Source of the DNA: Streptomyces sp. NBC_00654
GTDB lineage: Bacteria > Actinomycetota > Actinomycetes > Streptomycetales > Streptomycetaceae
Length of the DNA stretch: 64,000 bases
Assembly: GCF_026341775.1 (NCBI RefSeq)
Contig: NZ_JAPEOB010000001.1
Coordinates: 4,464,001 to 4,528,000 of the forward strand
Direction: 5' to 3'
Of the stretch, positions 1 to 64,000 are shown piece by piece. The notes beneath the pieces were generated by a model that did no database searches, was not told where the DNA came from, and saw nothing but the letters and a program-made list of their open reading frames with translations. The position numbers were made by a program, and so were the translations under genes. Numbering within the stretch: position 1 is the stretch's first letter; each line of letters opens with the position of its first letter.

Positions 1-119
1 GTTGTTCAACGTCCGCCGATCCGTCTCAGCGAAGGCGTTGCGATTCTCACCAAGCGTGGGGGAGTGCTCTGGTCCGATTCGCTCGTCGGCTCGCGTTCAC
101 AGCGAGCGGTGGAAAAGCG

Positions 120-1052
120 GTGGACAAAGATCGCGCGAGCGGCACACTGACCCATGTGAAACAACTGCTGGTGGATGTGGAAAGCGTCACTACGCGCTTG
201 GTACGTCGATTCGGACCCCAGGTCGCCGAATGGTGCGCTGACACGCCGGATCTCATCGCGCGGCTGACGTCCCAGTGGGGACTTTCGCTCGGTGAGTCCC
301 TCCCGGACGGTGCTTCGTCGGTCGCGTTGCGGTGCCGTTGGCCCGACGGCACGCCCGCGGTGTTGAAGATCAGTCCGGAGCGGGCCCTTATGGCCGAACA
401 GGTCGAAATGCTGGGGTGGTTCGCCGCCTCGGGCCGGGTGCCCTCGGTGCTGGCCGTCGACGAGGAAGCAGGCGCGATGGTGCTGGAGGAGATCGTGCCC
501 GGAACGACTGCGGGGGACATGCCCGCTGCTCCGCTTCCGGGGCAGTGGTCGGAGCTGCTCGCCGCTCTGCACGGGGTCGCTCCGCCTCCGTTGCCGACGC
601 GTGTGCTGCGGGGGCGGTGCGAGGAGGCCTTCGCCCGGGTCGGCAGGCGGCTGTCCGAGCCTGCGATCAGTGCACAGATGGACGCTACCGCGTGGGACAG
701 GGCCATCCAGCGGTGCGAGCGGCTGCTGGACACGGAAGCGACAACCGTGTTGCTCCACGGTGACCTGCACCTGGGCAATGTGCTCGACGGCGGCGCGGAG
801 CGCGGTCTCATGGCCATCGACCCGAAAGCCTGTGTCGGTGATCCGTGCTTCGACGCTGTGGACTACGTCGTAGCCGGTGCCGGGCTGGAGGGCGTCGAGA
901 CCCGCTGCGCGCGTGTGGCGGTGGCGTGCGGGCTCGATGGCGACCGGCTCCATGCCTGGAGCCAGGTGATCGCACCGTTCGTGGCCATCGCCCACCTCGG
1001 TAGCGGTGGTGAGAAACCGGTGATCGATGAACTGCTCGCGTTGACCCAGTGA
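120..1052 (+). CDS. APH(6)-type aminoglycoside/hydroxyurea phosphotransferase
   Basis: Cytoplasmic kinase of about 310 residues, the usual size for APH(6)/streptomycin 6-kinase-like enzymes, which phosphorylate an antibiotic hydroxyl with ATP. Visible motifs are the catalytic loop HGDLHLGNVL and the metal-binding segment MAIDPKACVGDPCFD in the C-terminal half; a lysine in AVLKIS (about residue 85) fits the ATP-binding lysine. The start used is GTG at 120. A GTG at 156 is also in frame and closer to the expected N-terminus, and neither has a strong ribosome site. No resistance or biosynthetic genes flank it, so the real substrate is open. The family call is firm, the drug specificity is not. 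Confidence 0.8.
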   Translation: MDKDRASGTLTHVKQLLVDVESVTTRLVRRFGPQVAEWCADTPDLIARLTSQWGLSLGESLPDGASSVALRCRWPDGTPAVLKISPERALMAEQVEMLGWFAASGRVPSVLAVDEEAGAMVLEEIVPGTTAGDMPAAPLPGQWSELLAALHGVAPPPLPTRVLRGRCEEAFARVGRRLSEPAISAQMDATAWDRAIQRCERLLDTEATTVLLHGDLHLGNVLDGGAERGLMAIDPKACVGDPCFDAVDYVVAGAGLEGVETRCARVAVACGLDGDRLHAWSQVIAPFVAIAHLGSGGEKPVIDELLALTQ

Positions 1053-1262
1053 GCACACCCGGTATTCCCGATCGTCTCGTGCTCCCGCGCTCCGCTGGAG
1101 GCGGCGGACGGTCGAGCGCGATGGTCGGTCGGGTGTCCGTCAGCCGGCCGGGGGTGGCTGGTGCGGCCCTGGTGTGATCATGTGCGTTGTCGATGCTGTT
1201 GATCATGCCAAGGCCGCGAGGGTGAGTCTGCTGCGCGACGCTGCCCGCGTTGATCTCTGACT

Positions 1263-1600
1263 GTGTTGTCACGGTTCCGGACCGACTTCTCCGACTGCCT
1301 GACCGTCCGCCCCGATGCGCTGTTCGAGCTGACGGACGCGGTGCTGTGCACGGACGGGCCTGTGCGGTCGCTCATCGAGCCGGCCCTCGTGCCGGAACGC
1401 CGCCGTAGCCACGGATCTCTCTACGGTGGGCTCGACCAGGGTCGGATCGGCATCGGCCGACTGCGGCGGACCCTGGCCGGGGTGCCGCGGCCGAAGGCGG
1501 CGGACGGCAGGCTGGTCCTGGCGGCGGACGTTTCGCCGTGGCTTCGGCCGGACGCTGCCACAGTCCCGGACCGCCACCCGCCACGACGTGGGCAGAATCC
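1263..1600 (+). pseudogene. Transposase N-terminal remnant (NF041680-like DDE type)
   Basis: The translated stretch with DAVLCTDGPVRSL, GSLYGGLDQGRIGI and RLVLAADVSPWLRPDAAT matches the N-terminal third of a DDE transposase type that is very common in Streptomyces. After PDRHPP the frame breaks and the catalytic core is missing, so this is a truncated copy. Two copies of TGATCATG (about 1175-1207) lie just upstream and may belong to the lost element end. Confidence 0.6.
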
Positions 1601-1678
1601 TCGCCACCGGCCAGGCATACACTCGATCCGCCCACCACAAGGTCGGTACCAAACTCTGGCGAACCAGGTAGAGACAAG

Positions 1679-1981
1679 CTAGGCGGAGGCCCCGGCAGGC
1701 GAGCCAACGCCCCGCGTTCCGGGCGCGTTGGCCACGGGACGCGCGGGGATACAGGAGGTCTTGGGAGATACCCAGGAACCGCCTGGGCCCGTCAGGGCGG
1801 CCAAGAGGTCGACGGCCTCGTGTATGCGGCGGTAGACCGTGGCGATCCCGACGTGGAGTCCCGCCGTGAGGCGGGCGTAGGTGTCACCTCGGCCGCGGCC
1901 CGGTGGAGCGCGACAGCGTGCTTCCTGAACTTCTTCGGATACGGAGACCCGCGTCCACCTGGACATCCCTCCCTGGACCAT
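1679..1981 (-). pseudogene. IS5-family transposase remnant (N-terminal HTH region)
   Basis: The minus-strand frame contains GDTYARLTAGLHVGIATVYR followed by IHEAVDLLAAL. This is the helix-turn-helix segment of a Streptomyces IS5-type transposase. The flanking residues are unrelated and no DDE core follows. It is a fragment placed tail-to-tail with the remnant on its left. Confidence 0.5.
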
Positions 1982-2320
1982 CCAGATCCATCGTCAGGGT
2001 GTCCACTCCAAAGGGCCAGCCTCACACCCGCGCGAACGTCGATCCTGCCCGGGAAGCGGCACACCCTTGCGCCGGTGCGGCAGCCGGCGCAAGGGCGTGC
2101 AACCGCTTGGCCCAGTGCGGATTCCCGGAAGATGACCGGTGCCGGCTTGACGAACTGCTGTTTCCGGGCTGACGTCCACGTTCGGGTGATTTCCCTTCGG
2201 TGTAAGGGAAATGAGGACAAGTCCCGCCAGCATGGCAGAGGGGCTACGGCAACCCTGATCTGGAGGCCGTGGGCCCTGCCGCGCGCACCGGGCCCGGAGG
2301 GGCCGGCACAGGTTCTGCCC

Positions 2321-2332
2321 GGAACCGGTTCC
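2321..2332. promoter_or_regulatory. Perfect palindrome upstream of the P450 gene
   Basis: GGAACCGGTTCC is a 12-base perfect palindrome about 100 bases before the P450 start. It could be a repressor site; no regulator gene is adjacent. Confidence 0.3.
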
Positions 2333-2342
2333 GCGATGGGGT

Positions 2343-2379
2343 GCACACGGCCTGGCGGGCCGCCGGCCAGGCCGTGTGC
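2343..2379 (+). terminator. 14-bp hairpin upstream of the P450 gene
   Basis: GCACACGGCCTGGC and its exact complement flank a 9-base loop. The hairpin ends 55 bases before the P450 ATG. It may end transcription arriving from the IS remnants or act in the P450 leader. Confidence 0.4.
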
Positions 2380-2434
2380 GCAGTACGTATGTCAGAAGCC
2401 GTCGGAAACACAGCCTTGCGCGGACGAGGAGACC

Positions 2435-3595
2435 ATGCCCGCCACCAACGACACGCTGCCGTTGCACCGCCTGCAATTCGATGAGCCGGGCCCGCCCTGC
2501 CGGACTCCGCTCCACGACGGGACGCCCGTCTGGCGTTTCACCCGCTACCACGATGTGCGCCGACTGCTGGTCGACGCCCGCTTCGCACGCATCTCACTGC
2601 CCGGTTCCTCCAGCGTGCTGGACGACCCCGAGTTCTTGGCCAAACAGGACGGGGCAGCCCACCGGCGACTGCGACGCACCGTGCAGGGCGCGTTCACCCC
2701 CCGTGCGATCGCACGCATGGAACCACGCGTGGCCGAAGCCGCCGACCGGCTCCTCGACGACCTCATCCGGCAGGGCTCTCCGGCGGACCTCGTCACCCGC
2801 TATACCCAGCCGTTCCCCATTACCGTCACCAGCACACTGCTGGGCGTGCAGGACCTGGACCACGACCGCCTGCTGCGCTGGAACGAGTACTGCCTCGCCC
2901 TCACCACGGGCAGCACCCACGAATCCGCCCTCGCCCATCACGAACTCACCGAGTTCACCGCCGGGCTCCTCGCCGAACGGCGGCATACCCCAGGCGAAGA
3001 TCTGATCAGCCACCTCATCCGTTCCGCCGACCACCAGGGCGGCATCCCCGACGCCCCACTCGTCAAGCTGATCAGCACCCTGGTGATCGGTGGCTACGAC
3101 ACCACGATGACCATGCTCGGCAACGCCCTGCTCTACTGCCTGAGTGAACGCCCGCAGGACTGGGAGCGGCTGGGAACCGACGAGAAGGCGGCAGCGGCCC
3201 TGACCGAGCGGCTGATTCACCTGATCCCCCTCAACGACCCCGAAAAGCTCACCAACCTCCTGCGAGCCACGGAGGACATCGAGATCGGCGGCGTGAAGGT
3301 CCGCACCGGCGAACTCGTCATCGCCGACCGGGCCGCGGCCAACCGTGATCCCGCGGTGTTCCCCGGCGGCCCCTGCGCGGACCTGTTCGCCCCACTGCAA
3401 CAGCCCACCCTGGCATTCGGCGTCGGACAGCACTACTGTCCGGGCACCTGGCTGGCACGCACGGAACTCCGCATCGCTCTCAGTCATCTGGCCTCACGGC
3501 TCCCCGGCCTGCGGCTGTCCGTACCGGTGGACGCCATCACATGGCGCCAGAGCAACCTCACCCGAAGCCCCCTGAGCCTGCCCGCCACCTGGTAG
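2435..3595 (+). CDS. Cytochrome P450 lacking the ExxR arginine
   Basis: 386-residue soluble bacterial P450. The heme loop FGVGQHYCPGTWLA has the thiolate ligand at Cys335; the I-helix oxygen-activation segment GGYDTT is at 219-224. The K-helix reads ALTERLIH at 255-262, so Glu258 is present but isoleucine stands where the ExxR arginine should be. ExxR loss is known in the Streptomyces CYP157 family, but I cannot assign this protein to it. The ATG at 2435 was chosen because GACGAGGAG lies a few bases upstream and the protein then has normal length; the open frame extends further left without similarity. No ferredoxin or reductase gene is adjacent, so the substrate and redox partner are unknown. 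Confidence 0.9.
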   Translation: MPATNDTLPLHRLQFDEPGPPCRTPLHDGTPVWRFTRYHDVRRLLVDARFARISLPGSSSVLDDPEFLAKQDGAAHRRLRRTVQGAFTPRAIARMEPRVAEAADRLLDDLIRQGSPADLVTRYTQPFPITVTSTLLGVQDLDHDRLLRWNEYCLALTTGSTHESALAHHELTEFTAGLLAERRHTPGEDLISHLIRSADHQGGIPDAPLVKLISTLVIGGYDTTMTMLGNALLYCLSERPQDWERLGTDEKAAAALTERLIHLIPLNDPEKLTNLLRATEDIEIGGVKVRTGELVIADRAAANRDPAVFPGGPCADLFAPLQQPTLAFGVGQHYCPGTWLARTELRIALSHLASRLPGLRLSVPVDAITWRQSNLTRSPLSLPATW

Positions 3596-4319
3596 CACAA
3601 CTCGCACACCTACGACTCACGAGGTGTCAGGGCATCACCGCTCGTCCCGAACCCTGCTCCCGACACCGACGAGGAAGTGGTGAAGTGCCACCCGGGCCGG
3701 GACTGCTTCTTCACCGCTCCCGCTGACCGGCCCGGCCGGAATCCGAAACGGACTCGACCCGGCCCCCGACTCGGATCGCGAACCTGGACAGCTCGCCGGC
3801 CCACCCCTGGCAGGTGCCCGAGAACTGCCAGCGGGAGGACCCGGCCGGGGTCCCGAGTTCGCCCACGGGACCAGTGCCGATCTGCTGAATCGTCGTCGTC
3901 GCACGGTGTGTTCCACGTGGAGGAGGCGGAAGATGGGCACCGGCAGCGGTGTACATCCGTCCAGGTCCGGCAGTCCGGACCACCCGGCCAGGCCGGCTTG
4001 TTCACCCTGTCGGACGGCAGCATCTCCACCACGGGGCCGACAGCGGTGATCGCACTGCGACGCTCGGGGCGAGCCGTACCCCAAGCCGGGGCCGTCAGTC
4101 CGACGTGCTGAGGGGCGTGGGGCGGCGGTTGTGGTCCACCGAGAGGGATCTGAGATGGGGGACAGGGCCGTCGGGGCGGGCCCGGTCCCGACGCTGAGTC
4201 GAGCCGGGGGTCGTCCGGTCGCGGCCCGCCATGCGCCCGTGGGCCGGCTCGTGCCAGGTCAGGTCGGCATGGGTCAACGGTTCGGTTCGACGCGGCGAGT
4301 GTGCGCCGGTGATGCCCGG
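3596..4319. other. Intergenic region, no supported gene
   Basis: About 720 bases between the P450 stop and the HNH-like gene. Open frames on both strands are long but compositionally random and match nothing I recognise. They may include decayed mobile DNA. Confidence 0.4.
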
Positions 4320-4760
4320 TCAGCGGCGGCCGGCGGCCAGGGTGACGAGGAACTGGCCGCCGCCTGCCTTGATGTCGGCAGTCACCGGCAGCCCCGGTAC
4401 CAGTCGGGAGAACCGGTCCACCAGCCAATCCGCCGCCTCTTGGGCGTCCTGCCTGCTGGGACAACGGCCCACCATCTCGCGGCCCCCCTTGCGCTCCAGC
4501 CTCTCGGCAACGGTGATCAGCGGCGCGGGTTCGACCACGTACAGCCGGTCCGGCCAGGCGATGACCACCTTGACCGCGCCCTTGCGGGTATTGCACCCGC
4601 GGTGCGCGAGCCGCTCGGCGACCTTGGCCTTCCGGTCGGCCGTCCGGCTGTCAACGCTGGGCCCCCGCGGGTCGTTCACCGACATGTCGGGGTCGACCGT
4701 TTCGTCGCACACCCAGCACCGCCAGCCGTCGCGCTCTGCCACATCATCAAGAAGACTCAC
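4320..4760 (-). CDS. Small HNH-like / zinc-ribbon protein
   Basis: 146-residue protein. The N-terminal half has GWRCWVCDETVD, then RLAHRGCNTRKG. The Cys-x-x-Cys pair and a later His and Cys resemble the HNH-endonuclease zinc fold, in which HRGCN carries the catalytic or zinc histidine. The C-terminal half (REMVGRCPSRQDAQEAADWLVDRF) is a small alpha/beta domain I do not recognise. The start at ATG 4760 gives MSLLDDVAERDGW, a typical start for HNH proteins of actinomycetes. It stands alone. DNA cleavage is a family-based guess and has not been shown for this form. Confidence 0.6.
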   Translation of the reverse strand: MSLLDDVAERDGWRCWVCDETVDPDMSVNDPRGPSVDSRTADRKAKVAERLAHRGCNTRKGAVKVVIAWPDRLYVVEPAPLITVAERLERKGGREMVGRCPSRQDAQEAADWLVDRFSRLVPGLPVTADIKAGGGQFLVTLAAGRR

Positions 4761-5152
4761 CCGAGCAAACTAGCCTGTCCGGCCGCCACCCCGCGCACCA
4801 GGGCCCCAGGCGCCGGCTTCTTTCCCGGGTGGGAGGTTCGCGTGTGCCGAGCCGTGCCCCGGGAACGCCTCGCATTCCACTGGCCGGACCTACCGACAGC
4901 GCAGTCGTGCCGGCCGCCGGATCGGGGGTCCGGTTGCACGTCGGGCTCGCGGAACGTCGGGTCGCCAAGGCCCTTCCTCTCCGCCGCCTTCCGCGCCTTG
5001 TCCACGCTCGGACCGGGCGCGGTCCGCCCCTCCGCATCGCCCACCGCATCTTCTCCCTGCACGGACGGCGGGTCGCATCGCCAAAGCACTCCGCCGCCCC
5101 CGGACTGGGGGCGGCGGAGCGGCCCGACCGGTCGCCCGGACGGGCCGGCAGG
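4761..5152. other. Intergenic region, no supported gene
   Basis: About 390 bases between the HNH-like gene and the 3' end of the collagenase gene. Only antisense-type frames of low credibility are seen. The GC-rich stretch at 5090-5150 may contain the collagenase terminator, but no clean stem was found. Confidence 0.4.
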
Positions 5153-7189
5153 TCAAGAGGCCTTGCAGGCGCCCGCCGCGCAGTCGGTCAGCCATTGGTC
5201 GAACTCGGCGTCGTAGGCTCCACCGATGGACCGGGTCAGAAGGTCGCGCGCGCCCGGCCAGTCACCGCTGCGGTAGTAGCGGAGCAGGGTGTCCACCTCG
5301 CCCGGGTGCCGTTCGACCATGAAACGGACGGCCAGGTAGCCCCAGCGATAGGTCCGGTCCTGGTTGCTGTTGGCGTAGGTGGTGTCGAACAGCGTGCTCA
5401 GCCGGTAAGTGTGCTTTCCGGCCTCGGTGATCGCCGCTTCGTAGGTCTCCTTGAGGTAGGAGTAGGAGACGTACTCGGCGAAGCCCTCGACCCACCAGAC
5501 GGTCGGTGTCGTCATGCCGTCCTCGAAGTCGCCGTACATGTTGTACCGGCCGTCGAGGTAGTGGGTGTACTCGTGGTTGAGGTTCCAGATGGCGAATTCG
5601 GGCTTCTGCCACTCCGCCTCATAGGCGATGAAGCGCGGCTGGTTGCCCTCCGCCGAGGGGTCGCCCTCCAGGTACATGCCGCCGTTGTTGGTGTCGATGC
5701 CGTAGATGATCCCGGCGTAGGTCCGGTAGTTGTTGCTGGAGTCGAAAGCGGTGACCTCGATGGTCTCGTTGGTGTCGTCCTTCACGGGACCGCTGTCCCG
5801 CGCCACGGTGTGGAAGAAGGCGTTCTGTTCGCTCATGCTGCGGCAGGCCTCGGCCAGCTGGTCGGTGGTGATCTCCTGGGCCTTGACGGTGATGCCGCCT
5901 CCGCAGTCGTGCCGCACGGGCAGCACCGCGTCGGTCAGCCGCTCCTTGAGGTTGCAGGTGCCGTACTCCTCGCACCGCTCCTTGTCGTAGGCGTCGGTCA
6001 TCTCGGCGACGCCCACCCACAGCGGGGCGGTGGGACCGGTGATCTGCGATTTGGCGAGCAGGTCCTTGGCCAGCGGAAGGGCCTTGTCGCGCAGGCTGTC
6101 GTGCTGGAGGAAGCGGCCCAGCTCGCGTCCGGCGTTGTAGACGAGGAACCACTTGTCGCCGCTGAGCACCCCGATGTGGTCCGAGGCGAACTTGGTGACG
6201 GTGTCCAGCACGCTCGGGTCCTGCTCCACCGCAGTGACGAACTCCGGCACCTGGTGGCCGCGGAAGAGCACCGTGAAGACGCTGTTGACCGCGTTGACCA
6301 TCCAGTACGAGCTGTCGTAGCTCTCGTCGTAGTCGGTCAGCAGCCGTTTGACGACGGACAGGTAGCGGGCGTTCTCCTGGGCGCTGTCGACCAGGACGAC
6401 CGCCTCGGAAAGCGTCTCACCGTTGGCGTCGGTGACGTCTTGCGAGTGCGGGGCGGCGAAGAAGGCGTCCAGACCGCCCTGGATCGCGGACTTCAGTGTG
6501 CCGCCGTACGGGCCCACGTCGTCCGGGTGGTACCACTGCACGAAGTAGCCCGCGCGCAGGAACAGCACCAGTTGAGGCATCCCGGTGGAGCCGTCGCCGG
6601 GGTAGTCGGCCGAGCCGGCCCGGAGCGCCTGCGCGACGGTGGCCATCTGCTCCTCGCGGAAGGCCCCGCGCGCGTCGCCGCCGGTGAGGGTGAACAGCGT
6701 GTTGACGCAGTCGGTGGCGGACTCCTTGATCTTCCGCACCAGTGCGTCGCCGGTGTTCTGGGTGAAGTCGCCGATCTGACAGTCGGCTGACCGGACTCCG
6801 CTCTTCCGCCCGTGCAGCGAGGGGCGCGGATGCACGGCCTTCCCGGCCCCCGGCTGGTCGTAGTCGGTGCGCTGGGCGGACTGGTCGGCACTGAGCGGTG
6901 GACGGTCGGAGGCGGTGCGGGCGCGCCGGCCCGAGTGCGCCGCCGCGGCCGGTACCACGTCCAACTGGGCCCGCGGGGCGTCCGGGTCGGCGCCGAGGAG
7001 GCTGAGCTGCGTCCCGGCGGCCGTGGGGGCACCCGCCGGACCGGAGATGGAGGACGGGGCCGCGGCGGCGAGACCCGGGGCGGCGAGGAGCCCGCCCCCC
7101 AGGCTCAGGGCCAGGGCCAGGGCAGCCAGGGGGGCAGCTGCGCGTCGGTGCGTCCGGTGCGCGTCTCGGCGCGCTAAAGATATTCGCAT
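5153..7189 (-). CDS. Secreted microbial collagenase (peptidase family M9)
   Basis: 678-residue zinc metalloprotease that cleaves native collagen outside the cell. It starts with a positively charged n-region (MRISLARRDAHRTHRR), a long Ala/Leu core and an Ala-rich cleavage region, a classical signal peptide. The zinc site HEYTH is at 539-543 and the third ligand is Glu568 in WWVEGFAEY, the usual M9 arrangement. The collagenase activator-like region precedes it. The chain ends soon after the catalytic domain (DCAAGACKAS), so it lacks the PKD and collagen-binding domains of clostridial enzymes. The start at ATG 7189 is preceded by GGGAGAG; the open frame runs further upstream without coding character. 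Confidence 0.93.
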   Translation of the reverse strand: MRISLARRDAHRTHRRAAAPLAALALALSLGGGLLAAPGLAAAAPSSISGPAGAPTAAGTQLSLLGADPDAPRAQLDVVPAAAAHSGRRARTASDRPPLSADQSAQRTDYDQPGAGKAVHPRPSLHGRKSGVRSADCQIGDFTQNTGDALVRKIKESATDCVNTLFTLTGGDARGAFREEQMATVAQALRAGSADYPGDGSTGMPQLVLFLRAGYFVQWYHPDDVGPYGGTLKSAIQGGLDAFFAAPHSQDVTDANGETLSEAVVLVDSAQENARYLSVVKRLLTDYDESYDSSYWMVNAVNSVFTVLFRGHQVPEFVTAVEQDPSVLDTVTKFASDHIGVLSGDKWFLVYNAGRELGRFLQHDSLRDKALPLAKDLLAKSQITGPTAPLWVGVAEMTDAYDKERCEEYGTCNLKERLTDAVLPVRHDCGGGITVKAQEITTDQLAEACRSMSEQNAFFHTVARDSGPVKDDTNETIEVTAFDSSNNYRTYAGIIYGIDTNNGGMYLEGDPSAEGNQPRFIAYEAEWQKPEFAIWNLNHEYTHYLDGRYNMYGDFEDGMTTPTVWWVEGFAEYVSYSYLKETYEAAITEAGKHTYRLSTLFDTTYANSNQDRTYRWGYLAVRFMVERHPGEVDTLLRYYRSGDWPGARDLLTRSIGGAYDAEFDQWLTDCAAGACKAS

Positions 7190-7233
7190 GTTCGCTCTCC
7201 CATGGGGGGATTTGACGGGCCATGCCACGGATT

Positions 7234-7247
7234 GGCATGTGCATGCC
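7234..7247. promoter_or_regulatory. Inverted repeat in the collagenase promoter region
   Basis: GGCATG and CATGCC flank TG, giving a perfect 6+6 dyad 45 bases before the collagenase start. Related GGCATG/CATGCC copies lie nearby (about 7220 and 7270). It is a plausible operator for growth-phase or substrate control; the regulator is unknown. Confidence 0.35.
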
Positions 7248-7402
7248 CGTTGTGCAATGTACAATTTCACATGCCACACTGCACCGGGAAGGCCCTTGCA
7301 TCAGGAATTCACCCGGGATTCCTCCCGGGCCCTTGCCGAGCCGGGGCGGCCGTGGTCCCGCCGCCCGTCACGCCGGGGGGCGTGACGGGCGACGGCCACC
7401 CA

Positions 7403-8431
7403 CTACCGCCCCGGCGTGCTGCCGCGCACAACCGGTTCCGCGGGAAGCAGCAGCCCGTTCGTCGGGGCGGTAGTGGGGTCCTCGACGGTGGTGATCAGCT
7501 GATCGACAAGGGCATGGGCAATGGCTGCAAGGGGCAGGCGCGCGCTGGTGAGGGAGGGCTGGAGCAGCGTGCAGAGCGGCATGTCGTTGAAGCCGGTGAC
7601 GGCGACGTCGCCGCCGACGGTGAGGCCTGCGGCGCGGACGGCCTGGTAGGCGGTCAGGGCCAGCCAGTCGCTTGCGCAGACCAGGGCGGTCGGGTGGTCG
7701 GGGCCGGTGAGCAGGCGCCGGACGGCGTGGGAAAGTGCGGCCGGTTCATCGTCGGGGACCCCGACCTCGAAGGCGCCGTCGGGGGCGGCGGCCGCGGCCT
7801 GCAGGAAGCCGGCCCTGCGGTCGGCGAGCCAGGGCAGGGACGCGGCGGAGTTGATGTAACAGATCCGGCGGTGGCCCTGGTCGAGCAGGAGTCCGACCAG
7901 TGCGGCGGTGGCGGCGGTGGAGTCGATGTCCACCCAGTTCTGGGGGCGGCCGGGGGCGGTACGGCCGAAGGCGGCGAACGGGAATCCGGCCTCGGTGAGC
8001 ACGTCCACACGGGGGTCGTCGTGGATGACGTCGGACAGCACGAACCCGTCGACCTGGCGGGCCGCGATCAGTCCGTTGAAGGACTTGGCCACCGCTCCGG
8101 AGCCCTGTTGGGGATCGGAGCGGAACACCAGGATGCGGTGGCCGACGGCGTCCGCTGCGGTCACCAGTGCCTGGAGGAAGCCGCCCATCAGGGGGTTGGG
8201 GTCGGCGGGATTGTCCGCGGGGGCGGGATAGCCGATGACCTTGCGGGTGCCGGTGCGCAGGCTGCGGGCGGACTGGTCGGGCTGGTAGCCGAGTTCGTCG
8301 ATGGCGGCGGTGACCCGGGCGAGGGTGGTGGCGCGCAGCCGGTGGGGGGCGTTGAGGGCGTTCGAGACGGTCTGGCGGGAGACTCCGGCCGAGCGTGCGA
8401 CGTCCTCGATGGTCACCTGTCGAGCGGTCAT
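7403..8431 (-). CDS. LacI-family transcriptional regulator of the alpha-galactoside operon
   Basis: 342-residue repressor. The N-terminal LacI helix-turn-helix is VTIEDVARSAGVSRQTVSNA (residues 6-25), followed by the hinge region and a periplasmic-binding-protein-like sugar domain to the C-terminus (ALVCASDWLALTAYQAVR and VTGFNDMPL are typical). The ATG at 8431 has GAGGA six bases upstream. It is the last gene of a minus-strand cluster with an ABC sugar importer and alpha-galactosidase, separated from the latter by a hairpin at 8450-8482. It therefore most likely represses this cluster and releases DNA when an alpha-galactoside binds. Confidence 0.92.
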   Translation of the reverse strand: MTARQVTIEDVARSAGVSRQTVSNALNAPHRLRATTLARVTAAIDELGYQPDQSARSLRTGTRKVIGYPAPADNPADPNPLMGGFLQALVTAADAVGHRILVFRSDPQQGSGAVAKSFNGLIAARQVDGFVLSDVIHDDPRVDVLTEAGFPFAAFGRTAPGRPQNWVDIDSTAATAALVGLLLDQGHRRICYINSAASLPWLADRRAGFLQAAAAAPDGAFEVGVPDDEPAALSHAVRRLLTGPDHPTALVCASDWLALTAYQAVRAAGLTVGGDVAVTGFNDMPLCTLLQPSLTSARLPLAAIAHALVDQLITTVEDPTTAPTNGLLLPAEPVVRGSTPGR

Positions 8432-8449
8432 CGTTCCTCTGTGGTCGGC

Positions 8450-8482
8450 GGGCTGGGGACTGCGGGTGGCGGCCCCCAGCCC
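8450..8482 (-). terminator. Hairpin between alpha-galactosidase and lacI genes
   Basis: GGGCTGGGG and CCCCAGCCC form a perfect 9-bp stem over a 15-base loop just past the galactosidase stop. It probably ends or attenuates the sugar operon before the lacI gene. Confidence 0.55.
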
Positions 8483-8489
8483 GCGGTTG

Positions 8490-10343
8490 TCAGCGCTCGC
8501 GGGTCAGGGTGAGCAGGCCGCCGGTCGGCACGGTCACCGGGTTCACCCCGGCGACGAGGTCGAGCGCGGTCTCGGACAGGATCTCACCACGGCAGTCCTG
8601 GACGCGGGCGAGTGCCTGTTCCGGCCGGGTGGCGGTCAGGAGCACCACGGTGTCGACGTCCGCGTTGGCGACGAGCAGGGTCTGCGGGCCGTCCGCGGCG
8701 TGCCGGTCCGGGAGGGCGACGGGCAGCGGCGCGTAGCGGGCGACCACGGTGGTGCTGTGGTCGTGGGCAAGGACCAGGGGGTAGCCGAGGTCCGGTCGCA
8801 CGGGTTCCAGGACGCCGAGCTGGAGGACGTCGGCGTACCGGCGGAAGACGCCGAGCCAGAAGCGCAGGGTGGCGAGCCGGTCAGGACTCTGGGCGGCGAG
8901 GTCGACGGAGATCTGCGGCACCGAGAACAGAGCGTTGACGAGGTGGACGGCGACGGACTCGGACGTCTCGTCGGAGTGCCACGTGATCATGTCGGCGTGG
9001 ACGGCGAGCGGGCCGGCGGTGAGCCGGCAGTCGACGGTGCGCTGGCGGTTCTCGGCGGGGCTGAGCGGGCAGTCGGTGGCGCGGACCATGGTGGCGTACG
9101 GCCACAGCCCCGGGCTGACGTAGGGCTGGCGGTGCTCGACGATCACGTCCGGCCGGGTGCGGCGCAGCCGGGTGTCGAGGTCGGCGAGCAGTTGGAGGAC
9201 GCCCTCGTGGACGGTGGTGCGGTCGGCGCCGGCCGGGGCGGGCGGGGGACCGGCGACGGCGAAGCGGTCGATGAAGTCGAGTTTCACACCGTCCATGCCC
9301 CACTCCTCCACGGAGCGGGCGATCTTCTCGATCAGGTACGCCCGGACCTCGGGGTGGCGGGGGTCGAGCACGGCCGCGTCCAGGTGGGGCTCCTCGCGCA
9401 GGATCATGCCCTTGAAGCGGTCCCAGGCGTCATTGTGCCGGCCGATGAACGGCACCGCGTACCAGAGGAGATAGGCGACACCGAGCCGGTGGACCTCGGC
9501 GACATGGGCCGAGGGGTCGGGGAAGGCCTCCGGGTTGGGCTCCCAGTCACCGCAGTGGCCGTAGCCGCGCGCGCGGTCGGTGGTCTGCCAGCCGTCGTCG
9601 ACGATGATGCTCTCGCAGCCGACGGCCGCGGCGAGGGCGGCCTGGCGTTCGACGGCGGCGGTGTCGACGTTCTGGTGGAGGCTGTACCAGGTCGAGTAGG
9701 CGGGCATCCGGGCGGCGGGCGCGATGCCGGGGTGGTCCAGGCCCTCGGCCCACCAGTCGGTGACGGACCGCAGGGTGGCTGCGAAGTGGCGGCCGCCGAG
9801 ATCGATCCGCAGCCGCAGCGGCGGCCCCTCCGGGGTGAGGTCCTGCTCCACGGTGAAGGCGAACTCGCCGCTCTCCTCCACCACACCGGCGCCGACGCGC
9901 ACGGGTGCGGAGGTCTCCCCGGCGGCGGCGGTGCACAGCGCGCGGTCGTCGGCGCCGATCAGACTGGCGACGGGGGCACCCAGGGCGAGCGAGACGGTCC
10001 GGGGTGCGACCCACGACGGCGGCAGCCAGCGCGAGGCGTTGGTGTCCGGTGTCCAGTAGGCGGTGGCCCCGACGCAGGGTATCCGCCATTCGGCACGGAC
10101 GGTGGCCGGGACCGGCGCCGTGACCTCGATGACGGCCACGCCGTCACCGACCGGGGTGACAGAGGTCTCCAGCCGGTCGCAGCCGAGCCCGGTGAGGTGG
10201 ACGGTGAGCGGGACGCCGGCACCGTGGAACAGCCCTGTGGCGAGCTGCCGGTGGACGATGGCGTCGGGGGTCGCGTCGGCCGGAGCGTTGGGGCGCCAGA
10301 TCTGGACCGGCTGCTGCGGGACCGCGGGTACTTCGGTGGTCAC
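8490..10343 (-). CDS. Alpha-galactosidase (GH36-type)
   Basis: 617-residue cytoplasmic glycoside hydrolase expected to release galactose from imported alpha-galactosides. The (beta/alpha)8-barrel shows IIVDDGWQ, YLLWYAVPFIGRHND and MDGVKLDFIDRF; the Asp in VKLDF fits the GH36 nucleophile. An N-terminal beta domain precedes the barrel and a short beta domain follows. GTG 10343 was chosen because AAGGAG ends eight bases upstream; a GTG at 10352 is in frame but overlaps that ribosome site. There is no signal peptide, which agrees with hydrolysis after uptake by the adjacent ABC transporter. Other GH36/GH27-like activities are possible. Confidence 0.85.
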   Translation of the reverse strand: MTTEVPAVPQQPVQIWRPNAPADATPDAIVHRQLATGLFHGAGVPLTVHLTGLGCDRLETSVTPVGDGVAVIEVTAPVPATVRAEWRIPCVGATAYWTPDTNASRWLPPSWVAPRTVSLALGAPVASLIGADDRALCTAAAGETSAPVRVGAGVVEESGEFAFTVEQDLTPEGPPLRLRIDLGGRHFAATLRSVTDWWAEGLDHPGIAPAARMPAYSTWYSLHQNVDTAAVERQAALAAAVGCESIIVDDGWQTTDRARGYGHCGDWEPNPEAFPDPSAHVAEVHRLGVAYLLWYAVPFIGRHNDAWDRFKGMILREEPHLDAAVLDPRHPEVRAYLIEKIARSVEEWGMDGVKLDFIDRFAVAGPPPAPAGADRTTVHEGVLQLLADLDTRLRRTRPDVIVEHRQPYVSPGLWPYATMVRATDCPLSPAENRQRTVDCRLTAGPLAVHADMITWHSDETSESVAVHLVNALFSVPQISVDLAAQSPDRLATLRFWLGVFRRYADVLQLGVLEPVRPDLGYPLVLAHDHSTTVVARYAPLPVALPDRHAADGPQTLLVANADVDTVVLLTATRPEQALARVQDCRGEILSETALDLVAGVNPVTVPTGGLLTLTRER

Positions 10344-10348
10344 GGTGG

Positions 10349-11164
10349 TCACTCCTTGGTGGCCCCGGCCAGCAGGCCGGAGATGAACTGGCGTTGCAGG
10401 ACGAGGAAGAGGGCCATCACAGGGATGGCGGCGATGGCGGCGGCGAGCAGGACCTGCGCGTAGTTGGTGGTCGCAAGGCCCTGCAGGGTGGCGGTGGCCA
10501 CGGGCAGCGTGTACATGTCGGGGCTGCGCAACGCGATCAGTGGCCAGACGAACTGGTTCCATCCGCCCAGGAAGACGAACAGCGCGAGAGCGGCGATGAC
10601 CGGCCGGTTGACCGGGATGACGATCCGCCACAGCACCCGCAGTTCGCCGGCGCCGTCGACGCGGGCCGCGTCCAGGAGTTCGTCGGGCATGGAGCGCAGT
10701 GACTGGCGCATCAGGAAGATGCCGAACGGGGTGACCAGGCCGGGGAGGATGACGGACTGGTAGGAGTCGATCAGGCCCAGCTTCATCATCATCTCGAAGA
10801 TCGGGATGAGCATCACCGTATCGGGGAGGACGAGGGTGCTGAGCAGCAGGACGAAGAACAGATTGCGCCCGCGGAACTCGAACTTGGCGAAGGCGTATCC
10901 CGCGAGGACCGAGACAACGACCGCGCCGGCCGTCTGAACGCCCGCCACCAGCACGGTGTTGAACAGGACGCGGGTGAGCCCGATGGATTCCTGGAGCCCC
11001 TGGAGGTTCTCCATGAGGTGACCGCCGGGCAGCAGCTTCGGCGGCCAGGAGAACACGTCGCTGTTCTCCTGCGTGGCGGCCATGGCGAGCCAGTAGAACG
11101 GACCGACGCAGAGCCCGAAGGCGCCCGCGAGGAGCAGGGTGAGGAGGGGGCTGCGGCGCTTCAC
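10349..11164 (-). CDS. Carbohydrate ABC transporter permease (MalG-like)
   Basis: 271-residue inner-membrane permease with six hydrophobic segments. The EAA loop that contacts the ATPase is visible as DELLDAARVDGAGELRVLW. GTG 11164 overlaps the stop of the upstream permease (GTGA), so the two are translationally coupled; its own stop lies five bases before the alpha-galactosidase start. It pairs with the permease encoded upstream. No ATPase gene is present in the operon, so a shared ATPase such as MsiK of Streptomyces is the likely energy source. Confidence 0.93.
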   Translation of the reverse strand: MKRRSPLLTLLLAGAFGLCVGPFYWLAMAATQENSDVFSWPPKLLPGGHLMENLQGLQESIGLTRVLFNTVLVAGVQTAGAVVVSVLAGYAFAKFEFRGRNLFFVLLLSTLVLPDTVMLIPIFEMMMKLGLIDSYQSVILPGLVTPFGIFLMRQSLRSMPDELLDAARVDGAGELRVLWRIVIPVNRPVIAALALFVFLGGWNQFVWPLIALRSPDMYTLPVATATLQGLATTNYAQVLLAAAIAAIPVMALFLVLQRQFISGLLAGATKE

Positions 11165-12114
11165 TTGCGCTCCCCCATCAGGCGGACCTGCAGGAGGCCG
11201 AGCACGGCCACGATCAGCGCGAGCGCGTAGGCGAGGGCCGAGGCGTAGCCGAAGTCGAAGTATTTGAAGCCGTTGTTGTAGAGATACATGGTGACCGTCA
11301 AGGTGGAGTTGTCGGGGCCGCCGCCGGTGAGGACGTACGGCTCGTCGAAGAGCTGCAGGGTGCCGATGGTGGAGAGCACCACGGTGAGGAGCAGGATCGG
11401 GCGCAGCTGGGGAAGGGTGATGGAGACGAAGCGGCGGATCGGGCCCGCGCCGTCGACCTTCGCGGCCTCGTACAGCTCCTGGGGTATGCCCTGCAGGCCG
11501 GCGAGGTAGATCACCGCGTTGTAGCCGGTGTAGTGCCAGGTGATGACGAGGACGACGCCGACGCGGGCCCAGAAGGGGCTGCCGAGCCAGTTCACCCGGT
11601 CGATACCGAACAGGGAGAGGACCCAGTTCAGCAGTCCGGCGTCGCGGTTGAGGATCACGGAGAACATCACGCCCGCGGCGACCAGACCGGTCAGTGAGGG
11701 GATGAAGACGCCGAGGCGCCAGAGCGGGCGCAGCCAGACCTTGGTGGAGTTGAGGCCGAGGGCGACGAGCAGGGCGAGACCGAGCATCAGCGGCACCTGG
11801 ACGACCAGGATCAGCGCCGTGTTCTCCAGCGCGGTCCAGAACAGCGGGTCGTGCAGCAGGCGCTGGTAGTTGTCGAGCCCGGTGAAGTGCCGGCCGGCGC
11901 CGTTGCCGGTGGTGAGGCTGATCCAGAGCGAGGCGACGATGGGGTACGCCTTGAAGATCACGAAGCCCAGCACGGCAGGCATGATCAGCAGGTACGGGAC
12001 GGAAGTGCGGGTCAGTAGTCGGCGGCGTCCCGGGCGGGTGCGGCCGGTCTGGTCGGTGGTGCCGCGGCCGGCCGGGGCGGCGGCGGGAGCGTGTTCGGAC
12101 GGGGCGATGGTCAT
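11161..12114 (-). CDS. Carbohydrate ABC transporter permease (MalF-like)
   Basis: 317-residue permease with six transmembrane helices and the EAA motif ELYEAAKVDGAGPIRRF. A 45-residue Pro/Arg-rich cytoplasmic leader (MTIAPSEHAPAAAPAGRG) precedes the first helix YLLIMPAVLGFVIFKAYPIV, as is common in actinobacteria. The ATG at 12114 lies five bases after the stop of the binding-protein gene. It forms the heterodimeric membrane channel with the MalG-like protein. Confidence 0.93.
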   Translation of the reverse strand: MTIAPSEHAPAAAPAGRGTTDQTGRTRPGRRRLLTRTSVPYLLIMPAVLGFVIFKAYPIVASLWISLTTGNGAGRHFTGLDNYQRLLHDPLFWTALENTALILVVQVPLMLGLALLVALGLNSTKVWLRPLWRLGVFIPSLTGLVAAGVMFSVILNRDAGLLNWVLSLFGIDRVNWLGSPFWARVGVVLVITWHYTGYNAVIYLAGLQGIPQELYEAAKVDGAGPIRRFVSITLPQLRPILLLTVVLSTIGTLQLFDEPYVLTGGGPDNSTLTVTMYLYNNGFKYFDFGYASALAYALALIVAVLGLLQVRLMGERK

Positions 12115-12119
12115 GAGGG

Positions 12120-13448
12120 TCAGGCCGCCTGCTGCCGGCCGGTCTGCTGGGCAAGCTGCTCGGCGGCCTTCTTGAGGGCGTCGGCCGGATCGGCGCCCTT
12201 GAGCAGCACCTGGCTCTGCGCGTCGCTGGCGAACTTGAGGGCGCGGGCGTAGTCGCCGGTGAAGTTGGTGGCCCGGGCATCGGCGGAGAGCGATTCGACG
12301 AAGGGCCTCAGTACCTTCTGGCCGCCGTAGAAGGGGTGCGGCGCGCTGAATCGCGGGTCGTCGTACGCCGCCTTGAGGGCGGGGAAGACACCGCCGGAGG
12401 CGAATATCCGGTTGATCTGGGCGGGCTTGGTGAGCGCGTACTCGATGAACTGCCAGGCGGCCTTGCGGCGTGTGCTGGAGCCGGAAACGGCCAGGTAGGT
12501 GGAGTTGACGATGGTGTTGCGCTTGCCCCCGGGAACGGCGGCGGGCGGCTGCATGGAGCGCCACATCCCCTTCTGCTCGGGGAATGTGGAGGCCAGATAC
12601 TCCACGGCCCAGGCCGCCTCGGCGTAGGTGGCGAGCTTCCCCTGGCTGAGCAGGCGCTTCTCGGTGCCCTGGCCCGCGGTGTCGGCGATCAGGCCGGCAT
12701 CGTTGAGCCGCTTGATGATGGTGAGGGCCTTGACGGCGGCCGGGGAGGCGAGCGTGATCTTCCCGGCCTGGTCGAAGTAGAAGACGTCCTGGAGTTGCAT
12801 CAGGTTCTGGAAGAAGTCCATGTCCTGGGTGGCGCCGGTCTTGTCGAGCCCGAGAAGCCGGACGCCGGTGGCGTCGAGGATCTTCGACCCTGCGGCGGTC
12901 ATGTCGTTCCAGTCGCTGATGCCGTCGGGGTCGACACCGGCCTTCTCGAAGTGGTCGTGGCGATAGAAGAGACCGAGCGGGTTGACCTCCCACGGGAGGG
13001 CGTGGGCGGCCTTGCCCTTGCCTGTGACGGTCGGCCAGAGGCCCTTGGCGAAGGCGGCCTGGTAGTTGTCGGCGCCGAACTTGGACAGGTCGGCGATGCC
13101 GTTGGGGAACTTGTCCAGGTAACCGGGCAGGTAGTCGACGCCGATGTGCAGGACATCGGCAAGGCCCTTGCCGCCCGAGGCGAGGCCGACGGTGATCTTG
13201 TCCCAGATGGCCGGGTTGCCGACGTCCTGGACCTCGACCGTTATGCCGGGGTTGTCCCGCTCGAAGGAGGGCACGACGCTGCGCAGCCCCTCGGCCGCGG
13301 TGGTCCAGCTCCAGACGGTGATCTTGCCGCTGTCGCCGTCGCCTCCGGCGCTGCCCGATCCGTTGTCGCCGCAGGCGGCCAGGCCCAGCCCGGCGGCGGA
13401 GGCGGTGGCGAGCTGGAGCAGCCGGCGGCGGCTCAGTTGGTGGGACAT
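12120..13448 (-). CDS. Sugar-binding lipoprotein of an ABC importer (Tat-type signal)
   Basis: 442-residue extracellular substrate-binding protein (family 1). The leader SRRRLLQLATASAAGLGLAACG has twin arginines and a lipobox (LAAC), so it is probably Tat-exported and lipid-anchored. The mature part has the usual two-lobed binding-protein features (ITVWSWTTAAEGL, GKLATYAEAAWAVEYL). Its ATG overlaps the last codons of the aminotransferase gene, so it is coupled to it. Context suggests alpha-galactosides such as melibiose or raffinose as ligands, but ligand residues cannot be read from the sequence. Confidence 0.92.
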   Translation of the reverse strand: MSHQLSRRRLLQLATASAAGLGLAACGDNGSGSAGGDGDSGKITVWSWTTAAEGLRSVVPSFERDNPGITVEVQDVGNPAIWDKITVGLASGGKGLADVLHIGVDYLPGYLDKFPNGIADLSKFGADNYQAAFAKGLWPTVTGKGKAAHALPWEVNPLGLFYRHDHFEKAGVDPDGISDWNDMTAAGSKILDATGVRLLGLDKTGATQDMDFFQNLMQLQDVFYFDQAGKITLASPAAVKALTIIKRLNDAGLIADTAGQGTEKRLLSQGKLATYAEAAWAVEYLASTFPEQKGMWRSMQPPAAVPGGKRNTIVNSTYLAVSGSSTRRKAAWQFIEYALTKPAQINRIFASGGVFPALKAAYDDPRFSAPHPFYGGQKVLRPFVESLSADARATNFTGDYARALKFASDAQSQVLLKGADPADALKKAAEQLAQQTGRQQAA

Positions 13449-14557
13449 GTCGACTCCTGGGAATGTGTCGTGCGGTGGGTGAGGGTGTGCAGCGCCTCGG
13501 CGAGCAGGTCCGCCGCGGCGCCAGGGGTGGAGGTGTGGGGAGACAGCCGGATCCACTCGTCCCGACGGGTGGTGATCAGGCCGGCCGCTTCGAGGGTGCG
13601 GTGGACGGTGGCGGGGTCGTGGCCGGGCAGGCGGAAGGTGCCGATACCGGCGCGCTCGTGGGGGCCGAGTCCGTCCAGCAGGACCTCGGCGCCGGCCCGC
13701 CGCGCGCGGTCGAGCAGGTCGGCGAGGGTGTCACGGATACGGGTGCCGACGGCGGCCGGGCCGCCCTGCTCGAACAGGTCGTCGATGGCCGCACCGATGG
13801 CTGCGGCGGCCGGGAAGTCCGGGTTGGTGGCGAGGTGGGCGGCGGCCCCGGGCAGTGGCGGCGCCGGATGTCGCGGAGCGAAGGGCTCCGCGACACCGGC
13901 CCAGCCGCCGAGCCCGGGAGACAGGCGCTCGGCGCACCGGTCGCGGATCAGCAGCAGTGCGGCTCCCCAGCCGGCCCGCAGCCACTTCTGGCCGCCGCTG
14001 ACGAGGACGTCGGCGGCATCCGCTTCGAGTGGGACGGCACCCAGGCCCTGGATGGCGTCGACGATCAGCAGCCGGCCGGGCCCGAGGACCTCCTTGAGGG
14101 CGGCGAGCGGTGCCACATGGCCGGTGAGCGAGTCGACGGCGCTGACGGTGAGGGCGGTGACGTCGGGGGTGAGATGGCGGCGCAGAAGGTCGGGGGTGAT
14201 GTGCCGCTGCCCGGCCGCGTCGACGAGGCGGACGGCGGGGCCGCCGCGACCGGCGAACCGGAGCCAGGGGTAGAGGTTGGCGGGAAACTCACCGCGGGGC
14301 ACCAGGACGGTACCGGCGCCGTGGAGTGCGGCGGCCACGGTGAACAGGCCGTTGCTGGTGGACGGTGCCAGAGCGATCTCGTGCGGACGGGCATCGAGCA
14401 GCCGGGCCGCCGAGGTCCGGGCGGCTTCGCCGAGGGCAAAGAGCCGGTCGAGGTCGGCCGGGTCGACCCGGGTCGCGAGCGTGGTCGCGGTGGCGAGGGC
14501 GGCGACGGCCGGGCGGGAGACCGGACCGACTCTGGCGTAGTCGAGGTAGCCCGCCAT
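13433..14557 (-). CDS. Class V aminotransferase-fold PLP enzyme, first gene of the sugar operon
   Basis: About 374 residues from ATG 14557. A TTG at 14620 would add 21 residues but lies inside a LacI-like operator, and the family start (YLDYARVGPVS) falls right after the ATG. The PLP-binding lysine is in SGGQKWLRAGWG, preceded by the Asp-bearing strand LLIVDAIQGLG. It resembles the isopenicillin-N-epimerase/cysteine-desulfurase branch, whose members act on amino acids or dipeptides. Such an enzyme is unexpected at the head of an alpha-galactoside operon; the gene overlaps the binding-protein start by 16 bases, so the two are co-expressed. The substrate is unknown. Confidence 0.8.
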   Translation of the reverse strand: MAGYLDYARVGPVSRPAVAALATATTLATRVDPADLDRLFALGEAARTSAARLLDARPHEIALAPSTSNGLFTVAAALHGAGTVLVPRGEFPANLYPWLRFAGRGGPAVRLVDAAGQRHITPDLLRRHLTPDVTALTVSAVDSLTGHVAPLAALKEVLGPGRLLIVDAIQGLGAVPLEADAADVLVSGGQKWLRAGWGAALLLIRDRCAERLSPGLGGWAGVAEPFAPRHPAPPLPGAAAHLATNPDFPAAAAIGAAIDDLFEQGGPAAVGTRIRDTLADLLDRARRAGAEVLLDGLGPHERAGIGTFRLPGHDPATVHRTLEAAGLITTRRDEWIRLSPHTSTPGAAADLLAEALHTLTHRTTHSQESTCPTN

Positions 14558-14607
14558 CGGCCCGCGGCCGGGGGGCGCGGGGGTGGCCGTCTCGACTGCA
14601 CACGGAA

Positions 14608-14621
14608 TTTGATCGTTCAAA
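14608..14621. promoter_or_regulatory. LacI-type operator at the head of the sugar operon
   Basis: TTTGATCGTTCAAA has perfect TTTGA/TCAAA arms around a central four-base TCGT, a typical LacI-family operator shape with a near-central CG. It lies about 50 bases before the preferred aminotransferase start. The LacI protein encoded at the operon's far end is the obvious candidate to bind it. Confidence 0.55.
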
Positions 14622-14989
14622 ATTGGCCCTAACGAAGCTTGATGCAGGTACTTCCAGAGATTTGAAGGTTCACATTAGGGAGATCGGCTCGTCCCAGCAA
14701 GGGGTTCGGTGCAACTACTGCCCGGCGAGCCGTGCGGCAGCGCCCCGGGGGAGGGGGGACAGCCGGCAGGGGGTCCGGCGAGGGTGCCGGAGTGCCACCC
14801 CGGCGCGTCGGTCCGCTTCACGTCATCCGTGTCCGTCGTCGGCCGCCTCGCTTCAACGGCACCGTCATTGCGACCGGAACCGGCACCCACCGCCCCGTAG
14901 GCACCCCGGCGCGCGCCGAAGTGCCAGTCAAGACCGGCTGGCGTCTGCCCTGCGTGACTTGGCGACGACGCCCGACGAGGATCGTCGCC

Positions 14990-15592
14990 ATGACCTACGT
15001 GATCGAAGCCGCGCATCCCGACGACGCGGCGTGGTTGGGGCCTTTGCAGCTGAGGACTTGGCTGCAGACATACCCCAACGCGGAGCTGGGGATCGATGAG
15101 AACTGGATCCGTGAACAGCGCGGCTCCTCGGCCACCGCGGAGGGCATCGCCCATTGGCGGGAGTTCATCGAGGCAGCAAGCCGACAACCGGACCGACTGT
15201 TCTGCCGTGTTGTCCGGTCCGAAGCCGGCATCGTCGGTTTTCTCTGCGGCCGCAAGGACAAGGCGGTCACCCTTGGGCCGATGTATTTGCTGAACCACGC
15301 CCAGAGGCAGGGCCTCGGCGGTCGTTTGATGACCGAGTTCCTCACCTGGGCAGGCCCCACCCGCATATGCCTGTGGGTCACCGCCTACAACGGGAGCGCG
15401 GTCCGCTTCTACCAACGCCACGGATTCAAGCTCACGGGTGAGCGAGAGCTCTGGCGAGGAACACTGCCAAACCTGCGCATGATCCGCGAGGTCACATCGA
15501 GCGTCGACCTCGGCCAAGGCGGGTTCGAGATACTGATCAAGGCCGTGGAACGATCACGGGAAGGCCGTGGAGATCTGACAGACGAACAATGA
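14990..15592 (+). CDS. GNAT-family N-acetyltransferase with transposase-derived C-terminal tail
   Basis: 200-residue acetyltransferase using acetyl-CoA. The pyrophosphate-binding motif is HAQRQGLGGRLMTEFL (Q/R-x-x-G-x-G/A form) and the C-terminal NGSAVRFYQRHGFKLTGER is typical of the fold. The ATG at 14990 has GAGGAT upstream and starts MTYVIEAAHPDDAAWL, a normal GNAT start. The last residues, GRGDLTDEQ, equal the N-terminus of IS5-type transposases (compare 61632), and the transposase remnant continues in another frame right after the stop. The native C-terminus was probably replaced by an insertion or deletion. The acceptor substrate is unknown. Confidence 0.8.
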   Translation: MTYVIEAAHPDDAAWLGPLQLRTWLQTYPNAELGIDENWIREQRGSSATAEGIAHWREFIEAASRQPDRLFCRVVRSEAGIVGFLCGRKDKAVTLGPMYLLNHAQRQGLGGRLMTEFLTWAGPTRICLWVTAYNGSAVRFYQRHGFKLTGERELWRGTLPNLRMIREVTSSVDLGQGGFEILIKAVERSREGRGDLTDEQ

Positions 15593-15950
15593 GTGCGTTT
15601 GGAACCATTGTTGCCGCCGCTACCGGAGACGGTGCGAAAGCCGAGGGACGGCGGCAGTGCTTCGACGAAATCCGGTGGCGGGCGAGAGCTGGGGTGCGCC
15701 TTGGGCGGGAACGCCCGTGCGGTATGGACCGTGGGAGGCTGGGCGCACGCTCTTCCGTCGCTGTCAGATCGACGGCACCTGGGCCCGTACCTTGAAGAAG
15801 CCGCAGGTCAAGCGGATGTTTCCGGGTGCATCGACTGGGAGGTGTCCATCGACTCGACGATCTTCCGGGCCCCATCAGTACGCCGCCGGGGCCCGGAAAA
15901 TTGGGATCTCCGTCCAGGCGGTACGGGTGCGGGGGAGGTGGGCCCGGCCG
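15567..15950 (+). pseudogene. IS5-family transposase remnant
   Basis: Pieces in three frames can be put in order: RGDLTDEQ, then VRLEPLLPPLPE, then QCFDEIRWRARAG, then VRYGPWEAGRTLFRRC, then CIDWEVSIDSTIFRA, then HQYAAGARK. This is the N-terminal half of an IS5 transposase up to the first catalytic Asp region (DSTI-RAHQ). At least three frameshifts make it non-functional. Confidence 0.65.
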
Positions 15951-15953
15951 ACG

Positions 15954-18869
15954 TCACTGAGGATGAACTCGCGGGCCGGCTCGGCGGCGTTCGGGTTCTT
16001 GGCGCGCTTGTTGATTCGACCGTCGGGTTCGCCGAGGACAGCCTTTGGGCGAGTTCGGCAAACAACTGGTGTCGCCGCGGTGTCCTCGGTGCCGGAGTGC
16101 CGGCCCGGAGTTCCGCGACGGGGTCTCCGGTGGCCGCTGTACGTCATCAGGGCGACGGCGGGAGAGCGGCCGGGGAATGGTCACCAGGTATTGGAGACAC
16201 AGCACCACACCCGGCAGATGCTCCCCAGGCACAGCTTCGAGTTCCTTGAGGTACAGGAAGAGGTCGACAACCGCGTCATGGTCGGGACAGTTGGAGAGAA
16301 CCCCTTCCAAGCACTGCACCGGATTCACCGAGGGTTCCAGCAGCAGCACCTGGAACAACTGAAGGAACCGCGCTCCCATGCTGATGTCGGATGGTCCGTC
16401 CGAGTGGCTGAACAGGACTTGCCACTCCGCCGCAGCTGATGTGAGTCCGAACTCCAGAGTGTTCAGCATGGCCAACTCGAACTGAAAGTCCTTGTCAGTG
16501 GACAGCTCTCGGACAGCTCTGTCCAGGTCGGACCTCGCATGGTCGAAGTGTCCCATTTGGCGATGCAGCAGGCTTCGAAAGGTGTGGACCTGGGGGCTGT
16601 CCGGTTTGAGTTCGATGACACGGGTGTAGTCGGTGAGTGCGTCTTCGTGCCTGCCCAAAGACCGGTAGGTTGCCCCGCGCTGGGAGACGGTCCAGGTGCT
16701 GTCCGGTTCGAGTTCGATGACACGGTTGTAGTCGGTGAGCGCTTCCTCGTACCTGTGCAGGAGCCGGTAGGCGCTGCCGCGCTGGGTGATGACCGAGGTG
16801 TTGTCCGGTTCGAGTGCGATGGCGTGGTTGTAGTCGGTGAGCGCTTCTTCGTACCTGCCCATGGATAGGTGGGTGCCGCCGCGCAGGGCGATGGCCCAGG
16901 TGTTGGTGGGGTCGAGTGCGATGGCGCGGCTGTAGTCGGAGAGTGCTTCCTCGTACCTGCCCAGGAGCCGGTAGGTGCCGCCGCGCTCATAGAAGGCCCG
17001 GGCATCTTCAGGGTCGAGCTCGACACCATGGCTGAGGTCGGCGAGTGCTTGCTCGTGGCGCCCGGACCATCTGTGGGCCAGGCCCCGCGCGATGTGGGCT
17101 TGGGCGACGGTGGGGTCTGCGGTGATGGCGTGGCCGTATGCCGTGACCGCTTCGTCGACACGCACCGCGAGTTGAAGGTGCTCCCCGTGGTGGGTGTGGG
17201 CGTGGGCGCGGGCTGTGGCGGTCAGGCGCGGAGCGCTGAGCAGTGCGGGCAGGGTATCGAGGAACGGCTGTTCACCACTCGTGGTTCCCGTCAGGCGGTC
17301 GCCCCACGCGGCGATGCCGGGATGGGCGGTGTCGCGGCCGGCCCGGACAAGCGTGTCGGCCCAGCGGCGCAGGGTCTCCAGGTCCTGTCCGGCTGCGTGA
17401 ATGGTCTCTTCCAGAGCGGCTGTGAGGAAGCGGCGGGGGTGGGCGCACAGGCGGTGGTAGGTCTCGCTGAGCCGGTGAGCGCGCCAGTCGGGATCGGACC
17501 ACCGTTCCTTCTCCGGGAGATGCTCCTCGGCCATGGCGCGCCACCTTGCGTAGGCGTTGGCCAGTCGGGTGTGGCGCTCGGTCCACACCAGCGGTGAGCG
17601 GGTGCGCAGGTAGCGGAGCATGCTGGTGCGCACGACGTCGTGGTACTGGCGATGGGCGCCGTGACCGGTGACGAACGGCTGCCGGCACAGCCACCCGTAC
17701 CGTCCCGCCGCGGTGGAGGGGACGACGGCCTGGAAGACGTCTTCGTTGAGCCGGACCGGCAGCGCACAGGACAGGACGGCGGCCTGATCGTCCGGGTCGG
17801 GGATCCAGCGGACGAACCGCGCCACGGCCACATCGGCGGAGTACCCCGTCTCCTGCTGATCACCGGCGGTGCCGGGATGGATGTGGGCGAGGGTGTCCAC
17901 CAGCAGGGGCAGGCCCATCGACAGGTGCAGGATCTCCTGGACCACACCCTCGTCCTCGCCCACGCCGCGTGCGGTGAGCAGCGCGCGTGCCTCCTGCTCG
18001 GTGAACACCTCCAGCGGCACGTCGGTGATCTGCCCCCGCAGCTCGGCCCACTCACGCTCTCCGAGCTCGTTCTGCCCGGCGAGCACTACCAGCACGTTGG
18101 CCGGCATCGGCCCGTACTCGTCCAGGAGCAGCGCTCGCACCCACGTGTCCAGGTACCGCCCGGTCAGTTCCCATGTGTCGAAGGCCAGCACCAGCCACGG
18201 ATGCTCTTCCGCCAGCCGCTCCAGCTCCTGGACGAAGACCGAACTGAGCGCCCTGACGGGTCCGTCGGACAGAGGATCATCACGCACCCGACGCGCACGC
18301 CCGCGAATCCCGGTACGCAGCCGGTCCAGCCCCTGCGCGGCGATCTCCGGACTCGTCATCCCCGCAAGAACACCGACCCCCGGCAGCAACGCCGCCCCAC
18401 CAAGCGCCGCCTGCGCGATCACCCGGCTCGACGCCGACGCCACCCCACCAGGATCCTCCGCACCCTCCAGGCCCTCGGCCTGCACCGGTCCTTCTTGCTG
18501 GTGGGGCTCCCGCTCCCTGCGATACCGCTCCACGGCCGTGCTGAATGCCTTCAGCACCCCGACCTGCGAACCCAACTGCGCGGCGACGGCCTCCATCGCC
18601 TCCACCACGCCCCGCACATCGACCTCATCGACGACCGCCGTCAACGCCCCCCGCGAACGCGCAGTGCCCTGCCAATGCCGCACCAACGACGACTTCCCCA
18701 CACCCCCCACACCCCGCACATGGAACAGAAAATCCACATCATCCGACTCCGGATCCCGTGCCAGATTCTCCGCAAACACCGACCGCTGCGCATGACGGCC
18801 CACAAACCCCTCACGCCCCCGCGCCCGGATCAACTCCCCACGCGACCGCCGAACCCTGCGCTGCGCCAT
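15954..18869 (-). CDS. STAND-type NTPase with C-terminal TPR array
   Basis: 971-residue signalling-type NTPase. The P-loop is GVGGVGKSS (53-61), the Walker B strand LVLAFD is near 226-231, and an AAA/STAND helical region follows. From about residue 570 there are six or so 34-residue TPR units (for example GRYEEALSDYSRAIALDP), suited to binding a protein ligand. STAND ATPases are switched by ligand binding and oligomerise; many act in regulation or phage defence, but no effector domain is visible here. The last 70 residues are basic, Arg/Pro-rich and unlike the rest, and they overlap DNA next to an IS5 remnant; the gene end is probably altered. It starts at ATG 18869 and stands alone on the minus strand. 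Confidence 0.85.
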   Translation of the reverse strand: MAQRRVRRSRGELIRARGREGFVGRHAQRSVFAENLARDPESDDVDFLFHVRGVGGVGKSSLVRHWQGTARSRGALTAVVDEVDVRGVVEAMEAVAAQLGSQVGVLKAFSTAVERYRREREPHQQEGPVQAEGLEGAEDPGGVASASSRVIAQAALGGAALLPGVGVLAGMTSPEIAAQGLDRLRTGIRGRARRVRDDPLSDGPVRALSSVFVQELERLAEEHPWLVLAFDTWELTGRYLDTWVRALLLDEYGPMPANVLVVLAGQNELGEREWAELRGQITDVPLEVFTEQEARALLTARGVGEDEGVVQEILHLSMGLPLLVDTLAHIHPGTAGDQQETGYSADVAVARFVRWIPDPDDQAAVLSCALPVRLNEDVFQAVVPSTAAGRYGWLCRQPFVTGHGAHRQYHDVVRTSMLRYLRTRSPLVWTERHTRLANAYARWRAMAEEHLPEKERWSDPDWRAHRLSETYHRLCAHPRRFLTAALEETIHAAGQDLETLRRWADTLVRAGRDTAHPGIAAWGDRLTGTTSGEQPFLDTLPALLSAPRLTATARAHAHTHHGEHLQLAVRVDEAVTAYGHAITADPTVAQAHIARGLAHRWSGRHEQALADLSHGVELDPEDARAFYERGGTYRLLGRYEEALSDYSRAIALDPTNTWAIALRGGTHLSMGRYEEALTDYNHAIALEPDNTSVITQRGSAYRLLHRYEEALTDYNRVIELEPDSTWTVSQRGATYRSLGRHEDALTDYTRVIELKPDSPQVHTFRSLLHRQMGHFDHARSDLDRAVRELSTDKDFQFELAMLNTLEFGLTSAAAEWQVLFSHSDGPSDISMGARFLQLFQVLLLEPSVNPVQCLEGVLSNCPDHDAVVDLFLYLKELEAVPGEHLPGVVLCLQYLVTIPRPLSRRRPDDVQRPPETPSRNSGPALRHRGHRGDTSCLPNSPKGCPRRTRRSNQQARQEPERRRAGPRVHPQ

Positions 18870-19519
18870 CCCGGCTCACCCCCTGGCCCAAGCCTGCCGT
18901 GAAGTGGCAGGCGGAGGACGGGAAACAGCCACATCTGGGGGAGGAGGAAGCGGCCCGGTGGTGGCACGACCAGGCCGACGATGTTCACCCCCCCCGCTCC
19001 GGTAACCGCACCCACCCACCCACCCACCCCGCCCGACCGGACCGGCTCGACACCGCGCCCACCACGAACACGCGGCGCGTCCTTCGCCGCCCGGCCAAGA
19101 ACACGGTCGGCCGTTCACGCTCAGCTGCGGTCACTGAGATCACCACGTACATGCCCATCGCGGTCGCGGTCGGGTACCTCCGCGAGCCGGACATGGAACT
19201 GCCCTTGCCCGGACCAGGCTTCGTCACCACTGTCCGCGACCTGCTGTCGCGGTCGCGGACCGGCCCGACACTTCAGGCCGGTCCCCGGCCCGTGCTGGCA
19301 GAGCCTTTCTCAGGCGCCGCGACACCGACACAGCCTGTACGGCACGGACAGACCGCTCACCCCTCCCCGCAGCCGGGAGAGCCGCGAAGCGCTGAACCCA
19401 CCCCCGCCGCGAGATCCAGCCTGGTGGTTCCAGAGCGACATCTGCAGCGTTCTGTGCGGCCTGCGGCGCCTGCGGCCTGCGGCTGTATGGGAGGGATGAC
19501 GGTGGCCACGCGCGTGTTT
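18870..19519. other. Intergenic region, no supported gene
   Basis: About 650 bases upstream of the STAND gene. It contains a short CACC-rich run near 19005-19030, and no frame resembles a known protein. The STAND promoter should lie in its left part. Confidence 0.4.
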
Positions 19520-19666
19520 TCAGCCCAGCCGTGTCCTGATGCAGCCGATCATGGTCTGGACGTGGGAGAGCTTGTGGTGGTCCGTGCCGAGTTCTTCCGC
19601 GCTCGGACTGCAGGCGACGAGAGTCATCAGGGAGAGGGCGGCGATCAGGGCGTGGCGTGAGGTCAT
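19520..19666 (-). CDS. Possible 48-residue lipoprotein
   Basis: The short frame begins MTSRHALIAALSLMTLVACS, a good lipoprotein signal with lipobox LVAC, followed by about 28 residues rich in His, Ser and Thr that end MIGCIRTRLG. The ribosome site is weak and the mature part is very short, so it may be a truncated or decayed gene. I do not recognise a family. Confidence 0.35.
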   Translation of the reverse strand: MTSRHALIAALSLMTLVACSPSAEELGTDHHKLSHVQTMIGCIRTRLG

Positions 19667-19932
19667 AGGGGTGCTTCAACGGCAGGGCAGGAGGCTGTCG
19701 ACCCCTCATGATCGCAGCCACGAGGACCGAGTGACAGATGACCACGTGTGCGGCCGGAACCGGGTGGCACTCCTCGCTTCGCTCATTGCCCGACTCTCCT
19801 GCTTTCCCCTGTGCGGCAACCGTCACCGCCTGTCGGCTCCCGGGGCACCGGCCGTCGTCCCGGGCCGCGGCATCGGCGACCCCATGGCAAATAGGACCCA
19901 AGCTGTCCTAGATCCCCAATAGCGTCCCGTTC

Positions 19933-20319
19933 ATGAGTAATGAAGACACGTCAGCGTCCACGTTCCGCTACTCGGCGGTCACCTTCGACTGCCCCGACCC
20001 CGCCGAACTGGCCCACTTCTACGGACAAGCCCTCGGTCTGCCGGTGGTCTTCTCCACCGACGATTTCATCCTGCTCGGCCAGGAGGGAGCTGCCGGTCTC
20101 GGATTCAACCGTCTCACCGACTACCGCCGCCCCACGTGGCCGGACCCCTCCCAGGAGAAGCAGGCCCATATGGATCTAGGGGTCGACGACCTGGACGCCG
20201 CTGAGGCCCGCCTGCTCGCCCTGGGGGCTGTGAAGCCCGAATTCCAGCCGGACCCCGACCGGTGGCGGGTCCTGCTGGATCCTGCGGGCCACCCGTTCTG
20301 CATCACGACCCTGGCCTGA
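19933..20319 (+). CDS. VOC-superfamily (glyoxalase/bleomycin-resistance-like) protein
   Basis: 128-residue protein with one vicinal-oxygen-chelate module: FDCPDPAELAHFYGQALGLP at the N-terminus and a C-terminal strand WRVLLDPAGHPFCITTLA. The order matches the beta-alpha-beta-beta-beta pairs of VOC proteins. Members act as dioxygenases, isomerases or drug-binding proteins, and the metal-ligand pattern here does not settle which. The ATG at 19933 was taken as start. The gene is monocistronic. Confidence 0.8.
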   Translation: MSNEDTSASTFRYSAVTFDCPDPAELAHFYGQALGLPVVFSTDDFILLGQEGAAGLGFNRLTDYRRPTWPDPSQEKQAHMDLGVDDLDAAEARLLALGAVKPEFQPDPDRWRVLLDPAGHPFCITTLA

Positions 20320-20842
20320 CCGCAGCTTTGTGCCGTGTGACAGGCGGTCGCAGGCACTGACTGTAGCCCGGCGGTGGGCTGGGGGCTCGCTGCCGCCGGG
20401 CATGGTCACTCACCACGTGGTTCTCCGGGACCTGGCGGCGGGTGGGTGCCGGGACGACGGGTGTCGGCATGGACGCGTGCCGGACCCCGGGCTGGTCCGC
20501 GTCTCACCCGGTGGTGGGCTGGCTCTGTCGATGACGGAGAGCAGCGTTTCCCGGGCAGTTCGGGAGGCGCGAGCGCCTGGTGGCGGGCCGGGACATCGAT
20601 GGGATGGACGGCCACTGTGCGACGTCGACCGAAGTCGTCCGCCCTCGGCATCGGGGCGGTTCGGAGACAAGGCGCTGGCTACGGGGGGCGGGTGGCGCGG
20701 TGGTGTGGCTCCGTTGCCGAAGTGAACCCAGTTGTGCGGGGTGAGCACGCTGCGGGCCGCCGGAGACCGGGGCCACCGCCGAGTCAGCCGCCGACATGGA
20801 GAGGAGGCGCTGCGCGCTGTGCTGTCGATGAGCTGGACCGGG
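20320..20842. other. Intergenic region, no supported gene
   Basis: About 520 bases between the VOC gene and the 3' end of the S41 peptidase gene. Only random-looking frames; no hairpin was located by eye. Confidence 0.4.
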
Positions 20843-21748
20843 TCAGCCCGCCAGTCGGGCGAGGGCCAGCGCGTGCGCGTGGTCGAGGGAGTCAGCAGCA
20901 GCGCAAGGGACGTCCGGCTGCACACCGGTGCCCTCCCAGTTCGTGCTGGAGACGGGGTTGATGGCGCGGCCAACGGGGACGGTGGCTTCCAGGTGTGGGT
21001 GCACGGTCCAGCCCCTGCACGGGTGTGCGCCGCCGCGGGTGCGCTCGCCGACGACTACGGCGCGGCCGAGCTGCTGGAGGTCGTACGCCAGCTCTTCAGC
21101 GGCAGAGAAGGTGCTGTTACTGGACAGCACATACAACGGCTTGCTGCCGCCGAAGCACGCGCCGGGAACGTGCGGCAGGCTCCAGGACTGCTCGTTGCGC
21201 TCGCCGCCTCGCCAGTACATGGTGTTGAGGTGGGTGCGCTCGTCCAGCAGGTAGCTGCAGACGAAGGCGACCGTGTCCGGGTCGCCGCCCCGGTTGGCGC
21301 GAAGGTCCACGATCAGCGCCTGGGCGCGGGAGGCCAGGGTGAGTGCGGCGCTCAGTGGTTCGGCGGCCCATTCCAGCGGAAACAGCATCGGTGCCAGCTT
21401 CACGACGGCGACCCCTCCGTCGAGCAACTGCACCCGGGGCACACCGCCCAGTGAGGTGTCGAAGTCCCGGCGCATGGCGTCCCGGGTGGCTGCCCCCTGC
21501 TTCGGGGATACCGGGTCGGCGTGGTGCTTGAGTCTCAGGTGTCGGTCGCCGTTGACGGACTGCAGGTCCGCGGTGACCAGCCGGGCGAGGCCCTCGGCGT
21601 CGTCGACCTCGTAGGCGCCCTCGGTGAGGCGTCGTTGCAGCAGGCCGGCGAGCTGCTCGGCTGTCTCGGGGTAGACGTAGTGGTCGATCAGGAGCCGGGA
21701 TATCTCGTCGATGACAGGGGCCGGCGGTAACTTCGTTGGAGTCGTCAT
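20843..21748 (-). CDS. S41-family peptidase (C-terminal-processing / IRBP-like)
   Basis: 301-residue protein. The N-terminal helical domain (IDEISRLLIDHYVYPETAEQLA) is as in IRBP-like S41 proteins, and the catalytic domain carries LIVDLRANRGGDPDTV, then YVLSSNSTFSAAEELAY with the likely nucleophile Ser in NSTFSAAEE, then VVVGERTRGGAH. No signal peptide or PDZ domain is visible, so it is probably cytoplasmic and acts on peptides or as an esterase-like hydrolase. It is divergent from an arsR-type gene, with only 57 bases and one operator between them, and is therefore the probable regulatory target. Confidence 0.85.
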   Translation of the reverse strand: MTTPTKLPPAPVIDEISRLLIDHYVYPETAEQLAGLLQRRLTEGAYEVDDAEGLARLVTADLQSVNGDRHLRLKHHADPVSPKQGAATRDAMRRDFDTSLGGVPRVQLLDGGVAVVKLAPMLFPLEWAAEPLSAALTLASRAQALIVDLRANRGGDPDTVAFVCSYLLDERTHLNTMYWRGGERNEQSWSLPHVPGACFGGSKPLYVLSSNSTFSAAEELAYDLQQLGRAVVVGERTRGGAHPCRGWTVHPHLEATVPVGRAINPVSSTNWEGTGVQPDVPCAAADSLDHAHALALARLAG

Positions 21749-21773
21749 GGCGGGGAGTAGAGCACTGTCCTTG

Positions 21774-21803
21774 CGAAAGCGTCAAAGAGTTTAGACACTT
21801 TCG
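21774..21803. promoter_or_regulatory. ArsR-type operator between S41 peptidase and arsR-like genes
   Basis: CGAAAGCGTC and GACACTTTCG are inverted arms with one mismatch, separated by ten bases. The right arm ends two bases before the ArsR start, so binding would block its translation start or a leaderless transcript as well as the divergent peptidase promoter. Confidence 0.65.
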
Positions 21804-21805
21804 GA

Positions 21806-22360
21806 ATGCACGATCAGCCTTCCTGTCCACCGCCTCCTGAGGATGTTCTGGAGATCGGTGCGCCTGAGCAGTTCGCGGCGCTCGCTCACCCGTTGCGTCA
21901 GCGGTTGCTCTTCGCCCTGGGCCACCGGCCTGCCACCGTCAGCCAGCTCGCGGCGCAACTCGACGCGAGGAAGGGCAATGCGGCCCACCACCTCAAAGTG
22001 CTCCGCGAAGCCGGGCTGGTCCATGTCGCAGAGACCCGCCAGGTCCGCGGCGGCACCGAGCAGTACTACCAGCGTACGGCCCGTCACATGGTCGTCGCCG
22101 AACCCCAAGCGGCAGGCACCGCCGCGATGCTCGCCGCAGTCGCTCAAGAGCTGGACCGCTCTCCCGCCGAGACCCACCTGACACTGCGCCACCTGCGTCT
22201 CAGCCCTGCGAAGGCAAGAGAACTCGGCGAGACCCTCGCCGGACTGGTCGATGAGGCCGAGGAGAATGCAGAGGACCAGCCTGTGCATGGTGTGTTGGTG
22301 GCGCTCTATCAGCATGCTCTGCCGACCGGCACCACCGGTTCCGCCTGGGCCGTGTCTTAG
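21806..22360 (+). CDS. ArsR-family (winged-helix) transcriptional regulator
   Basis: 184-residue regulator. The winged HTH spans about residues 25-85 (HPLRQRLLFALGHRPATVSQ, then HHLKVLREAGLVH). No metal-binding Cys motif is seen, so it is likely a non-metal sensor; the C-terminal 100 residues are helical and probably dimerise or bind an effector. The ATG at 21806 abuts the inverted repeat, suggesting autoregulation. It is paired divergently with the S41 peptidase gene. Confidence 0.85.
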   Translation: MHDQPSCPPPPEDVLEIGAPEQFAALAHPLRQRLLFALGHRPATVSQLAAQLDARKGNAAHHLKVLREAGLVHVAETRQVRGGTEQYYQRTARHMVVAEPQAAGTAAMLAAVAQELDRSPAETHLTLRHLRLSPAKARELGETLAGLVDEAEENAEDQPVHGVLVALYQHALPTGTTGSAWAVS

Positions 22361-22394
22361 GTTTGGTTACCTGCGCGCACCTTGACCGTGATGA

Positions 22395-23108
22395 TCAAAG
22401 TGTGGGGCGTGGGGATCTTTCCGGTGAGCAGTGGTCGCAAGTGGCCGGGCTGTCGGCTGTCGGCTGTCGGCGGATGGTGGACGGTGGCCGGGTGGCGCGT
22501 TCGGACCGGCGCTCCGTGGCGGGATCTGCCGGTTGAGTACGGGACGTGGCAGACGGTGTACGGACTGTTCCGGAGGTGGCAGCGTTGGGGCGTGCGGGTC
22601 CGACTGCTGGCCTTGTTGCAGACGAGGGCAGATGAGCCCGGATTGATCTTCTGGGAAGTCGGTGTCGACTCGACGATCTGCCGTGCACATCAGCATGCGG
22701 CTGATGCCTGTCGGGACGGTGCTGTGCAGAAGGAGCTGTCGGGCGGTGTGAGCGAAGAGCCCGGGGACCGCGGGTTGGCAGGTCGCGAGGCGGGTTCACG
22801 ACGAAGATCCATCTGGCGTGTGAACAAGACAGAAGCCGTTGTCGTTGCTGATCACCGCAGGGCAGCGCGGTGACAGCCCGCGGTTCGCAACGGTCGAGCG
22901 GGCCTACCAGGTCAGCAATCGCAGGCGCCGCGGCCGTAGCAGTGGACGTCCCCCTCTCTTTCGACCGTCAGGACTACAAGGCGCGGCACGCCGTCGAATG
23001 TGGGATCAGCCGTCTCAAGCGGCATCGTGCCGCGGCGACCGGTTCGACAAACTCGCAGTGCGGTTTGAGGCGGCGGTCCAGGTCGCAGCGATACCTCAGG
23101 TGCTGTGA
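22395..23108 (+). pseudogene. IS5-family transposase remnant
   Basis: Readable pieces are RTGAPWRDLPVEYGTWQTVY, VGVDSTICRAHQHAA, then in other frames ITAGQRGDSPRF and ECGISRLKRHRAAAT and FDKLAVRFEAAVQVAAI. These give the order of an IS5 transposase core, with catalytic regions preserved but at least three frameshifts. The N-terminus is missing. Confidence 0.75.
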
Positions 23109-23235
23109 CCCCGCCTGCCCTCCTGCGGTTGTCTCCTGGCATGGATGCCGGGCGGGGTGTCTCGGGTTGCACGTTCCGTAGCGGCATGTGGTCCGGTGGA
23201 CTTACGTCCCGCCCCGCTGAGGAAGGCCCCCGCTC

Positions 23236-24150
23236 ATGTGTTCGTCCTTCATCCCGCCGCGCCAGGTCAAGATCGGTGACGCGGCGGCCTTCGTCGGCAC
23301 CACGCCGCGGGCGATCCGTCACTACCACGAGATCGGCCTGCTCCCCGAGCCCGTGCGGGGCGGCGACGATCGCCGCCGCTACGGCTACGAAGACATGATC
23401 CGGCTGCTGTGGATCCGCAGGATGGCCGATGCCGGGATCGCCCTGGACGACATCCGTGACGCCTTCACCGACACGGCTTCCACCGGCGCCGACAGCGACG
23501 ACGGCCTCGCGAGCATCCTGGAACGGCTGGAGGGAACCCTCGTCGCTCAGGAAGCAGAACTGCGGCGGCAACGGACTGCCGTGCAGCGCATGCGTACCGA
23601 GGGCAGCAGGATGGGTCTGCTCTCCGACTTCGTCACCAGCCGCCTCAAGAGCCTGCCCGAGGGCTCCCTGCACCAGGCGGACCTGGACAGCCTGCTGGTC
23701 ACCGAGCGGATCTTCGGCCCGCTCGGTGCGGCCGTCCAGGCCACCCGTTTCATCGCCCTGGCCACTCACCCGGATCTGCGGGAGGCCTCCGACCGTATTG
23801 ATGCCGCCGAGGAGGCACTCGATGACACGATCGCTGTCGATGACCCCCGCGTGGCCCGGGTGGCTGCCGAACGGCACGCCTTCGAAAAGGCGCTGCAGGC
23901 CGTTATCGAGGATTCCGGCCTGGCGGAGAGCGACGACGCGCTCTTCGACTCCTGGGACACTTTGCACCCCGCTATCGCAGATGAGGGTGGGGACGAGGCC
24001 GGCCATAGCTCTGGCAGGGGGCAAGAGTCCATGAGCGCATTCGAAGCCACCGGAAAGATGCCCTACGACTTCTCTCCGGCCCGCCTGCGCTGCATGGAAT
24101 TGGCCGAAGAGCTCGCCGCCCACGAGTCACCCGCTTCCTACTGCGGTTGA
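23236..24150 (+). CDS. MerR-family transcriptional regulator
   Basis: 304-residue protein. The MerR DNA-binding domain is VKIGDAAAFVGTTPRAIRHY followed by RYGYEDMIRLLWIRRMADAG; a coiled coil (LERLEGTLVAQEAELRRQR) comes after it. The remaining 170 residues form a helical effector domain without Cys metal ligands, so it probably senses an organic molecule or drug. The ATG at 23236 was used; GTG or ATG codons further in would remove only a few residues. No adjacent target operon is evident, as transposase remnants lie on both sides. Confidence 0.88.
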   Translation: MCSSFIPPRQVKIGDAAAFVGTTPRAIRHYHEIGLLPEPVRGGDDRRRYGYEDMIRLLWIRRMADAGIALDDIRDAFTDTASTGADSDDGLASILERLEGTLVAQEAELRRQRTAVQRMRTEGSRMGLLSDFVTSRLKSLPEGSLHQADLDSLLVTERIFGPLGAAVQATRFIALATHPDLREASDRIDAAEEALDDTIAVDDPRVARVAAERHAFEKALQAVIEDSGLAESDDALFDSWDTLHPAIADEGGDEAGHSSGRGQESMSAFEATGKMPYDFSPARLRCMELAEELAAHESPASYCG

Positions 24151-24229
24151 ACTCGTGGTGTCGTAGGGGGTGACGGCTGCCTGTTGGCTGCGGTATCACC
24201 GGAGTCGTGCGGTATCCACAAGGGGGCGG

Positions 24230-25279
24230 GCTGACGGCCGAACGGCAGTAGTTCCGCGAGGAGTTACGGCTCCGGGCGGCCGGGCGGCCAGGCAGTTGGC
24301 CCGGGGCGAGGGCAGTACAGCGATTGCCAGGGATCTGCGGGTCGGTGTCCGCTCGGTCAAGCGATGGCGTCACTCGTGGGCCGAGGGCGGCCCGTGTTCC
24401 TTGCGGTCGCAGAGGCCGGCGTCGCTGCCGAGGCTGAGCGATCAGCAGTTCGCGCAGCTGGAGGCGGAGTCGGCCAAGGGGTGCCGCGCATGGCCGGCAG
24501 GACCGGCGCTGGACGTCGGCCCGTGTGGGGACGGTCATCGGCCGGCGCTTTCATCTGACGTGCACGATCCAGGGTGTGCGGAAGCTGTTGGTGCGTAACG
24601 GGTGGTCCTGCCAGGTCCCGGCCCGACGCGCGATGGAGCGGGACGACGATGCGGTCGCGGGGTGGGCCAAGGAGGTGCGGCCCCGCGCGGAAGGCTCGCG
24701 GCGGCGCGTGGAGCCTGGCTCGTCTTCGAGGACGAAGCCGGATTCTCCATGACGCCGCCGCACGCAAAGGCATGGGCCCCACGCGGCCGGACCCCGGTGG
24801 TCCGGGTCCGCGGACGTTCCCGCAGACGCATATCCATCGCCGCTCCGACCTGCTGCAGACCCGGACACCGGTCAAGGCTGATCCACCGGCCCCGCCGCGA
24901 CGACGGCCGGCGTGACGGGCGCAGGGGCTTCTCCTGGCGTGACTACCGCGACCTGCTCATCGCCGCCCACCAGCAGCTCGGCGGCACGATCGTGCTCATC
25001 CGGGACAACCTCGACGTCCACAAGGCCGCCGGACTGCGGGAGTTCGCCGCATCCCGGGACCGGCTGACCATCTACTGCCTGCCGCCCTACGCACCCGACC
25101 TCAACCCCGTCGAAGGCATCCGGTCACTCCTACGGCGCGGATGGCTCTCCAACGTCGCCTTCAGCACCCCCGAACACCTCGTCCAGACCGCCCGGCGCGG
25201 CCTGCGGCACATTCAGTACCGCAGCCACCTCATGGACGGCTGCCTCACCGAGACCGGCCTGACCATCCGACCCACCTGA
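24230..25279 (+). pseudogene. IS630-family transposase, frameshifted
   Basis: Three frames carry it in order: the N-terminal HTH (RDLRVGVRSVKRWRHSWAEG), the middle (RFHLTCTIQGVRKLLVRNGW), and the DDE domain (WLVFEDEAGFSMTPPHA, IVLIRDNLDVHKAAG, YAPDLNPVEGIRSLL). The catalytic acidic residues are all visible, but at least two frameshifts separate the parts. The last part is open from about 24700 to the stop at 25279. Confidence 0.8.
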
Positions 25280-25688
25280 TCAGCAGCACCACATCCCGAG
25301 TTCAACCTCAGCAGCCCGGCCGAGCAGGTGCTGCATTCCATGCGGACTGGCCTGCCCGGCCCACTCGGCGATGCTCCAGCAGTTCGTGCGCGGCAGGTCC
25401 GACAGCAGCCCCAGCACCAAGTCCCGCATCCGACGCCGGGGTCAACCCGAGCGAACCGGCCTGCTATCCGGGACATCAGGACCTCGAACGCCTCCTGCCA
25501 GCGGGCAGGGTCTACGCTGTGACTCGCGGCCACCGCATGATCTTCAGTCTTCACACACCGATGATCAACGGTGGCCGCGCCCGTCTTCACCGCCCCTCGG
25601 TCACGACGTGAGAAGACGGGGCCGCATCCCTTCCGTGTCCCGTACGGAGCACGCAGCGTTCGCCCGCCGTCTCGTACCAGGAGGACAC
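25280..25688. other. Intergenic region, no supported gene
   Basis: About 400 bases after the IS630 remnant. It probably includes the decayed element end and the promoter of the PemK-like gene. No partner antitoxin frame was found. Confidence 0.4.
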
Positions 25689-26027
25689 ATGCAACGCGGT
25701 GAAGTCTGGTGGGTCGACTTCGATGAGCGACGCCCGGTCGTTCTGCTCTCGGACGAGGAGCCATCCGGGTTTCAGGCGATGCAGGTCGTTGCGCCAGCGG
25801 GCGTCGACATCAGCGGCCTGGGCGTTGAAGTGGCCGTAGGAGCCCCGGAAGGACTGCCCTTCGAAGGCGTGCTGCGGTTCGCGTTCCCGCGTCCAGGCTT
25901 TACTCCGTGCACATGGCTGACCACCGTGGCCCGGGACGACCTGATCGAGCGGGCGGGCGTGTTGGCCTCCGTGAAGCTCAGCGAGGTTGGAGAAGCCCTC
26001 CGTGCCGCTGGACAGAGGAGGGAGTGA
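25689..26027 (+). CDS. PemK/MazF-like protein without adjacent antitoxin
   Basis: 112-residue protein starting MQRGEVWWVDFDERRPVVLL, the conserved N-terminus of PemK/MazF-fold endoribonuclease toxins. The C-terminal FTPCTWLTTVARDDLIERAG also matches the fold. The ATG at 25689 has GGAGG nine bases before it. No MazE-like frame lies upstream or overlapping. Several actinobacterial relatives of this exact type occur alone, so a non-toxin or orphan role is possible. IS remnants lie on both sides. Confidence 0.75.
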   Translation: MQRGEVWWVDFDERRPVVLLSDEEPSGFQAMQVVAPAGVDISGLGVEVAVGAPEGLPFEGVLRFAFPRPGFTPCTWLTTVARDDLIERAGVLASVKLSEVGEALRAAGQRRE

Positions 26028-26177
26028 ACCCCGATGACGGCTGCCAGGATCAGCGAGATCAAAGATGCCCGCCGTCTCGAAGGACTCGAGTAGCGGACGC
26101 CTGTGCTGCCCAGCTCGATCTCGTCGACGACTGACCGCTGCCCCCTCTCCACCGCACTTCAGCAACAAGATCACGAT

Positions 26178-26195
26178 CTACGGCTGGAGTACTAG
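26178..26195. repeat. 18-base IS end sequence shared with 62544-62561
   Basis: The reverse complement of this stretch is CTAGTACTCCAGCCGTAG, which occurs again at 62544-62561, and similarity continues inward. It looks like the terminal repeat of an IS112/IS1647-type element, with interior to the left here. Its CTAG end served as the target for the IS5-type element that starts at 26196. Confidence 0.55.
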
Positions 26196-26217
26196 GGCCC
26201 GTCTTCAAACGGACCTC

Positions 26218-27055
26218 GCCCAGAGCAGGAACGACGCCAGGCTGACCGCCGCATCGTAGGAGGCGGTGGTCTTGTCGTACCTGGTGGCGATGCCGCGGAA
26301 GTGCTTCAGTCGGTTGAAGCACCGCTCCACGGGTGTTGCGGCGGCGGTACGTCTCGCGGTCGAAGGCGGGTGGCCTGCCTCCCCGGTAGCCGCGGTTACG
26401 TCGGTGCCGCTGTTGGTCGGCCTTCTCGGGGATGGTGTGGCCGATCCCGCGTTTGCGCAGGTAGGTGCGGAATCCGCGAGAGCTGTATGCCTTGTCTGCG
26501 ATCACGTGTGTGGGGCGGCAGCGTGGGCGGCCGGGACCGAGACGTGGGACGCGGATGCGTTCCAGCAGCGGTTGCGCACAGATACCGTCATGGCGTTGAC
26601 CGGGAGTGATCAGGAGGGCCAGGGGTCTGCCGCGGCCGTCGCAGGCGAGGTGAAGTTTGGTCGTCAGACCTCCACGGGATCGGCCAAGGGCTTCATCGTC
26701 CGGTTCGTCCGGTCGACGCATCCCCCTTTTCGGCCGGTGGAGGCAGCATACTGGTGAGCTCGCACGATGGTGGAGTCGATCTGGACGGGCCAGTCGATGT
26801 CGCCGGCCGCGTCGGGTTGGGCCTGGATCTGCTGGAGGGCCTGGGTGAAGACGCCGCTCAACGCGTAGCGGCGGAAGCGGGTGTAGACCGTTTGCCACGG
26901 CCCGTAGCGGTCGGGCAGGTCACGCCACGGCAGGCTCGTGCGGATCTTGTACACCATCCCGTTGATGATCCGCCGGTCGTCCACCCTGGGCCGGCCAGTC
27001 GAGGCCGAGGGTATGAGCGGAGCGAGTAAATCCCATTCTTGATCGGTGAGTTCAT
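26218..27055 (-). pseudogene. IS5-family transposase in two overlapping frames
   Basis: The first frame reads ELTDQEWDLLAPLIPSAS to VQIDSTIVRAHQYAAS and contains the first catalytic Asp. At CGAAAAGGGGGATG (about 26728-26741, minus) the reading passes to a second frame with GGLTTKLHLACDGRGRPLAL, THVIADKAYSSRGFRTYLRK and IPEKADQ. The site could be a programmed frameshift or a second start. Near 26330 an extra C in AACACCC shifts the conserved NTVERCFNRLKHFRGIAT-like end out of frame, so this copy is probably inactive. Confidence 0.75.
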
Positions 27056-27131
27056 GTCTCTGCCTCCGACCGTGATCCTCTGGTGGATGATCTTTGGTGA
27101 CAAGGCCGAAAGGGCCCCGCACAATCGCGGT

Positions 27132-27539
27132 ATGACCAACACCGTCGATGCAGCCTGGCACGACATCCTGACCGCTTACGGCGAACCGTTCGGGCCGAAC
27201 GAGTCACCGCTTCTGGAACCATTTGCAAAGCTCGTGCGGGTAGCGCATGCCGAACCACTGCTTCGCCAGCTCTCCCCGTGGACCGGTATGTGGGAGCTGC
27301 ACTTCAGCAGGTGCACGGAGATGGACTACACCTGGGACATCCCGTACATCGGCACGCTGAGAGACGGCCGGTACTACGTCGAAGGACCGCATCGGAGCAG
27401 CCCTCGGATCTCAGAGACGGACAGCGCACAGGCCGCAGTAGCGATGGTCATCGATCGCCTGCCGCCACGTTGCGGCCCTGCCTTCATCGGCAATGCGGGA
27501 GAACTGGTCGCTTGCGAGAAGGCACGCGACAGCACATAG
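27132..27539 (+). CDS. DUF6193-family protein carried inside an IS5-type element
   Basis: 135-residue protein beginning MTNTVDAAWHDILTAYGEPF. The stretch LARVAHAEP-like RVAHAEPLLRQLSPWTGM and the end VIDRLPPRCGPAFIGNA agree with DUF6193, annotated elsewhere as 'natural product biosynthesis protein', function unknown. The frame is intact while the neighbouring transposase is damaged. It is divergent from the transposase and lies wholly between the element's terminal repeats, so it moves with the element as a passenger. Confidence 0.72.
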   Translation: MTNTVDAAWHDILTAYGEPFGPNESPLLEPFAKLVRVAHAEPLLRQLSPWTGMWELHFSRCTEMDYTWDIPYIGTLRDGRYYVEGPHRSSPRISETDSAQAAVAMVIDRLPPRCGPAFIGNAGELVACEKARDST

Positions 27540-27605
27540 TGCGGGTTCACCGGCTTGGAGGAAGCAGGAATCGGGGCCCTGAACAGCTTTGAAGACGGGC
27601 CCTAG

Positions 27606-28132
27606 GCGGCCCATGCTGCGGCGGATGCCGTGCCGACGGCAGACCTCGGCGAAGGCGGCCGATCTGGAGGTGTTCGTCTCCGACTCGTCGACCCGGAAGA
27701 CGAAAGCATCGATGTGCCGGCGTTCCGGCAGGCACGGACGCGGCGGCCCTTACCGACTGCGCGTCGATGATCCCCGCCGGAACCGGCCCCAGACGGGAAG
27801 TCCGCGGGCCGCGCGCGCCAGGAGATCCCGTCGGCGACCAGGTACCGGATCGCGTCCGGCATCGAGCGGTGGCAGTAGCCGTCGGGCTGTCCGCCGTTCC
27901 ATTCCAGCCAGGCCGGCACCGGCAACAACGGGCGCACAGCCGCCCACTCGGCGTCCGCCATGTCCGACGGGTACCGACACACCCGGTCCGGATGGTCAGC
28001 CGCGTTCCCGTACGCGCGTGCGAGACAATCACGCGATCGGGCGGCCGGGTCGAGCGATGCGGGCGCGAGCGCGTAGAACTGCGACAGCAGGGCCTCCTGG
28101 AAGTTGCTCGGTTCGCACCTCCGAGCTACCAA
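27606..28132 (-). pseudogene. Second IS5-family transposase remnant, cut by the passenger-carrying element
   Basis: MADAEWAAVRPLLPVPAWLE and YCHRSMPDAIRYLVADGISW are the N-terminus of another IS5 transposase group (IS112-like). A frameshifted piece GIIDAQSVRAAASVPAG follows, and the sequence is then interrupted at 27605 by the CTAG-flanked element. This shows nested insertion. Confidence 0.75.
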
Positions 28133-28353
28133 GAGGCCCTGCCTTCATACGCCTACCGCCGGAAGATCACCCCGGCGGGAAACGCGTTCGACTCGCATGT
28201 TCCATCATCGGTTGAGATCGGTTTCTGAAACAAACCGAATCAGCCGGCCTGCAGCACCCAAGACCGGACACCAAACCGAGAATCGCCCCAGACAAGGAAG
28301 CGAAGGACTCCCGTATGACCACCGGCTACGGCACTTCCTTTGGAGGGAACTCA

Positions 28354-28770
28354 TCAGCCGTTGTTCGACTCGTACTTCCAGTCCGAGCAGTAGCCGGAGG
28401 CCACCTTGCCAAGGCAGGTCATGTAGCGAATGTCGACCCCTTCTCGGACTTCAAGGTTGAACCGTGCCGGAGGCCCGTCGGATCCTTTCGTGTTGTAGAA
28501 CACCCGGTTCCCAACGCCGTACCAGCCTTCGCCGGGTACGTGGTACTCAATGATCCCGATCGTGCCCTTGCCATCGGCCTTGTAGTCGTGGACGTAGAAC
28601 ATGTCTCCGTGGTCCTCCCAGCGTGCGCCCGCTGCAGGCGAGGAACTGCAGGCCCTCGGAAAGCAGGCCTGCCCGTCGGCCAGAGCCGGCGTGGCGGTGA
28701 GCAATGAGGTGGCGATGACGCCACCCGCGACGATGGGCAGTGTCCACAACCCTCGACGTTCCCGTGACAT
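28354..28770 (-). CDS. Small secreted protein, unknown family
   Basis: 138 residues from ATG 28770, which has ACGGAGGT upstream. The signal peptide is MSRERRGLWTLPIVAGGVIA to LLTATPALA with an Ala-x-Ala cleavage site. The mature part is about 100 residues with four cysteines (ACFPRAC, MTCLGK, YCSDWK) that could form two disulfides, and it is rich in Tyr, Trp and Gly. I do not recognise the family. It lies downstream of another small secreted protein gene, separated by a strong terminator. Confidence 0.7.
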   Translation of the reverse strand: MSRERRGLWTLPIVAGGVIATSLLTATPALADGQACFPRACSSSPAAGARWEDHGDMFYVHDYKADGKGTIGIIEYHVPGEGWYGVGNRVFYNTKGSDGPPARFNLEVREGVDIRYMTCLGKVASGYCSDWKYESNNG

Positions 28771-28847
28771 GGATGTACCTCCGTGAGTCATGCTTTGGAT
28801 GAAGGCCGGACGATTGAGGAGCTCTGTTGTCGTGGGCGCTGTGAGGC

Positions 28848-28887
28848 CTTCGGCTTTCGTCCGGCGCTCCCCGGACGAAAGCCGAAG
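28848..28887 (-). terminator. Strong hairpin terminator, 17-bp perfect stem
   Basis: The arms at 28848-28864 and 28871-28887 are exact complements around a six-base loop. The hairpin starts eight bases after the stop of the upstream small secreted protein gene on the minus strand and should terminate it before the next gene. Confidence 0.8.
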
Positions 28888-28895
28888 ACGGGAAC

Positions 28896-29219
28896 TTAGC
28901 CCGCTACCCGGTCAAAGACGTAGAGGAACCACTTCTTATTGCCGTCGTTGCCCCGCTGGTACTTGCAGTTGTAGTCCTTCCACCAGTGCTTGCTCGTGCC
29001 TGCCTTGCCCTCCGACAGGCACGAGCTCTTGGCCCAGTAGGCGCGGTAGAAGCTCCACCCAGCCGCCTGGAGGGCATCAGCCGAGGCAGGGGTGCTTTCA
29101 CTCGCCAGCACCTGGGCCTGAGGCGGCGATTGCGGCGTTGCCTGAGCGCTGCTCACCGGTAGCGCGAACGCCATGACAGCACCCCCCGCGAGTGCCAGTG
29201 CCACGATCTTCTTGTGCAT
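28896..29219 (-). CDS. Small secreted protein with one Cys pair, unknown family
   Basis: 107 residues. MHKKIVALALAGGAVMAFAL then PVSSAQA is a clear signal peptide. The mature part ends in a compact basic/aromatic segment (CLSEGKAGTSKHWWKDYNCK, then WFLYVFDRVAG) with two cysteines that can form one disulfide. The ATG at 29219 has GGAAAGGAAGG upstream. It is divergent from the large WD40-STAND gene; a strong terminator follows. The function is unknown. Confidence 0.72.
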   Translation of the reverse strand: MHKKIVALALAGGAVMAFALPVSSAQATPQSPPQAQVLASESTPASADALQAAGWSFYRAYWAKSSCLSEGKAGTSKHWWKDYNCKYQRGNDGNKKWFLYVFDRVAG

Positions 29220-29507
29220 GTCAGTCCTTCCTTTCCCTGAGGGCGAACATGTGGGAGTGGTGATGTTCGGCCTTGTCCCCGGCCTGGTCCGGAGAACGTG
29301 ACGCCGGGGATGTATCGAGTCTTCAAGGGCGGGCGATTGTTGCGCACGGGGGGCAGGCGCACGAAACAATGGCCGGTCCGGCGGATGCTCAAGGGAAGTC
29401 CACGGTGTGTGGCCGAATCTGCCGGGGGTCGAGGTGGTAGTACGTGGGTAATTTCTGGGTGATGTGGGCTTTGATGTCCTTTGGCGGCACTCCTGGAAGA
29501 GGAACCG

Positions 29508-32500
29508 ATGGCGGGACGTCGGGAGAGGCCGCTGGACCCGCATGCCGGCCCGGTGCAGCGGTTCGCGCACGAACTGCGCCAGCTGCGCGCCGACGCAGGC
29601 GGTCCGACCTATAGAGAGATGACCCGGCAGGCCGGCTACTCGGTCAGCGTGCTGTCCCGCGCGGCGGCCGGGGAGAGACTGCCGACCCTGGAAGTGGCGC
29701 TGGCCTATGCCGCCGCATGTGGGGGAAGCCCCGACAGGTGGCAGCGGCGCTGGCGCGAGGCGGCGGACGAGGATCTCCAACCGGTTGACGACGGCACTCC
29801 TTCGCCTTACCTCGGACTTGCCCGGTTCGAGCCGGAGGATCAGGAACGGTTCTTCGGACGGGACCAGCTGATCGACGACATCGTGCACTTGGTACGCACG
29901 CACCGTTTGGCCGCGCTCGTCGGGGCTTCCGGCAGCGGTAAGTCCTCACTGCTGCGTGCGGGGCTGATACCTCGGTTGCGGCAGACCGATCACGATGGGA
30001 CTGCCGGGTCGACCGCGGCACCGTACGAGCGGCCTGCCGGCATCCAGATCCGTACCCCCGGCCTGCATCCTGCCCGTATGCTCGCCGCGCTGGCACCCCG
30101 CCATGGTGAAGACGAAGACCAGAGCGGAGGCGACGTGGTAGTCGTCATCGACCAGTTCGAGGAGGTCTTCGCGCTCTGCCGGCACCAGGACGAACGCACT
30201 GAGTTCCTGGACGGCCTGATCGCGGCGGTCCGGCGCCCAGGGAGCCGGATACGCGTCGTCATCGCAGTGCGCGCGGACTTCTACGGCCGTTGCGCCGAAC
30301 ACCGTCCGCTCGCCGACGCGTTGCGCGAGACCACCCTGCTGGTCGGTCCGATGACCTCCGCCGAACTGCGTCGGGCCGTCGTCGGTCCGGCCCAAATTCA
30401 CAGACTGATCGTTGAGCGAGCCCTGACCACCCGGCTGGTGGAGGAACTGCAGGGCGAGCCCGCAGGGCTGCCGCTGCTGTCGCACGCGATGCTGGAGACG
30501 TGGCGCAGGCGTCGCGGCCGAACCCTGTCGGTGGAGGCGTACGAGGCCGCAGGCGGTGTCCACGGCGCGATCGCGATGACGGCGGAAGACGCATGTGACC
30601 GGCTCTCGGCAGAGGAACTCGTGCTGGCGCGCCAGGTGCTGCTGCGGCTGATCATGCCGGGAGAAGGGGCCCAGGACACTCGGCGCCCCGTTTCCCGGGC
30701 CGAGTTGGAGGCTGTCGGTGGAGGAGGAGCCGAGCCGGAGGCGGACCGGACAGCGGCCGTCTCGCTCATCCTCGAACACCTCGCGCGTTCCCGTCTGGTC
30801 ACCATCGACGAGGAGACCATCGAACTCGCTCACGAGGCGCTGATCACCGCATGGCCGCGGCTGCGAGCGTGGATCGAGGAGGACCGCGAGGGGATCCTCA
30901 CCCACCGGCGGCTGACAGATGCGGCCACGGTCTGGGACCACCACGAGCGGGACCCCGGCACGCTGTACCGGGGGACCAGGCTGGCGGTGATCCGGGAGTG
31001 GGCCGCGCGGAACCGGCATCGCGAGGAACTGACCCTGTTGGAAAGGGACTTCTTCGACGAGAGCGTCGCTGCGGAAGACCGGGAGCGGGCCGTGGCCGCC
31101 CGCCGCACCCGTCATCTGCGCTACCTCGTGGCAAGCTTGGCCCTGTTGCTGACTGTGGCAATGGCCGTCGGCGCGGTGGCGGTGAACCAGCGGCACCACG
31201 CCCTACAAGCCCAGGCGGCCGCGCTCTCCCGCCAACTGGCGGCCCAGTCCCTGAACCTGGCAGACTCCCGGCCCGGCACCGCGATGCTGCTGAGCGTGGA
31301 GGCGTATCGCACCGCAAAGACCCCGGAGGCGCGAGGCGCCCTGCTGAGCATGTCCGTACGCCGCTTCTACCAGGCCGAGCTGACCGGTCACACCGATGCC
31401 GTCTCAGAGGTGGCATACAGCTCCGACGGGACACTGGCCAGTGCCGGCCGGGATGGGAAGGTCGTGCTGTTGGATCCTTTGCGCCGCACCCGCCTGGCGA
31501 CGCTGACCGCTCATGCCACGTGGCTGCGGGCAGTGGCCTTCAGCCCGGACGGACGCCGGATGGCCACCGGCGGGGACGACGGGAAGGTCGTGCTGTGGGA
31601 CGTGGCACGCCGCACCCCGACGGCGACGCTTACCGGCTACCGGGCTTCGGTCAAGACCGTCGCCTTCAGTCCCGACGGCCGTACCTTGGCGGCCGCCGGT
31701 GACAACGGCACGACGCTGCTCTGGGACATCGGAAGCGGGCGACGGCTGCTGGCTCTGACCGGGCACACCGGCCGGGTGTGGTCTGTGGGGTTCAGCCCGG
31801 ACGGCAGTATGCTTGCCACCTCCGGCGCGGACCGCACGGCACGGCTGTGGAGCACGTCGGACGGCCGCCCGCTCGCCCGCCTGACCGGACATACCGGTTC
31901 CGTCGACTCCGTGGCCTTCAGCCCTGACGGAAGACTGCTCGCCACGGCGGGCCAGGACCATACCGCGCGGCTGTGGAACATCGCTCGCAGAACCGGTGTG
32001 GCCGTTCTGTCCGGCCATGGCGCGGAGGTCAGGACCGTCGCCTTCAGTCCCGACGGCCACACCCTTGCCAGCAGCGGCCAGGACCACATGATCAAGTTGT
32101 GGGACACCGCACGGCACACCCTACGGGCCACACTTACCGGGCACGGTACCAACGTCTACAGCCTCGCCTTCCACCCGCGTGGCCATCAGCTGGCCGCGGC
32201 AGGGGAGAGCGGCACGATCTCTCTGTGGGACCCCACCCAGGGCCCGCTCAACGGTCATGCGGACAGAGTGAACGATGCCGTCTTCAGTCCCGACGGCCGC
32301 ACCCTGGCCACCGTCGGCAGCGACCGCGCGACTGCGATGTGGGACTTGGCCCGACGCACCCGCTCTACCGTGCTCGCCGTGGGGACGGGCCCGATCCGGG
32401 CCGCCGCCTTCAGCCCCGACGGCCGGGTACTGGCCACTGCTGCAGGCGTTTCCCGGGACGCCACCGGCGGACCCGTCCGACCCCCCGGTCCGGAGGACCA

Positions 32501-33281
32501 GGTGCTCACCCTTTTCGACCTCACGGGCGGCGGCCGACCGGTGCGGCTCACCGGTCACACCGAGCGGGTGACGGACGTGGCCTTCAGCCCCGACGGCCGT
32601 ACGATCGCCACGGCGAGCGCTGACAAGACGGTCATCATCTGGGACGCCGTACGACACACCCGCCTGGCGCGGTTCACCGCCGACACCGGGATGGTGGGCA
32701 GCGGCGTCAACGCGGTGGCCTTCAGCCCCGACGGGCGCATGCTCGCCACCGCCAACTACGACGGACGCGTCACCTTGTGGGACACGGCCGGGTGGGTCCG
32801 TGAGGCCATGCTCACCGGGCACGCTGGGCAGGTCCGCGCGGTGGCCTTCAGCCCCGACGGCAGAACCCTCGCCTCCGCAGGCATCGACCAGACCATCATG
32901 CTCTGGAACCCCACCCGGCACACCAGACGCGCCACCCTCGCAAGCAGAGCGGGAGCTGCGTTCTCCCTCGCCTTCAGCCTCGACGGCCGTACCCTCGCCA
33001 CGGCCAACGCGGACACGTCCGTCATGTTGTGGAACCTCACCGACCGCACCCGCCTCGCTACGCTGACCGGGCACACTGGGCAGGTCCGCGCGGTGGCCTT
33101 CAGCCCCGACGGCCGCTCTCTCGCCACCGCAGGCGACGACCACACCGCCCGCCTCTGGGACACCGACCCCGCCCGTACCGCGGCCCGCCTGTGCGGGACG
33201 CTGGCCCGGGACTTGACCCAGGAGGAATGGCGGCAGTTCATTCCGGAACGGCCCTACCGACCGACGTGCGGGACGGGTTGA
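29508..33281 (+). CDS. HTH-nSTAND1 NTPase with one TM helix and 14 WD40 repeats
   Basis: 1257-residue sensor/scaffold protein. An XRE-like helix-turn-helix lies at about 15-70; an nSTAND1 NTPase follows with P-loop GASGSGKSS (139-147) and Walker B VVVVIDQFEEVF. A single hydrophobic helix (LVASLALLLTVAMAVGAVAV, about 540-560) comes next. From about residue 625 there are fourteen WD40 repeats (LTGHTGRVWSVGFSPDGSML type), enough for two seven-bladed propellers, one repeat with a longer insert. The topology suggests propellers on the other side of the membrane from the NTPase. The ATG at 29508 has GAAGAGGA upstream. Actinomycetes carry many such proteins, mostly of unknown ligand. Confidence 0.9.
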   Translation: MAGRRERPLDPHAGPVQRFAHELRQLRADAGGPTYREMTRQAGYSVSVLSRAAAGERLPTLEVALAYAAACGGSPDRWQRRWREAADEDLQPVDDGTPSPYLGLARFEPEDQERFFGRDQLIDDIVHLVRTHRLAALVGASGSGKSSLLRAGLIPRLRQTDHDGTAGSTAAPYERPAGIQIRTPGLHPARMLAALAPRHGEDEDQSGGDVVVVIDQFEEVFALCRHQDERTEFLDGLIAAVRRPGSRIRVVIAVRADFYGRCAEHRPLADALRETTLLVGPMTSAELRRAVVGPAQIHRLIVERALTTRLVEELQGEPAGLPLLSHAMLETWRRRRGRTLSVEAYEAAGGVHGAIAMTAEDACDRLSAEELVLARQVLLRLIMPGEGAQDTRRPVSRAELEAVGGGGAEPEADRTAAVSLILEHLARSRLVTIDEETIELAHEALITAWPRLRAWIEEDREGILTHRRLTDAATVWDHHERDPGTLYRGTRLAVIREWAARNRHREELTLLERDFFDESVAAEDRERAVAARRTRHLRYLVASLALLLTVAMAVGAVAVNQRHHALQAQAAALSRQLAAQSLNLADSRPGTAMLLSVEAYRTAKTPEARGALLSMSVRRFYQAELTGHTDAVSEVAYSSDGTLASAGRDGKVVLLDPLRRTRLATLTAHATWLRAVAFSPDGRRMATGGDDGKVVLWDVARRTPTATLTGYRASVKTVAFSPDGRTLAAAGDNGTTLLWDIGSGRRLLALTGHTGRVWSVGFSPDGSMLATSGADRTARLWSTSDGRPLARLTGHTGSVDSVAFSPDGRLLATAGQDHTARLWNIARRTGVAVLSGHGAEVRTVAFSPDGHTLASSGQDHMIKLWDTARHTLRATLTGHGTNVYSLAFHPRGHQLAAAGESGTISLWDPTQGPLNGHADRVNDAVFSPDGRTLATVGSDRATAMWDLARRTRSTVLAVGTGPIRAAAFSPDGRVLATAAGVSRDATGGPVRPPGPEDQVLTLFDLTGGGRPVRLTGHTERVTDVAFSPDGRTIATASADKTVIIWDAVRHTRLARFTADTGMVGSGVNAVAFSPDGRMLATANYDGRVTLWDTAGWVREAMLTGHAGQVRAVAFSPDGRTLASAGIDQTIMLWNPTRHTRRATLASRAGAAFSLAFSLDGRTLATANADTSVMLWNLTDRTRLATLTGHTGQVRAVAFSPDGRSLATAGDDHTARLWDTDPARTAARLCGTLARDLTQEEWRQFIPERPYRPTCGTG

Positions 33282-33449
33282 GTAGCTACCAAATTGGCAT
33301 TGCCCTGCTCTCGTCGCCTGAGCCGCCATCCACCAGGCCCACGGAAAGGCCCTGCCCGCCGCAGCTTCCGTTCTAGTGGTCGTCGCAACACCCCAGCTCA
33401 GGGGATGCGATGGAGTTCGAGGTTCGGAAGGTCCGGGCGCCGCGATGGC

Positions 33450-35222
33450 TCAGAACGCCACGGCGTCGCTGTTGTGACGGTTGTGGGAGGCTGCGCTGAT
33501 CGTGCCTGTCTCCGTGGAGCGTTCCACTGCGACCCAGTAGCCCTCTCCTCCGAGGAAGGCGTGCTCGTCCCCCTCCTCTGCCTCCTTCCAGGTGATGCCC
33601 ATGCCTTCGAGGACCTTGTGGTCGAACTTCCCGGCGGGGAAGACGGCGGTGATCTCGAAGGTCGTGGGATCGATCGCCGGAATGAAGAAGTCCGGGGTGT
33701 TGATCGCTTCCTCGACGGTCATTCCGAAGCGCAGGTAGTTCAACAATCCTTGGAACGTGCGCTGGTGCAACCCCGCACCCATGGAAGCGAAGCCCAGGAC
33801 GGCCCTGCCGTCCCGCAGGACGATGCCCGTCTCGGTGGGTGCCGACAGACGCCCGCCGGGGGGAGTCGCCGCGACCTGCGCCTGCTGGAAGGAGGCGGGG
33901 TCGCCGATCGAGATGCCGTCGATGTTGATGGCTGTCCTGCCCCACAGGGCACAGTTGATCGAGTGGGTGATGGCAACGATGTTGCCCTCGGCGTCCGCCG
34001 CGACAACGTCGTCGGAGTGCATCGGTGCGTTGCGCTTCCACCGGGAAAGCGGAGAGCCGTCCTTGACGAGTGCCCACAGCTTCTCCGCGTGCGCCCGCGT
34101 GACCCGGGCCTCGGGGGAGAGATCAAGACCGGGAAAGAGCCTCCCGGCTTCATCCGGGGAGAAATGCCCCAGCATCATTACCTGCGTGATCTCAAGGGCT
34201 TTGCGTAGGGCTTCCGACGACTCTGTGTAGTGCGGGCCCCGGACGAGTCCGGCGACGTCGGCGAGATGCTGTGCCTCGATCAGGGCGACGCCGCCCGCGT
34301 TGGGCCAGGGCGCGGTCGCGAGGGAGAGGCCGTTGCCGACCTCGGCCACGAGCGCGTCGGCCCAGACCACCTCGTAGTCGGCGAGGTCCTTGAGCGTCAT
34401 CGTGCCGCCCTCTGCCTGGAGGGCGGCGATCAGCTTCTCCCCCCAGGGCCCCTTGTACATGTAGTCGCTGCCGAACTCGGAGATCAGCCGCAGTGTCTGT
34501 GCCAGCCGGGGCTGACACAGGATGTCACCCCGCCGGTAGGCGGACCCGTCGGGCTTCAGGAGCGTTTCCCGGGTCTCCGGAAGACGGGCCAGATCGTCCC
34601 TGCGCAGCGCGTACATCCACGCGAGGTCCTCGTTCACCGGCATGCCTGTCTCGGCGACCTCGACGGCCGGGTGAAAGAGACTGGCGAAAGGCAGCTTCCC
34701 GAACCGGGAGTGGGCGGCATCGACGCCCTTCATGAATCCGCCGACCAGCGCCGTGCGGCCGCTCGGCGGACCCACGCCGAGCATGGACTCGCTCGAGGAG
34801 AAGTCGATGGCTCCAGGGATGGAAAGGGGGTCCGATTCACCGGCGACCGTGTTCCATTCCGCGTTCATGGTGTGTACCTGGCCGGTCTTCGCCTCGAAGT
34901 AGACGAGCGACATGATGCCGAAGTAGCTGATCGGGGCCCCCGCAGTGAGGGCCACCTGGGTGAGCGCCGTCGTCAGGGCCGCGTCGACGGCGTTGCCGCC
35001 CTGCTTCATCGCCTCGAGCCCTGCGCGCGCGGCGTAGGAACCATGGGCGACGGTCACGGCGCCGTGCTTTCCCGACGCCGTGGCGGCGCTGGTGCGAGCC
35101 GTCTGCTGCGAGGAGACGAACCGTTCGCGTTCGCCTGGGCCCCAGCTCGCCGAAGTGAGGTCAGGGAACGACCCCTCGCCCTGGTGCGGACGCTCTCTCC
35201 TGTTGACGGGTCGACGGTCCAC
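33450..35222 (-). CDS. Gamma-glutamyltransferase-like Ntn hydrolase
   Basis: 590 residues. The large-subunit features are HGAVTVAHGSYAARAGLEAM and GGNAVDAALTTALTQV, and the small-subunit region is DDVVAADAEGNIVAITHSIN. Family members are autocleaved and use the new N-terminal Thr or Ser to transfer or hydrolyse gamma-glutamyl or acyl groups. The canonical Thr-Thr-His at the cleavage point is replaced by Pro-Met-His-Ser (Ser403), so the nucleophile may be Ser403, or the protein may belong to an acylase-like branch. GTG 35222 was chosen because AAAGGA ends seven bases upstream. No signal peptide is seen, unlike most exported GGTs. Confidence 0.82.
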   Translation of the reverse strand: MDRRPVNRRERPHQGEGSFPDLTSASWGPGERERFVSSQQTARTSAATASGKHGAVTVAHGSYAARAGLEAMKQGGNAVDAALTTALTQVALTAGAPISYFGIMSLVYFEAKTGQVHTMNAEWNTVAGESDPLSIPGAIDFSSSESMLGVGPPSGRTALVGGFMKGVDAAHSRFGKLPFASLFHPAVEVAETGMPVNEDLAWMYALRRDDLARLPETRETLLKPDGSAYRRGDILCQPRLAQTLRLISEFGSDYMYKGPWGEKLIAALQAEGGTMTLKDLADYEVVWADALVAEVGNGLSLATAPWPNAGGVALIEAQHLADVAGLVRGPHYTESSEALRKALEITQVMMLGHFSPDEAGRLFPGLDLSPEARVTRAHAEKLWALVKDGSPLSRWKRNAPMHSDDVVAADAEGNIVAITHSINCALWGRTAINIDGISIGDPASFQQAQVAATPPGGRLSAPTETGIVLRDGRAVLGFASMGAGLHQRTFQGLLNYLRFGMTVEEAINTPDFFIPAIDPTTFEITAVFPAGKFDHKVLEGMGITWKEAEEGDEHAFLGGEGYWVAVERSTETGTISAASHNRHNSDAVAF

Positions 35223-35724
35223 GGGCACGTCCTTTCTGCCACAACAATGTGTAGCCCTTTGAATGCTGCTGGGAAAGGCTGTCGGCGATCCCGTGCAACC
35301 CGTCCGACTGCGACCTGCTCTCCCGGCAGATACCTCGTGCGTGAGATGGAGAAGGGCACGCTGTGTCGGGCCGTCTGCGCCACAGGCACGGTGTGGGGGC
35401 GGGAGAACTACCTGTACATACTGTGCGGGGCCCGTCGGCGACATCAATCAGCAGATGTCGAATGTTCCGCCCGAATCAGGCGACAGATGTATGCGGTCCG
35501 GGAAGCAGCTCGCACTGCGCCATCGGCTTTCGCTGCCCACTTTTCCCGGAACAGCGCGGCGGGTCGCCTGGAATGCCTTCTCGCGCCCCACCGATCGCGT
35601 AATCACTCCGCTTGTCGTTCGGCTGCGAGTCGTGGCCTCGACTGCCCCCGAAGGCCGCGGAGCTGAACTCCCTCGGTCGGCGGATACGGTTGTCCCCACA
35701 CCTGGGGCCGACCGGTGGACGCCG
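35223..35724. other. Upstream region of the GGT-like gene, no supported gene
   Basis: About 500 bases with no recognisable coding content. It should contain the promoter of the GGT-like gene near its left end. Confidence 0.4.
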
Positions 35725-35835
35725 CTACAGGTCGTAACTCGCGGCCAGGGAACGGAGCTTGAGCCCGAGGTACACGACGATCCGCACTACGGCGACGGCG
35801 GGAATGAGCAGATCCAGCGCGTTGGACGAGGACAT
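35725..35835 (-). CDS. Small hydrophobic peptide (36 residues)
   Basis: Begins MSSSNALDLLIPAVAVVRIV and ends VYLGLKLRSLAASYDL: one membrane-spanning helix followed by a short basic tail. The ATG at 35835 has a good AGGAG six bases upstream, which argues for real translation. It is too short for standard gene callers. The family is unknown; a membrane-active peptide or small membrane regulator is possible. Confidence 0.5.
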   Translation of the reverse strand: MSSSNALDLLIPAVAVVRIVVYLGLKLRSLAASYDL

Positions 35836-36126
35836 GCGGACTCCTGGAGTAGGCGCGCTCCGGAGGAGCGCGGGGCCCACAGTCCGCCTCGGAAGCTTTC
35901 TGAATCCAGTTCTCGCGAAAATTCGTTCCGGCCTGCTCAGAGGCTGCTCTGACGGAGCGCCAGGCGGATTCGCGAACGCTTGACCCATGCGACGGGCGGG
36001 GGATAGCCCCGCAATCCCGACGGGAGCGTCATCACCACCCTCCGGACGTGGGTTCCGGGGACACGGCTGCGCGGTCGCGCGAGGGGGCCTCTCTCCCTCC
36101 CCGGGAAAAGCCCCTCCGGGGAAGGC

Positions 36127-36165
36127 CCCTCCCCCTGCCCGACGCGACTCCGGGCAGGGGGAGGG
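36127..36165. terminator. 15-bp perfect hairpin
   Basis: CCCTCCCCCTGCCCG and its exact complement flank a nine-base loop. It lies between the small-peptide gene and the Tn3 remnant and is likely a bidirectional terminator or a mobile-element relic. Confidence 0.45.
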
Positions 36166-36179
36166 AGGGACCCCGCCCG

Positions 36180-36470
36180 GCTCTGCCGGTGAAGAGGCAT
36201 GCTTGCCGGGACGCGCGAACGCCTGCTCCGCCCAGAACTGCACGATCGGCACCCGGGCCTGGGCCCCGATCAGTGCGGCGTTCGCCGCGGTGATGGTGTT
36301 TTGCTGCGCAGGTAGTACTGGTCGACGTGGACCAGGCGGGATTGGGCCAGTGCCTCGTAGCCTGGGTTGATGACCGGCGTCATGCCGATGTTGCACGCCT
36401 CGGAGACCAGCAGCGCGACCATGGAGGTCGTCAGGTCCTTCATGCGGGTCCTGCCGTCGCCCAGGTGCAC
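36180..36470 (-). pseudogene. Tn3-family transposase remnant (middle region)
   Basis: SEACNIGMTPVINPGYEALA and SRLVHVDQYYLR, then in another frame ITAANAALIGAQARVPIVQF, are successive parts of the Tn3 transposase central domain. A frameshift lies near the YLR/TIT junction and the rest is absent here. Confidence 0.75.
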
Positions 36471-36493
36471 GAACGCGTCCAGGAACCCGGTCC

Positions 36494-36578
36494 CTGGCAG
36501 ACGTGTTCGCCTACGCCCGGGCCGAGGGCATCGAGATGCGGCTGGATGCCACCGAGGTCCAGGTCCGCAGATTTTGAA
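36494..36578 (+). pseudogene. Inverted internal piece of an IS5-type transposase
   Basis: The plus frame reads LADVFAYARAEGIEMRLDAT then EVQVRR. This is the segment that should follow the N-terminal part encoded on the opposite strand at 36580-36960, so it has been inverted relative to it. Confidence 0.6.
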
Positions 36579-36579
36579 G

Positions 36580-36960
36580 CCGCAGGTCAGAACGGTCGCG
36601 GACCGCGCATCCCCGCTCGGCCGGGATCCTGCGTACCTCTTCGATGGCTTGGGTGGTTGTGGCGCGGTCGACACCGAACAGCAGGGCGAGGACAGAGTGC
36701 GGGAGATCGTGCCGCAGGTGGATCAGCGTGGCGACCAACCGGTCGACGAACACCAGCCGATGCCGGGCACCTGCCCCTGCCTCGCGTTTCCTGGCCCCAC
36801 CGCGTGCTTCAGGACGGCGCCCCTCGACAGCGGCCTGCCACGGGCCGGCCAACTCCTCGACCAGACAGCCCAGATGCTGACGGGAGATATCAGTGAGCAG
36901 CCGCCAACTCGCCAGGGCCGCGCCGGTCGACCTCGGCATACCCGGCATCGTGCTGCGATC
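36580..36960 (-). pseudogene. N-terminal part of the same IS5-type transposase
   Basis: LTDISRQHLGCLVEELAGPW, RHRLVFVDRLVATLIHLRHD, LALLFGVDRATTTQAIEEVR and RGCAVRDRSDLRLQNL are in the right order for the N-terminus of a Streptomyces IS5 transposase. Its expected continuation lies inverted immediately to the left. Confidence 0.7.
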
Positions 36961-37369
36961 AGGGGCAGGCGAGAATGAGGGGATGTATCGCCTGCAAGCG
37001 GTCATCGCCACCGAATCCGTGCTCCGCGAGTTGGCCGGCTCCGCCACGCGGGCAAGCGTCGTCCTCTCGGCCAACACTTCTGGCTCTTGCAGGTGACCGA
37101 CGCTCTGTTCGATGCGGTCACGGTCGCCGGGGCATCCGAACTCAACGGGTTCTGGAAGGCGCCAGCAGGCATTGAGCGCTTGCTCGGAGGCAGGACCCGT
37201 GGCCTACAACGAGGCCGACTGGTTCGGCGGGGCAGGAACCCGGACAGCGCAGGTCTGGGATGCCGAGAAGATGGTCCTTGGCCCATTGCGCCTGGACGAA
37301 GGGGAACCGTTGACCGGCTATCTCCCACGAACCGTTCGAGGTCAGATGGGCACGCCATCGACTTGGCGC

Positions 37370-37610
37370 AGAGAAGGAACCGGAACCAGGCAAGCAGCTC
37401 GTACGCGTAGGAGCGCAGCGAAGCCGGGCTGTCATCGTCGGCGAGCATGTCGAGCAGGAACTCGGTGACTGCCGCCACGGCGATCCCGTCATGGTCGAGC
37501 AGTCTGTACGGCAGCGACGGATCGCCGGTCTCCTCAACCCGGCCGACCCTCGGGACCGTGACTGCCGTGACGTCCCGTAACTGCGTGCCCTCTTGCACCT
37601 GATCCTCCAC
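37370..37610 (-). pseudogene. Tyrosine recombinase (phage-type integrase) N-terminal remnant
   Basis: MLADDDSPASLRSYAYELLA with WFRFL is the SAM-like core-binding region typical of actinobacterial site-specific integrases. The frame then loses similarity and no catalytic domain is found. Confidence 0.55.
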
Positions 37611-37739
37611 AAGCCGTGGTGGTCCCCAACAACTCGTGATGACAGCACATCAGGAGGCGGTGTGGCACGGCTTCCGAGGCAAGCTGACCGGCCCGACGCT
37701 TGGTTCCGTCACCGTGCGTCGATCTCCGGGGGCTCGTCG

Positions 37740-38290
37740 GCTCACGCCCCGGAAGTTCGGTCAACAGGCTCTCCCTGCCGTCCTGGTAACGCTGGTAGAG
37801 CTGCCAGAACCGGCCGCGGAAGAACTTCCGGGCGAGTGCGTGACGGCATTCCTGGAGGTTGGCCTGCCCCTTGATCTGGCGGCAGCATCCGGGCTCGTCG
37901 GCCAAGCGAAGGATGTGCAGGGCCTTGGCGATCCGCCCGTAGTGCGCGATCGCATTGCCCAGCGGGGTTGGGCGGCCCTCGCGCGACAGCATCCGGGTCA
38001 CGTCGTAGGCGAGGACGGCCCCGGTGTGGATGGAGCCGATGATCCGCACGATGTCCTCCCGGTTCCGCTCGATCCGCCCCAGGTCGACCCGGCCGCAGGC
38101 CACGTCCTGAAAGGCGCCGTACCCGGCAGCGCGGTCGATGCGCCACATCTTCTGGTCCGGCAGGGCCGCGAGCAGGGGTGTGTACGTGACCCCGGCCAGG
38201 GCCAGGAGTTCGAACACGATGTCGGAGTAGAGGCGGTATCGGTGACGATCGTCCTGGACGACCGTCGGCATCGCGCACCCACGTCCGCAG
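37740..38290 (-). pseudogene. Tn3-family transposase remnant (C-terminal region)
   Basis: YRLYSDIVFELLALAGVTYT, QKMWRIDRAAGYGAFQD, IIGSIHTGAVLAYDVTRML, HYGRIAKALHILRLADEPG and ARKFFRGRFWQLYQRYQDG are consecutive C-terminal blocks of Tn3 transposases. The end (EDQLGALG-like part) is lost. On the minus strand it lies upstream of the middle-region remnant at 36180-36470, the reverse of a normal gene. Confidence 0.8.
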
Positions 38291-38449
38291 CGTCTCGCGG
38301 CGACGTTCAGGTCGGTCGCGACTTCCTTGAGCGTCCGCTCCCTTGGCATGCCTGGGCCTCGGCGCCGCCGTCCGGACCTGCTGATGTGGCCGGCCGGGTT
38401 CGCCCGGGCGAGGGCGGTTGACTGCGGCAGTCCGCCCGCCTAAGTTTGC

Positions 38450-38484
38450 TGCACTTTAGATCGTTCGATGAACAAATGTTCATA
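38450..38484. promoter_or_regulatory. Operator-like box upstream of the FGGY kinase gene
   Basis: It starts TGCACTTT and contains a perfect dyad ATGAACA-AA-TGTTCAT at 38468-38483. The same arrangement (TGCACTTT, about 17 variable bases, then TGATCAAATGTTCA) recurs at 43014-43047 in the sorC/MFS intergenic region. It is the likely site of the SorC-type regulator. Confidence 0.65.
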
Positions 38485-38507
38485 GCGTGGTTGCGGGAGG
38501 TTCCTCG

Positions 38508-40142
38508 GTGGCTCGTCAGGCAGTGATCGGTATCGACGCGGGCACCACCGCGGTCAAGGCCGTCGTCCTCGCCCGGGACGGCGGGCAACTCGGCTGGGCG
38601 CGCGCGCCGCTGGGGGTGACACACCACGGCGACCGGGTCGAACAGGACATGGACGAGGTGTGGTCCGCCGTCCGCGACACCGTCCGCTCGGCGGTCCGGC
38701 AGGCGGGCGACAGCGTCGAGATCGCCGCCGTCGGGGTCACCGGACAGGGTGACGGCGCGTGGCTCGTGGACGCCGACGGCCGCCCCTGCGGCCCCGCGCG
38801 GATCTGGATGGACGGCGCCGCCGCCGACCGGAGCGCGCGCTGGGAGGCCGACGGCCGGGGCGCGCTGGTCCACGAGGTCACCGGCTCGTCCCTGTTCCCC
38901 GGAGCGCTGCCGGTGCTCCTGGAACAATTGGAGGCGGACTACCCCGAGCGGCTCGCACAGGCCGCCCACCACCTCAACTGCAAGGACTGGATCCGCTTCC
39001 GGCTCACGGGCGAGGTCGCCACCGACGCCTCCGAGGCATCCCGCACCTATCTCGACGTGGCCGCCGGGGAATACTCCGATGCCCTGATCGAAGGGCTGGG
39101 GCACCAGCGCTTCCGCAGGCTTCTCGCCCCGGTACTGCCCCCCGCGTCCCCGGCGGGCCGCATCACCGCCGAGGCCGCCGCCGCCACCGGTCTGCCGGTC
39201 GGCGTTCCGGTCTCCGCCGGTCTGGTCGACGCCGCCGCGGGCGGGGTCGGCCTAGGGGCGGTCCGGCCGGGCGACGCCTACCTCATCGTGGGCACCACCG
39301 CGTTCACCGCCACCGTGCACCGCGACAGCCGGGACCGCCGCGCCCAGGGCCAGATCACCCTGGCGACCGGCCTGGACGGACAGGCCCTCGCCTGCCTCGC
39401 CCCCATGACGGGCGCGCCCAACCTCGACTGGGTGCGCCGGGTGACCGGGCTGGAGGGCAGCGACTGGCCCGAGGTGGAGCAGGTCGCGCGCGCCGCGGGC
39501 CCCGGCGCGGGCGGTGTCGTCTATCTCCCCTACGGCTCGCCCAGCGGGGAACGTGCCCCCTTCATCGACAGCGCGGCCTCCGCGTCCTGGGTGGGGATGA
39601 GCGTCCGCACCACGGCCGGGCAACTGCTGCGCGCCGTCTATGAGGGCATCGCCTTCACCCTGCGCGAGTGCCTCGGCACGCCCGTCCCCGGGCGGGTGCT
39701 GCGAATCGCGGGCGGCTCGGCTTCCTCGGATCTGCTCTGTCAGGTGCTCGCCGACGTCACCGGCGAGCCGGTGGTGCGCTCCACCGCGCCGGAGCTCGGC
39801 GCCAGGGGCGTGGCCGCCCTCGCCATGGTGACCGGCGGGGTGGCCGAGGACCTCGACGCGGCGCTCACGGCGCTGGCCCGCCCCACGGACGCCTTCCACC
39901 CCGACCCCTCCCTGCAGGAACCGTACGGCCGGCAGGCGCGGGCGTTCGCCGCCGCCCGGGACGCACTGCGACCCGTCTGGCCCGCGCTGCGGGAACTGCG
40001 GACCGAGGCCGAGGCCCCGCCGTCAATATCCCCTGCCACAAACACCTCCAGCACCTCTGACCTCTCTGACACCTCTGACACCTCTGACACCTCTGACAAG
40101 GCTGAGTCGGCGTATGACGCCGATGGATGGGAAACCCTGTGA
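38508..40142 (+). CDS. FGGY-family carbohydrate kinase
   Basis: 544-residue ATP-dependent sugar or polyol kinase. The N-terminal phosphate motif IGIDAGTTAVKAVVLARDGG and the C-terminal adenosine motif VLRIAGGSASSDLLCQVLAD are present, with the catalytic Asp in RIWMDGAAA or the LVDAAAGGVGLG region as in FGGY proteins. GTG 38508 has GGGAGG seven bases before it; a GTG at 38487 is in frame without one. The last 30 residues carry a Ser-Asp-Thr repeat encoded by a 9-base tandem repeat. Its stop overlaps the next gene (GTGA). The context points to phosphorylation of a pentitol, pentulose or sugar acid. Confidence 0.88.
   Translation: MARQAVIGIDAGTTAVKAVVLARDGGQLGWARAPLGVTHHGDRVEQDMDEVWSAVRDTVRSAVRQAGDSVEIAAVGVTGQGDGAWLVDADGRPCGPARIWMDGAAADRSARWEADGRGALVHEVTGSSLFPGALPVLLEQLEADYPERLAQAAHHLNCKDWIRFRLTGEVATDASEASRTYLDVAAGEYSDALIEGLGHQRFRRLLAPVLPPASPAGRITAEAAAATGLPVGVPVSAGLVDAAAGGVGLGAVRPGDAYLIVGTTAFTATVHRDSRDRRAQGQITLATGLDGQALACLAPMTGAPNLDWVRRVTGLEGSDWPEVEQVARAAGPGAGGVVYLPYGSPSGERAPFIDSAASASWVGMSVRTTAGQLLRAVYEGIAFTLRECLGTPVPGRVLRIAGGSASSDLLCQVLADVTGEPVVRSTAPELGARGVAALAMVTGGVAEDLDAALTALARPTDAFHPDPSLQEPYGRQARAFAAARDALRPVWPALRELRTEAEAPPSISPATNTSSTSDLSDTSDTSDTSDKAESAYDADGWETL
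40053..40097 (+). repeat. 9-base tandem repeat in the kinase 3' end
   Basis: ACCTCTGAC occurs as five consecutive units, the second degenerate, encoding Thr-Ser-Asp repeats. Such an in-frame repeat can vary in copy number and gives an acidic, flexible tail. Confidence 0.75.
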
Positions 40143-41146
40143 CCAGTGCGTCGCCGCGACCGCGGCTGCTCATTACCGCACCATTCGACCCCGCCGCCGC
40201 CGCGCAGCTGGCCGATCTCTTCGACATCGAGACCGTGGAGCCGTCCATGGCGGGTGACTCCCTCGCCCGGCCCCAGCTCGCCGACTGGCTCGCGGAGGCC
40301 GACGCGGTGGTCTGCGAGGTCGACCGGGTCGACCAGGCGGCCCTGGACGCCGCTCCGGCGCTGAAGTTCGTGGTCACCTGCCGGGCCAGCCCAGTCAACG
40401 TCGATCTCGCCGCATGCACCCGCCGGGGCATACCGGTGGCCACCACTCCGGCGCGCAACGCGGAGATCACCGCCGATCTGGCCTTCACCCTGATCCTCTC
40501 CACCGTCCGTCACACCAGCGCCGCCGAGCGGTGGATGCGCGCGGGTGACTGGACGGCGGACGACATCTTCGAGCCGTACGCCCGGTTCCGCGGGATCGGT
40601 CTGGGCGGCCGGACCCTGGGCATCGTCGGCGGCGGCGCGATCGGCCGCCGGGTGCTGCGCCGGGCACTGGCGTTCGGCATGGACGTCCTGGTCTACGACC
40701 CCTATCTGGAGCCGGGCGCGCTGGGCGCCGACGCCGAGATCGTCGCCCTGGACGAACTCATGCGCCGCTCCGACGTCATCACCGTTCATGTGCCCCTCAA
40801 CGACGCGACGGTGGGGCTGATCGGAGCACCCGAGATCGCCCTGATGCGTCCCGACGCCTATGTCGTCAACGCGGGGCGGGCCGCCGTCGTGGACGAGACG
40901 GCGCTGCTGTCGGCCCTGCGGGAGAAGCGGATCGCGGGGGCGGGCCTCGACGTATTCTGGACCGAGCCGCCGCCCGCCGACCACGAGCTGTTCCGGCTCG
41001 ACAATGTCACCCTCACCCCGCATATCGGCGGTGCGTCCGACGATGTGGTCACCGAGCACTCCCGCATCGCGGAACGGGCGCTGCGGGCCTGGGCGACAGG
41101 CGCGGAGCCCGCCGCAGTGGCCAACGCGAGGGAACTGGCCTCCTGA
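40139..41146 (+). CDS. D-isomer-specific 2-hydroxyacid dehydrogenase (phosphoglycerate-dehydrogenase-like)
   Basis: 335-residue NAD(P)-dependent oxidoreductase. The Rossmann motif is GIVGGGAIGRRV and the catalytic trio is Arg in NAGRAAVVDE, Glu in DVFWTEPP and His in LTPHIGG. GTG 40139 overlaps the kinase stop (GTGA), showing translational coupling; an ATG at 40127 is also in frame. In this island it may reduce a hydroxypyruvate- or keto-acid-like product or oxidise a sugar acid. The exact substrate is not readable. Confidence 0.9.
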   Translation: MTSASPRPRLLITAPFDPAAAAQLADLFDIETVEPSMAGDSLARPQLADWLAEADAVVCEVDRVDQAALDAAPALKFVVTCRASPVNVDLAACTRRGIPVATTPARNAEITADLAFTLILSTVRHTSAAERWMRAGDWTADDIFEPYARFRGIGLGGRTLGIVGGGAIGRRVLRRALAFGMDVLVYDPYLEPGALGADAEIVALDELMRRSDVITVHVPLNDATVGLIGAPEIALMRPDAYVVNAGRAAVVDETALLSALREKRIAGAGLDVFWTEPPPADHELFRLDNVTLTPHIGGASDDVVTEHSRIAERALRAWATGAEPAAVANARELAS

Positions 41147-41150
41147 ACAC

Positions 41151-41209
41151 ACCTCCGCACAGACTGTGGGCGGGCCCCGACGGGGCCCGCCCACAGTCTG
41201 TGCGGAGGT
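41151..41209. terminator. 28-bp perfect bidirectional terminator
   Basis: The arms at 41151-41178 and 41182-41209 are exact complements over a three-base loop. The hairpin starts five bases after the dehydrogenase stop and ends 18 bases before the aldolase stop, so it serves both convergent operons. Confidence 0.88.
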
Positions 41210-41226
41210 GAGGAAGCAAGCAGAGG

Positions 41227-41862
41227 TCACGCGTGGTGCAGCGTGGCCAGGGCCGAGGACGGGAAAGCGGCGGTCGCGTTGCCCAGCGTCAGCGCGCGAT
41301 AGGTCGCCACGGCTGCCTCCTCCAGGTTCATGGCGCGGCGGAACGCCATGCCCACATCCGCACCCAGCGAGGAACTGCCGTGGTGGGACAGGACGACGCA
41401 GTCGTGCGTCAGTGCCTGCTCGGCCGAGGCGTCGGCGAGTTCGTCCGACCCGTTGGGGTAGTACGGCACCGTGCCGATGGAGCGGACGTAGTAGGCGTGG
41501 TCGAGGGTGATCAGCCGTATCGGCTCGCCGACGGCGTCGAGGAGCACCGCGTGCTGCGGGTGCAGATGGACCACGCAGTTCACATCCGGCCGCACCTGGT
41601 ACGTCCGCTGGTGCAGCTTCCACTCACTGGACGGCCGCTCCGCGCCACCGGTCCGTTCCCCGGCGAGGTTCATCACGGTGAAGTCCGCGACCTCCAGACG
41701 GTCCAGCCACGTACCCGCGCCGGAGACCACGTACTCGTCGGATCCGGGCAGCCGCGCCGACAGATTCCCGCCGCTGGCGAGCACCAGTCCGCGCTCCACG
41801 GCGAGCCGGCCGACCTCGGCCAGTTGCTCACACAGCTCCTCGCGCGTTTGTACGGGCTTCAT
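41227..41862 (-). CDS. Class II aldolase/adducin-family protein
   Basis: 211 residues, the size of fuculose-phosphate aldolase and ribulose-phosphate 4-epimerase. Zinc ligands are the histidines in VVHLHPQHAV and the His in VVLSHHGSSS; the catalytic acid is the Glu in PSSEWKLHQ. The family cleaves sugar-1-phosphates into dihydroxyacetone phosphate and an aldehyde, or epimerises or decarboxylates related sugars. The ATG at 41862 has AAAGGA upstream. It follows the SorC regulator gene by 67 bases on the same strand, so the two are probably co-transcribed. Confidence 0.88.
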   Translation of the reverse strand: MKPVQTREELCEQLAEVGRLAVERGLVLASGGNLSARLPGSDEYVVSGAGTWLDRLEVADFTVMNLAGERTGGAERPSSEWKLHQRTYQVRPDVNCVVHLHPQHAVLLDAVGEPIRLITLDHAYYVRSIGTVPYYPNGSDELADASAEQALTHDCVVLSHHGSSSLGADVGMAFRRAMNLEEAAVATYRALTLGNATAAFPSSALATLHHA

Positions 41863-41929
41863 ATCGTGTCCTTTCGTAGCGTCGCTCGGATGCCCCTGGG
41901 TGTGTCGCCGCGGAACTCCCGGCGGCGGC

Positions 41930-42898
41930 TCATGAAGGAGCCTCCTCGGGGGCGGCGTCGGCCAGCAGCGCCTCGGCGGTGTTGACATCGGTCACCAGCA
42001 CATTGATCAGGCCGTGGTGCAGCGCGACCGCCAGGGCCCGCCGCTTGTCGGCCCCGCGCGCCACGCCGATGCGGACGGGGATCGCCCGCAACTGCTCCAG
42101 ACTCAGGCCGATGAGCCGCTCGTCCACCTCGCCCGGCACGGCGGCGCCGTCCGCGTCGAAAAAGCGCCCGGAGATGTCGCCGACCGCACCACGCTCCCGG
42201 ATGCCCGCGAGTTCCGCGGCGTTCAGGCCCTGAACGAGCAGTCCGGCGTCGGCCGCGGTGCCGCCGACGCCGGCGACCAGCACATCCGCCGATACGGCCC
42301 GCTCCAGCGTCTCCTGGACCGCCGGGTCCTCCCGCCACACCCTTGCGGTCTGCGCGTTGCGCGCGAGCAGCGGAGCGGGCAGGTGGTAGGCCCGCCCGTC
42401 CACGGCGGCGGCGAAGGAGAGGGCCAGCTCATGGGGGCTGGCCGCGCGGGAGACGCCGCCCTTGCTCCCGGTGAGCGGGACGATGCTCAGATTCAGCCCG
42501 GCCGCCTCCCGCAGATGCCTGGGGATCGCGGCGACCGACCCCGACAGGCCCACGGCGACGGTGGTGCCCTCCGTCAGGAATGCGGTGACGCAGTCGGCGG
42601 CCACCGCCCCCAGGGAGTGGAGCGCGCGGCCCTCGTCCTCGAACGCGGGGCCCACCCACGCCTGGAGGAGCGGATAGGTGTGTCCGAGGGCAGATTCCAG
42701 GCCCACGAACAGATGGTCGTCGCTGTGCACCGTGATCTCGACAATCCCGACCATGCGGGCCTCCGCCAGCAGCCGGGTGACCTTGATCCGGGACAGCCCA
42801 CAGAGATCGGCGATCTCCTGGTGGGTCAGACCATGCTCGTAGTACAGCCGCGCGATCCTGCCCAGCGGTGGTTGCTTCTGACCATGTGTTCTCTCCAT
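41930..42898 (-). CDS. SorC/DeoR-type sugar-binding transcriptional regulator
   Basis: 322 residues. The N-terminal HTH is IARLYYEHGLTHQEIADLCG then SRIKVTRLLAEARMVGIVEI; the C-terminal two-thirds is the SorC sugar-phosphate-binding domain (AVGLSGSVAAIP, DVLVAGVGGTAADAG, VTDVNTAEALL). Such regulators bind phosphorylated sugars. The ATG at 42898 has GGAGGATC before it. It is divergent from the MFS transporter gene with a 175-base gap holding the operator box also found before the kinase gene, so it most likely controls all five genes of the island. Confidence 0.9.
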   Translation of the reverse strand: MERTHGQKQPPLGRIARLYYEHGLTHQEIADLCGLSRIKVTRLLAEARMVGIVEITVHSDDHLFVGLESALGHTYPLLQAWVGPAFEDEGRALHSLGAVAADCVTAFLTEGTTVAVGLSGSVAAIPRHLREAAGLNLSIVPLTGSKGGVSRAASPHELALSFAAAVDGRAYHLPAPLLARNAQTARVWREDPAVQETLERAVSADVLVAGVGGTAADAGLLVQGLNAAELAGIRERGAVGDISGRFFDADGAAVPGEVDERLIGLSLEQLRAIPVRIGVARGADKRRALAVALHHGLINVLVTDVNTAEALLADAAPEEAPS

Positions 42899-43013
42899 TG
42901 ATCCTCCGTTCGGATCCTGTCCTCGCCGCTCTCCGCCGGTCAAGGCCTGGCGGACCGGAGAACGCGCACCCCGGCCAAGGGTTGACACCCGCAGAGGCGC
43001 CACTCATATTACA

Positions 43014-43047
43014 TGCACTTTGGTTCGAGTTTTGATCAAATGTTCAC
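43014..43047. promoter_or_regulatory. Operator-like box in the sorC/MFS divergent promoter
   Basis: It starts TGCACTTT, contains the perfect dyad TTTGATCAAA at 43031-43040 and ends TGATCAAATGTTCA, nearly identical to the end of the box at 38450-38484. The spacing between conserved parts is also kept. Confidence 0.65.
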
Positions 43048-43073
43048 GCGTTGTTGCGTACGTCGGAGGACAC

Positions 43074-44423
43074 ATGCCCACCTCGTCTCATACCGCGGCC
43101 GACGCCGCCGTGCCCCGCCCCGGACTGCTCGAACGGCAGGGGATCGTCCGCCCGCTCGCCTTCGGCTACCTCGCCGTCATGCTCTTCATGGTCGGCGACG
43201 GCATCGAAGTCGGATTCCTCTCGCCCTATCTGGAGTCACGCGGGCTCTCCGGCAGCGAGGTCGCCCTGCTGTGGAGCGTCTACGGCTTCGTGGTCGCCGT
43301 CGCGGCCTGGCTCTCCGGCGCGCTCGCCGAAGCCTGGGGCCCCCGTCGGGTGATGCTCCTGGGCCTGGGGATCTGGGGGGTCTTCGAGGTCCTCTTCCTG
43401 ACTGTCGGCGTGGCCGCCGGGAACTACCCGCTGATGCTGCTGACGTTCGGCATCCGGGGTCTGGGCTACCCCTTCTTCGCCTATGGCTTCCTGGTCTGGA
43501 TCGCCATGGAGACCCCGAGCGAGAAACTCAGCCGCGCCGTCAGCTGGTACTGGTTCGCCTCCACCGCCGGACTCGGCGTCATCAGCTCCTACTTCGCGGG
43601 CGCGGTCATCCCCGTCGTCGGTGAGATGGCCACCCTCTGGCTCTCCCTCGCCTTCGTCGCCGCCGGCGGCGCGCTGGTGCTCTTCCTTGTCCGGGCCCGG
43701 GTCACCAAGGGGCCTCCGGCATCGATGAAGGACTCCATGTCCCAGATGGTCAAGGCGCTCACCGTCGTCAAGACGCACCCCCGCGTGGGCGTCGGAGGCG
43801 TGGTCCGAATGATCAACACCCTGTCCTTCTACGCCTTCGTGGTCTTCCTGACGACCCATATGGTCAACGAGGTCGGCTTCTCCACGGCGCAGTGGCAGAC
43901 CATCTGGGGCACGATGCTGCTGGCCAATGTCGTGGCCAACCTCCTCTCCGGCTACGTCGCGGACTGGATCGGCGGCGTCAACACCGTCGCCTGGGCCGGC
44001 GGGCTTGGCTGTTTCGTGACCGTGCTCGCGCTTTACTACGTGCCCGAGGCGGTCGGCCCCAGCTTCGGCATCACGCTCGCCGTCGCCGTCGTCTACGGGC
44101 TGGCCCTCGGGGCGTTCGTACCACTCTCCGCGATCATGCCGCTCCTCGCGCCCCGCCATATCGCCAGCGCGGTCGCCATCCTCAACCTGGGCGCCGGCCT
44201 CAGCCAGTTCGTCGGCTCGGCCGTGGCCGGACTGGTCGGCCCGATCGGCATCGAGGGCACCGTCTGGGTGATCGCCTCCGTCTATCTGGTGGGTCTGGTG
44301 CTCACCTTCACCCTCAAGGAGCCGAAGCCCGCCGCGGACGACGCGGTGGCGGACGGGCTGCTCTCTCCGTCGCCGGCCAAGGAGCCGACCGGGGCGGCGG
44401 TCGTCGCACGGTCGGGGGAGTGA
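43074..44423 (+). CDS. MFS transporter, RbtT/DalT/CsbX-like (polyol or sugar importer)
   Basis: 449-residue permease with twelve predicted membrane helices. The N-terminal motif GDGIEVGFLSPYLESRG and the RGLGYPFFAYGFLVWIAMET segment resemble the ribitol/D-arabinitol transporter subfamily. The loop after helix 2 carries ALAEAWGPRRVM, the MFS signature. The ATG at 43074 has GGAGGA just upstream. It faces the SorC regulator gene and should import the substrate used by the kinase and aldolase. Confidence 0.88.
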   Translation: MPTSSHTAADAAVPRPGLLERQGIVRPLAFGYLAVMLFMVGDGIEVGFLSPYLESRGLSGSEVALLWSVYGFVVAVAAWLSGALAEAWGPRRVMLLGLGIWGVFEVLFLTVGVAAGNYPLMLLTFGIRGLGYPFFAYGFLVWIAMETPSEKLSRAVSWYWFASTAGLGVISSYFAGAVIPVVGEMATLWLSLAFVAAGGALVLFLVRARVTKGPPASMKDSMSQMVKALTVVKTHPRVGVGGVVRMINTLSFYAFVVFLTTHMVNEVGFSTAQWQTIWGTMLLANVVANLLSGYVADWIGGVNTVAWAGGLGCFVTVLALYYVPEAVGPSFGITLAVAVVYGLALGAFVPLSAIMPLLAPRHIASAVAILNLGAGLSQFVGSAVAGLVGPIGIEGTVWVIASVYLVGLVLTFTLKEPKPAADDAVADGLLSPSPAKEPTGAAVVARSGE

Positions 44424-44440
44424 GCGGGACGCAGACCAGG

Positions 44441-44480
44441 CCGCCGATGCCCGCCGATGCCCGCCGATGCCCGCCGACGC
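44441..44480 (+). repeat. Four tandem 10-base units
   Basis: CCGCCGATGC is repeated three times followed by one copy with a single change (CCGCCGACGC), just after the MFS stop. The last copy contributes to the hairpin at 44472-44515. Confidence 0.8.
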
Positions 44481-44515
44481 CCGCAGACCGCCGCGACGGT
44501 CGGCGGGCGTCGGCG
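44472..44515 (+). terminator. Hairpin downstream of the MFS gene
   Basis: CGCCGACGCCCGC and its exact complement form a 13-bp stem 49 bases past the MFS stop, suitable as its terminator. Confidence 0.6.
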
Positions 44516-45547
44516 ATGGATGACATGGTGTGGCCACTGTGTGATAGCCGCGAGCGAAGCGGACGCGGAACGGACCGGGGAGGAGCACGGCCTTCTGCCC
44601 GACGAGCGGGGCGTGATCGAGATGCTCCATGACCGGCATCCCAGAGAGGTCAGCGTCACCCGCGTGGGTTGATGGAATCGAAGCCCCTGCGACGGGCGCT
44701 CCGGCCCGTGCTGGATCGATGCCGAGCGCGTACCGCCGGCCTGGGGAGCCACACCTCCAGCCGGGCCGGCGTACCGTCCGGCAGCTCCTCGCGCCAGGAC
44801 CGGGGCACGACGAGCCACCCTTCCCACTCCTCGTACTGGGTAAGCGCCGCGACGCCAGGCCCAACACGCCCCCAGCCGCCGCTCGGTGCGGCGGGCGGAC
44901 CTCCCGTCGGCGCACGTGCCCCCGGCCCTGGCCGGAAGCGGGTGCGAGGTCCCGGGGACCCGCCGCTTCGACTTTGACGACCGGGCCGAGGACGGCAAGA
45001 CGGATTTTCTCCTGGATCCGCTCGACGGGGCCTGGGCGAAGGTCGCCCTTGAGGTGTCTTCCCTGACTGCCCCTGACCGTCAGAGCCTCTGACAGGGCCT
45101 TGACCAGCACTACGGCCAGCTGACCCTCTTGCCTGCAAGGAGACCGGATGGTCGAGTCGCTCCTGGCACGCACGTGAAGAGGTCGGCCACGCCACTGGTC
45201 GGACCGGCGGCCGACCAGCCGGCTGCTCACTGATCGGCTGCCGCGACCCCGCCCCCGGCTCCGGGCAGCCGCGACGGTCACACCCGGCAGGAGCAGGACC
45301 GTTGGGACGACGGCTTCAGCACGTGTACCCGTGAGAGCGAGGAGCCTTTCGGCAGGGTGTGGTTCTCCGAGGCCGACGAGCCGGACGAGTCCGGCTCGAT
45401 TCCAAAGAGTTCGACACCTGGTCCGCACTGACGGCGACCAACTCGGCATCCTCGCCGACCTCGTGGAGCCGCCCGGTGGGTGGGTGCGCGCGATGTGATA
45501 CAGGTCACCATGCCACTTGGGAGGTGTTTCGTGTTTACCTACAGCTG
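44516..45547. other. Region without a firm gene, possible gene remnants
   Basis: About 1 kb. A minus frame near 44680-44860 contains ALTQYEEWEGWLVVPRSWRE then ELPDGTPARLEVWLP, and a plus frame near 44965-45090 ends with FDDRAEDGKTDFLLDPLDGA. Both look protein-like but are short, have no clear starts and belong to no family I know. They may be relics of lost genes. Confidence 0.35.
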
Positions 45548-45560
45548 TCCAACATTTGGA
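45548..45560. promoter_or_regulatory. Dyad overlapping the FadR-type gene's ribosome site
   Basis: TCCAA-CAT-TTGGA has perfect five-base arms and ends in the GGAGG that precedes the regulator ATG. It is a candidate autoregulatory site. Confidence 0.35.
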
Positions 45561-45567
45561 GGTTTGA

Positions 45568-46293
45568 ATGGAGGGGTTGAGGGAGCCGCGCCGTGGCGCG
45601 ACCCTGTCCGCCCAGGCCGCTGATCAACTACGGGAGCAGATCGCCTCCGGCCGCTGGCCGGTCGGTAGTCGGATACCTCCCGAACACGAGTTGGTCGCGA
45701 CTCTCGGAATCAGTCGCAACACCGTGCGAGAGGCCTTGCGCTCTTTGGTGCATCTGGGCCTGCTGGAAGCCCGTGCCGGGGACGGCACCTACGTCCGGGT
45801 CGCCAGCGAGTTGGAGGCAGTGCTGGTGCGCAGGGCGGCAACGGCACACCTGTCCGATGTCTTCGAACTGCGCGCGGTATTGGAGGAGCATGCTGCGGGG
45901 CTGGCCGCGCAGCGTCGGACGAGCGCAGACGTGCAGCGATTGCGGGAGCTGCTGCACAAGGCGCAGGAGACCAACTGTGCCGGTGAGATGACCGCGTTGG
46001 CTGACGCCGATGGCTCATTCCACCTGGCGGTGGTGGAAGCCGGCGGGAACAGGTTGCTTGCCGAGGTCTACAAGCACTTGGGGAGCGCGCTGGCCGCAGC
46101 GGTCGCCGGGCTGACCTGGGGCAGTGATATCGCCGCCGAACACGACCACTGGCACACCACCCTCGTAGAGGCCATTGCAGCGGGAGATGCGGTGGCTGCC
46201 CGCTCCGCAGCCTCCACGCTCGTGCGGATCAGCCGTCGCGCTGCGCCGGGGCAAGAGGGGGTGCATGAGCGTGACTGTGCCGAAGGACGCTGA
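45568..46293 (+). CDS. GntR/FadR-family transcriptional regulator
   Basis: 241 residues. The GntR winged helix is QAADQLREQIASGRWPVGSR, then RNTVREALRSLVHLGLLEAR; the FadR-type (FCD) helical effector domain follows with DVFELRAVLEEHAAGLAA, the Asp/His metal pattern (DGSFHLAVVEAGGN) and a terminal EHDHWHTTLVEAI. Metal and a small organic acid are the usual effectors. The ATG at 45568 has TTTGGAGG before it. The gene overlaps the next by 29 bases, so it likely regulates its own operon. Confidence 0.92.
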   Translation: MEGLREPRRGATLSAQAADQLREQIASGRWPVGSRIPPEHELVATLGISRNTVREALRSLVHLGLLEARAGDGTYVRVASELEAVLVRRAATAHLSDVFELRAVLEEHAAGLAAQRRTSADVQRLRELLHKAQETNCAGEMTALADADGSFHLAVVEAGGNRLLAEVYKHLGSALAAAVAGLTWGSDIAAEHDHWHTTLVEAIAAGDAVAARSAASTLVRISRRAAPGQEGVHERDCAEGR

Positions 46294-47539
46294 CGCTTCC
46301 GTGGACGAATCCGACGGTCACCAGGGCGGAGCGCCTCGCGTGGGGTTGCTCCTGGTCGGGATCTTGCTTATCGCGGCGAATCTGCGGGCGCCGCTGACAG
46401 GTGTCGGTTCGGTGCTGCCGATGATCGAACACGACACCGGCTTGTCCAGCACTGCGGCAGGACTGCTCAACGCTTTGCCACTACTGGCTTTCGCGGCCAC
46501 GTCACCGCTGGTGGGCAGGAGCGCGCAGCGCCACGGAACCGAGCGCGTCTTGTGGATCGCTTTGCTGGTACTGACGGCCGGTATTGTGCTGCGCTCGCTG
46601 CCAGGCGTGGTGACCTTGTTCGCCGGCACCGTGATCATGGCAGCGGCGATCGCCTACGGCAACGTGCTGCTGCCCTCGCTGGTCAAAAGCACTGTTCCCG
46701 AACGGCGGATCGCCGCAGTCACCGGGCTTTACGTCACTGTCATGGGGTTGATAGCCGCGGTGTCCTCCGGGGTGTCCGTGCCCCTGGCTGACCATCTTCC
46801 CGGAGGATGGCATACCGCGTTGGGCTGCTGGGCGGTGCTGGCGCTGCTCGGGGTCCTGGCCTGGGCACCGCAACTGGCCCGCCGTCGGCCCGTAACTTCC
46901 ACCGCCCCCGGAGCGGAGCAGGGGCATACTCTGTGGCGTTACCCACTGGCCTGGCAGGTCAGTGCGTTCATGGGACTGCAGTCCCTCGGTTTTTACACCA
47001 CGATCGCGTGGTTGCCCAGCATCGTGCACGACCACGGCGCCTCCGAAGGCGCCGCCGGCTGGCAGCTGTTCCTGCTCCAGGTGACCGGTCTGGCCTCCAG
47101 CAGTACTGTGCCGATCCTCGCCCGTCAACTCACTGACCAACGGCTGCTGGCCGTCAGCGGTTCATTGATGTGCGCCACCGGATACCTGGGGCTGCTCCTG
47201 GCCCCCGAGATGGCGACCGCCTGGAGTGTGCTGATCGGCCTTGGCGGCGGCGCCTGCCTGGTGTTGGCGCTGACGTTCCAAGGCCAGCGTGCGGCCGACG
47301 CGTCCCAGGCCGCCGCGCTGTCCGGCATGGCCCAAAGCGTCGGCTATCTCCTGGCCGCCGTTGGGCCCCTGCTGTTCGGCTCAGTCCACGACCTCGCCGG
47401 TGGGTGGACTGTCCCGCTCGGCCTTCTTGTCGCGCTGACCCTCGTTCAGGGCCTCTTCGGCCTCGGAGCTGGTCGCGCCGTCCGCCTTCCGCAATCAACG
47501 AGCGCTCAGCTGGCACCGGAAAGGAAACAATCCGCATGA
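46265..47539 (+). CDS. MFS transporter of the CynX/NimT type
   Basis: 424-residue permease with about twelve hydrophobic helices. The start LLLVGILLIAANLRAPLTGV and RYPLAWQVSAFMGLQSLGFY are typical of the cyanate/nitroimidazole subgroup. The ATG at 46265 lies within the end of the regulator gene, and its stop overlaps the next start (ATGA). The cargo is probably a small N-heterocycle or organic anion metabolised by the product of the next gene. Confidence 0.88.
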   Translation: MSVTVPKDADASVDESDGHQGGAPRVGLLLVGILLIAANLRAPLTGVGSVLPMIEHDTGLSSTAAGLLNALPLLAFAATSPLVGRSAQRHGTERVLWIALLVLTAGIVLRSLPGVVTLFAGTVIMAAAIAYGNVLLPSLVKSTVPERRIAAVTGLYVTVMGLIAAVSSGVSVPLADHLPGGWHTALGCWAVLALLGVLAWAPQLARRRPVTSTAPGAEQGHTLWRYPLAWQVSAFMGLQSLGFYTTIAWLPSIVHDHGASEGAAGWQLFLLQVTGLASSSTVPILARQLTDQRLLAVSGSLMCATGYLGLLLAPEMATAWSVLIGLGGGACLVLALTFQGQRAADASQAAALSGMAQSVGYLLAAVGPLLFGSVHDLAGGWTVPLGLLVALTLVQGLFGLGAGRAVRLPQSTSAQLAPERKQSA

Positions 47540-48651
47540 ACGGAACGACCTGCTTCAGTTACTTGGACACTCCCATGGCAGCACCGCTGTCCATCACCGA
47601 ACTCATGCCCGGCGCCTATAACGTCATGGAGTACACCGCCGTTGCCGCCGGCGAACAGGTGCTGATCTTGACGGAGAACTCGGTGGACCCTGTGGTGGTG
47701 CAGGCACTGGCGGCAGCAGCCGCCTGTCGCAACGCCGAGGTGCACGTTCTGGCCGTTCCCCCATTCAGCGCGGGTGGCTGGGACTCCGAGCGGCCATCAC
47801 CAATGCTGTCGGCCATCCACGCCGAGGCTGATGTCGTGCTCTCCTGCACATGGTGGGGTGAGGTGCACAGCGACCGCTTGTTCTTCGACGAGATCGCCAA
47901 GCGCAAGGCCCGGTTTCTCTCACTGCACCAGACCGCGACCGCATCGGCTCTGGCCACCGGTGCCCGCTTCCCGCTGGAGCTGTATTTCGCCTTGGAATCC
48001 AAGGCGACCGCACAAATCGCCGCAGCCGGCGAGATCCGGGTAACCACCGCTGCAGGCACCGATGTGACCTTCCGTGACCTCGCAACCAGTGGCCATCACG
48101 CTCCTCTCATCGCTGGAATGTGGCGGCCCTTCCCTTACGGCGGCGTCAACTTCTACCCCAACCGCACCGACGGGCTGCTGGTTATCGAGGAGTCCACGGT
48201 CACCGGCACACCGGCCGAGCCCACCACGATCGAACTCACCAACAACGTGGTAACAGCGATCGAGGGCGCGACTGCCGCCACCGAGCTACGCCAGTATTCA
48301 CCAAGGGGCTACTATCTGCGGCACGCCCTGATCGGACTCAACCCGAAAGTGCGCTCAAGCGGTGGCACCCAGTTCGAACGGGAGAAGCACGCCGGTGCGT
48401 TCTACCTTGGCCTGGACGCCCTGACCAAGGAGGGGAAGCCTGACCGTAGCGGGCCAGGACACGCCCACTGCGACTGCCAGTTCGACAAGCCGACCATCAC
48501 CATTGACGGCACGCCCTTTATTGAAGACGGTCGCCTCCGCCTTCTCGAAGATCCCGAAATCCGCGAACTGGCCGCACGGTTCGGCCCCGCCGATGTGCTC
48601 CTTGATTCCAATCCTCGAATGGTACTACCTGCCAGATATGTACGGTATTAA
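47536..48651 (+). CDS. NicX/peptidase-M29-like metalloenzyme
   Basis: 371 residues. The fold resembles M29 aminopeptidases and NicX, the mononuclear iron 2,5-dihydroxypyridine 5,6-dioxygenase. Candidate ligands are His285 in EREKHAGAF and His311-x-Asp313 in GHAHCDCQ, which matches NicX's two His plus one Asp in HxD form. The cysteines and acidic pattern for a dizinc M29 site are less evident. ATG 47536 overlaps the MFS stop by four bases, so uptake and catalysis are coupled. Ring cleavage of an N-heteroaromatic is a fair inference; other chemistry in this fold is possible. Confidence 0.65.
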   Translation: MNGTTCFSYLDTPMAAPLSITELMPGAYNVMEYTAVAAGEQVLILTENSVDPVVVQALAAAAACRNAEVHVLAVPPFSAGGWDSERPSPMLSAIHAEADVVLSCTWWGEVHSDRLFFDEIAKRKARFLSLHQTATASALATGARFPLELYFALESKATAQIAAAGEIRVTTAAGTDVTFRDLATSGHHAPLIAGMWRPFPYGGVNFYPNRTDGLLVIEESTVTGTPAEPTTIELTNNVVTAIEGATAATELRQYSPRGYYLRHALIGLNPKVRSSGGTQFEREKHAGAFYLGLDALTKEGKPDRSGPGHAHCDCQFDKPTITIDGTPFIEDGRLRLLEDPEIRELAARFGPADVLLDSNPRMVLPARYVRY

Positions 48652-48933
48652 CTACTGACCTTGAGTTCGTCCTGTCGTAGGGGCTGGTGGTTTGACCTTG
48701 ACCCCGAATCCTGAACACGGTTTAGGCGGCTGGTGCCGGCGTAGTTGGTGTGTGCTGGAGGGTGTTCTATGCTGCACAGCCGCTTCACGGCATGGCGGCG
48801 CCGGAGGTCGGTGACACACTGGAAGCGGTTCACCAGCGCGTCTCCCCGGCGAAATACTTCGCCGCATTCCGCGGGATCTCGCGTTCCTCCTCCTACTCGC
48901 GGAACTTCTTGCGCACGGTTGTGTGACGCCGGC

Positions 48934-49815
48934 TCAGCGTGGAGTGCGATCAGGGTTGCTGGGGAGTCCGTGAAAACCTGCATCATCAAAGCAGGTTTCG
49001 CATTGGAACTCGTCGGGCGGCATCCGGGGAACGAATTCCTTGCACCCGACAGAACACCCTTCGTCGGGGAGACACATGGTGGGGAAGGTCGGCCACGCAA
49101 CCGTGAAACCGATCCGAGAATGCGCGAGATGCGGATCGTTCGTGCTGAAGGTGTGCACAAAATCTTCCGACCGCTCTCTGCGTTGTCCCTCGAGAGGCTT
49201 GCACTTGACAGCAATTGAGCGCGCTTCATGAGGGGCGATCGGATCGGGACGGGCCGTTATGATGCAGGGAGACCCGCTGCCGCCCAAGTGTGAGCCGACT
49301 GCATCTTCGATGATCAACGGTGCGGTGCCCACGTTGTGGACTCCGATTCCATGTGTGGTTTCTGTTTCCTGTCCTTCCAGTTGAGGTTGCGAGAAGTTCG
49401 CCCAGGATTGAAGGGTTTCGTCCTCCGTGTGCGAGATGAAGCCGACGAAGTCCAGCGCTTCGGGCTCGTTGTTCTTGATCTGAAGCTGCCAGGGGCCGGA
49501 GGAGGCGCTGTGGTTGACGGTCACCAGGTAGGTGTCGATGTCCTCAGCGATACGGTGGCAATCGGCGGTTGCCACGGTCGTTCCTCCACTTCCCGTGATG
49601 TCGACCGGGTCGGCACCCTCCTCCACCGCCGTGGGACCGCCCAGGCCTGCCTTGATCAAGAACGTCGGCGGTGCCCCGCCGTGCACGACGTTGGCTTCCA
49701 GATGTGCGATCGTCCGGAGGAACGTCTGCTCGGCACCCAGCAGCACGACGAACTCGATCGGAGAGCTCATCTCGTTTTCGGCCAGACGGGAGGTTCGGAA
49801 CAGTTCGAATACCAT
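48934..49815 (-). CDS. Uncharacterised two-domain beta-sandwich protein with C-terminal Cys cluster (paralog C)
   Basis: 293 residues, no signal peptide. The N-terminal domain includes SSGPWQLQIKNNEPEALDFV and DETLQSWANFS, shared with the next two upstream genes. The second domain (GIGVHNVGTAPLIIEDAVGS, RPDPIAPHEARSIAVKC, HTFSTNDPHLAHSRIGFTV) has the pattern of ASH/choice-of-anchor-D Ig-like folds. The end has six cysteines (CLPDEGCSVGCKEF and FQCETCFDD), probably a metal-binding knuckle. It is the last gene of the five-gene minus-strand set; ATG 49815 has AAGGAG. The role is unknown. Confidence 0.7.
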   Translation of the reverse strand: MVFELFRTSRLAENEMSSPIEFVVLLGAEQTFLRTIAHLEANVVHGGAPPTFLIKAGLGGPTAVEEGADPVDITGSGGTTVATADCHRIAEDIDTYLVTVNHSASSGPWQLQIKNNEPEALDFVGFISHTEDETLQSWANFSQPQLEGQETETTHGIGVHNVGTAPLIIEDAVGSHLGGSGSPCIITARPDPIAPHEARSIAVKCKPLEGQRRERSEDFVHTFSTNDPHLAHSRIGFTVAWPTFPTMCLPDEGCSVGCKEFVPRMPPDEFQCETCFDDAGFHGLPSNPDRTPR

Positions 49816-49953
49816 GATCCATTTCTCCTTTGCCGCATGAAACCGAATGACCTGTCACCTGAGGCGCCCGCCCGCCCGTTCGCGAACGGTTCATCGGGAG
49901 CTGTGAATGCAGACGCAGTTCAGAACATTGATGTCAAGCATTTTGTTCGCCTC

Positions 49954-50667
49954 TCAGGACGGGTCGGCCACGATCTGCAGGGTGGTGTGGGCGGACTTTT
50001 CGTCGTTGGTTCTGAACGTGTGCTCGAGGTTCCTGCGGCTGAGGATCTCCCCACAACTGAACGCCAGGTGATCGACGCCATGCGGGGCGATCTCCGCAGG
50101 ACGGTGGACGAGGACGACGGGGGAGTCCTGCCCGCCGACCGGTGTTCCCGGACTGTCGTCGATCGTGAGAGTTCCGGTCCCCTGGTTCCGCACGACGACG
50201 AAGCCGACCGGGCTTGCGCCGGTGATCGACAGCTGGTCCTCCAGTGCCATCCAGGGCTGGAACGTGTCGTCCTTGATGTTCGAGTTGACCCAGGTGAAAC
50301 GCAACGTACGGTCGGCCTTGTTCTTGATGCGCAGTTGCCAGCTGGTTCTCGACTCCGTGTGGTTGACGACCGTCAGGAGATAGATGTCATCGTGCAGGGG
50401 CTGACAGCTCGCCGTCCCTCCCCCCTTCGGGCCGGGAATGCCGACCTCCGTGCCGTCCGCGTCAACCGTGGTGATGAGGCCTTGGCCCAGCTTGATCCCG
50501 AAGGTCGGGGCGGCACCGTTCAGCGGCGTATTGTCGGTCCACAGCGCGATGACCCGAAGGAACATCGGCACGGGTTCGATCGGTACCTCGAAATCGACCA
50601 GCGGGCCGGTCTGGCCGGGCGCCAGCGTCAGCGGCTCGTCCGAGGGGAAGATCTGGATCACGCTCAT
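49954..50667 (-). CDS. Uncharacterised two-domain beta-sandwich protein (paralog B)
   Basis: 237 residues, no signal peptide. It shares the N-terminal domain of its neighbours (IEPVPMFLRVIALWTDNTPL, then TSWQLRIKNKADRTLRF, then DDTFQPWMALED) and the Ig-like second domain (VVVRNQGTGTLTIDDSPGTP, HRPAEIAPHGVDHLAFSCG, HTFRTNDEKSAHTTLQIV). It ends at ADPS, without the cysteine tail of paralogs A and C. The ATG at 50667 has only a weak ribosome site, 82 bases after the previous stop. The function is unknown. Confidence 0.7.
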   Translation of the reverse strand: MSVIQIFPSDEPLTLAPGQTGPLVDFEVPIEPVPMFLRVIALWTDNTPLNGAAPTFGIKLGQGLITTVDADGTEVGIPGPKGGGTASCQPLHDDIYLLTVVNHTESRTSWQLRIKNKADRTLRFTWVNSNIKDDTFQPWMALEDQLSITGASPVGFVVVRNQGTGTLTIDDSPGTPVGGQDSPVVLVHRPAEIAPHGVDHLAFSCGEILSRRNLEHTFRTNDEKSAHTTLQIVADPS

Positions 50668-50748
50668 CGCATATCCCCGATTCTTACGCCGGTGTGGAGA
50701 GTCTGTGCACGGCATTGCGGCAGCGGCTCGTTCCTGGAGATCGCCGCA

Positions 50749-51651
50749 CTAGACGTTCCGGTGGTCGGGCGGGACGTCGAAGTGCTCTGCCCCTCGATGC
50801 CCGCAGGTCTCGCATGGACCGCCCACCTCAAGCGGTGGCGGCACGTATGCCGGGCACCGCCCGCAGGCTCGGCAGAAGGCCGGTTCCTCGTCCGGCGAGT
50901 CGTGCCGGGCGGAACGAGGCAGGACCTCGAACAACAGGGTCGCGTGTGCCCGGTTCATGTCGTTGGTGTCGAAGGTATGGCTGAAGCGATCCGCGAAGGA
51001 GACCTGCCCGCACTCGACCACCAGCTCGTCCGTGTCGTGCGGGGCGATCGACGCGGGCCGCCGCCGCAGCACCACCGGCGATCGGTCCGAACCCAGCCGG
51101 GTGCCCGGCGGATCGTGGAGGATCAACGGCGCCGGGCCCAAGTTCCGTACCGTGATCGCGGTCTCGGAGTCTTCACCGTGCAGCGTCGGCAGACCGTCCT
51201 GGGACGTGGTGGCCCGATCCAGCGCCATCCAGGGCTGCAAGGTCTCTTCCTCGCGGTACGACGCGACACAGGCGAACCGCAAGGTCTCCGCGTCGTTGTT
51301 GGTGATGCGCAGGTGCCAGGGTCCGGGGTTCTCCTCGAGCCCGGACAGGGTGATGAGGTAGCTGTCTGCGGGCAGCCGCCTTACCTCGGCCAGGGCCGCG
51401 ACGTCACCCTCGGTCTGACAGACCTCGGCCTTGCCCGTCCTGGCGTCCACCGTGGTGAGCAGGCCGTCACGGCCGGACTTGAGCTCGAAGGTCGGGTCGT
51501 GCCCGACGAGCGGACGGTTGTCGCGCCAGAGAGCGATCACGCGGATGAACATCTCGGTTGCCTCGATGGGCACGCCGAACGGAAGGGGTGGCCCCGTCGC
51601 GTCCCCGCGGAGTTCGAGCGGCTCTGTCTCCGGCAAGAGTTGGAACACCAT
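50749..51651 (-). CDS. Uncharacterised two-domain beta-sandwich protein with C-terminal Cys cluster (paralog A)
   Basis: 300 residues, no signal peptide. Domain 1 has IEATEMFIRVIALWRDNRPL, GPWHLRITNNDAETLRF and EETLQPWMALD; domain 2 has AITVRNLGPAPLILHDPPGT, ASIAPHDTDELVVECG and HTFDTNDMNRAHATLLFEV, again ASH/anchor-D-like. The tail CRACGRCPAYVPPP and GPCETCGHRGAEH holds five Cys and two His, a likely zinc ribbon. The ATG at 51651 has a strong GGAGG, 25 bases after the stop of the 1251-residue protein gene. Confidence 0.72.
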   Translation of the reverse strand: MVFQLLPETEPLELRGDATGPPLPFGVPIEATEMFIRVIALWRDNRPLVGHDPTFELKSGRDGLLTTVDARTGKAEVCQTEGDVAALAEVRRLPADSYLITLSGLEENPGPWHLRITNNDAETLRFACVASYREEETLQPWMALDRATTSQDGLPTLHGEDSETAITVRNLGPAPLILHDPPGTRLGSDRSPVVLRRRPASIAPHDTDELVVECGQVSFADRFSHTFDTNDMNRAHATLLFEVLPRSARHDSPDEEPAFCRACGRCPAYVPPPLEVGGPCETCGHRGAEHFDVPPDHRNV

Positions 51652-51676
51652 CGGTCTTTCCTCCGGGCATGGGTGG

Positions 51677-54600
51677 TCATGTGAGTTCGGCGATGTCGGC
51701 GTAGACGGGGCCGGTAGGCTCGCCCGCCGCTCCGGGAGCGGACTCGGTCTCGGTGACGGCGATACGCATCGGCCGTTCGTCGTTGGGCCGCAGGTCGAGT
51801 ACGAGGTTGTCCCCGAGCCGCCCGGTCGCCTGGGCCAGGGGGGTCCAGCCCGATGGCCCGATCAGGCCGTCCCGGGCCGCGCGCGGGTCACCGGCGAAGG
51901 CCTGCAGCTCGGCACGGACCGTGGTGAAGGGAGGCCCGGTCGGCCCCGGACCGCTGAGCACGACATCAGCCCGGTGGGCGGTGCGCGTGATGACGAGATC
52001 GCGCGGCGGGAGGAGCCGGACCGGATCGATCGCCAGCGGCGGGGACAGCCGCTGGTCGGGGTCCGCGGTGTTCTCCTGGTAGCGGGCCAGCGCCAGTCGG
52101 ACGAACGGACGGTACGAGGCCGCGGCAAGGGGGGAGAGGTCGAGGTCGGCGAACCAGCAGTCGGCACCCTCCTCGTAATGCGAACTGGCGTCCAGGCGGC
52201 TGGCCATCGCCACGACCGGGGCGCCCCCTAGCTCCGCCAGGTTCACCGTCCCGGAGACGTCCGCGCGGATGTGGGTGTCATCGAGGACGGCGGACGGTGT
52301 CGTGGTGGCCTGCAGCGGGTCACGGCCGGCCAGGCTGAGATGACGCCGTTGCCGGTCGGTGGGCGAGGCCGACGACCGCGGCCAGGCCAGGACGGCGAGC
52401 GCCTCGTCGGCGCCGGTGACGAACCATGGCCGTTCGAGCATGACACGCAGGCCGCCTCCGCTGCGCGACGACCGGATCACTGCTCCGCCGCCTTCGACGG
52501 ACCGGGTCCACCGGACGCTCGGCACCACGTGACGGACCTCCGGGGCCGGGGGCCGGGTGGTGCTCGCCACATCGGTGGCATCGAGCTTCCCGGTGACCGC
52601 GCAGGCCAGCGGATCCTGCGCGACGACCCGGCCGAAGTACTCACCGAAGCGCGAGACGGCGGTGACCGTGTAGCTGACCTTCCGCCGCCGCGCGTCGCCG
52701 AACTCGTGGCGCATCGGCGGGAACGCACCGTCGGGTGCCTCCAACAGCGGCGGCTTGTGCGCGATCTCGAACGAGCCGACGTCCGCCACGACCCGCCTCG
52801 ATGTCGGCCGGGCGGGGGCGACGTCGACGACATCGTCCCATTCGGCCCGGACGTCGATCCGTCCGGTGCTGCGTACGTCGATGTGGAACGCCGACGTCTT
52901 CAGCTCGGCGTCCGTGTCGCCCATGTGCCGGACGGCGCCGAACCGGCCGGTGGGGTGTGCCAGGGGGCGTTGCACCGCATGGACCAGGGTGATGGTGCGC
53001 GACGGGCTCACCAGCGGGTTGCGGCCGTACTCCGCCTCGATGTTGACCGGGTTGCTCGCATCCTGTGTGGCACCCGCCCAATGCGGGATGCCCAGGTCCG
53101 GGACGGCCAGCATGGAGGGACACGAGGGGAGGTCGACGGTGACCTGCTCGGCCGGGCCCAGCGAGACCGTGAACGTGCGAGGGCCGAGACCGGGACTGCG
53201 CCTGATGGTGCACCCGTCGGCAGCCGGCTCGACCCGCAGCGCGATGGGCTCCATGTCCGGCCAGGTCCCCCGCCACAGGCTCTGGGAGTCCTTCGAGTCG
53301 AACCCGTCGGCGGTTCCCGGATAGCCGGTGTCCGGATCGGTCGGCCGCGGCCGGTTCCGGAGGTTGACCCAGATCGTGCCGCGGTCGGCGAGCCAGGCCG
53401 GTCTCGGGAACGGGGGGTTCGCTGGAACGACCACATAGGTGCCGGAGCCGTCCGGGGCGCTCTCAAGATGTGCCCCGGTGATGTCGGCGACGTCCTTGTC
53501 CGCGCGGGTCGCGATCTCGAACTGTTTGCGGACCTCGTCCATTGCGGCATCCGGTCCGAACGCGGTGCTGAACGCCCCTTCGTACTGGAGGGCCAGCTCG
53601 AACGAGCTCTTCGGGGGGAACAGGTAACGGAGCTCGGCGGCAGGGTAGCCGTGCGCCGCGGCGTAGGCGGCCGCATCGGTGCCGCGCTCGGTCCGTACCA
53701 CCATGCGGTGCGGCCCGGCGCCGTCGACGTAGGCCGCGGTCGGCAACAGCTCCGGTGCCGGATTCGGATCGAAGCGCCGATGGACGATCTTCTCCGTAGC
53801 GTCCTCCGAGCCGGGCTGGTCGCGCCGCAGCCCGCCGCCGGCGAGGTCGGCCAGCCGCGCCCGGAACCGGTAGGTCGAGCCGAACTTCAGTCGGGGCAGC
53901 GACCCGTCCACGGCCTCGGCTGCCGCGGCGAACGGCGGCGACGGCTCGGCTGCGGCCGGATCCACCACCCGGTCGGGCCGGGGCACCACCTGGTTCCAGC
54001 CGTCCCAGCGGGCCACGGCCTCATGGACGTGGAGCGCGGCGCTCGCACCGGAGCCGCCTGTCGTCGCCGAGCCGACGGGGACGAAGCCCTCGTCGAACAG
54101 GCCCGGCAGACCATGCTCCGGGGGGAGCGCAACCCCGCCGACGGTGTAGCGGACCTGGCGCCGGCACAGCGAGTGCCACCTTCCGGCGGCGAAGACGTCG
54201 AGCCGGTATCCCGCGAGCAGGTTCTCCGCGGTCAGCGGAGAGCTCAGGAGTTTCTGCGGTGTGTCCCGGTCGGTGGCTCGCTGCAGCCGCGCGAAGTGCT
54301 CCTCGCGGCGGTTGCGTTCGATCAGGGCGAAGCCGGTGGAGCGCAGCGCGGGCAGACCGGCGGCGTCCGCCGCCTCCGGCGGTACCTGTCCGCGGTCCGA
54401 CTGGGCGACGCTGACCATCCGCAGCGCCGCGCTGTCGATATCGAACGGCATGACCGCGTACGGGGAGCTCGTGGGTGTGCCCGCCAGGGTGACCTTGGCC
54501 AGGGGCAGCATCCCTTGGGGGCGTGCGGTACCCGCCGCAGGCGGCATCAGCGGGACGAACCGGGAACCGGCCAGCGAGTAGGCGGTCGTCGGCCGCAGAT

Positions 54601-55432
54601 CGTCCTGGTGGGCGTTGGTCCAGCCGGCCGGGGCACCGGGGTCGGAAACGGGCCACAGGGGTTCCAGGCGGAGGTGCGCGGGGCCGTCCGCGGAGGACAG
54701 CTCGGCCACCGGCACCGCGAAGTCGATCACCAGGCCCACCGTGCGCAGCAGGAGGGGGTGACCGGCCAGCCGGGCGACGACGTCATGAAAGTCCAGGTCC
54801 TGGGCCTCCTCCTCGGCGGGCGTCGCGAGGTCGGGGTTCTCCCGACGGTAGAACAGGTAGGCCCGCACCAGCGGTGACGTGTCGGCCTCGGCGGTGTCGC
54901 GGTCGGAGAGCGTCGCCGCGGCCTGCCAGTCTCGCGCGATCTCCTGCAACGCCGCCTCCCGCCGGGCGCGCTGGCGATGGTCGCGGGCGCCGGTCCTGGC
55001 GAGGGCCCACGTGGTCCGGGTGTACGCCTGCTTGATCTCCGTACCGGCCTCGTCCGCCGGGAAGTCCCGGACCTGACGGGCCCGGTAGCTGGTCGGTTGG
55101 TAGGGCCGGACGGGCATGGAGGCGGGGAACATCGTTCGCCAGGCGGACAGCTGCTGCTCCGGCGTGCACAGCGGCCGACCGTCCTCGGAGGCGGGCCGGA
55201 TCCGGGTGAGAGTGAGCCGCCGGTCGCCCCGGTACGCGGCGAAGTCCATGTCCTCCAGGCGGGAGGGCCAGGCCTGCATACCGAACTCTCCGACGGTCAG
55301 GGGAGTCCCGGGTGGGGCCAGCAGCCGCGGGGTGAGCAGCACCGAGAACAGGGCCCGTCGTGCTCCGGTGGTCTCCGCGCGGCCACCGGGTATGACGGTC
55401 CAGACGAACTGGCGGGTGAGGGCGAGCGCCAT
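51677..55432 (-). CDS. Uncharacterised 1251-residue protein
   Basis: No signal peptide, no transmembrane helix, no nucleotide-binding or catalytic motif that I recognise. The N-terminal third has helical stretches (RARREAALQEIARDWQAAAT) and the rest is beta-rich, with fibronectin-III-like pieces (STYRFRARLADLAGGGLR, KVSYTVTAVSRFGEYFGR) and RPFVRLALARYQEN near the end. A large scaffold or shell component is conceivable. ATG 55432 lies two bases after the stop of the 896-residue protein gene, so the two are translationally coupled and probably made in similar amounts. Confidence 0.72.
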   Translation of the reverse strand: MALALTRQFVWTVIPGGRAETTGARRALFSVLLTPRLLAPPGTPLTVGEFGMQAWPSRLEDMDFAAYRGDRRLTLTRIRPASEDGRPLCTPEQQLSAWRTMFPASMPVRPYQPTSYRARQVRDFPADEAGTEIKQAYTRTTWALARTGARDHRQRARREAALQEIARDWQAAATLSDRDTAEADTSPLVRAYLFYRRENPDLATPAEEEAQDLDFHDVVARLAGHPLLLRTVGLVIDFAVPVAELSSADGPAHLRLEPLWPVSDPGAPAGWTNAHQDDLRPTTAYSLAGSRFVPLMPPAAGTARPQGMLPLAKVTLAGTPTSSPYAVMPFDIDSAALRMVSVAQSDRGQVPPEAADAAGLPALRSTGFALIERNRREEHFARLQRATDRDTPQKLLSSPLTAENLLAGYRLDVFAAGRWHSLCRRQVRYTVGGVALPPEHGLPGLFDEGFVPVGSATTGGSGASAALHVHEAVARWDGWNQVVPRPDRVVDPAAAEPSPPFAAAAEAVDGSLPRLKFGSTYRFRARLADLAGGGLRRDQPGSEDATEKIVHRRFDPNPAPELLPTAAYVDGAGPHRMVVRTERGTDAAAYAAAHGYPAAELRYLFPPKSSFELALQYEGAFSTAFGPDAAMDEVRKQFEIATRADKDVADITGAHLESAPDGSGTYVVVPANPPFPRPAWLADRGTIWVNLRNRPRPTDPDTGYPGTADGFDSKDSQSLWRGTWPDMEPIALRVEPAADGCTIRRSPGLGPRTFTVSLGPAEQVTVDLPSCPSMLAVPDLGIPHWAGATQDASNPVNIEAEYGRNPLVSPSRTITLVHAVQRPLAHPTGRFGAVRHMGDTDAELKTSAFHIDVRSTGRIDVRAEWDDVVDVAPARPTSRRVVADVGSFEIAHKPPLLEAPDGAFPPMRHEFGDARRRKVSYTVTAVSRFGEYFGRVVAQDPLACAVTGKLDATDVASTTRPPAPEVRHVVPSVRWTRSVEGGGAVIRSSRSGGGLRVMLERPWFVTGADEALAVLAWPRSSASPTDRQRRHLSLAGRDPLQATTTPSAVLDDTHIRADVSGTVNLAELGGAPVVAMASRLDASSHYEEGADCWFADLDLSPLAAASYRPFVRLALARYQENTADPDQRLSPPLAIDPVRLLPPRDLVITRTAHRADVVLSGPGPTGPPFTTVRAELQAFAGDPRAARDGLIGPSGWTPLAQATGRLGDNLVLDLRPNDERPMRIAVTETESAPGAAGEPTGPVYADIAELT

Positions 55433-55434
55433 GA

Positions 55435-58125
55435 TCACTCCTGCGTGAATGCCTTGCAGTAGGTGTGCCAGGGGAAGGACGATCCGACCGGACCCCATGC
55501 GTGCTGCACCGAGGACGGGTTCGCGGCCGTGAGCGGGGCCCTGTCGTGGGGGGCCACGGCCTGGTCCGAACCGGTGAAGGTCTTCTCGCAGGTGATCTCG
55601 ACGGAGGTGGACCAGAAGGTGAGGTCCACCGCAATGACGAGCCGGGCCTTGCCGCGCAGGATGTTCGGTTCGACGAAGGTCAGGCTGATCGTGAGCTCGA
55701 CGGAGACCGAGACCAGCCCGAGGACACGGACGGATCCGCCGATGCGCAAGTAGCCCGCGATCTCGATGGTGCTGCCGCGTTTGGTGAACACGACGCCGCC
55801 GAAGACGTGCACCTCGCCGCGGGCGACTCCGAAGTCCATCGCCACGGCGGCGCCGAACTCGATGCCGCCGACGAATCGTTCCAGACCGGAATCGTTCCCG
55901 CCGGCACGGATGCCCAGCTCCAGGTAGCCGCCGCCACCGAAACCCATCACGGTGACCAGGAACGGACGGTCCCGGGTCCCGAAGGAGAAGTCGACCGTCA
56001 CCGGGTCGTCGCCGAGCGACAGGGTGATGCCGGCCTGCAGCAGCAGGTTCTGCACGACGAACACTCCCAGCTGCGGCGGTGGCGAGACGGCGAGCGCGTA
56101 GCGGACGCGCACCTCGCGGCTGCCCACCTCGACGGTGGGTGCCTTGCCGCCGATGCCCGGGAGGTAGCTGCTGAGCTGCTGTACGAACTTCAGCTGCCGG
56201 CCGAGCCGCGCCGAGCTGACCACCAGCGTGGTCTCCGGGAGTTCGCCCGGTTCGGCGTGGAACTTCAGGGCGGTGAACCCGAGCTTGACCAGGTACTGGC
56301 TCTCCGCGGGGGAGGGGATGCCGATCGCGAAGTTGGTGACCGTGCCGTCGATCGTGCTCCGTGGCCGGCCGTCGACCAGCTCCGTCCGTATGCCGAGTGT
56401 GACCCTGCAGTCGGCCAGGGGCTGGAAGGGGCCCTTCTCGCTGGTCAGGGACTCGGTCCAGTGCAGGGTGGCCTGCGGTGTGGGGGTGCGCGACCAGGTG
56501 ATCGTCGGGCGCCCGGTGACCTGGCCGATGATGTCCACCAGCGGGACGACGCCGAGCAGTTTGGCGCCGCGGTCGAACAACTTCGCCGGGTCGGTGGGCA
56601 GGTTCGCCACCGTGGGACCCAGCTCGCGATGAATCCGGTCCACGGCCATCGACGGTGCGGCCGCGACGGCGGCCCGGGCGGCGGCGAAGTTCACGGGGAC
56701 CTTGTCAGGGAGTTCGAGCAGGACATCCGGCGGTCTCCCGGACCCTGCGGCGTCCGCCACCTCCCGCGCCAGCGTCGCGCGGATGGTCTGGTGCTGCCCC
56801 AGCAGCTGCTGCACCGCCGGGAGGGTCACCTCCAGCCCGGCGATCCGGGGGTGGAACGCGGTACCGCTCCCGATCCTGGTGGCTGCGAGGGTGAGTGACC
56901 GGACGTGCTGCTCGGAGCGTTCGACCGCCTCCACGACCTTGTCCGCCCGTCGGCGCACCACCAGTGGAACGGCCCGGTCGACGAGGGCCGTCGGGGGGCC
57001 GGGGGCGGCTTCGAGATCCTCCCGCGGCCCGCCTGCGTACAGGGTGTTGAGGAATCCGACATCGGTGCCCTTCTCGGCGAAGACCAGAGGCAGGTGCAGG
57101 GGAACGACGTCGCCGGCGGAGGATGCGTGGACCGTGAACATCACTGGGAGTCCGTCCCGCGTCAGCCAGTGGGCGCGGGCGCCGACCGCCGGCCGGTCGA
57201 GCGGGGTCACCAGCACGGGCTCGATGGCCACCCGGTGGAACGGAAACTCGCGTTCGTGCCGTGCCTCGATGCCGTAATCGAGGACCGGCTGCGTCACGAC
57301 CAGGGTGACGGTGCGGTGCAGTCCCGCCACTCCAGTGACCGGGTCGAACTTCCGCTCGGTCACCTCCACGATGGAGGCCTCGTTCCCGAAGGGAAACAGG
57401 ACTCCCCGCTGCAGCAGCCGGATGTAGGCGTCGCGCCCCATCACGACACGGTGAGTCCATTCCAGATCCGGGTAGGCCACCGAGCCGGAGAACCACGCGC
57501 CGCACGAGGAAAGGATGAGCGAGCCGACGGAGACCGGAGTACCGGGGTGGTCGCAACCTCGGGCGGCGATCTTCTTGACACCCTCGCCGAGCGGGGTGCT
57601 GTCGGCGAACGGTGTCTCCAACGGCAGGCTGGCGAAGGGGAAGACGGCCGAGTACGTGGGCGAGGACGGTGCCAGGATCCGGGTGTGCCATATCGCGGTG
57701 ACGCCGTCGTCACTGGTGGCGGGGCGGTGGGGGTGCTGACAGCGGGCCTCGTCCTCGACGGCGAGAAGAAGCCGCCACGGCAGTTCGAGCGTGCTGGCCT
57801 TGCCCTGCTCCCGTGGCGTGCCGACCAGCTTCAGCTTGTTCGCCGCGTCGAGCACACCCTCGACGGTCAGGGGGATGACGTAACCGGGCGGCACGGTGAA
57901 ATGCAGGCTGGTCGGCCCTGCCGGCCGCCCCTGCACCGAGAGCGAGCCCACCACGCTTTCCGCGACGTGCTGCGGCTCCAGGTCGACGATCAGGCGGCCC
58001 TCGCCCGTGGCGACCCATTCCCTGACCCCGGCGGCACCGGTGCGTTCCTGCAAGCCCGTCGAGCGGACCGTCAGCGACACGAGATCGCTCGGACGCAGGA
58101 CCGCATATCGCTCCGTGGCACTCAT
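55435..58125 (-). CDS. Uncharacterised 896-residue protein with Gly/beta-rich C-terminus
   Basis: First gene of the minus-strand set. Residues 1-550 are mixed alpha/beta without recognisable motifs. From about 690 the sequence alternates hydrophobic and polar residues with many glycines (VMGFGGGGYLELGIRAGG, GEVHVFGGVVFTKRGSTIEI, LVSVSVELTISLTFVEP), which predicts a long antiparallel beta-sheet or barrel-like structure. No signal peptide is present, so a classical outer-membrane barrel is unlikely. ATG 58125 has CGAGG upstream; the frame extends left without coding character. The function is unknown. Confidence 0.72.
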   Translation of the reverse strand: MSATERYAVLRPSDLVSLTVRSTGLQERTGAAGVREWVATGEGRLIVDLEPQHVAESVVGSLSVQGRPAGPTSLHFTVPPGYVIPLTVEGVLDAANKLKLVGTPREQGKASTLELPWRLLLAVEDEARCQHPHRPATSDDGVTAIWHTRILAPSSPTYSAVFPFASLPLETPFADSTPLGEGVKKIAARGCDHPGTPVSVGSLILSSCGAWFSGSVAYPDLEWTHRVVMGRDAYIRLLQRGVLFPFGNEASIVEVTERKFDPVTGVAGLHRTVTLVVTQPVLDYGIEARHEREFPFHRVAIEPVLVTPLDRPAVGARAHWLTRDGLPVMFTVHASSAGDVVPLHLPLVFAEKGTDVGFLNTLYAGGPREDLEAAPGPPTALVDRAVPLVVRRRADKVVEAVERSEQHVRSLTLAATRIGSGTAFHPRIAGLEVTLPAVQQLLGQHQTIRATLAREVADAAGSGRPPDVLLELPDKVPVNFAAARAAVAAAPSMAVDRIHRELGPTVANLPTDPAKLFDRGAKLLGVVPLVDIIGQVTGRPTITWSRTPTPQATLHWTESLTSEKGPFQPLADCRVTLGIRTELVDGRPRSTIDGTVTNFAIGIPSPAESQYLVKLGFTALKFHAEPGELPETTLVVSSARLGRQLKFVQQLSSYLPGIGGKAPTVEVGSREVRVRYALAVSPPPQLGVFVVQNLLLQAGITLSLGDDPVTVDFSFGTRDRPFLVTVMGFGGGGYLELGIRAGGNDSGLERFVGGIEFGAAVAMDFGVARGEVHVFGGVVFTKRGSTIEIAGYLRIGGSVRVLGLVSVSVELTISLTFVEPNILRGKARLVIAVDLTFWSTSVEITCEKTFTGSDQAVAPHDRAPLTAANPSSVQHAWGPVGSSFPWHTYCKAFTQE

Positions 58126-58301
58126 GCCAGACCTCGAATGTTGTTCGGGTCGCCCGGTCCGATCCTGAGAAACGTTCCGCACGCGGGATGTTCAGGAGGG
58201 AATCTTGTCGTTCCCCTGCCACACGTGGTCGGGGTTCCCCCTGCCACAGGGGGTCGCCGACTCCGGGCGCCGTTCTCGTCCCCCATTGTCCGCCGCTCCG
58301 T

Positions 58302-58339
58302 AACGCCCCGCACCCCGGTACGGGGCGGGGCGGGGCGTT
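58302..58339. terminator. GC-rich hairpin upstream of the 896-residue protein gene
   Basis: AACGCCCCG pairs with CGGGGCGTT and an inner CCCCG/CGGGG pair closes a three-base loop. Its position about 180 bases before the gene suggests a leader structure, or a terminator for transcription entering from the protease side. Confidence 0.4.
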
Positions 58340-58582
58340 GCCGGTGACCTGACGGGCAGGGCCGTGTGCAGGTCCGCCCCCGACACCGTGCGGAGGTGAT
58401 CATCCGCGTGCTCGGACACGGGGCGGGAGTGCCGGACCGGGTGACCGGCGGCTGCCGCGTTGTTCGGGCCGCGCCCCGAAGCGGGACGGGACAGGTGGAG
58501 GCGAGCGACGACATCCGGAATCCGGGGTCCGGCGGAGCGCCCGCCATGTCGAAGAACAGGCCCGCCCTCGCCGTTCGTCCAC

Positions 58583-58628
58583 GTTGTTCTTCACACCGCA
58601 CACCGCCCGGGGTTGTTCTTCACACCGC
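58583..58628. repeat. Pair of 17-base direct repeats, possible regulatory sites
   Basis: GTTGTTCTTCACACCGC occurs at 58583-58599 and at 58612-58628, a 29-base period. Two identical sites on nearly the same helix face are typical of paired activator binding in divergent promoters. Confidence 0.55.
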
Positions 58629-59119
58629 CAGGGACGGTTGTCCCGCGGTCATCGCAGCGCTCATCCCTCATCCGCCTGATGTTCGAGGTTCCCGCGCGCC
58701 CAGCCTGGACGAGGACGGCCGGGTCGACCGGCTTCGGTACTCCGGCATTTCGTGCGGCTCCGCTTCGACCGACAGTGTGCGGATGAGGCCTCCTACTGGG
58801 TGCCGTTCCGGCAGGCTGAGCCAACCATGCGGGGGTAAAATCTGCATTGCAGGGCCGTCGTACGGGAATTGCGCGCACGCCTACGCTTATGCGCCCCGGC
58901 CGGCTTCCCGCGATTTCCCGGGACGGCTGGAGCGCCTCGCTTCGCGCCACAGGCGATGCCTCTCGGAAGAGACCACGTATTGGCCGCAGAGGGAACGTTG
59001 GTCATCGGGCCGGACGAGCCTCCGCGAACCAGAGCCGAACCGCCGTCGACGGCACATTTCCGACGACAACAGGAAGTCCACGACGGAAGCAGAATGCAGG
59101 GCAGTAGAAGGGGACCAAG

Positions 59120-60307
59120 ATGATGAATGACCAACGCGGCTGGGGCGAGAAGGGGTTTTCCACTCCTCCGGATACGCCTCCTGAAGGCTCGACCGGTGAA
59201 CAGCCCGAGGGCTTCATGCTTCCCCCACGGGAACCGTCGGCGGAGAGCCGCGCGGAACTTGAGCGGGCAGCCGGCCTGACGGATTTCCGAGTCGGCACGG
59301 CGAGAGAAGAAGTCGAGGCGGCGTTGTTCGCCGACGCGGCGAACAAGGTCCGTGACGAGCGGCCGCGCCCTCCGGATCAGTTCCTGGGTGCGGGTAATGT
59401 ACAAGGTGTCGGCTGGGGGCCGGCCGGGCCGGGCTCCACCGCCCTCCCCGGAACCGAGGTGCTACGGGTTTACGTGGCGGAGCCGCAGGAGACGAGCGCC
59501 GTACGGGACGTCCTGGTCGACGCTCTTGGCGTCCGGACCGCTGGGGACGTTCCCCTTGAGGTGGTGCACAGCGGCCTCATCAATCTGCAGAACCTTACGC
59601 ACCGGCACCGAAAGGCCGCCGGAGGCCTCTCTGTCGGGCATGAAACGGGAGTCCAGGGCACCTTGGGTTTCCTCGCGCGGGGACGTAGCGCGCCTGACGC
59701 GAACAAGCTCTTCCTGGTGAGCGCCAACCACGTGATCGCGAAGCTGAATGCCGCCGAATACAATTCCTGCATCGTGCAGCCTGCCCCGGCTGACGGTGGA
59801 CGCTGTTCCACCGACCGGATCGCTTTGCTGGACAAGGTCCACCCCCTTGATCTGACGTTTCTCACGACCAACTACGCCGACTGCGCCCGGGCTTGGTGCT
59901 ACCCCAGCGAAGTGGTGCAGGAGCAGCTCCAGGTGCACCAAGTTCCGGGGACCGGCCCGCAGTACTACGGGATCGGACATGTGCCTCAATGGGCCACGCC
60001 GAACATGTGGGTCGGTAAGACCGGCTGCCTCACTCAGACCACCTACGGAAGGGTTCTGGAGACCAACTGGGGAGGGCTCATCGGCGTCCCGAACAGCCTT
60101 ACGAAGATTCCGTTCGCGGGGCAGATATCCATCATGAACCCCGGATACACCTTCTCCCTACCCGGCGACTCCGGTGCCGTCGCCTGGTCGTACGACGCAA
60201 ACGCCAACCCTGTGGGATTGGTCATCGGAGGCGATCCATACACCGGAGTCTCAGTCGCCAGCCACGCCAGCTGGGTTCTCGACTACCTGGATCTGGTTCT
60301 TGTCTGA
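59120..60307 (+). CDS. Trypsin-like serine protease without signal peptide
   Basis: 395 residues. The catalytic triad can be read: His in LVSANHVIAKLN, Asp in HPLDLTFLTT and Ser in LPGDSGAVAWSY (GDSG motif). The N-terminal 90 residues are Pro/Glu-rich and disordered-looking (STPPDTPPEGSTGEQPEGFM), with no signal sequence, so it is probably intracellular. Cys residues in CIVQPAPADGGRC and DCARAWC may pair. ATG 59120 has AAGGGGACC upstream; a second ATG follows directly. It is divergent from the five uncharacterised genes across a 1-kb regulatory gap, and context suggests it acts with them. Confidence 0.82.
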   Translation: MMNDQRGWGEKGFSTPPDTPPEGSTGEQPEGFMLPPREPSAESRAELERAAGLTDFRVGTAREEVEAALFADAANKVRDERPRPPDQFLGAGNVQGVGWGPAGPGSTALPGTEVLRVYVAEPQETSAVRDVLVDALGVRTAGDVPLEVVHSGLINLQNLTHRHRKAAGGLSVGHETGVQGTLGFLARGRSAPDANKLFLVSANHVIAKLNAAEYNSCIVQPAPADGGRCSTDRIALLDKVHPLDLTFLTTNYADCARAWCYPSEVVQEQLQVHQVPGTGPQYYGIGHVPQWATPNMWVGKTGCLTQTTYGRVLETNWGGLIGVPNSLTKIPFAGQISIMNPGYTFSLPGDSGAVAWSYDANANPVGLVIGGDPYTGVSVASHASWVLDYLDLVLV

Positions 60308-60433
60308 CCCGGGCCGCCGCGCGTACGGCACCTGGCTCCTCCGGGCTTTCGAAGGACTCACGGAGATTCGCCGAGTTCATGCTCGACACGTACCGCTTCG
60401 CGGACGCGGCGCATGACCTGGACCGGTCCTGCT

Positions 60434-61584
60434 ACTGATCTTTTCATAAGTTCGGTGTGTGCTGTGGATGGTCAGGCCCGTATGGGCGAGGAATGGCCAT
60501 GGCAGTCGGGGTTGGCGTTGATGCGGTGGATGCCTTGCTCGGTGGCGTCGGCGACATCGGCGTGGTGGTCGCCGGCGAGGTTGGCGAGTTCACGCTTCTT
60601 GAGGGAGGACCACAGCAGTTCCGCCGGGTTCGGCTCGGGAGCGTAGGCGGGCAATCGTTCCAGGGTGAGCCAGTCCTGTTCGGCGACCAGGCCCGCATCG
60701 CCCGGCTTCAGTGGGCGGACAGGCCGTCCCGGACCAGGACAACTCGCTCGCCGCGGTAGAACACCTTCATCTGCTCCAGGACCTCGATGAGCCCGGGGGT
60801 GTCGTAGCTGCCGGGCTTGAGGTGGCAGCACAGGCGCGCCCCGCGACGGGGGTCGGCGGAGTGGTAACCCAAGGCCCCGGCCATCGATGCGCGCTTCCGG
60901 TTCAGGCGGTGCCGCAGGAGCGGAGTCCGCCCTCGGGGCGAGTAGGCGCGGCGGATCCGAGGGAGCAGGGAGACGCCTGATTCGTCGAGGAAGACGATCC
61001 AGGCACGTGTGTTCACGGCCCCTTTTTGATACGCGGCCACTCGTGCGCGATCCAACGGGCGATCTCCGACTCGTCCCGCTCGACCGCCCGCCGCTCGGGC
61101 CGTTGCAAGCTCCATCCAGCCGGCCGGTCAGCAGTCGCCACACCGACGCCGTCGACAACACCACCCCCGTAGCCCGGGTGACGACCGCGCCGACTCGTTC
61201 CAGGGTCCACAGGTCGGCCTCGAAACCATGAGCCTGGGCACCTTGCTCCAATGCGGCCCGGACCGCCTCGACCTGGGTGTGCCCAGCTTGGGTGGGCGCC
61301 CGGTGGCTGCCCGTCGCCGCAGGGCCGAAGCACCACCTTGCTCCCACACCCGCCGCCAACGCCGCACACTCTCGGTACACACCCCCACCGCCCTCGCGAT
61401 CTCCGCATTCAGGACGCCATCCTCGAACAACTCGACTGCCCGAATACGACGCGCCTACGCCAACTGAGGCCGCGACAAGGGAGGAAGACAGGAGCCGGCG
61501 ACCGAAGGGGAGGGTTGATGAGTCGCTCCGACAGCCTCCCGCCCATACCGCCACCACACCCACCGAACTTACGAAAAGCTCAGT
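60434..61584. mobile_element. IS630-family element with terminal inverted repeats
   Basis: Ends at 60434-60457 and 61561-61584 form 24-base imperfect inverted repeats around the core AAGTTCGGTG (at most two or three differences). The element is 1.15 kb and holds one decayed minus-strand transposase. TA precedes the left end, as expected for IS630; the right flank no longer shows it. Confidence 0.7.
60472..61470 (-). pseudogene. IS630-family transposase, multiply frameshifted
   Basis: In order from the right: MFEDGVLNAEIARAVGVCTE (HTH), then VWRLLTGRLDG, then AWIVFLDESGVSLLPRIRRA and SMAGALGYHSADPRR, then RVVLVRDGLSAH, then LPAYAPEPNPAELLWSSLKK. All DDE regions are visible but are spread over at least three frames. 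Confidence 0.78.
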
Positions 61585-61631
61585 GGGCCGTGTATCGAAA
61601 GTGGATCTTGAGCGATGAATGATCTCGGTTC

Positions 61632-61740
61632 ATGGGGCGGGGAGATCTCACGGACGAGCAGTGGGCGGCGCTGGAGCCGTTGTTGCCGAAGGGCACGAAG
61701 GCGGGGCGGCCGCCCGTCTGGCCTCGGCGCCAGTTGATGT
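61632..61740 (+). pseudogene. IS5-type transposase N-terminal fragment
   Basis: MGRGDLTDEQWAALEPLLPK then GTKAGRPPVWPRRQLMS is the exact N-terminus type also fused to the GNAT gene at 15568. It ends abruptly where a different, oppositely oriented transposase begins. Confidence 0.7.
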
Positions 61741-61743
61741 CGC

Positions 61744-62486
61744 TCATGTGCTCGCGGCGGCCGTGGTGGCGGGCGAGGGCCCGCCAGCTTCTTGAGGTGC
61801 CCGATGCCGTGCTCGACGCGAATACGGCGTGAGGAGTGGGCCTTGCACTGGCGTTCGTGCAGCTCCTCGTACCACTCGGGCGGGGTTCTTCTTGAACTTG
61901 CGGTGCGGCGGTGTCATCACGCGTCCGCCCGTCGCCGAGTCCCTGATAGCCGGCATCGGCCAGGATCTCCACGTCAGGCCCGTCTGCCAGTAGCTCGACC
62001 AGGCCCAACTTCCGGGCATGCGTGATGTCCGCGCAGCTGGCGGGCTCGGCAGGGCTGCAGAACAGCAGGCGCCCCTCGGCGTCCGTGACGACCATGGACT
62101 TGACGGTGTTCTGCTTGTTCTTGCCGGAGATGAACTTCTCCCGGTCCTTGCGCCCGGTGGCGGGGCGTCGGACCTGGATCCCGGTGCCGTCAAGGATCCC
62201 GGTTGGGCCGTTCGCTCCGAGGTGTTCGATGACCTCGGCGAGCGAGCGCAGTCGGATATCGGGGGTGACGGTGCAGCCCCGCTGGGCCAGCAGGAGGCCA
62301 GTACATCGTGGGTTGCGCCGTGGTGGAGGTGGACGAGGGTCGCCAACAGGCGGTCAGGACGGCCTGGCGTCGCCCATGCCACAACGGGCCGGCCTCGGCG
62401 ACGAGTTCAGCAATCACGTCGGGCGTCAGGCCCGTGATCCGCCGGCATCGGATGATCGCTGCACGTGCCCGGTTCCCCCACCGCAC
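61744..62486 (-). pseudogene. IS5-family transposase remnant (second group)
   Basis: Pieces in several frames: RRITGLTPDVIAELVAEAGP, LLATLVHLHHGATHDVLAS, then MVVTDAEGRLLFCSPAEPAS with CADITHARKLGLVELLADGP and ILADAGYQGLGDG, then RALARHHGRREHMSD. At least four frameshifts. The 3' end is truncated at about 61744 by the fragment on the left. Confidence 0.75.
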
Positions 62487-62543
62487 AGACCATGATCAAC
62501 GATCAAGGACCCGACGTGCCGCCGACGACTGTGCACGAGCTCG

Positions 62544-62561
62544 CTAGTACTCCAGCCGTAG
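62544..62561. repeat. 18-base IS end sequence (copy 2)
   Basis: CTAGTACTCCAGCCGTAG, identical to the reverse complement of 26178-26195, with interior to the right. It is probably a solo end of an IS112/IS1647-type element. Confidence 0.55.
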
Positions 62562-62614
62562 TTGTGGATCTTGGTGGGCTGTCACCGACAAGCAGCCGAG
62601 TGGGAAAGGTGAAC

Positions 62615-62655
62615 GGAGTGAGTCCTCACTCATTGACGGAGTGAGCACTCACTCC
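62615..62655. promoter_or_regulatory. Two tandem TetR-type operators
   Basis: GGAGTGAG-TC-CTCACTCA at 62615-62632 and the perfect GGAGTGAG-CA-CTCACTCC at 62638-62655 lie just before the TetR ATG. The 23-base centre spacing would put two dimers on nearly the same face of the DNA. Confidence 0.8.
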
Positions 62656-62669
62656 GTAGGCTGGCGGTC

Positions 62670-63281
62670 ATGACAGCACCCAAGGAGAACCAGACCACCC
62701 GCCGTCGCGCCCCCGCGATGACGCCGGAGGAGCGCCGCGCGATGGTCATCCAGACCGCGATCCCGCTGATCGCCGAGTACGGGGCGGCGGTGACGACCGC
62801 GAAGATCGCCCGTGCCGCGGGCATCGGCGAGGGCACGATCTTCCGGGTCTTCGCCGACAAGGACGAGTTGCTGCAGGCTTGCATCGCCGAGGCGCTCTCC
62901 CCCGAGCACGCGGTCCGCGAGCTCGACGCGATCGACGTGTCCCAGCCGCTGTCCGACCGGCTCGCGGAGGCGGCCGAGGCGCTGCAGGCGCATATGTCCA
63001 GGATGGGCGCGATCCTCGGCTCGCTGGGGCATCGCGGCGGCAAGCACCCCGGCACGGTGCGCGGCGCGGGCCGCGACGAGTCGACGACCCGTATCCGCGC
63101 GGCCCTCGCGGAGCTGCTGGAGCCCGACAAGGCCGCCCTGCGCCGGCCGCCGGAGCAGATCGCGGCCCTCTTCTTCGGGCTGCTCTTCACCCAGCCGCGT
63201 ACGGAGGACGAGCCCGACCTGACCCCGCGAGAGCTGGTGGAGGTCTTCCTGCACGGGGCGCTCTCGGGGGGTGCCAAGTGA
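62670..63281 (+). CDS. TetR-family transcriptional regulator
   Basis: 203 residues. The TetR HTH is VIQTAIPLIAEYGAAVTTAK then IARAAGIGEGTIFRVFADKD (about 28-70); the C-terminal ligand-binding domain is helical. ATG 62670 has AAGGAG-like bases only weakly upstream but lies 14 bases after the tandem operator, supporting autorepression. Its stop overlaps the next gene (GTGA), so the DUF6069 protein is its direct partner and possible target. Confidence 0.9.
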   Translation: MTAPKENQTTRRRAPAMTPEERRAMVIQTAIPLIAEYGAAVTTAKIARAAGIGEGTIFRVFADKDELLQACIAEALSPEHAVRELDAIDVSQPLSDRLAEAAEALQAHMSRMGAILGSLGHRGGKHPGTVRGAGRDESTTRIRAALAELLEPDKAALRRPPEQIAALFFGLLFTQPRTEDEPDLTPRELVEVFLHGALSGGAK

Positions 63282-63688
63282 GCGCGCGGAGAAGGCGCCT
63301 GGGGGTGACGGCCCTGACCGTTCTGGCCCCCGTCCTGGTGTGGCTGGTCGCGGACCCCCTGCTGGGGCACCGGCTGCGGATCGCCGACGGCGAGCAGACA
63401 CTCGACATCGGCGCCGTGCCCGTGGCGGTCGTCGCACTGCTCGCGTCGTTTGCCGGCTGGGGACTGCTGGCCGCCCTGGAGCGGTCCGGGGTGCGGCGCG
63501 CCCGTGCCATCTGGACCGGGGCGGCCGGCGCCGTACTGGCCGTGTCCTTCCTGCCGTTCATCGGCGACGGCATGGACGGCGGCACCCGGGTCTCCCTCGC
63601 TCTGATGCACCTGGCGGTGGCGGCGGTGCTGGTCCCGGGGCTGGGCGGCAGGTCCCCCGGTGCGGAAGCCGGTGCCGCCAGGGGGTGA
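63278..63688 (+). CDS. DUF6069-type four-helix membrane protein
   Basis: 136 residues with four hydrophobic segments (LGVTALTVLAPVLVWLVADP, VAVVALLASFAGWGLLAALE, IWTGAAGAVLAVSFLPFIG, LALMHLAVAAVLVPGLG). The pattern matches DUF6069, small membrane proteins often downstream of TetR regulators in actinomycetes. GTG 63278 overlaps the TetR stop. The biochemical role is unknown. Confidence 0.75.
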   Translation: MSARRRRLGVTALTVLAPVLVWLVADPLLGHRLRIADGEQTLDIGAVPVAVVALLASFAGWGLLAALERSGVRRARAIWTGAAGAVLAVSFLPFIGDGMDGGTRVSLALMHLAVAAVLVPGLGGRSPGAEAGAARG

Positions 63689-63692
63689 CCGC

Positions 63693-63922
63693 CGGCACCA
63701 GGTACGCCGCGAACAGCACCGGATGGAGACAGCCCCGCCAGAGCGTCGCGCGGTCGAGGATGACCGTCAGAGTGCCCACCACGCTCGAGATGAAGAGAGC
63801 TACCTGGTGGGCCGGGCCGAGGCCCAGCAGGAGCGGACCCTCGTGTCAGACCGCTGCGATGGCCATCACCGGGTTGGTCAGGCCGATGCTGGCGATGTCG
63901 GAGCCGTAGGCGAAGCCGGGGG
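63693..63922 (-). pseudogene. Ca2+/H+ antiporter C-terminal remnant
   Basis: The minus frame reads FAYGSDIASIGLTNPVMAIA, a stop, then GPLLLGLGPAHQVALFISSV and VGTLTVILDRATLWRGCLHP then VLFAAYLVPAVTP. This matches the last helices of CaxA/ChaA-type calcium:proton antiporters. The in-frame stop and loss of the N-terminal part mark it as broken; more may lie beyond the window edge. Confidence 0.6.
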
Positions 63923-64000
63923 AGGCCTGGGGTGGGGTCGGAGACGGGTGCGGCCACCGGTGGATCAGTCGGCCATTCCAGGTCCTGCATGCCGAGCGCT

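Follow-up and report, generated by a model that had tools for sequence, protein, structure and literature searches.

The window, a stretch of 64,000 nucleotides from Streptomyces sp. NBC_00654, holds a real operon of five minus-strand genes and, divergent from it, a gene for a trypsin-like serine protease (Table 1). All six open reading frames (ORFs) named in the original prediction are present, and the region of about 1 kb that it described between operon and protease is borne out by measurement. The tight coupling claimed for the front of the operon is seen in gaps of 2 bases between B and A and 25 bases between A and p300; 33 bases separate p300 from p253 and 138 separate p253 from p293. 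The longest ORF for B has 915 aa, starting from a GTG at 58182. The true start of p253 is probably at 50667, giving 237 aa and a gap of 81 bases to p300, since this start better fits the p253 relatives. No sigma-70-like promoter was detected in 48500-60500, although such a search tells little for Streptomyces. As had been supposed, the proteins appear to lack signal peptides, with a signal-like N-terminus in none of the six by a hydropathy count (not SignalP).

Table 1. Genes and intergenic region of the B-A locus, in positions of the window
Feature	Position	Strand	Description
B	55435..58125	-	896 aa, ATG at 58125, CGAGGT ahead of start
A	51677..55432	-	1251 aa, AGGAG ahead of start
p300	50749..51651	-	300 aa, GGAGG; small paralog, C-terminal Cys/His tail
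p253	49954..50715	-	253 aa as ORF; small paralog without Cys tail
p293	48934..49815	-	293 aa, AAAGGAG; small paralog, C-terminal Cys-rich tail
Divergent intergenic region, B/protease	58126..59119		994 bp
Trypsin-like serine protease	59120..60307	+	395 aa, AAGGGG; optional accessory of the pair

A, B and the small paralogs gave nothing above cut-off in Pfam, NCBIfam, PADLOC or PHROGs, in agreement with the expectation that they belong to no recognised family, and a single-family annotation was rejected for them on these empty searches. PDB sequences searched with the A and B profiles yielded nothing up to E 5, and none of the six window proteins matched a PADLOC model at E 1. A phage origin was likewise rejected, given the empty PHROGs results together with the occurrence of A in 0 phage records and on one viral contig. 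The UniRef label of one A relative (P0017), 'Baseplate protein J-like domain', is unsupported by Pfam. Literature searches turned up nothing like the B-A pair, which has no name to search by.

The conserved core is two genes, B and A, rather than the six-gene set. The A loci collected number 79 and come from at least 11 phyla. In 69 of the 72 that could be scored (seven with less than 2.7 kb upstream of A were left out) B lies directly upstream of A; in the other three, A is extended at its N-terminus or one extra gene is present. The coupling of the two large genes thus holds far beyond the window, and the predicted structures of A and B do not point to two unrelated known functions. At single loci, a transposase-like gene sits between B and A (L141), B is unrecognised where an antisense ORF was called (L143), or B is partial (L145). 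Neighbour clusters contained no gene common to the loci besides A and B, and no shared energy source, channel or holin. The spread of A is patchy within Streptomyces (27 of 295 genomes), and phyla are intermixed in the A tree (FastTree, 42 rows of the existing alignment). Both features, and a caspase-like gene recognised by eye beside the pair in L081, would suit a conflict or defence role, with B-A as the sensor of invasion and cell killing left to the leaderless protease and the lytic enzymes. We think this very unlikely, however, as PADLOC models went unmatched and only A and B are common to the loci.

The small genes are indeed paralogs, p253 and p293 being 44% and 34% identical to p300, and they are a lineage-specific addition to the pair. 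Strong matches occur in 3 of 295 Streptomyces genomes, in each placed right after A, which upholds their proposed link to the large genes; four further Streptomyces genomes gave marginal matches. Five p300-like proteins have Lys/Glu-rich tails and a common HFIxPELRPDxSxxxL motif, and in L021 and L023 the p300-like genes are followed by ATP-grasp genes. RimK and GRASP_SAV_5884 matches were found for three of the 82 neighbours described below, in these two loci and probably L054 (upstream of B), while a BLAST cluster places the ATP-grasp gene in more loci. PatG_C/PatG_D adjoin the pair in L139, and L179 has similar genes by eye. It is tempting to see in these observations a peptide maturation platform, on which ATP-grasp graspetide maturases or PatG-type proteins would modify the small Ig-like proteins or short peptides encoded nearby. 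We give this reading very little weight: such enzymes occur in a minority of actinomycete loci, and the window operon has no adjoining enzyme of this kind, with no ATP-grasp maturase beside p300 between 48934 and 60307.

The GDSG motif of the protease is real, and His204, Asp254 and Ser351 are invariant in all six aligned homologues; by the trypsin pattern, these residues would form an intact catalytic triad. The protein matches the PHROGs family 'protease' phrog_20754 (E 2e-25), and a region of about 150 residues precedes the matched part. The protein resembles trypsin-like peptidases in its His, Asp and GDSG residues, yet differs from them in this extra region, in its lack of a signal-like start and in the absence of any Pfam match, trypsin models included. 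Presumably it resembles NAL1-like proteases. The supposed link between protease and operon is a partial one. G033 has a 47% homologue at a distance of 3.6 kb from A, and in L021 a second homologue follows the last gene of the related operon after 83 bases, whereas a 60% homologue occurs in a genome without A (G308) and just one of the 79 A loci (L021) holds the protease. Protease and operon thus occur apart to a degree that B and A do not, and the window protease is optional to the pair. An intracellular or lysis-released particle, assembled from A, B and the small paralogs and matured by a protease that cuts B or A, would account for two large leaderless proteins, for a leaderless protease with triad residues and for the phage-tail-collar-type proteins that adjoin the Geobacter pair (L053). 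We nevertheless consider it unlikely, in view of the protease's presence in few loci and the PHROGs, phage-record and viral-contig results given above.

The model of A is confident (pLDDT 90) and predicts an N-terminal part of about 550 residues, then fibronectin-III-like domains. B is modelled with a beta-rich N-terminal part and a C-terminal meander of amphipathic strands, at about residues 657-855. The fold-search (VIA) matches came from A 554-1144 and B 657-855 and barely covered the N-terminal parts; A and B show no detectable homology to one another (probability 0.3%). By its fold matches, B 657-855 has a predicted resemblance to the outer-membrane beta-barrels CymA, OmpG, autotransporter barrels, PapC and LptD, the C-terminal half being less certain (pTM 0.68). 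LptD is the sole Foldseek match of B to reach E 0.001 (E 2e-4, probability 0.60). Unlike outer-membrane beta-barrels, B has no signal-like N-terminus, carries a part of about 500 residues before its barrel-like end, and is also found in a Cytobacillus and Streptomyces, which have no outer membrane. Five of 92 B proteins pass the hydropathy threshold, which three of four secreted control proteins pass, and only that of L048 looks signal-like (by count, not SignalP).

The amphipathic sheet of B could also be a soluble lipid cavity. B-A would then carry a hydrophobic ligand (a lipid, pigment or polymer), with neighbouring lipases, patatins and proteases processing ligand or carrier. Consistent with this are the Foldseek matches of B to LptD and, weakly, to microsomal triglyceride transfer protein (E 2e-3), the amphipathic strands themselves, the lack of a signal-like N-terminus, and patatin and esterase-like neighbours. 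Such a carrier is possible but rather unlikely, since the fold matches are weak and both peptidoglycan hydrolases and lectin-type extensions would go unexplained. These extensions include DUF346 repeats at the B N-terminus of some relatives, absent from the window's B, and shared with the PLL/DUF346 proteins, which two papers describe as seven-bladed propeller lectins (PMC6943638, PMC12203525). Other N-terminal extensions of B gave two weak matches only (Lactonase, 0.05; Fungal_lectin, 0.07) and no PDB match.

In some loci, leaderless hydrolases lie near the pair: M23, M15, GH25, amidase, subtilase, zincins, patatin and phosphoesterase. The 21 'leaderless' enzymes in the hydropathy count were chosen for looking leaderless, and some were named by eye. 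Some neighbours are exported normally, as eight signal-bearing proteases stand beside the pair, six S1-type (L067, L070, L087, L088, L148, L149) and two S8-type (L152, L173); two Trypsin_2 matches in the neighbour set probably belong to signal-bearing proteases. Ordinary neighbours occur at many loci. The Pfam neighbour set comprised 82 genes, of which 80 were chosen by eye from 122 listed near genes and two hydrolases, the S8 of L030 and the astacin of L054, were added by hand. The 42 dropped genes were eight of the p300 family, one of the ATP-grasp cluster, its partner, and otherwise ordinary or short genes passed over by eye. Because ordinary genes were dropped, this selection favoured the hydrolase reading. 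The random set also had 82 genes, at most two per locus, and 25 families were listed for each set.

Toxin complexes (Tc) are very large beta-rich proteins carrying an enzyme. B and A share this size and beta-richness but not the domains, as no RHS, TcB/TcC or TcA domain was found in 22 A and 20 B members (Pfam, E 0.5). Contractile injection systems with toxin islands, as described in two reports, have a conserved core with variable enzymes around it and occur in Streptomyces and environmental bacteria (PMC8213781, PMC10066040). The B-A core likewise lies amid variable enzymes in such organisms; unlike these systems, it consists of two genes, and genes for a sheath, a tube, a baseplate or an AAA protein were noticed neither among the 25 families listed for the 82 neighbours nor by eye.

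We tentatively propose a model where B-A is an undescribed, phylum-spanning module of two proteins that contacts lipid and carries or delivers enzymes. A would be the scaffold, its unique N-terminal part leading into the fibronectin-III-like array, and B would supply the binding end, to which some lineages have fused a DUF346 propeller. We infer that A binds B and that the C-terminal amphipathic sheet or barrel of B contacts or enters lipid. Each lineage would add its own hydrolase around this core as cargo: in the window the leaderless trypsin-like protease, elsewhere peptidoglycan hydrolases, subtilases, zincins, patatins or a phospholipase-C-type phosphoesterase. The complex may bring these enzymes to a target envelope or position them there, either once cells have lysed or by some other route, and the small Ig-like paralogs found in the window lineage may serve as adaptors. 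In a bolder form, which we regard as decidedly unlikely, B-A would be a phage-independent translocation device spanning at least 11 phyla: signal-less, it would be freed by the lytic enzymes that its own locus encodes, the barrel of B would insert in a foreign envelope, and A would present the locus-specific enzyme.

Giant proteins that stay paired across at least 11 phyla, and for which the searched libraries have no family model, are unassigned bacterial biology and no local curiosity. Enzyme transport by B-A would amount to a new delivery route, and lipid binding would make the pair a new class of carrier.

The conserved core of this region is the adjacent gene pair for two giant proteins, B and A; the other genes are accessory. 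Scanning GTDB genome contigs with an A profile returned 278 stretches encoding relatives, and the best 79 loci were kept, of which 35 belong to Actinomycetota, 18 to Pseudomonadota, 7 to Chloroflexota, 4 to Bacteroidota, 3 each to Acidobacteriota and Thermodesulfobacteriota, 2 each to Chlorobiota and Armatimonadota, and 1 each to Verrucomicrobiota, Bacillota and Balneolota, with 2 unassigned. B lies immediately upstream of A in 69 of the 72 loci with at least 2.7 kb ahead of A; L034 is an exception because of an N-terminal extension on its A, and L055 and L081 because one gene of ~695 aa lies between B and A. The median spacing between matched ends of B and A is 10.5 nt. Within Streptomyces, A is present in 27/295 genomes, and B was recognised beside it in 27 of 28 loci, all examined (the window, 18/19 in one locus set and 8/8 in another). 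A transposase-like gene separates the pair at one locus of the former set, and one locus of the latter is broken into several frames. At L180 (genome G212) both A and B are spread across several frames, which points to decay of the pair or to poor assembly. Across 38 loci, pairwise identities among A proteins track those among B proteins (r 0.83). A FastTree phylogeny of 42 A proteins, which has long branches and serves as a guide only, calls for at least four changes for Actinomycetota on well-supported branches, a pattern that would fit horizontal spread or old paralogy.

The operon and the divergent protease are present in the window as originally predicted. Along B, A and the small Ig-like paralogs p300, p253 and p293, intergenic spacing is 2, 25, 33 and 138 bases, and Shine-Dalgarno-like sequences also precede p300 and p293. 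The 395-aa trypsin-like protease gene runs in the opposite direction, its start 994 bases off. G+C is 0.70 in B and 0.73 in A, falling to 0.60 in p293, and transposase-like ORFs on both flanks suggest a mobile neighbourhood.

Features of the window and of loci with relatives; Pfam-confirmed neighbours are no more than about six genes away from the pair
Feature	Place	Coordinates	Strand	Remarks
B	window	58125-55435	minus	896 aa; Shine-Dalgarno-like sequence ahead
A	window	55432-51677	minus	1251 aa; Shine-Dalgarno-like sequence ahead
Small paralogs after A	window		minus	300, 253 (more likely 237), 293 aa
Transposase-like ORFs/fragments, both flanks	window	22382-27161; 60472-62495		by eye
IS110-like transposase gene separating B and A	L141 (G167)	6768-7970		by eye
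PatG-type and subtilase-like genes adjoining pair	L139	13150-15914		PatG by Pfam; subtilase by eye
PatG-type and subtilase-like genes adjoining pair	L179	3509-5523		by eye; 108-aa Cys-rich ORF between them
Two phage-tail-collar proteins downstream of pair	L053 (Geobacter)	12689-13753		one Pfam-confirmed
p300-like gene, ATP-grasp-type gene after	L021	13868-14905
p300-like gene, ATP-grasp-type gene after	L022	13778-14716
p300-like gene, ATP-grasp-type gene after	L023	13838-14866
p300-like gene, ATP-grasp-type gene after	L030	13819-14916
p300-like gene, ATP-grasp-type gene after	L141	11958-12956
G385 protease homologue adjoining LGFP-type repeats	L171	7983-16530		repeats by eye
Amidase_2	L021			Pfam
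M23	L029, L081, L158			Pfam
M15 with PG_binding, and GH25	L060			Pfam
S8	L030, L054, L177			Pfam
Astacin	L054			Pfam
M10	L060			Pfam
Patatin	L178			Pfam
Phosphoesterase	L177			Pfam
PatG	L139			Pfam
Collar	L053			Pfam
PG_binding	L037, L158			Pfam
ATP-grasp	L023, L054			Pfam

Matches to the protease at E 1e-3 occur in 28/295 Streptomyces genomes and are strong in only four: the window, G308 (60%), G033 (47%) and G167 (34%). The distance between protease and A is 3.6 kb in G033 and ~430 kb in G167; at L021, a locus reached via A, the protease gene sits 83 bases beyond the last gene of the operon. A has no match in G308, where the protease follows regulator-like and ferritin-like genes (by eye), kinds also found ahead of the pair in L021. 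In a further 295 genomes sampled from the phylum, 13 have a protease match, the best (39%) in G385, where no A or B was recognised on the protease's 17.8-kb contig. That homologue adjoins a different set of large proteins of no assigned family (1100, 600 and 285 aa), none of them A or B. Since the protease accompanies A in some genomes and stands apart or without A in others, it is a recurrent, optional partner. The small paralogs have strong matches in 3/295 Streptomyces genomes, directly after A in all three, and marginal ones in four more (E 5e-4 to 8e-4); the p300 family also occurs in a Nocardia (three copies) and singly in other Streptomyces and Kitasatospora. The unit originally predicted, five genes plus protease, holds in its linkage and not in its membership.

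The p300-like proteins of five loci have at their end a Lys/Glu-rich stretch and a common motif, HFIxPELRPDxSxxxL; a role as graspetide precursors, with the Ig-like part as a large leader, is possible.

Ordinary genes neighbour the pair at many loci. Among the families listed, the near set (n=82; 80 of 122 genes picked by eye plus two added by hand) held M23 (3), Amidase_2 (2), Patatin (2), Trypsin_2 (2) and PG_binding_1 (2), and 82 random genes farther out held no peptidase or peptidoglycan hydrolase among 25 families listed; because the near set was eye-picked and both lists show 25 families, this contrast is suggestive only.

Export was gauged from the hydropathy of the N-terminal 45 residues (threshold 2.2), a count rather than SignalP, with script-picked starts; it pointed to no export signal in the pair. 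The threshold was passed by 3/4 secreted controls, 0/94 A, 5/92 B and 0/6 window proteins; four of the five B look like ordinary sequence, and that of L048 may be a signal. None of 21 leaderless-looking hydrolases (some named by eye) exceeded it, the L054 astacin coming highest (2.02 vs 2.2). By contrast, eight proteases adjoining the pair, six of S1 type and two of S8 type, did pass the threshold (L067, L070, L087, L088, L148, L149, L152, L173). Four giant B relatives (P0113-P0116, 2174-2920 aa) match both B halves around an insert of ~440-900 residues, and the Tat-like N-termini (by eye) of P0113, P0114 and P0116 imply that some B relatives may be exported folded. P0117, another giant of this size group, matches the B C-terminal part only. 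P0112 (1502 aa), one protein from metagenome data and perhaps chimeric, carries the B N-terminal half and then a phospholipase-D-like stretch (1361-1434), the barrel-like half of B being unmatched.

The predicted novelty stood, no library family being found for the pair. Neither Pfam nor NCBIfam matched any of the six window proteins at cut-off, PADLOC gave no match for them, PHROGs matched the protease only (phrog_20754, 2e-25), and PDB sequences held no match to the A or B profiles at E up to 5. Protein searches, scoring only the ~8000 candidates with most words in common, brought up 74 A relatives and 38 B relatives; nearly all those with a source-given name are 'hypothetical protein'.

The plainest rival would make the pair a lipid carrier and its neighbours processing enzymes. 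We favour a core of two giants, one of which would present a lipid-type surface, with a lectin-type propeller in some cases, adjoined by variable enzymes that would act on walls, proteins and lipids. Exit from the cell would be by lysis or some other route. The two-giant core with its variable enzymes resembles a carrier whose tools can be swapped.
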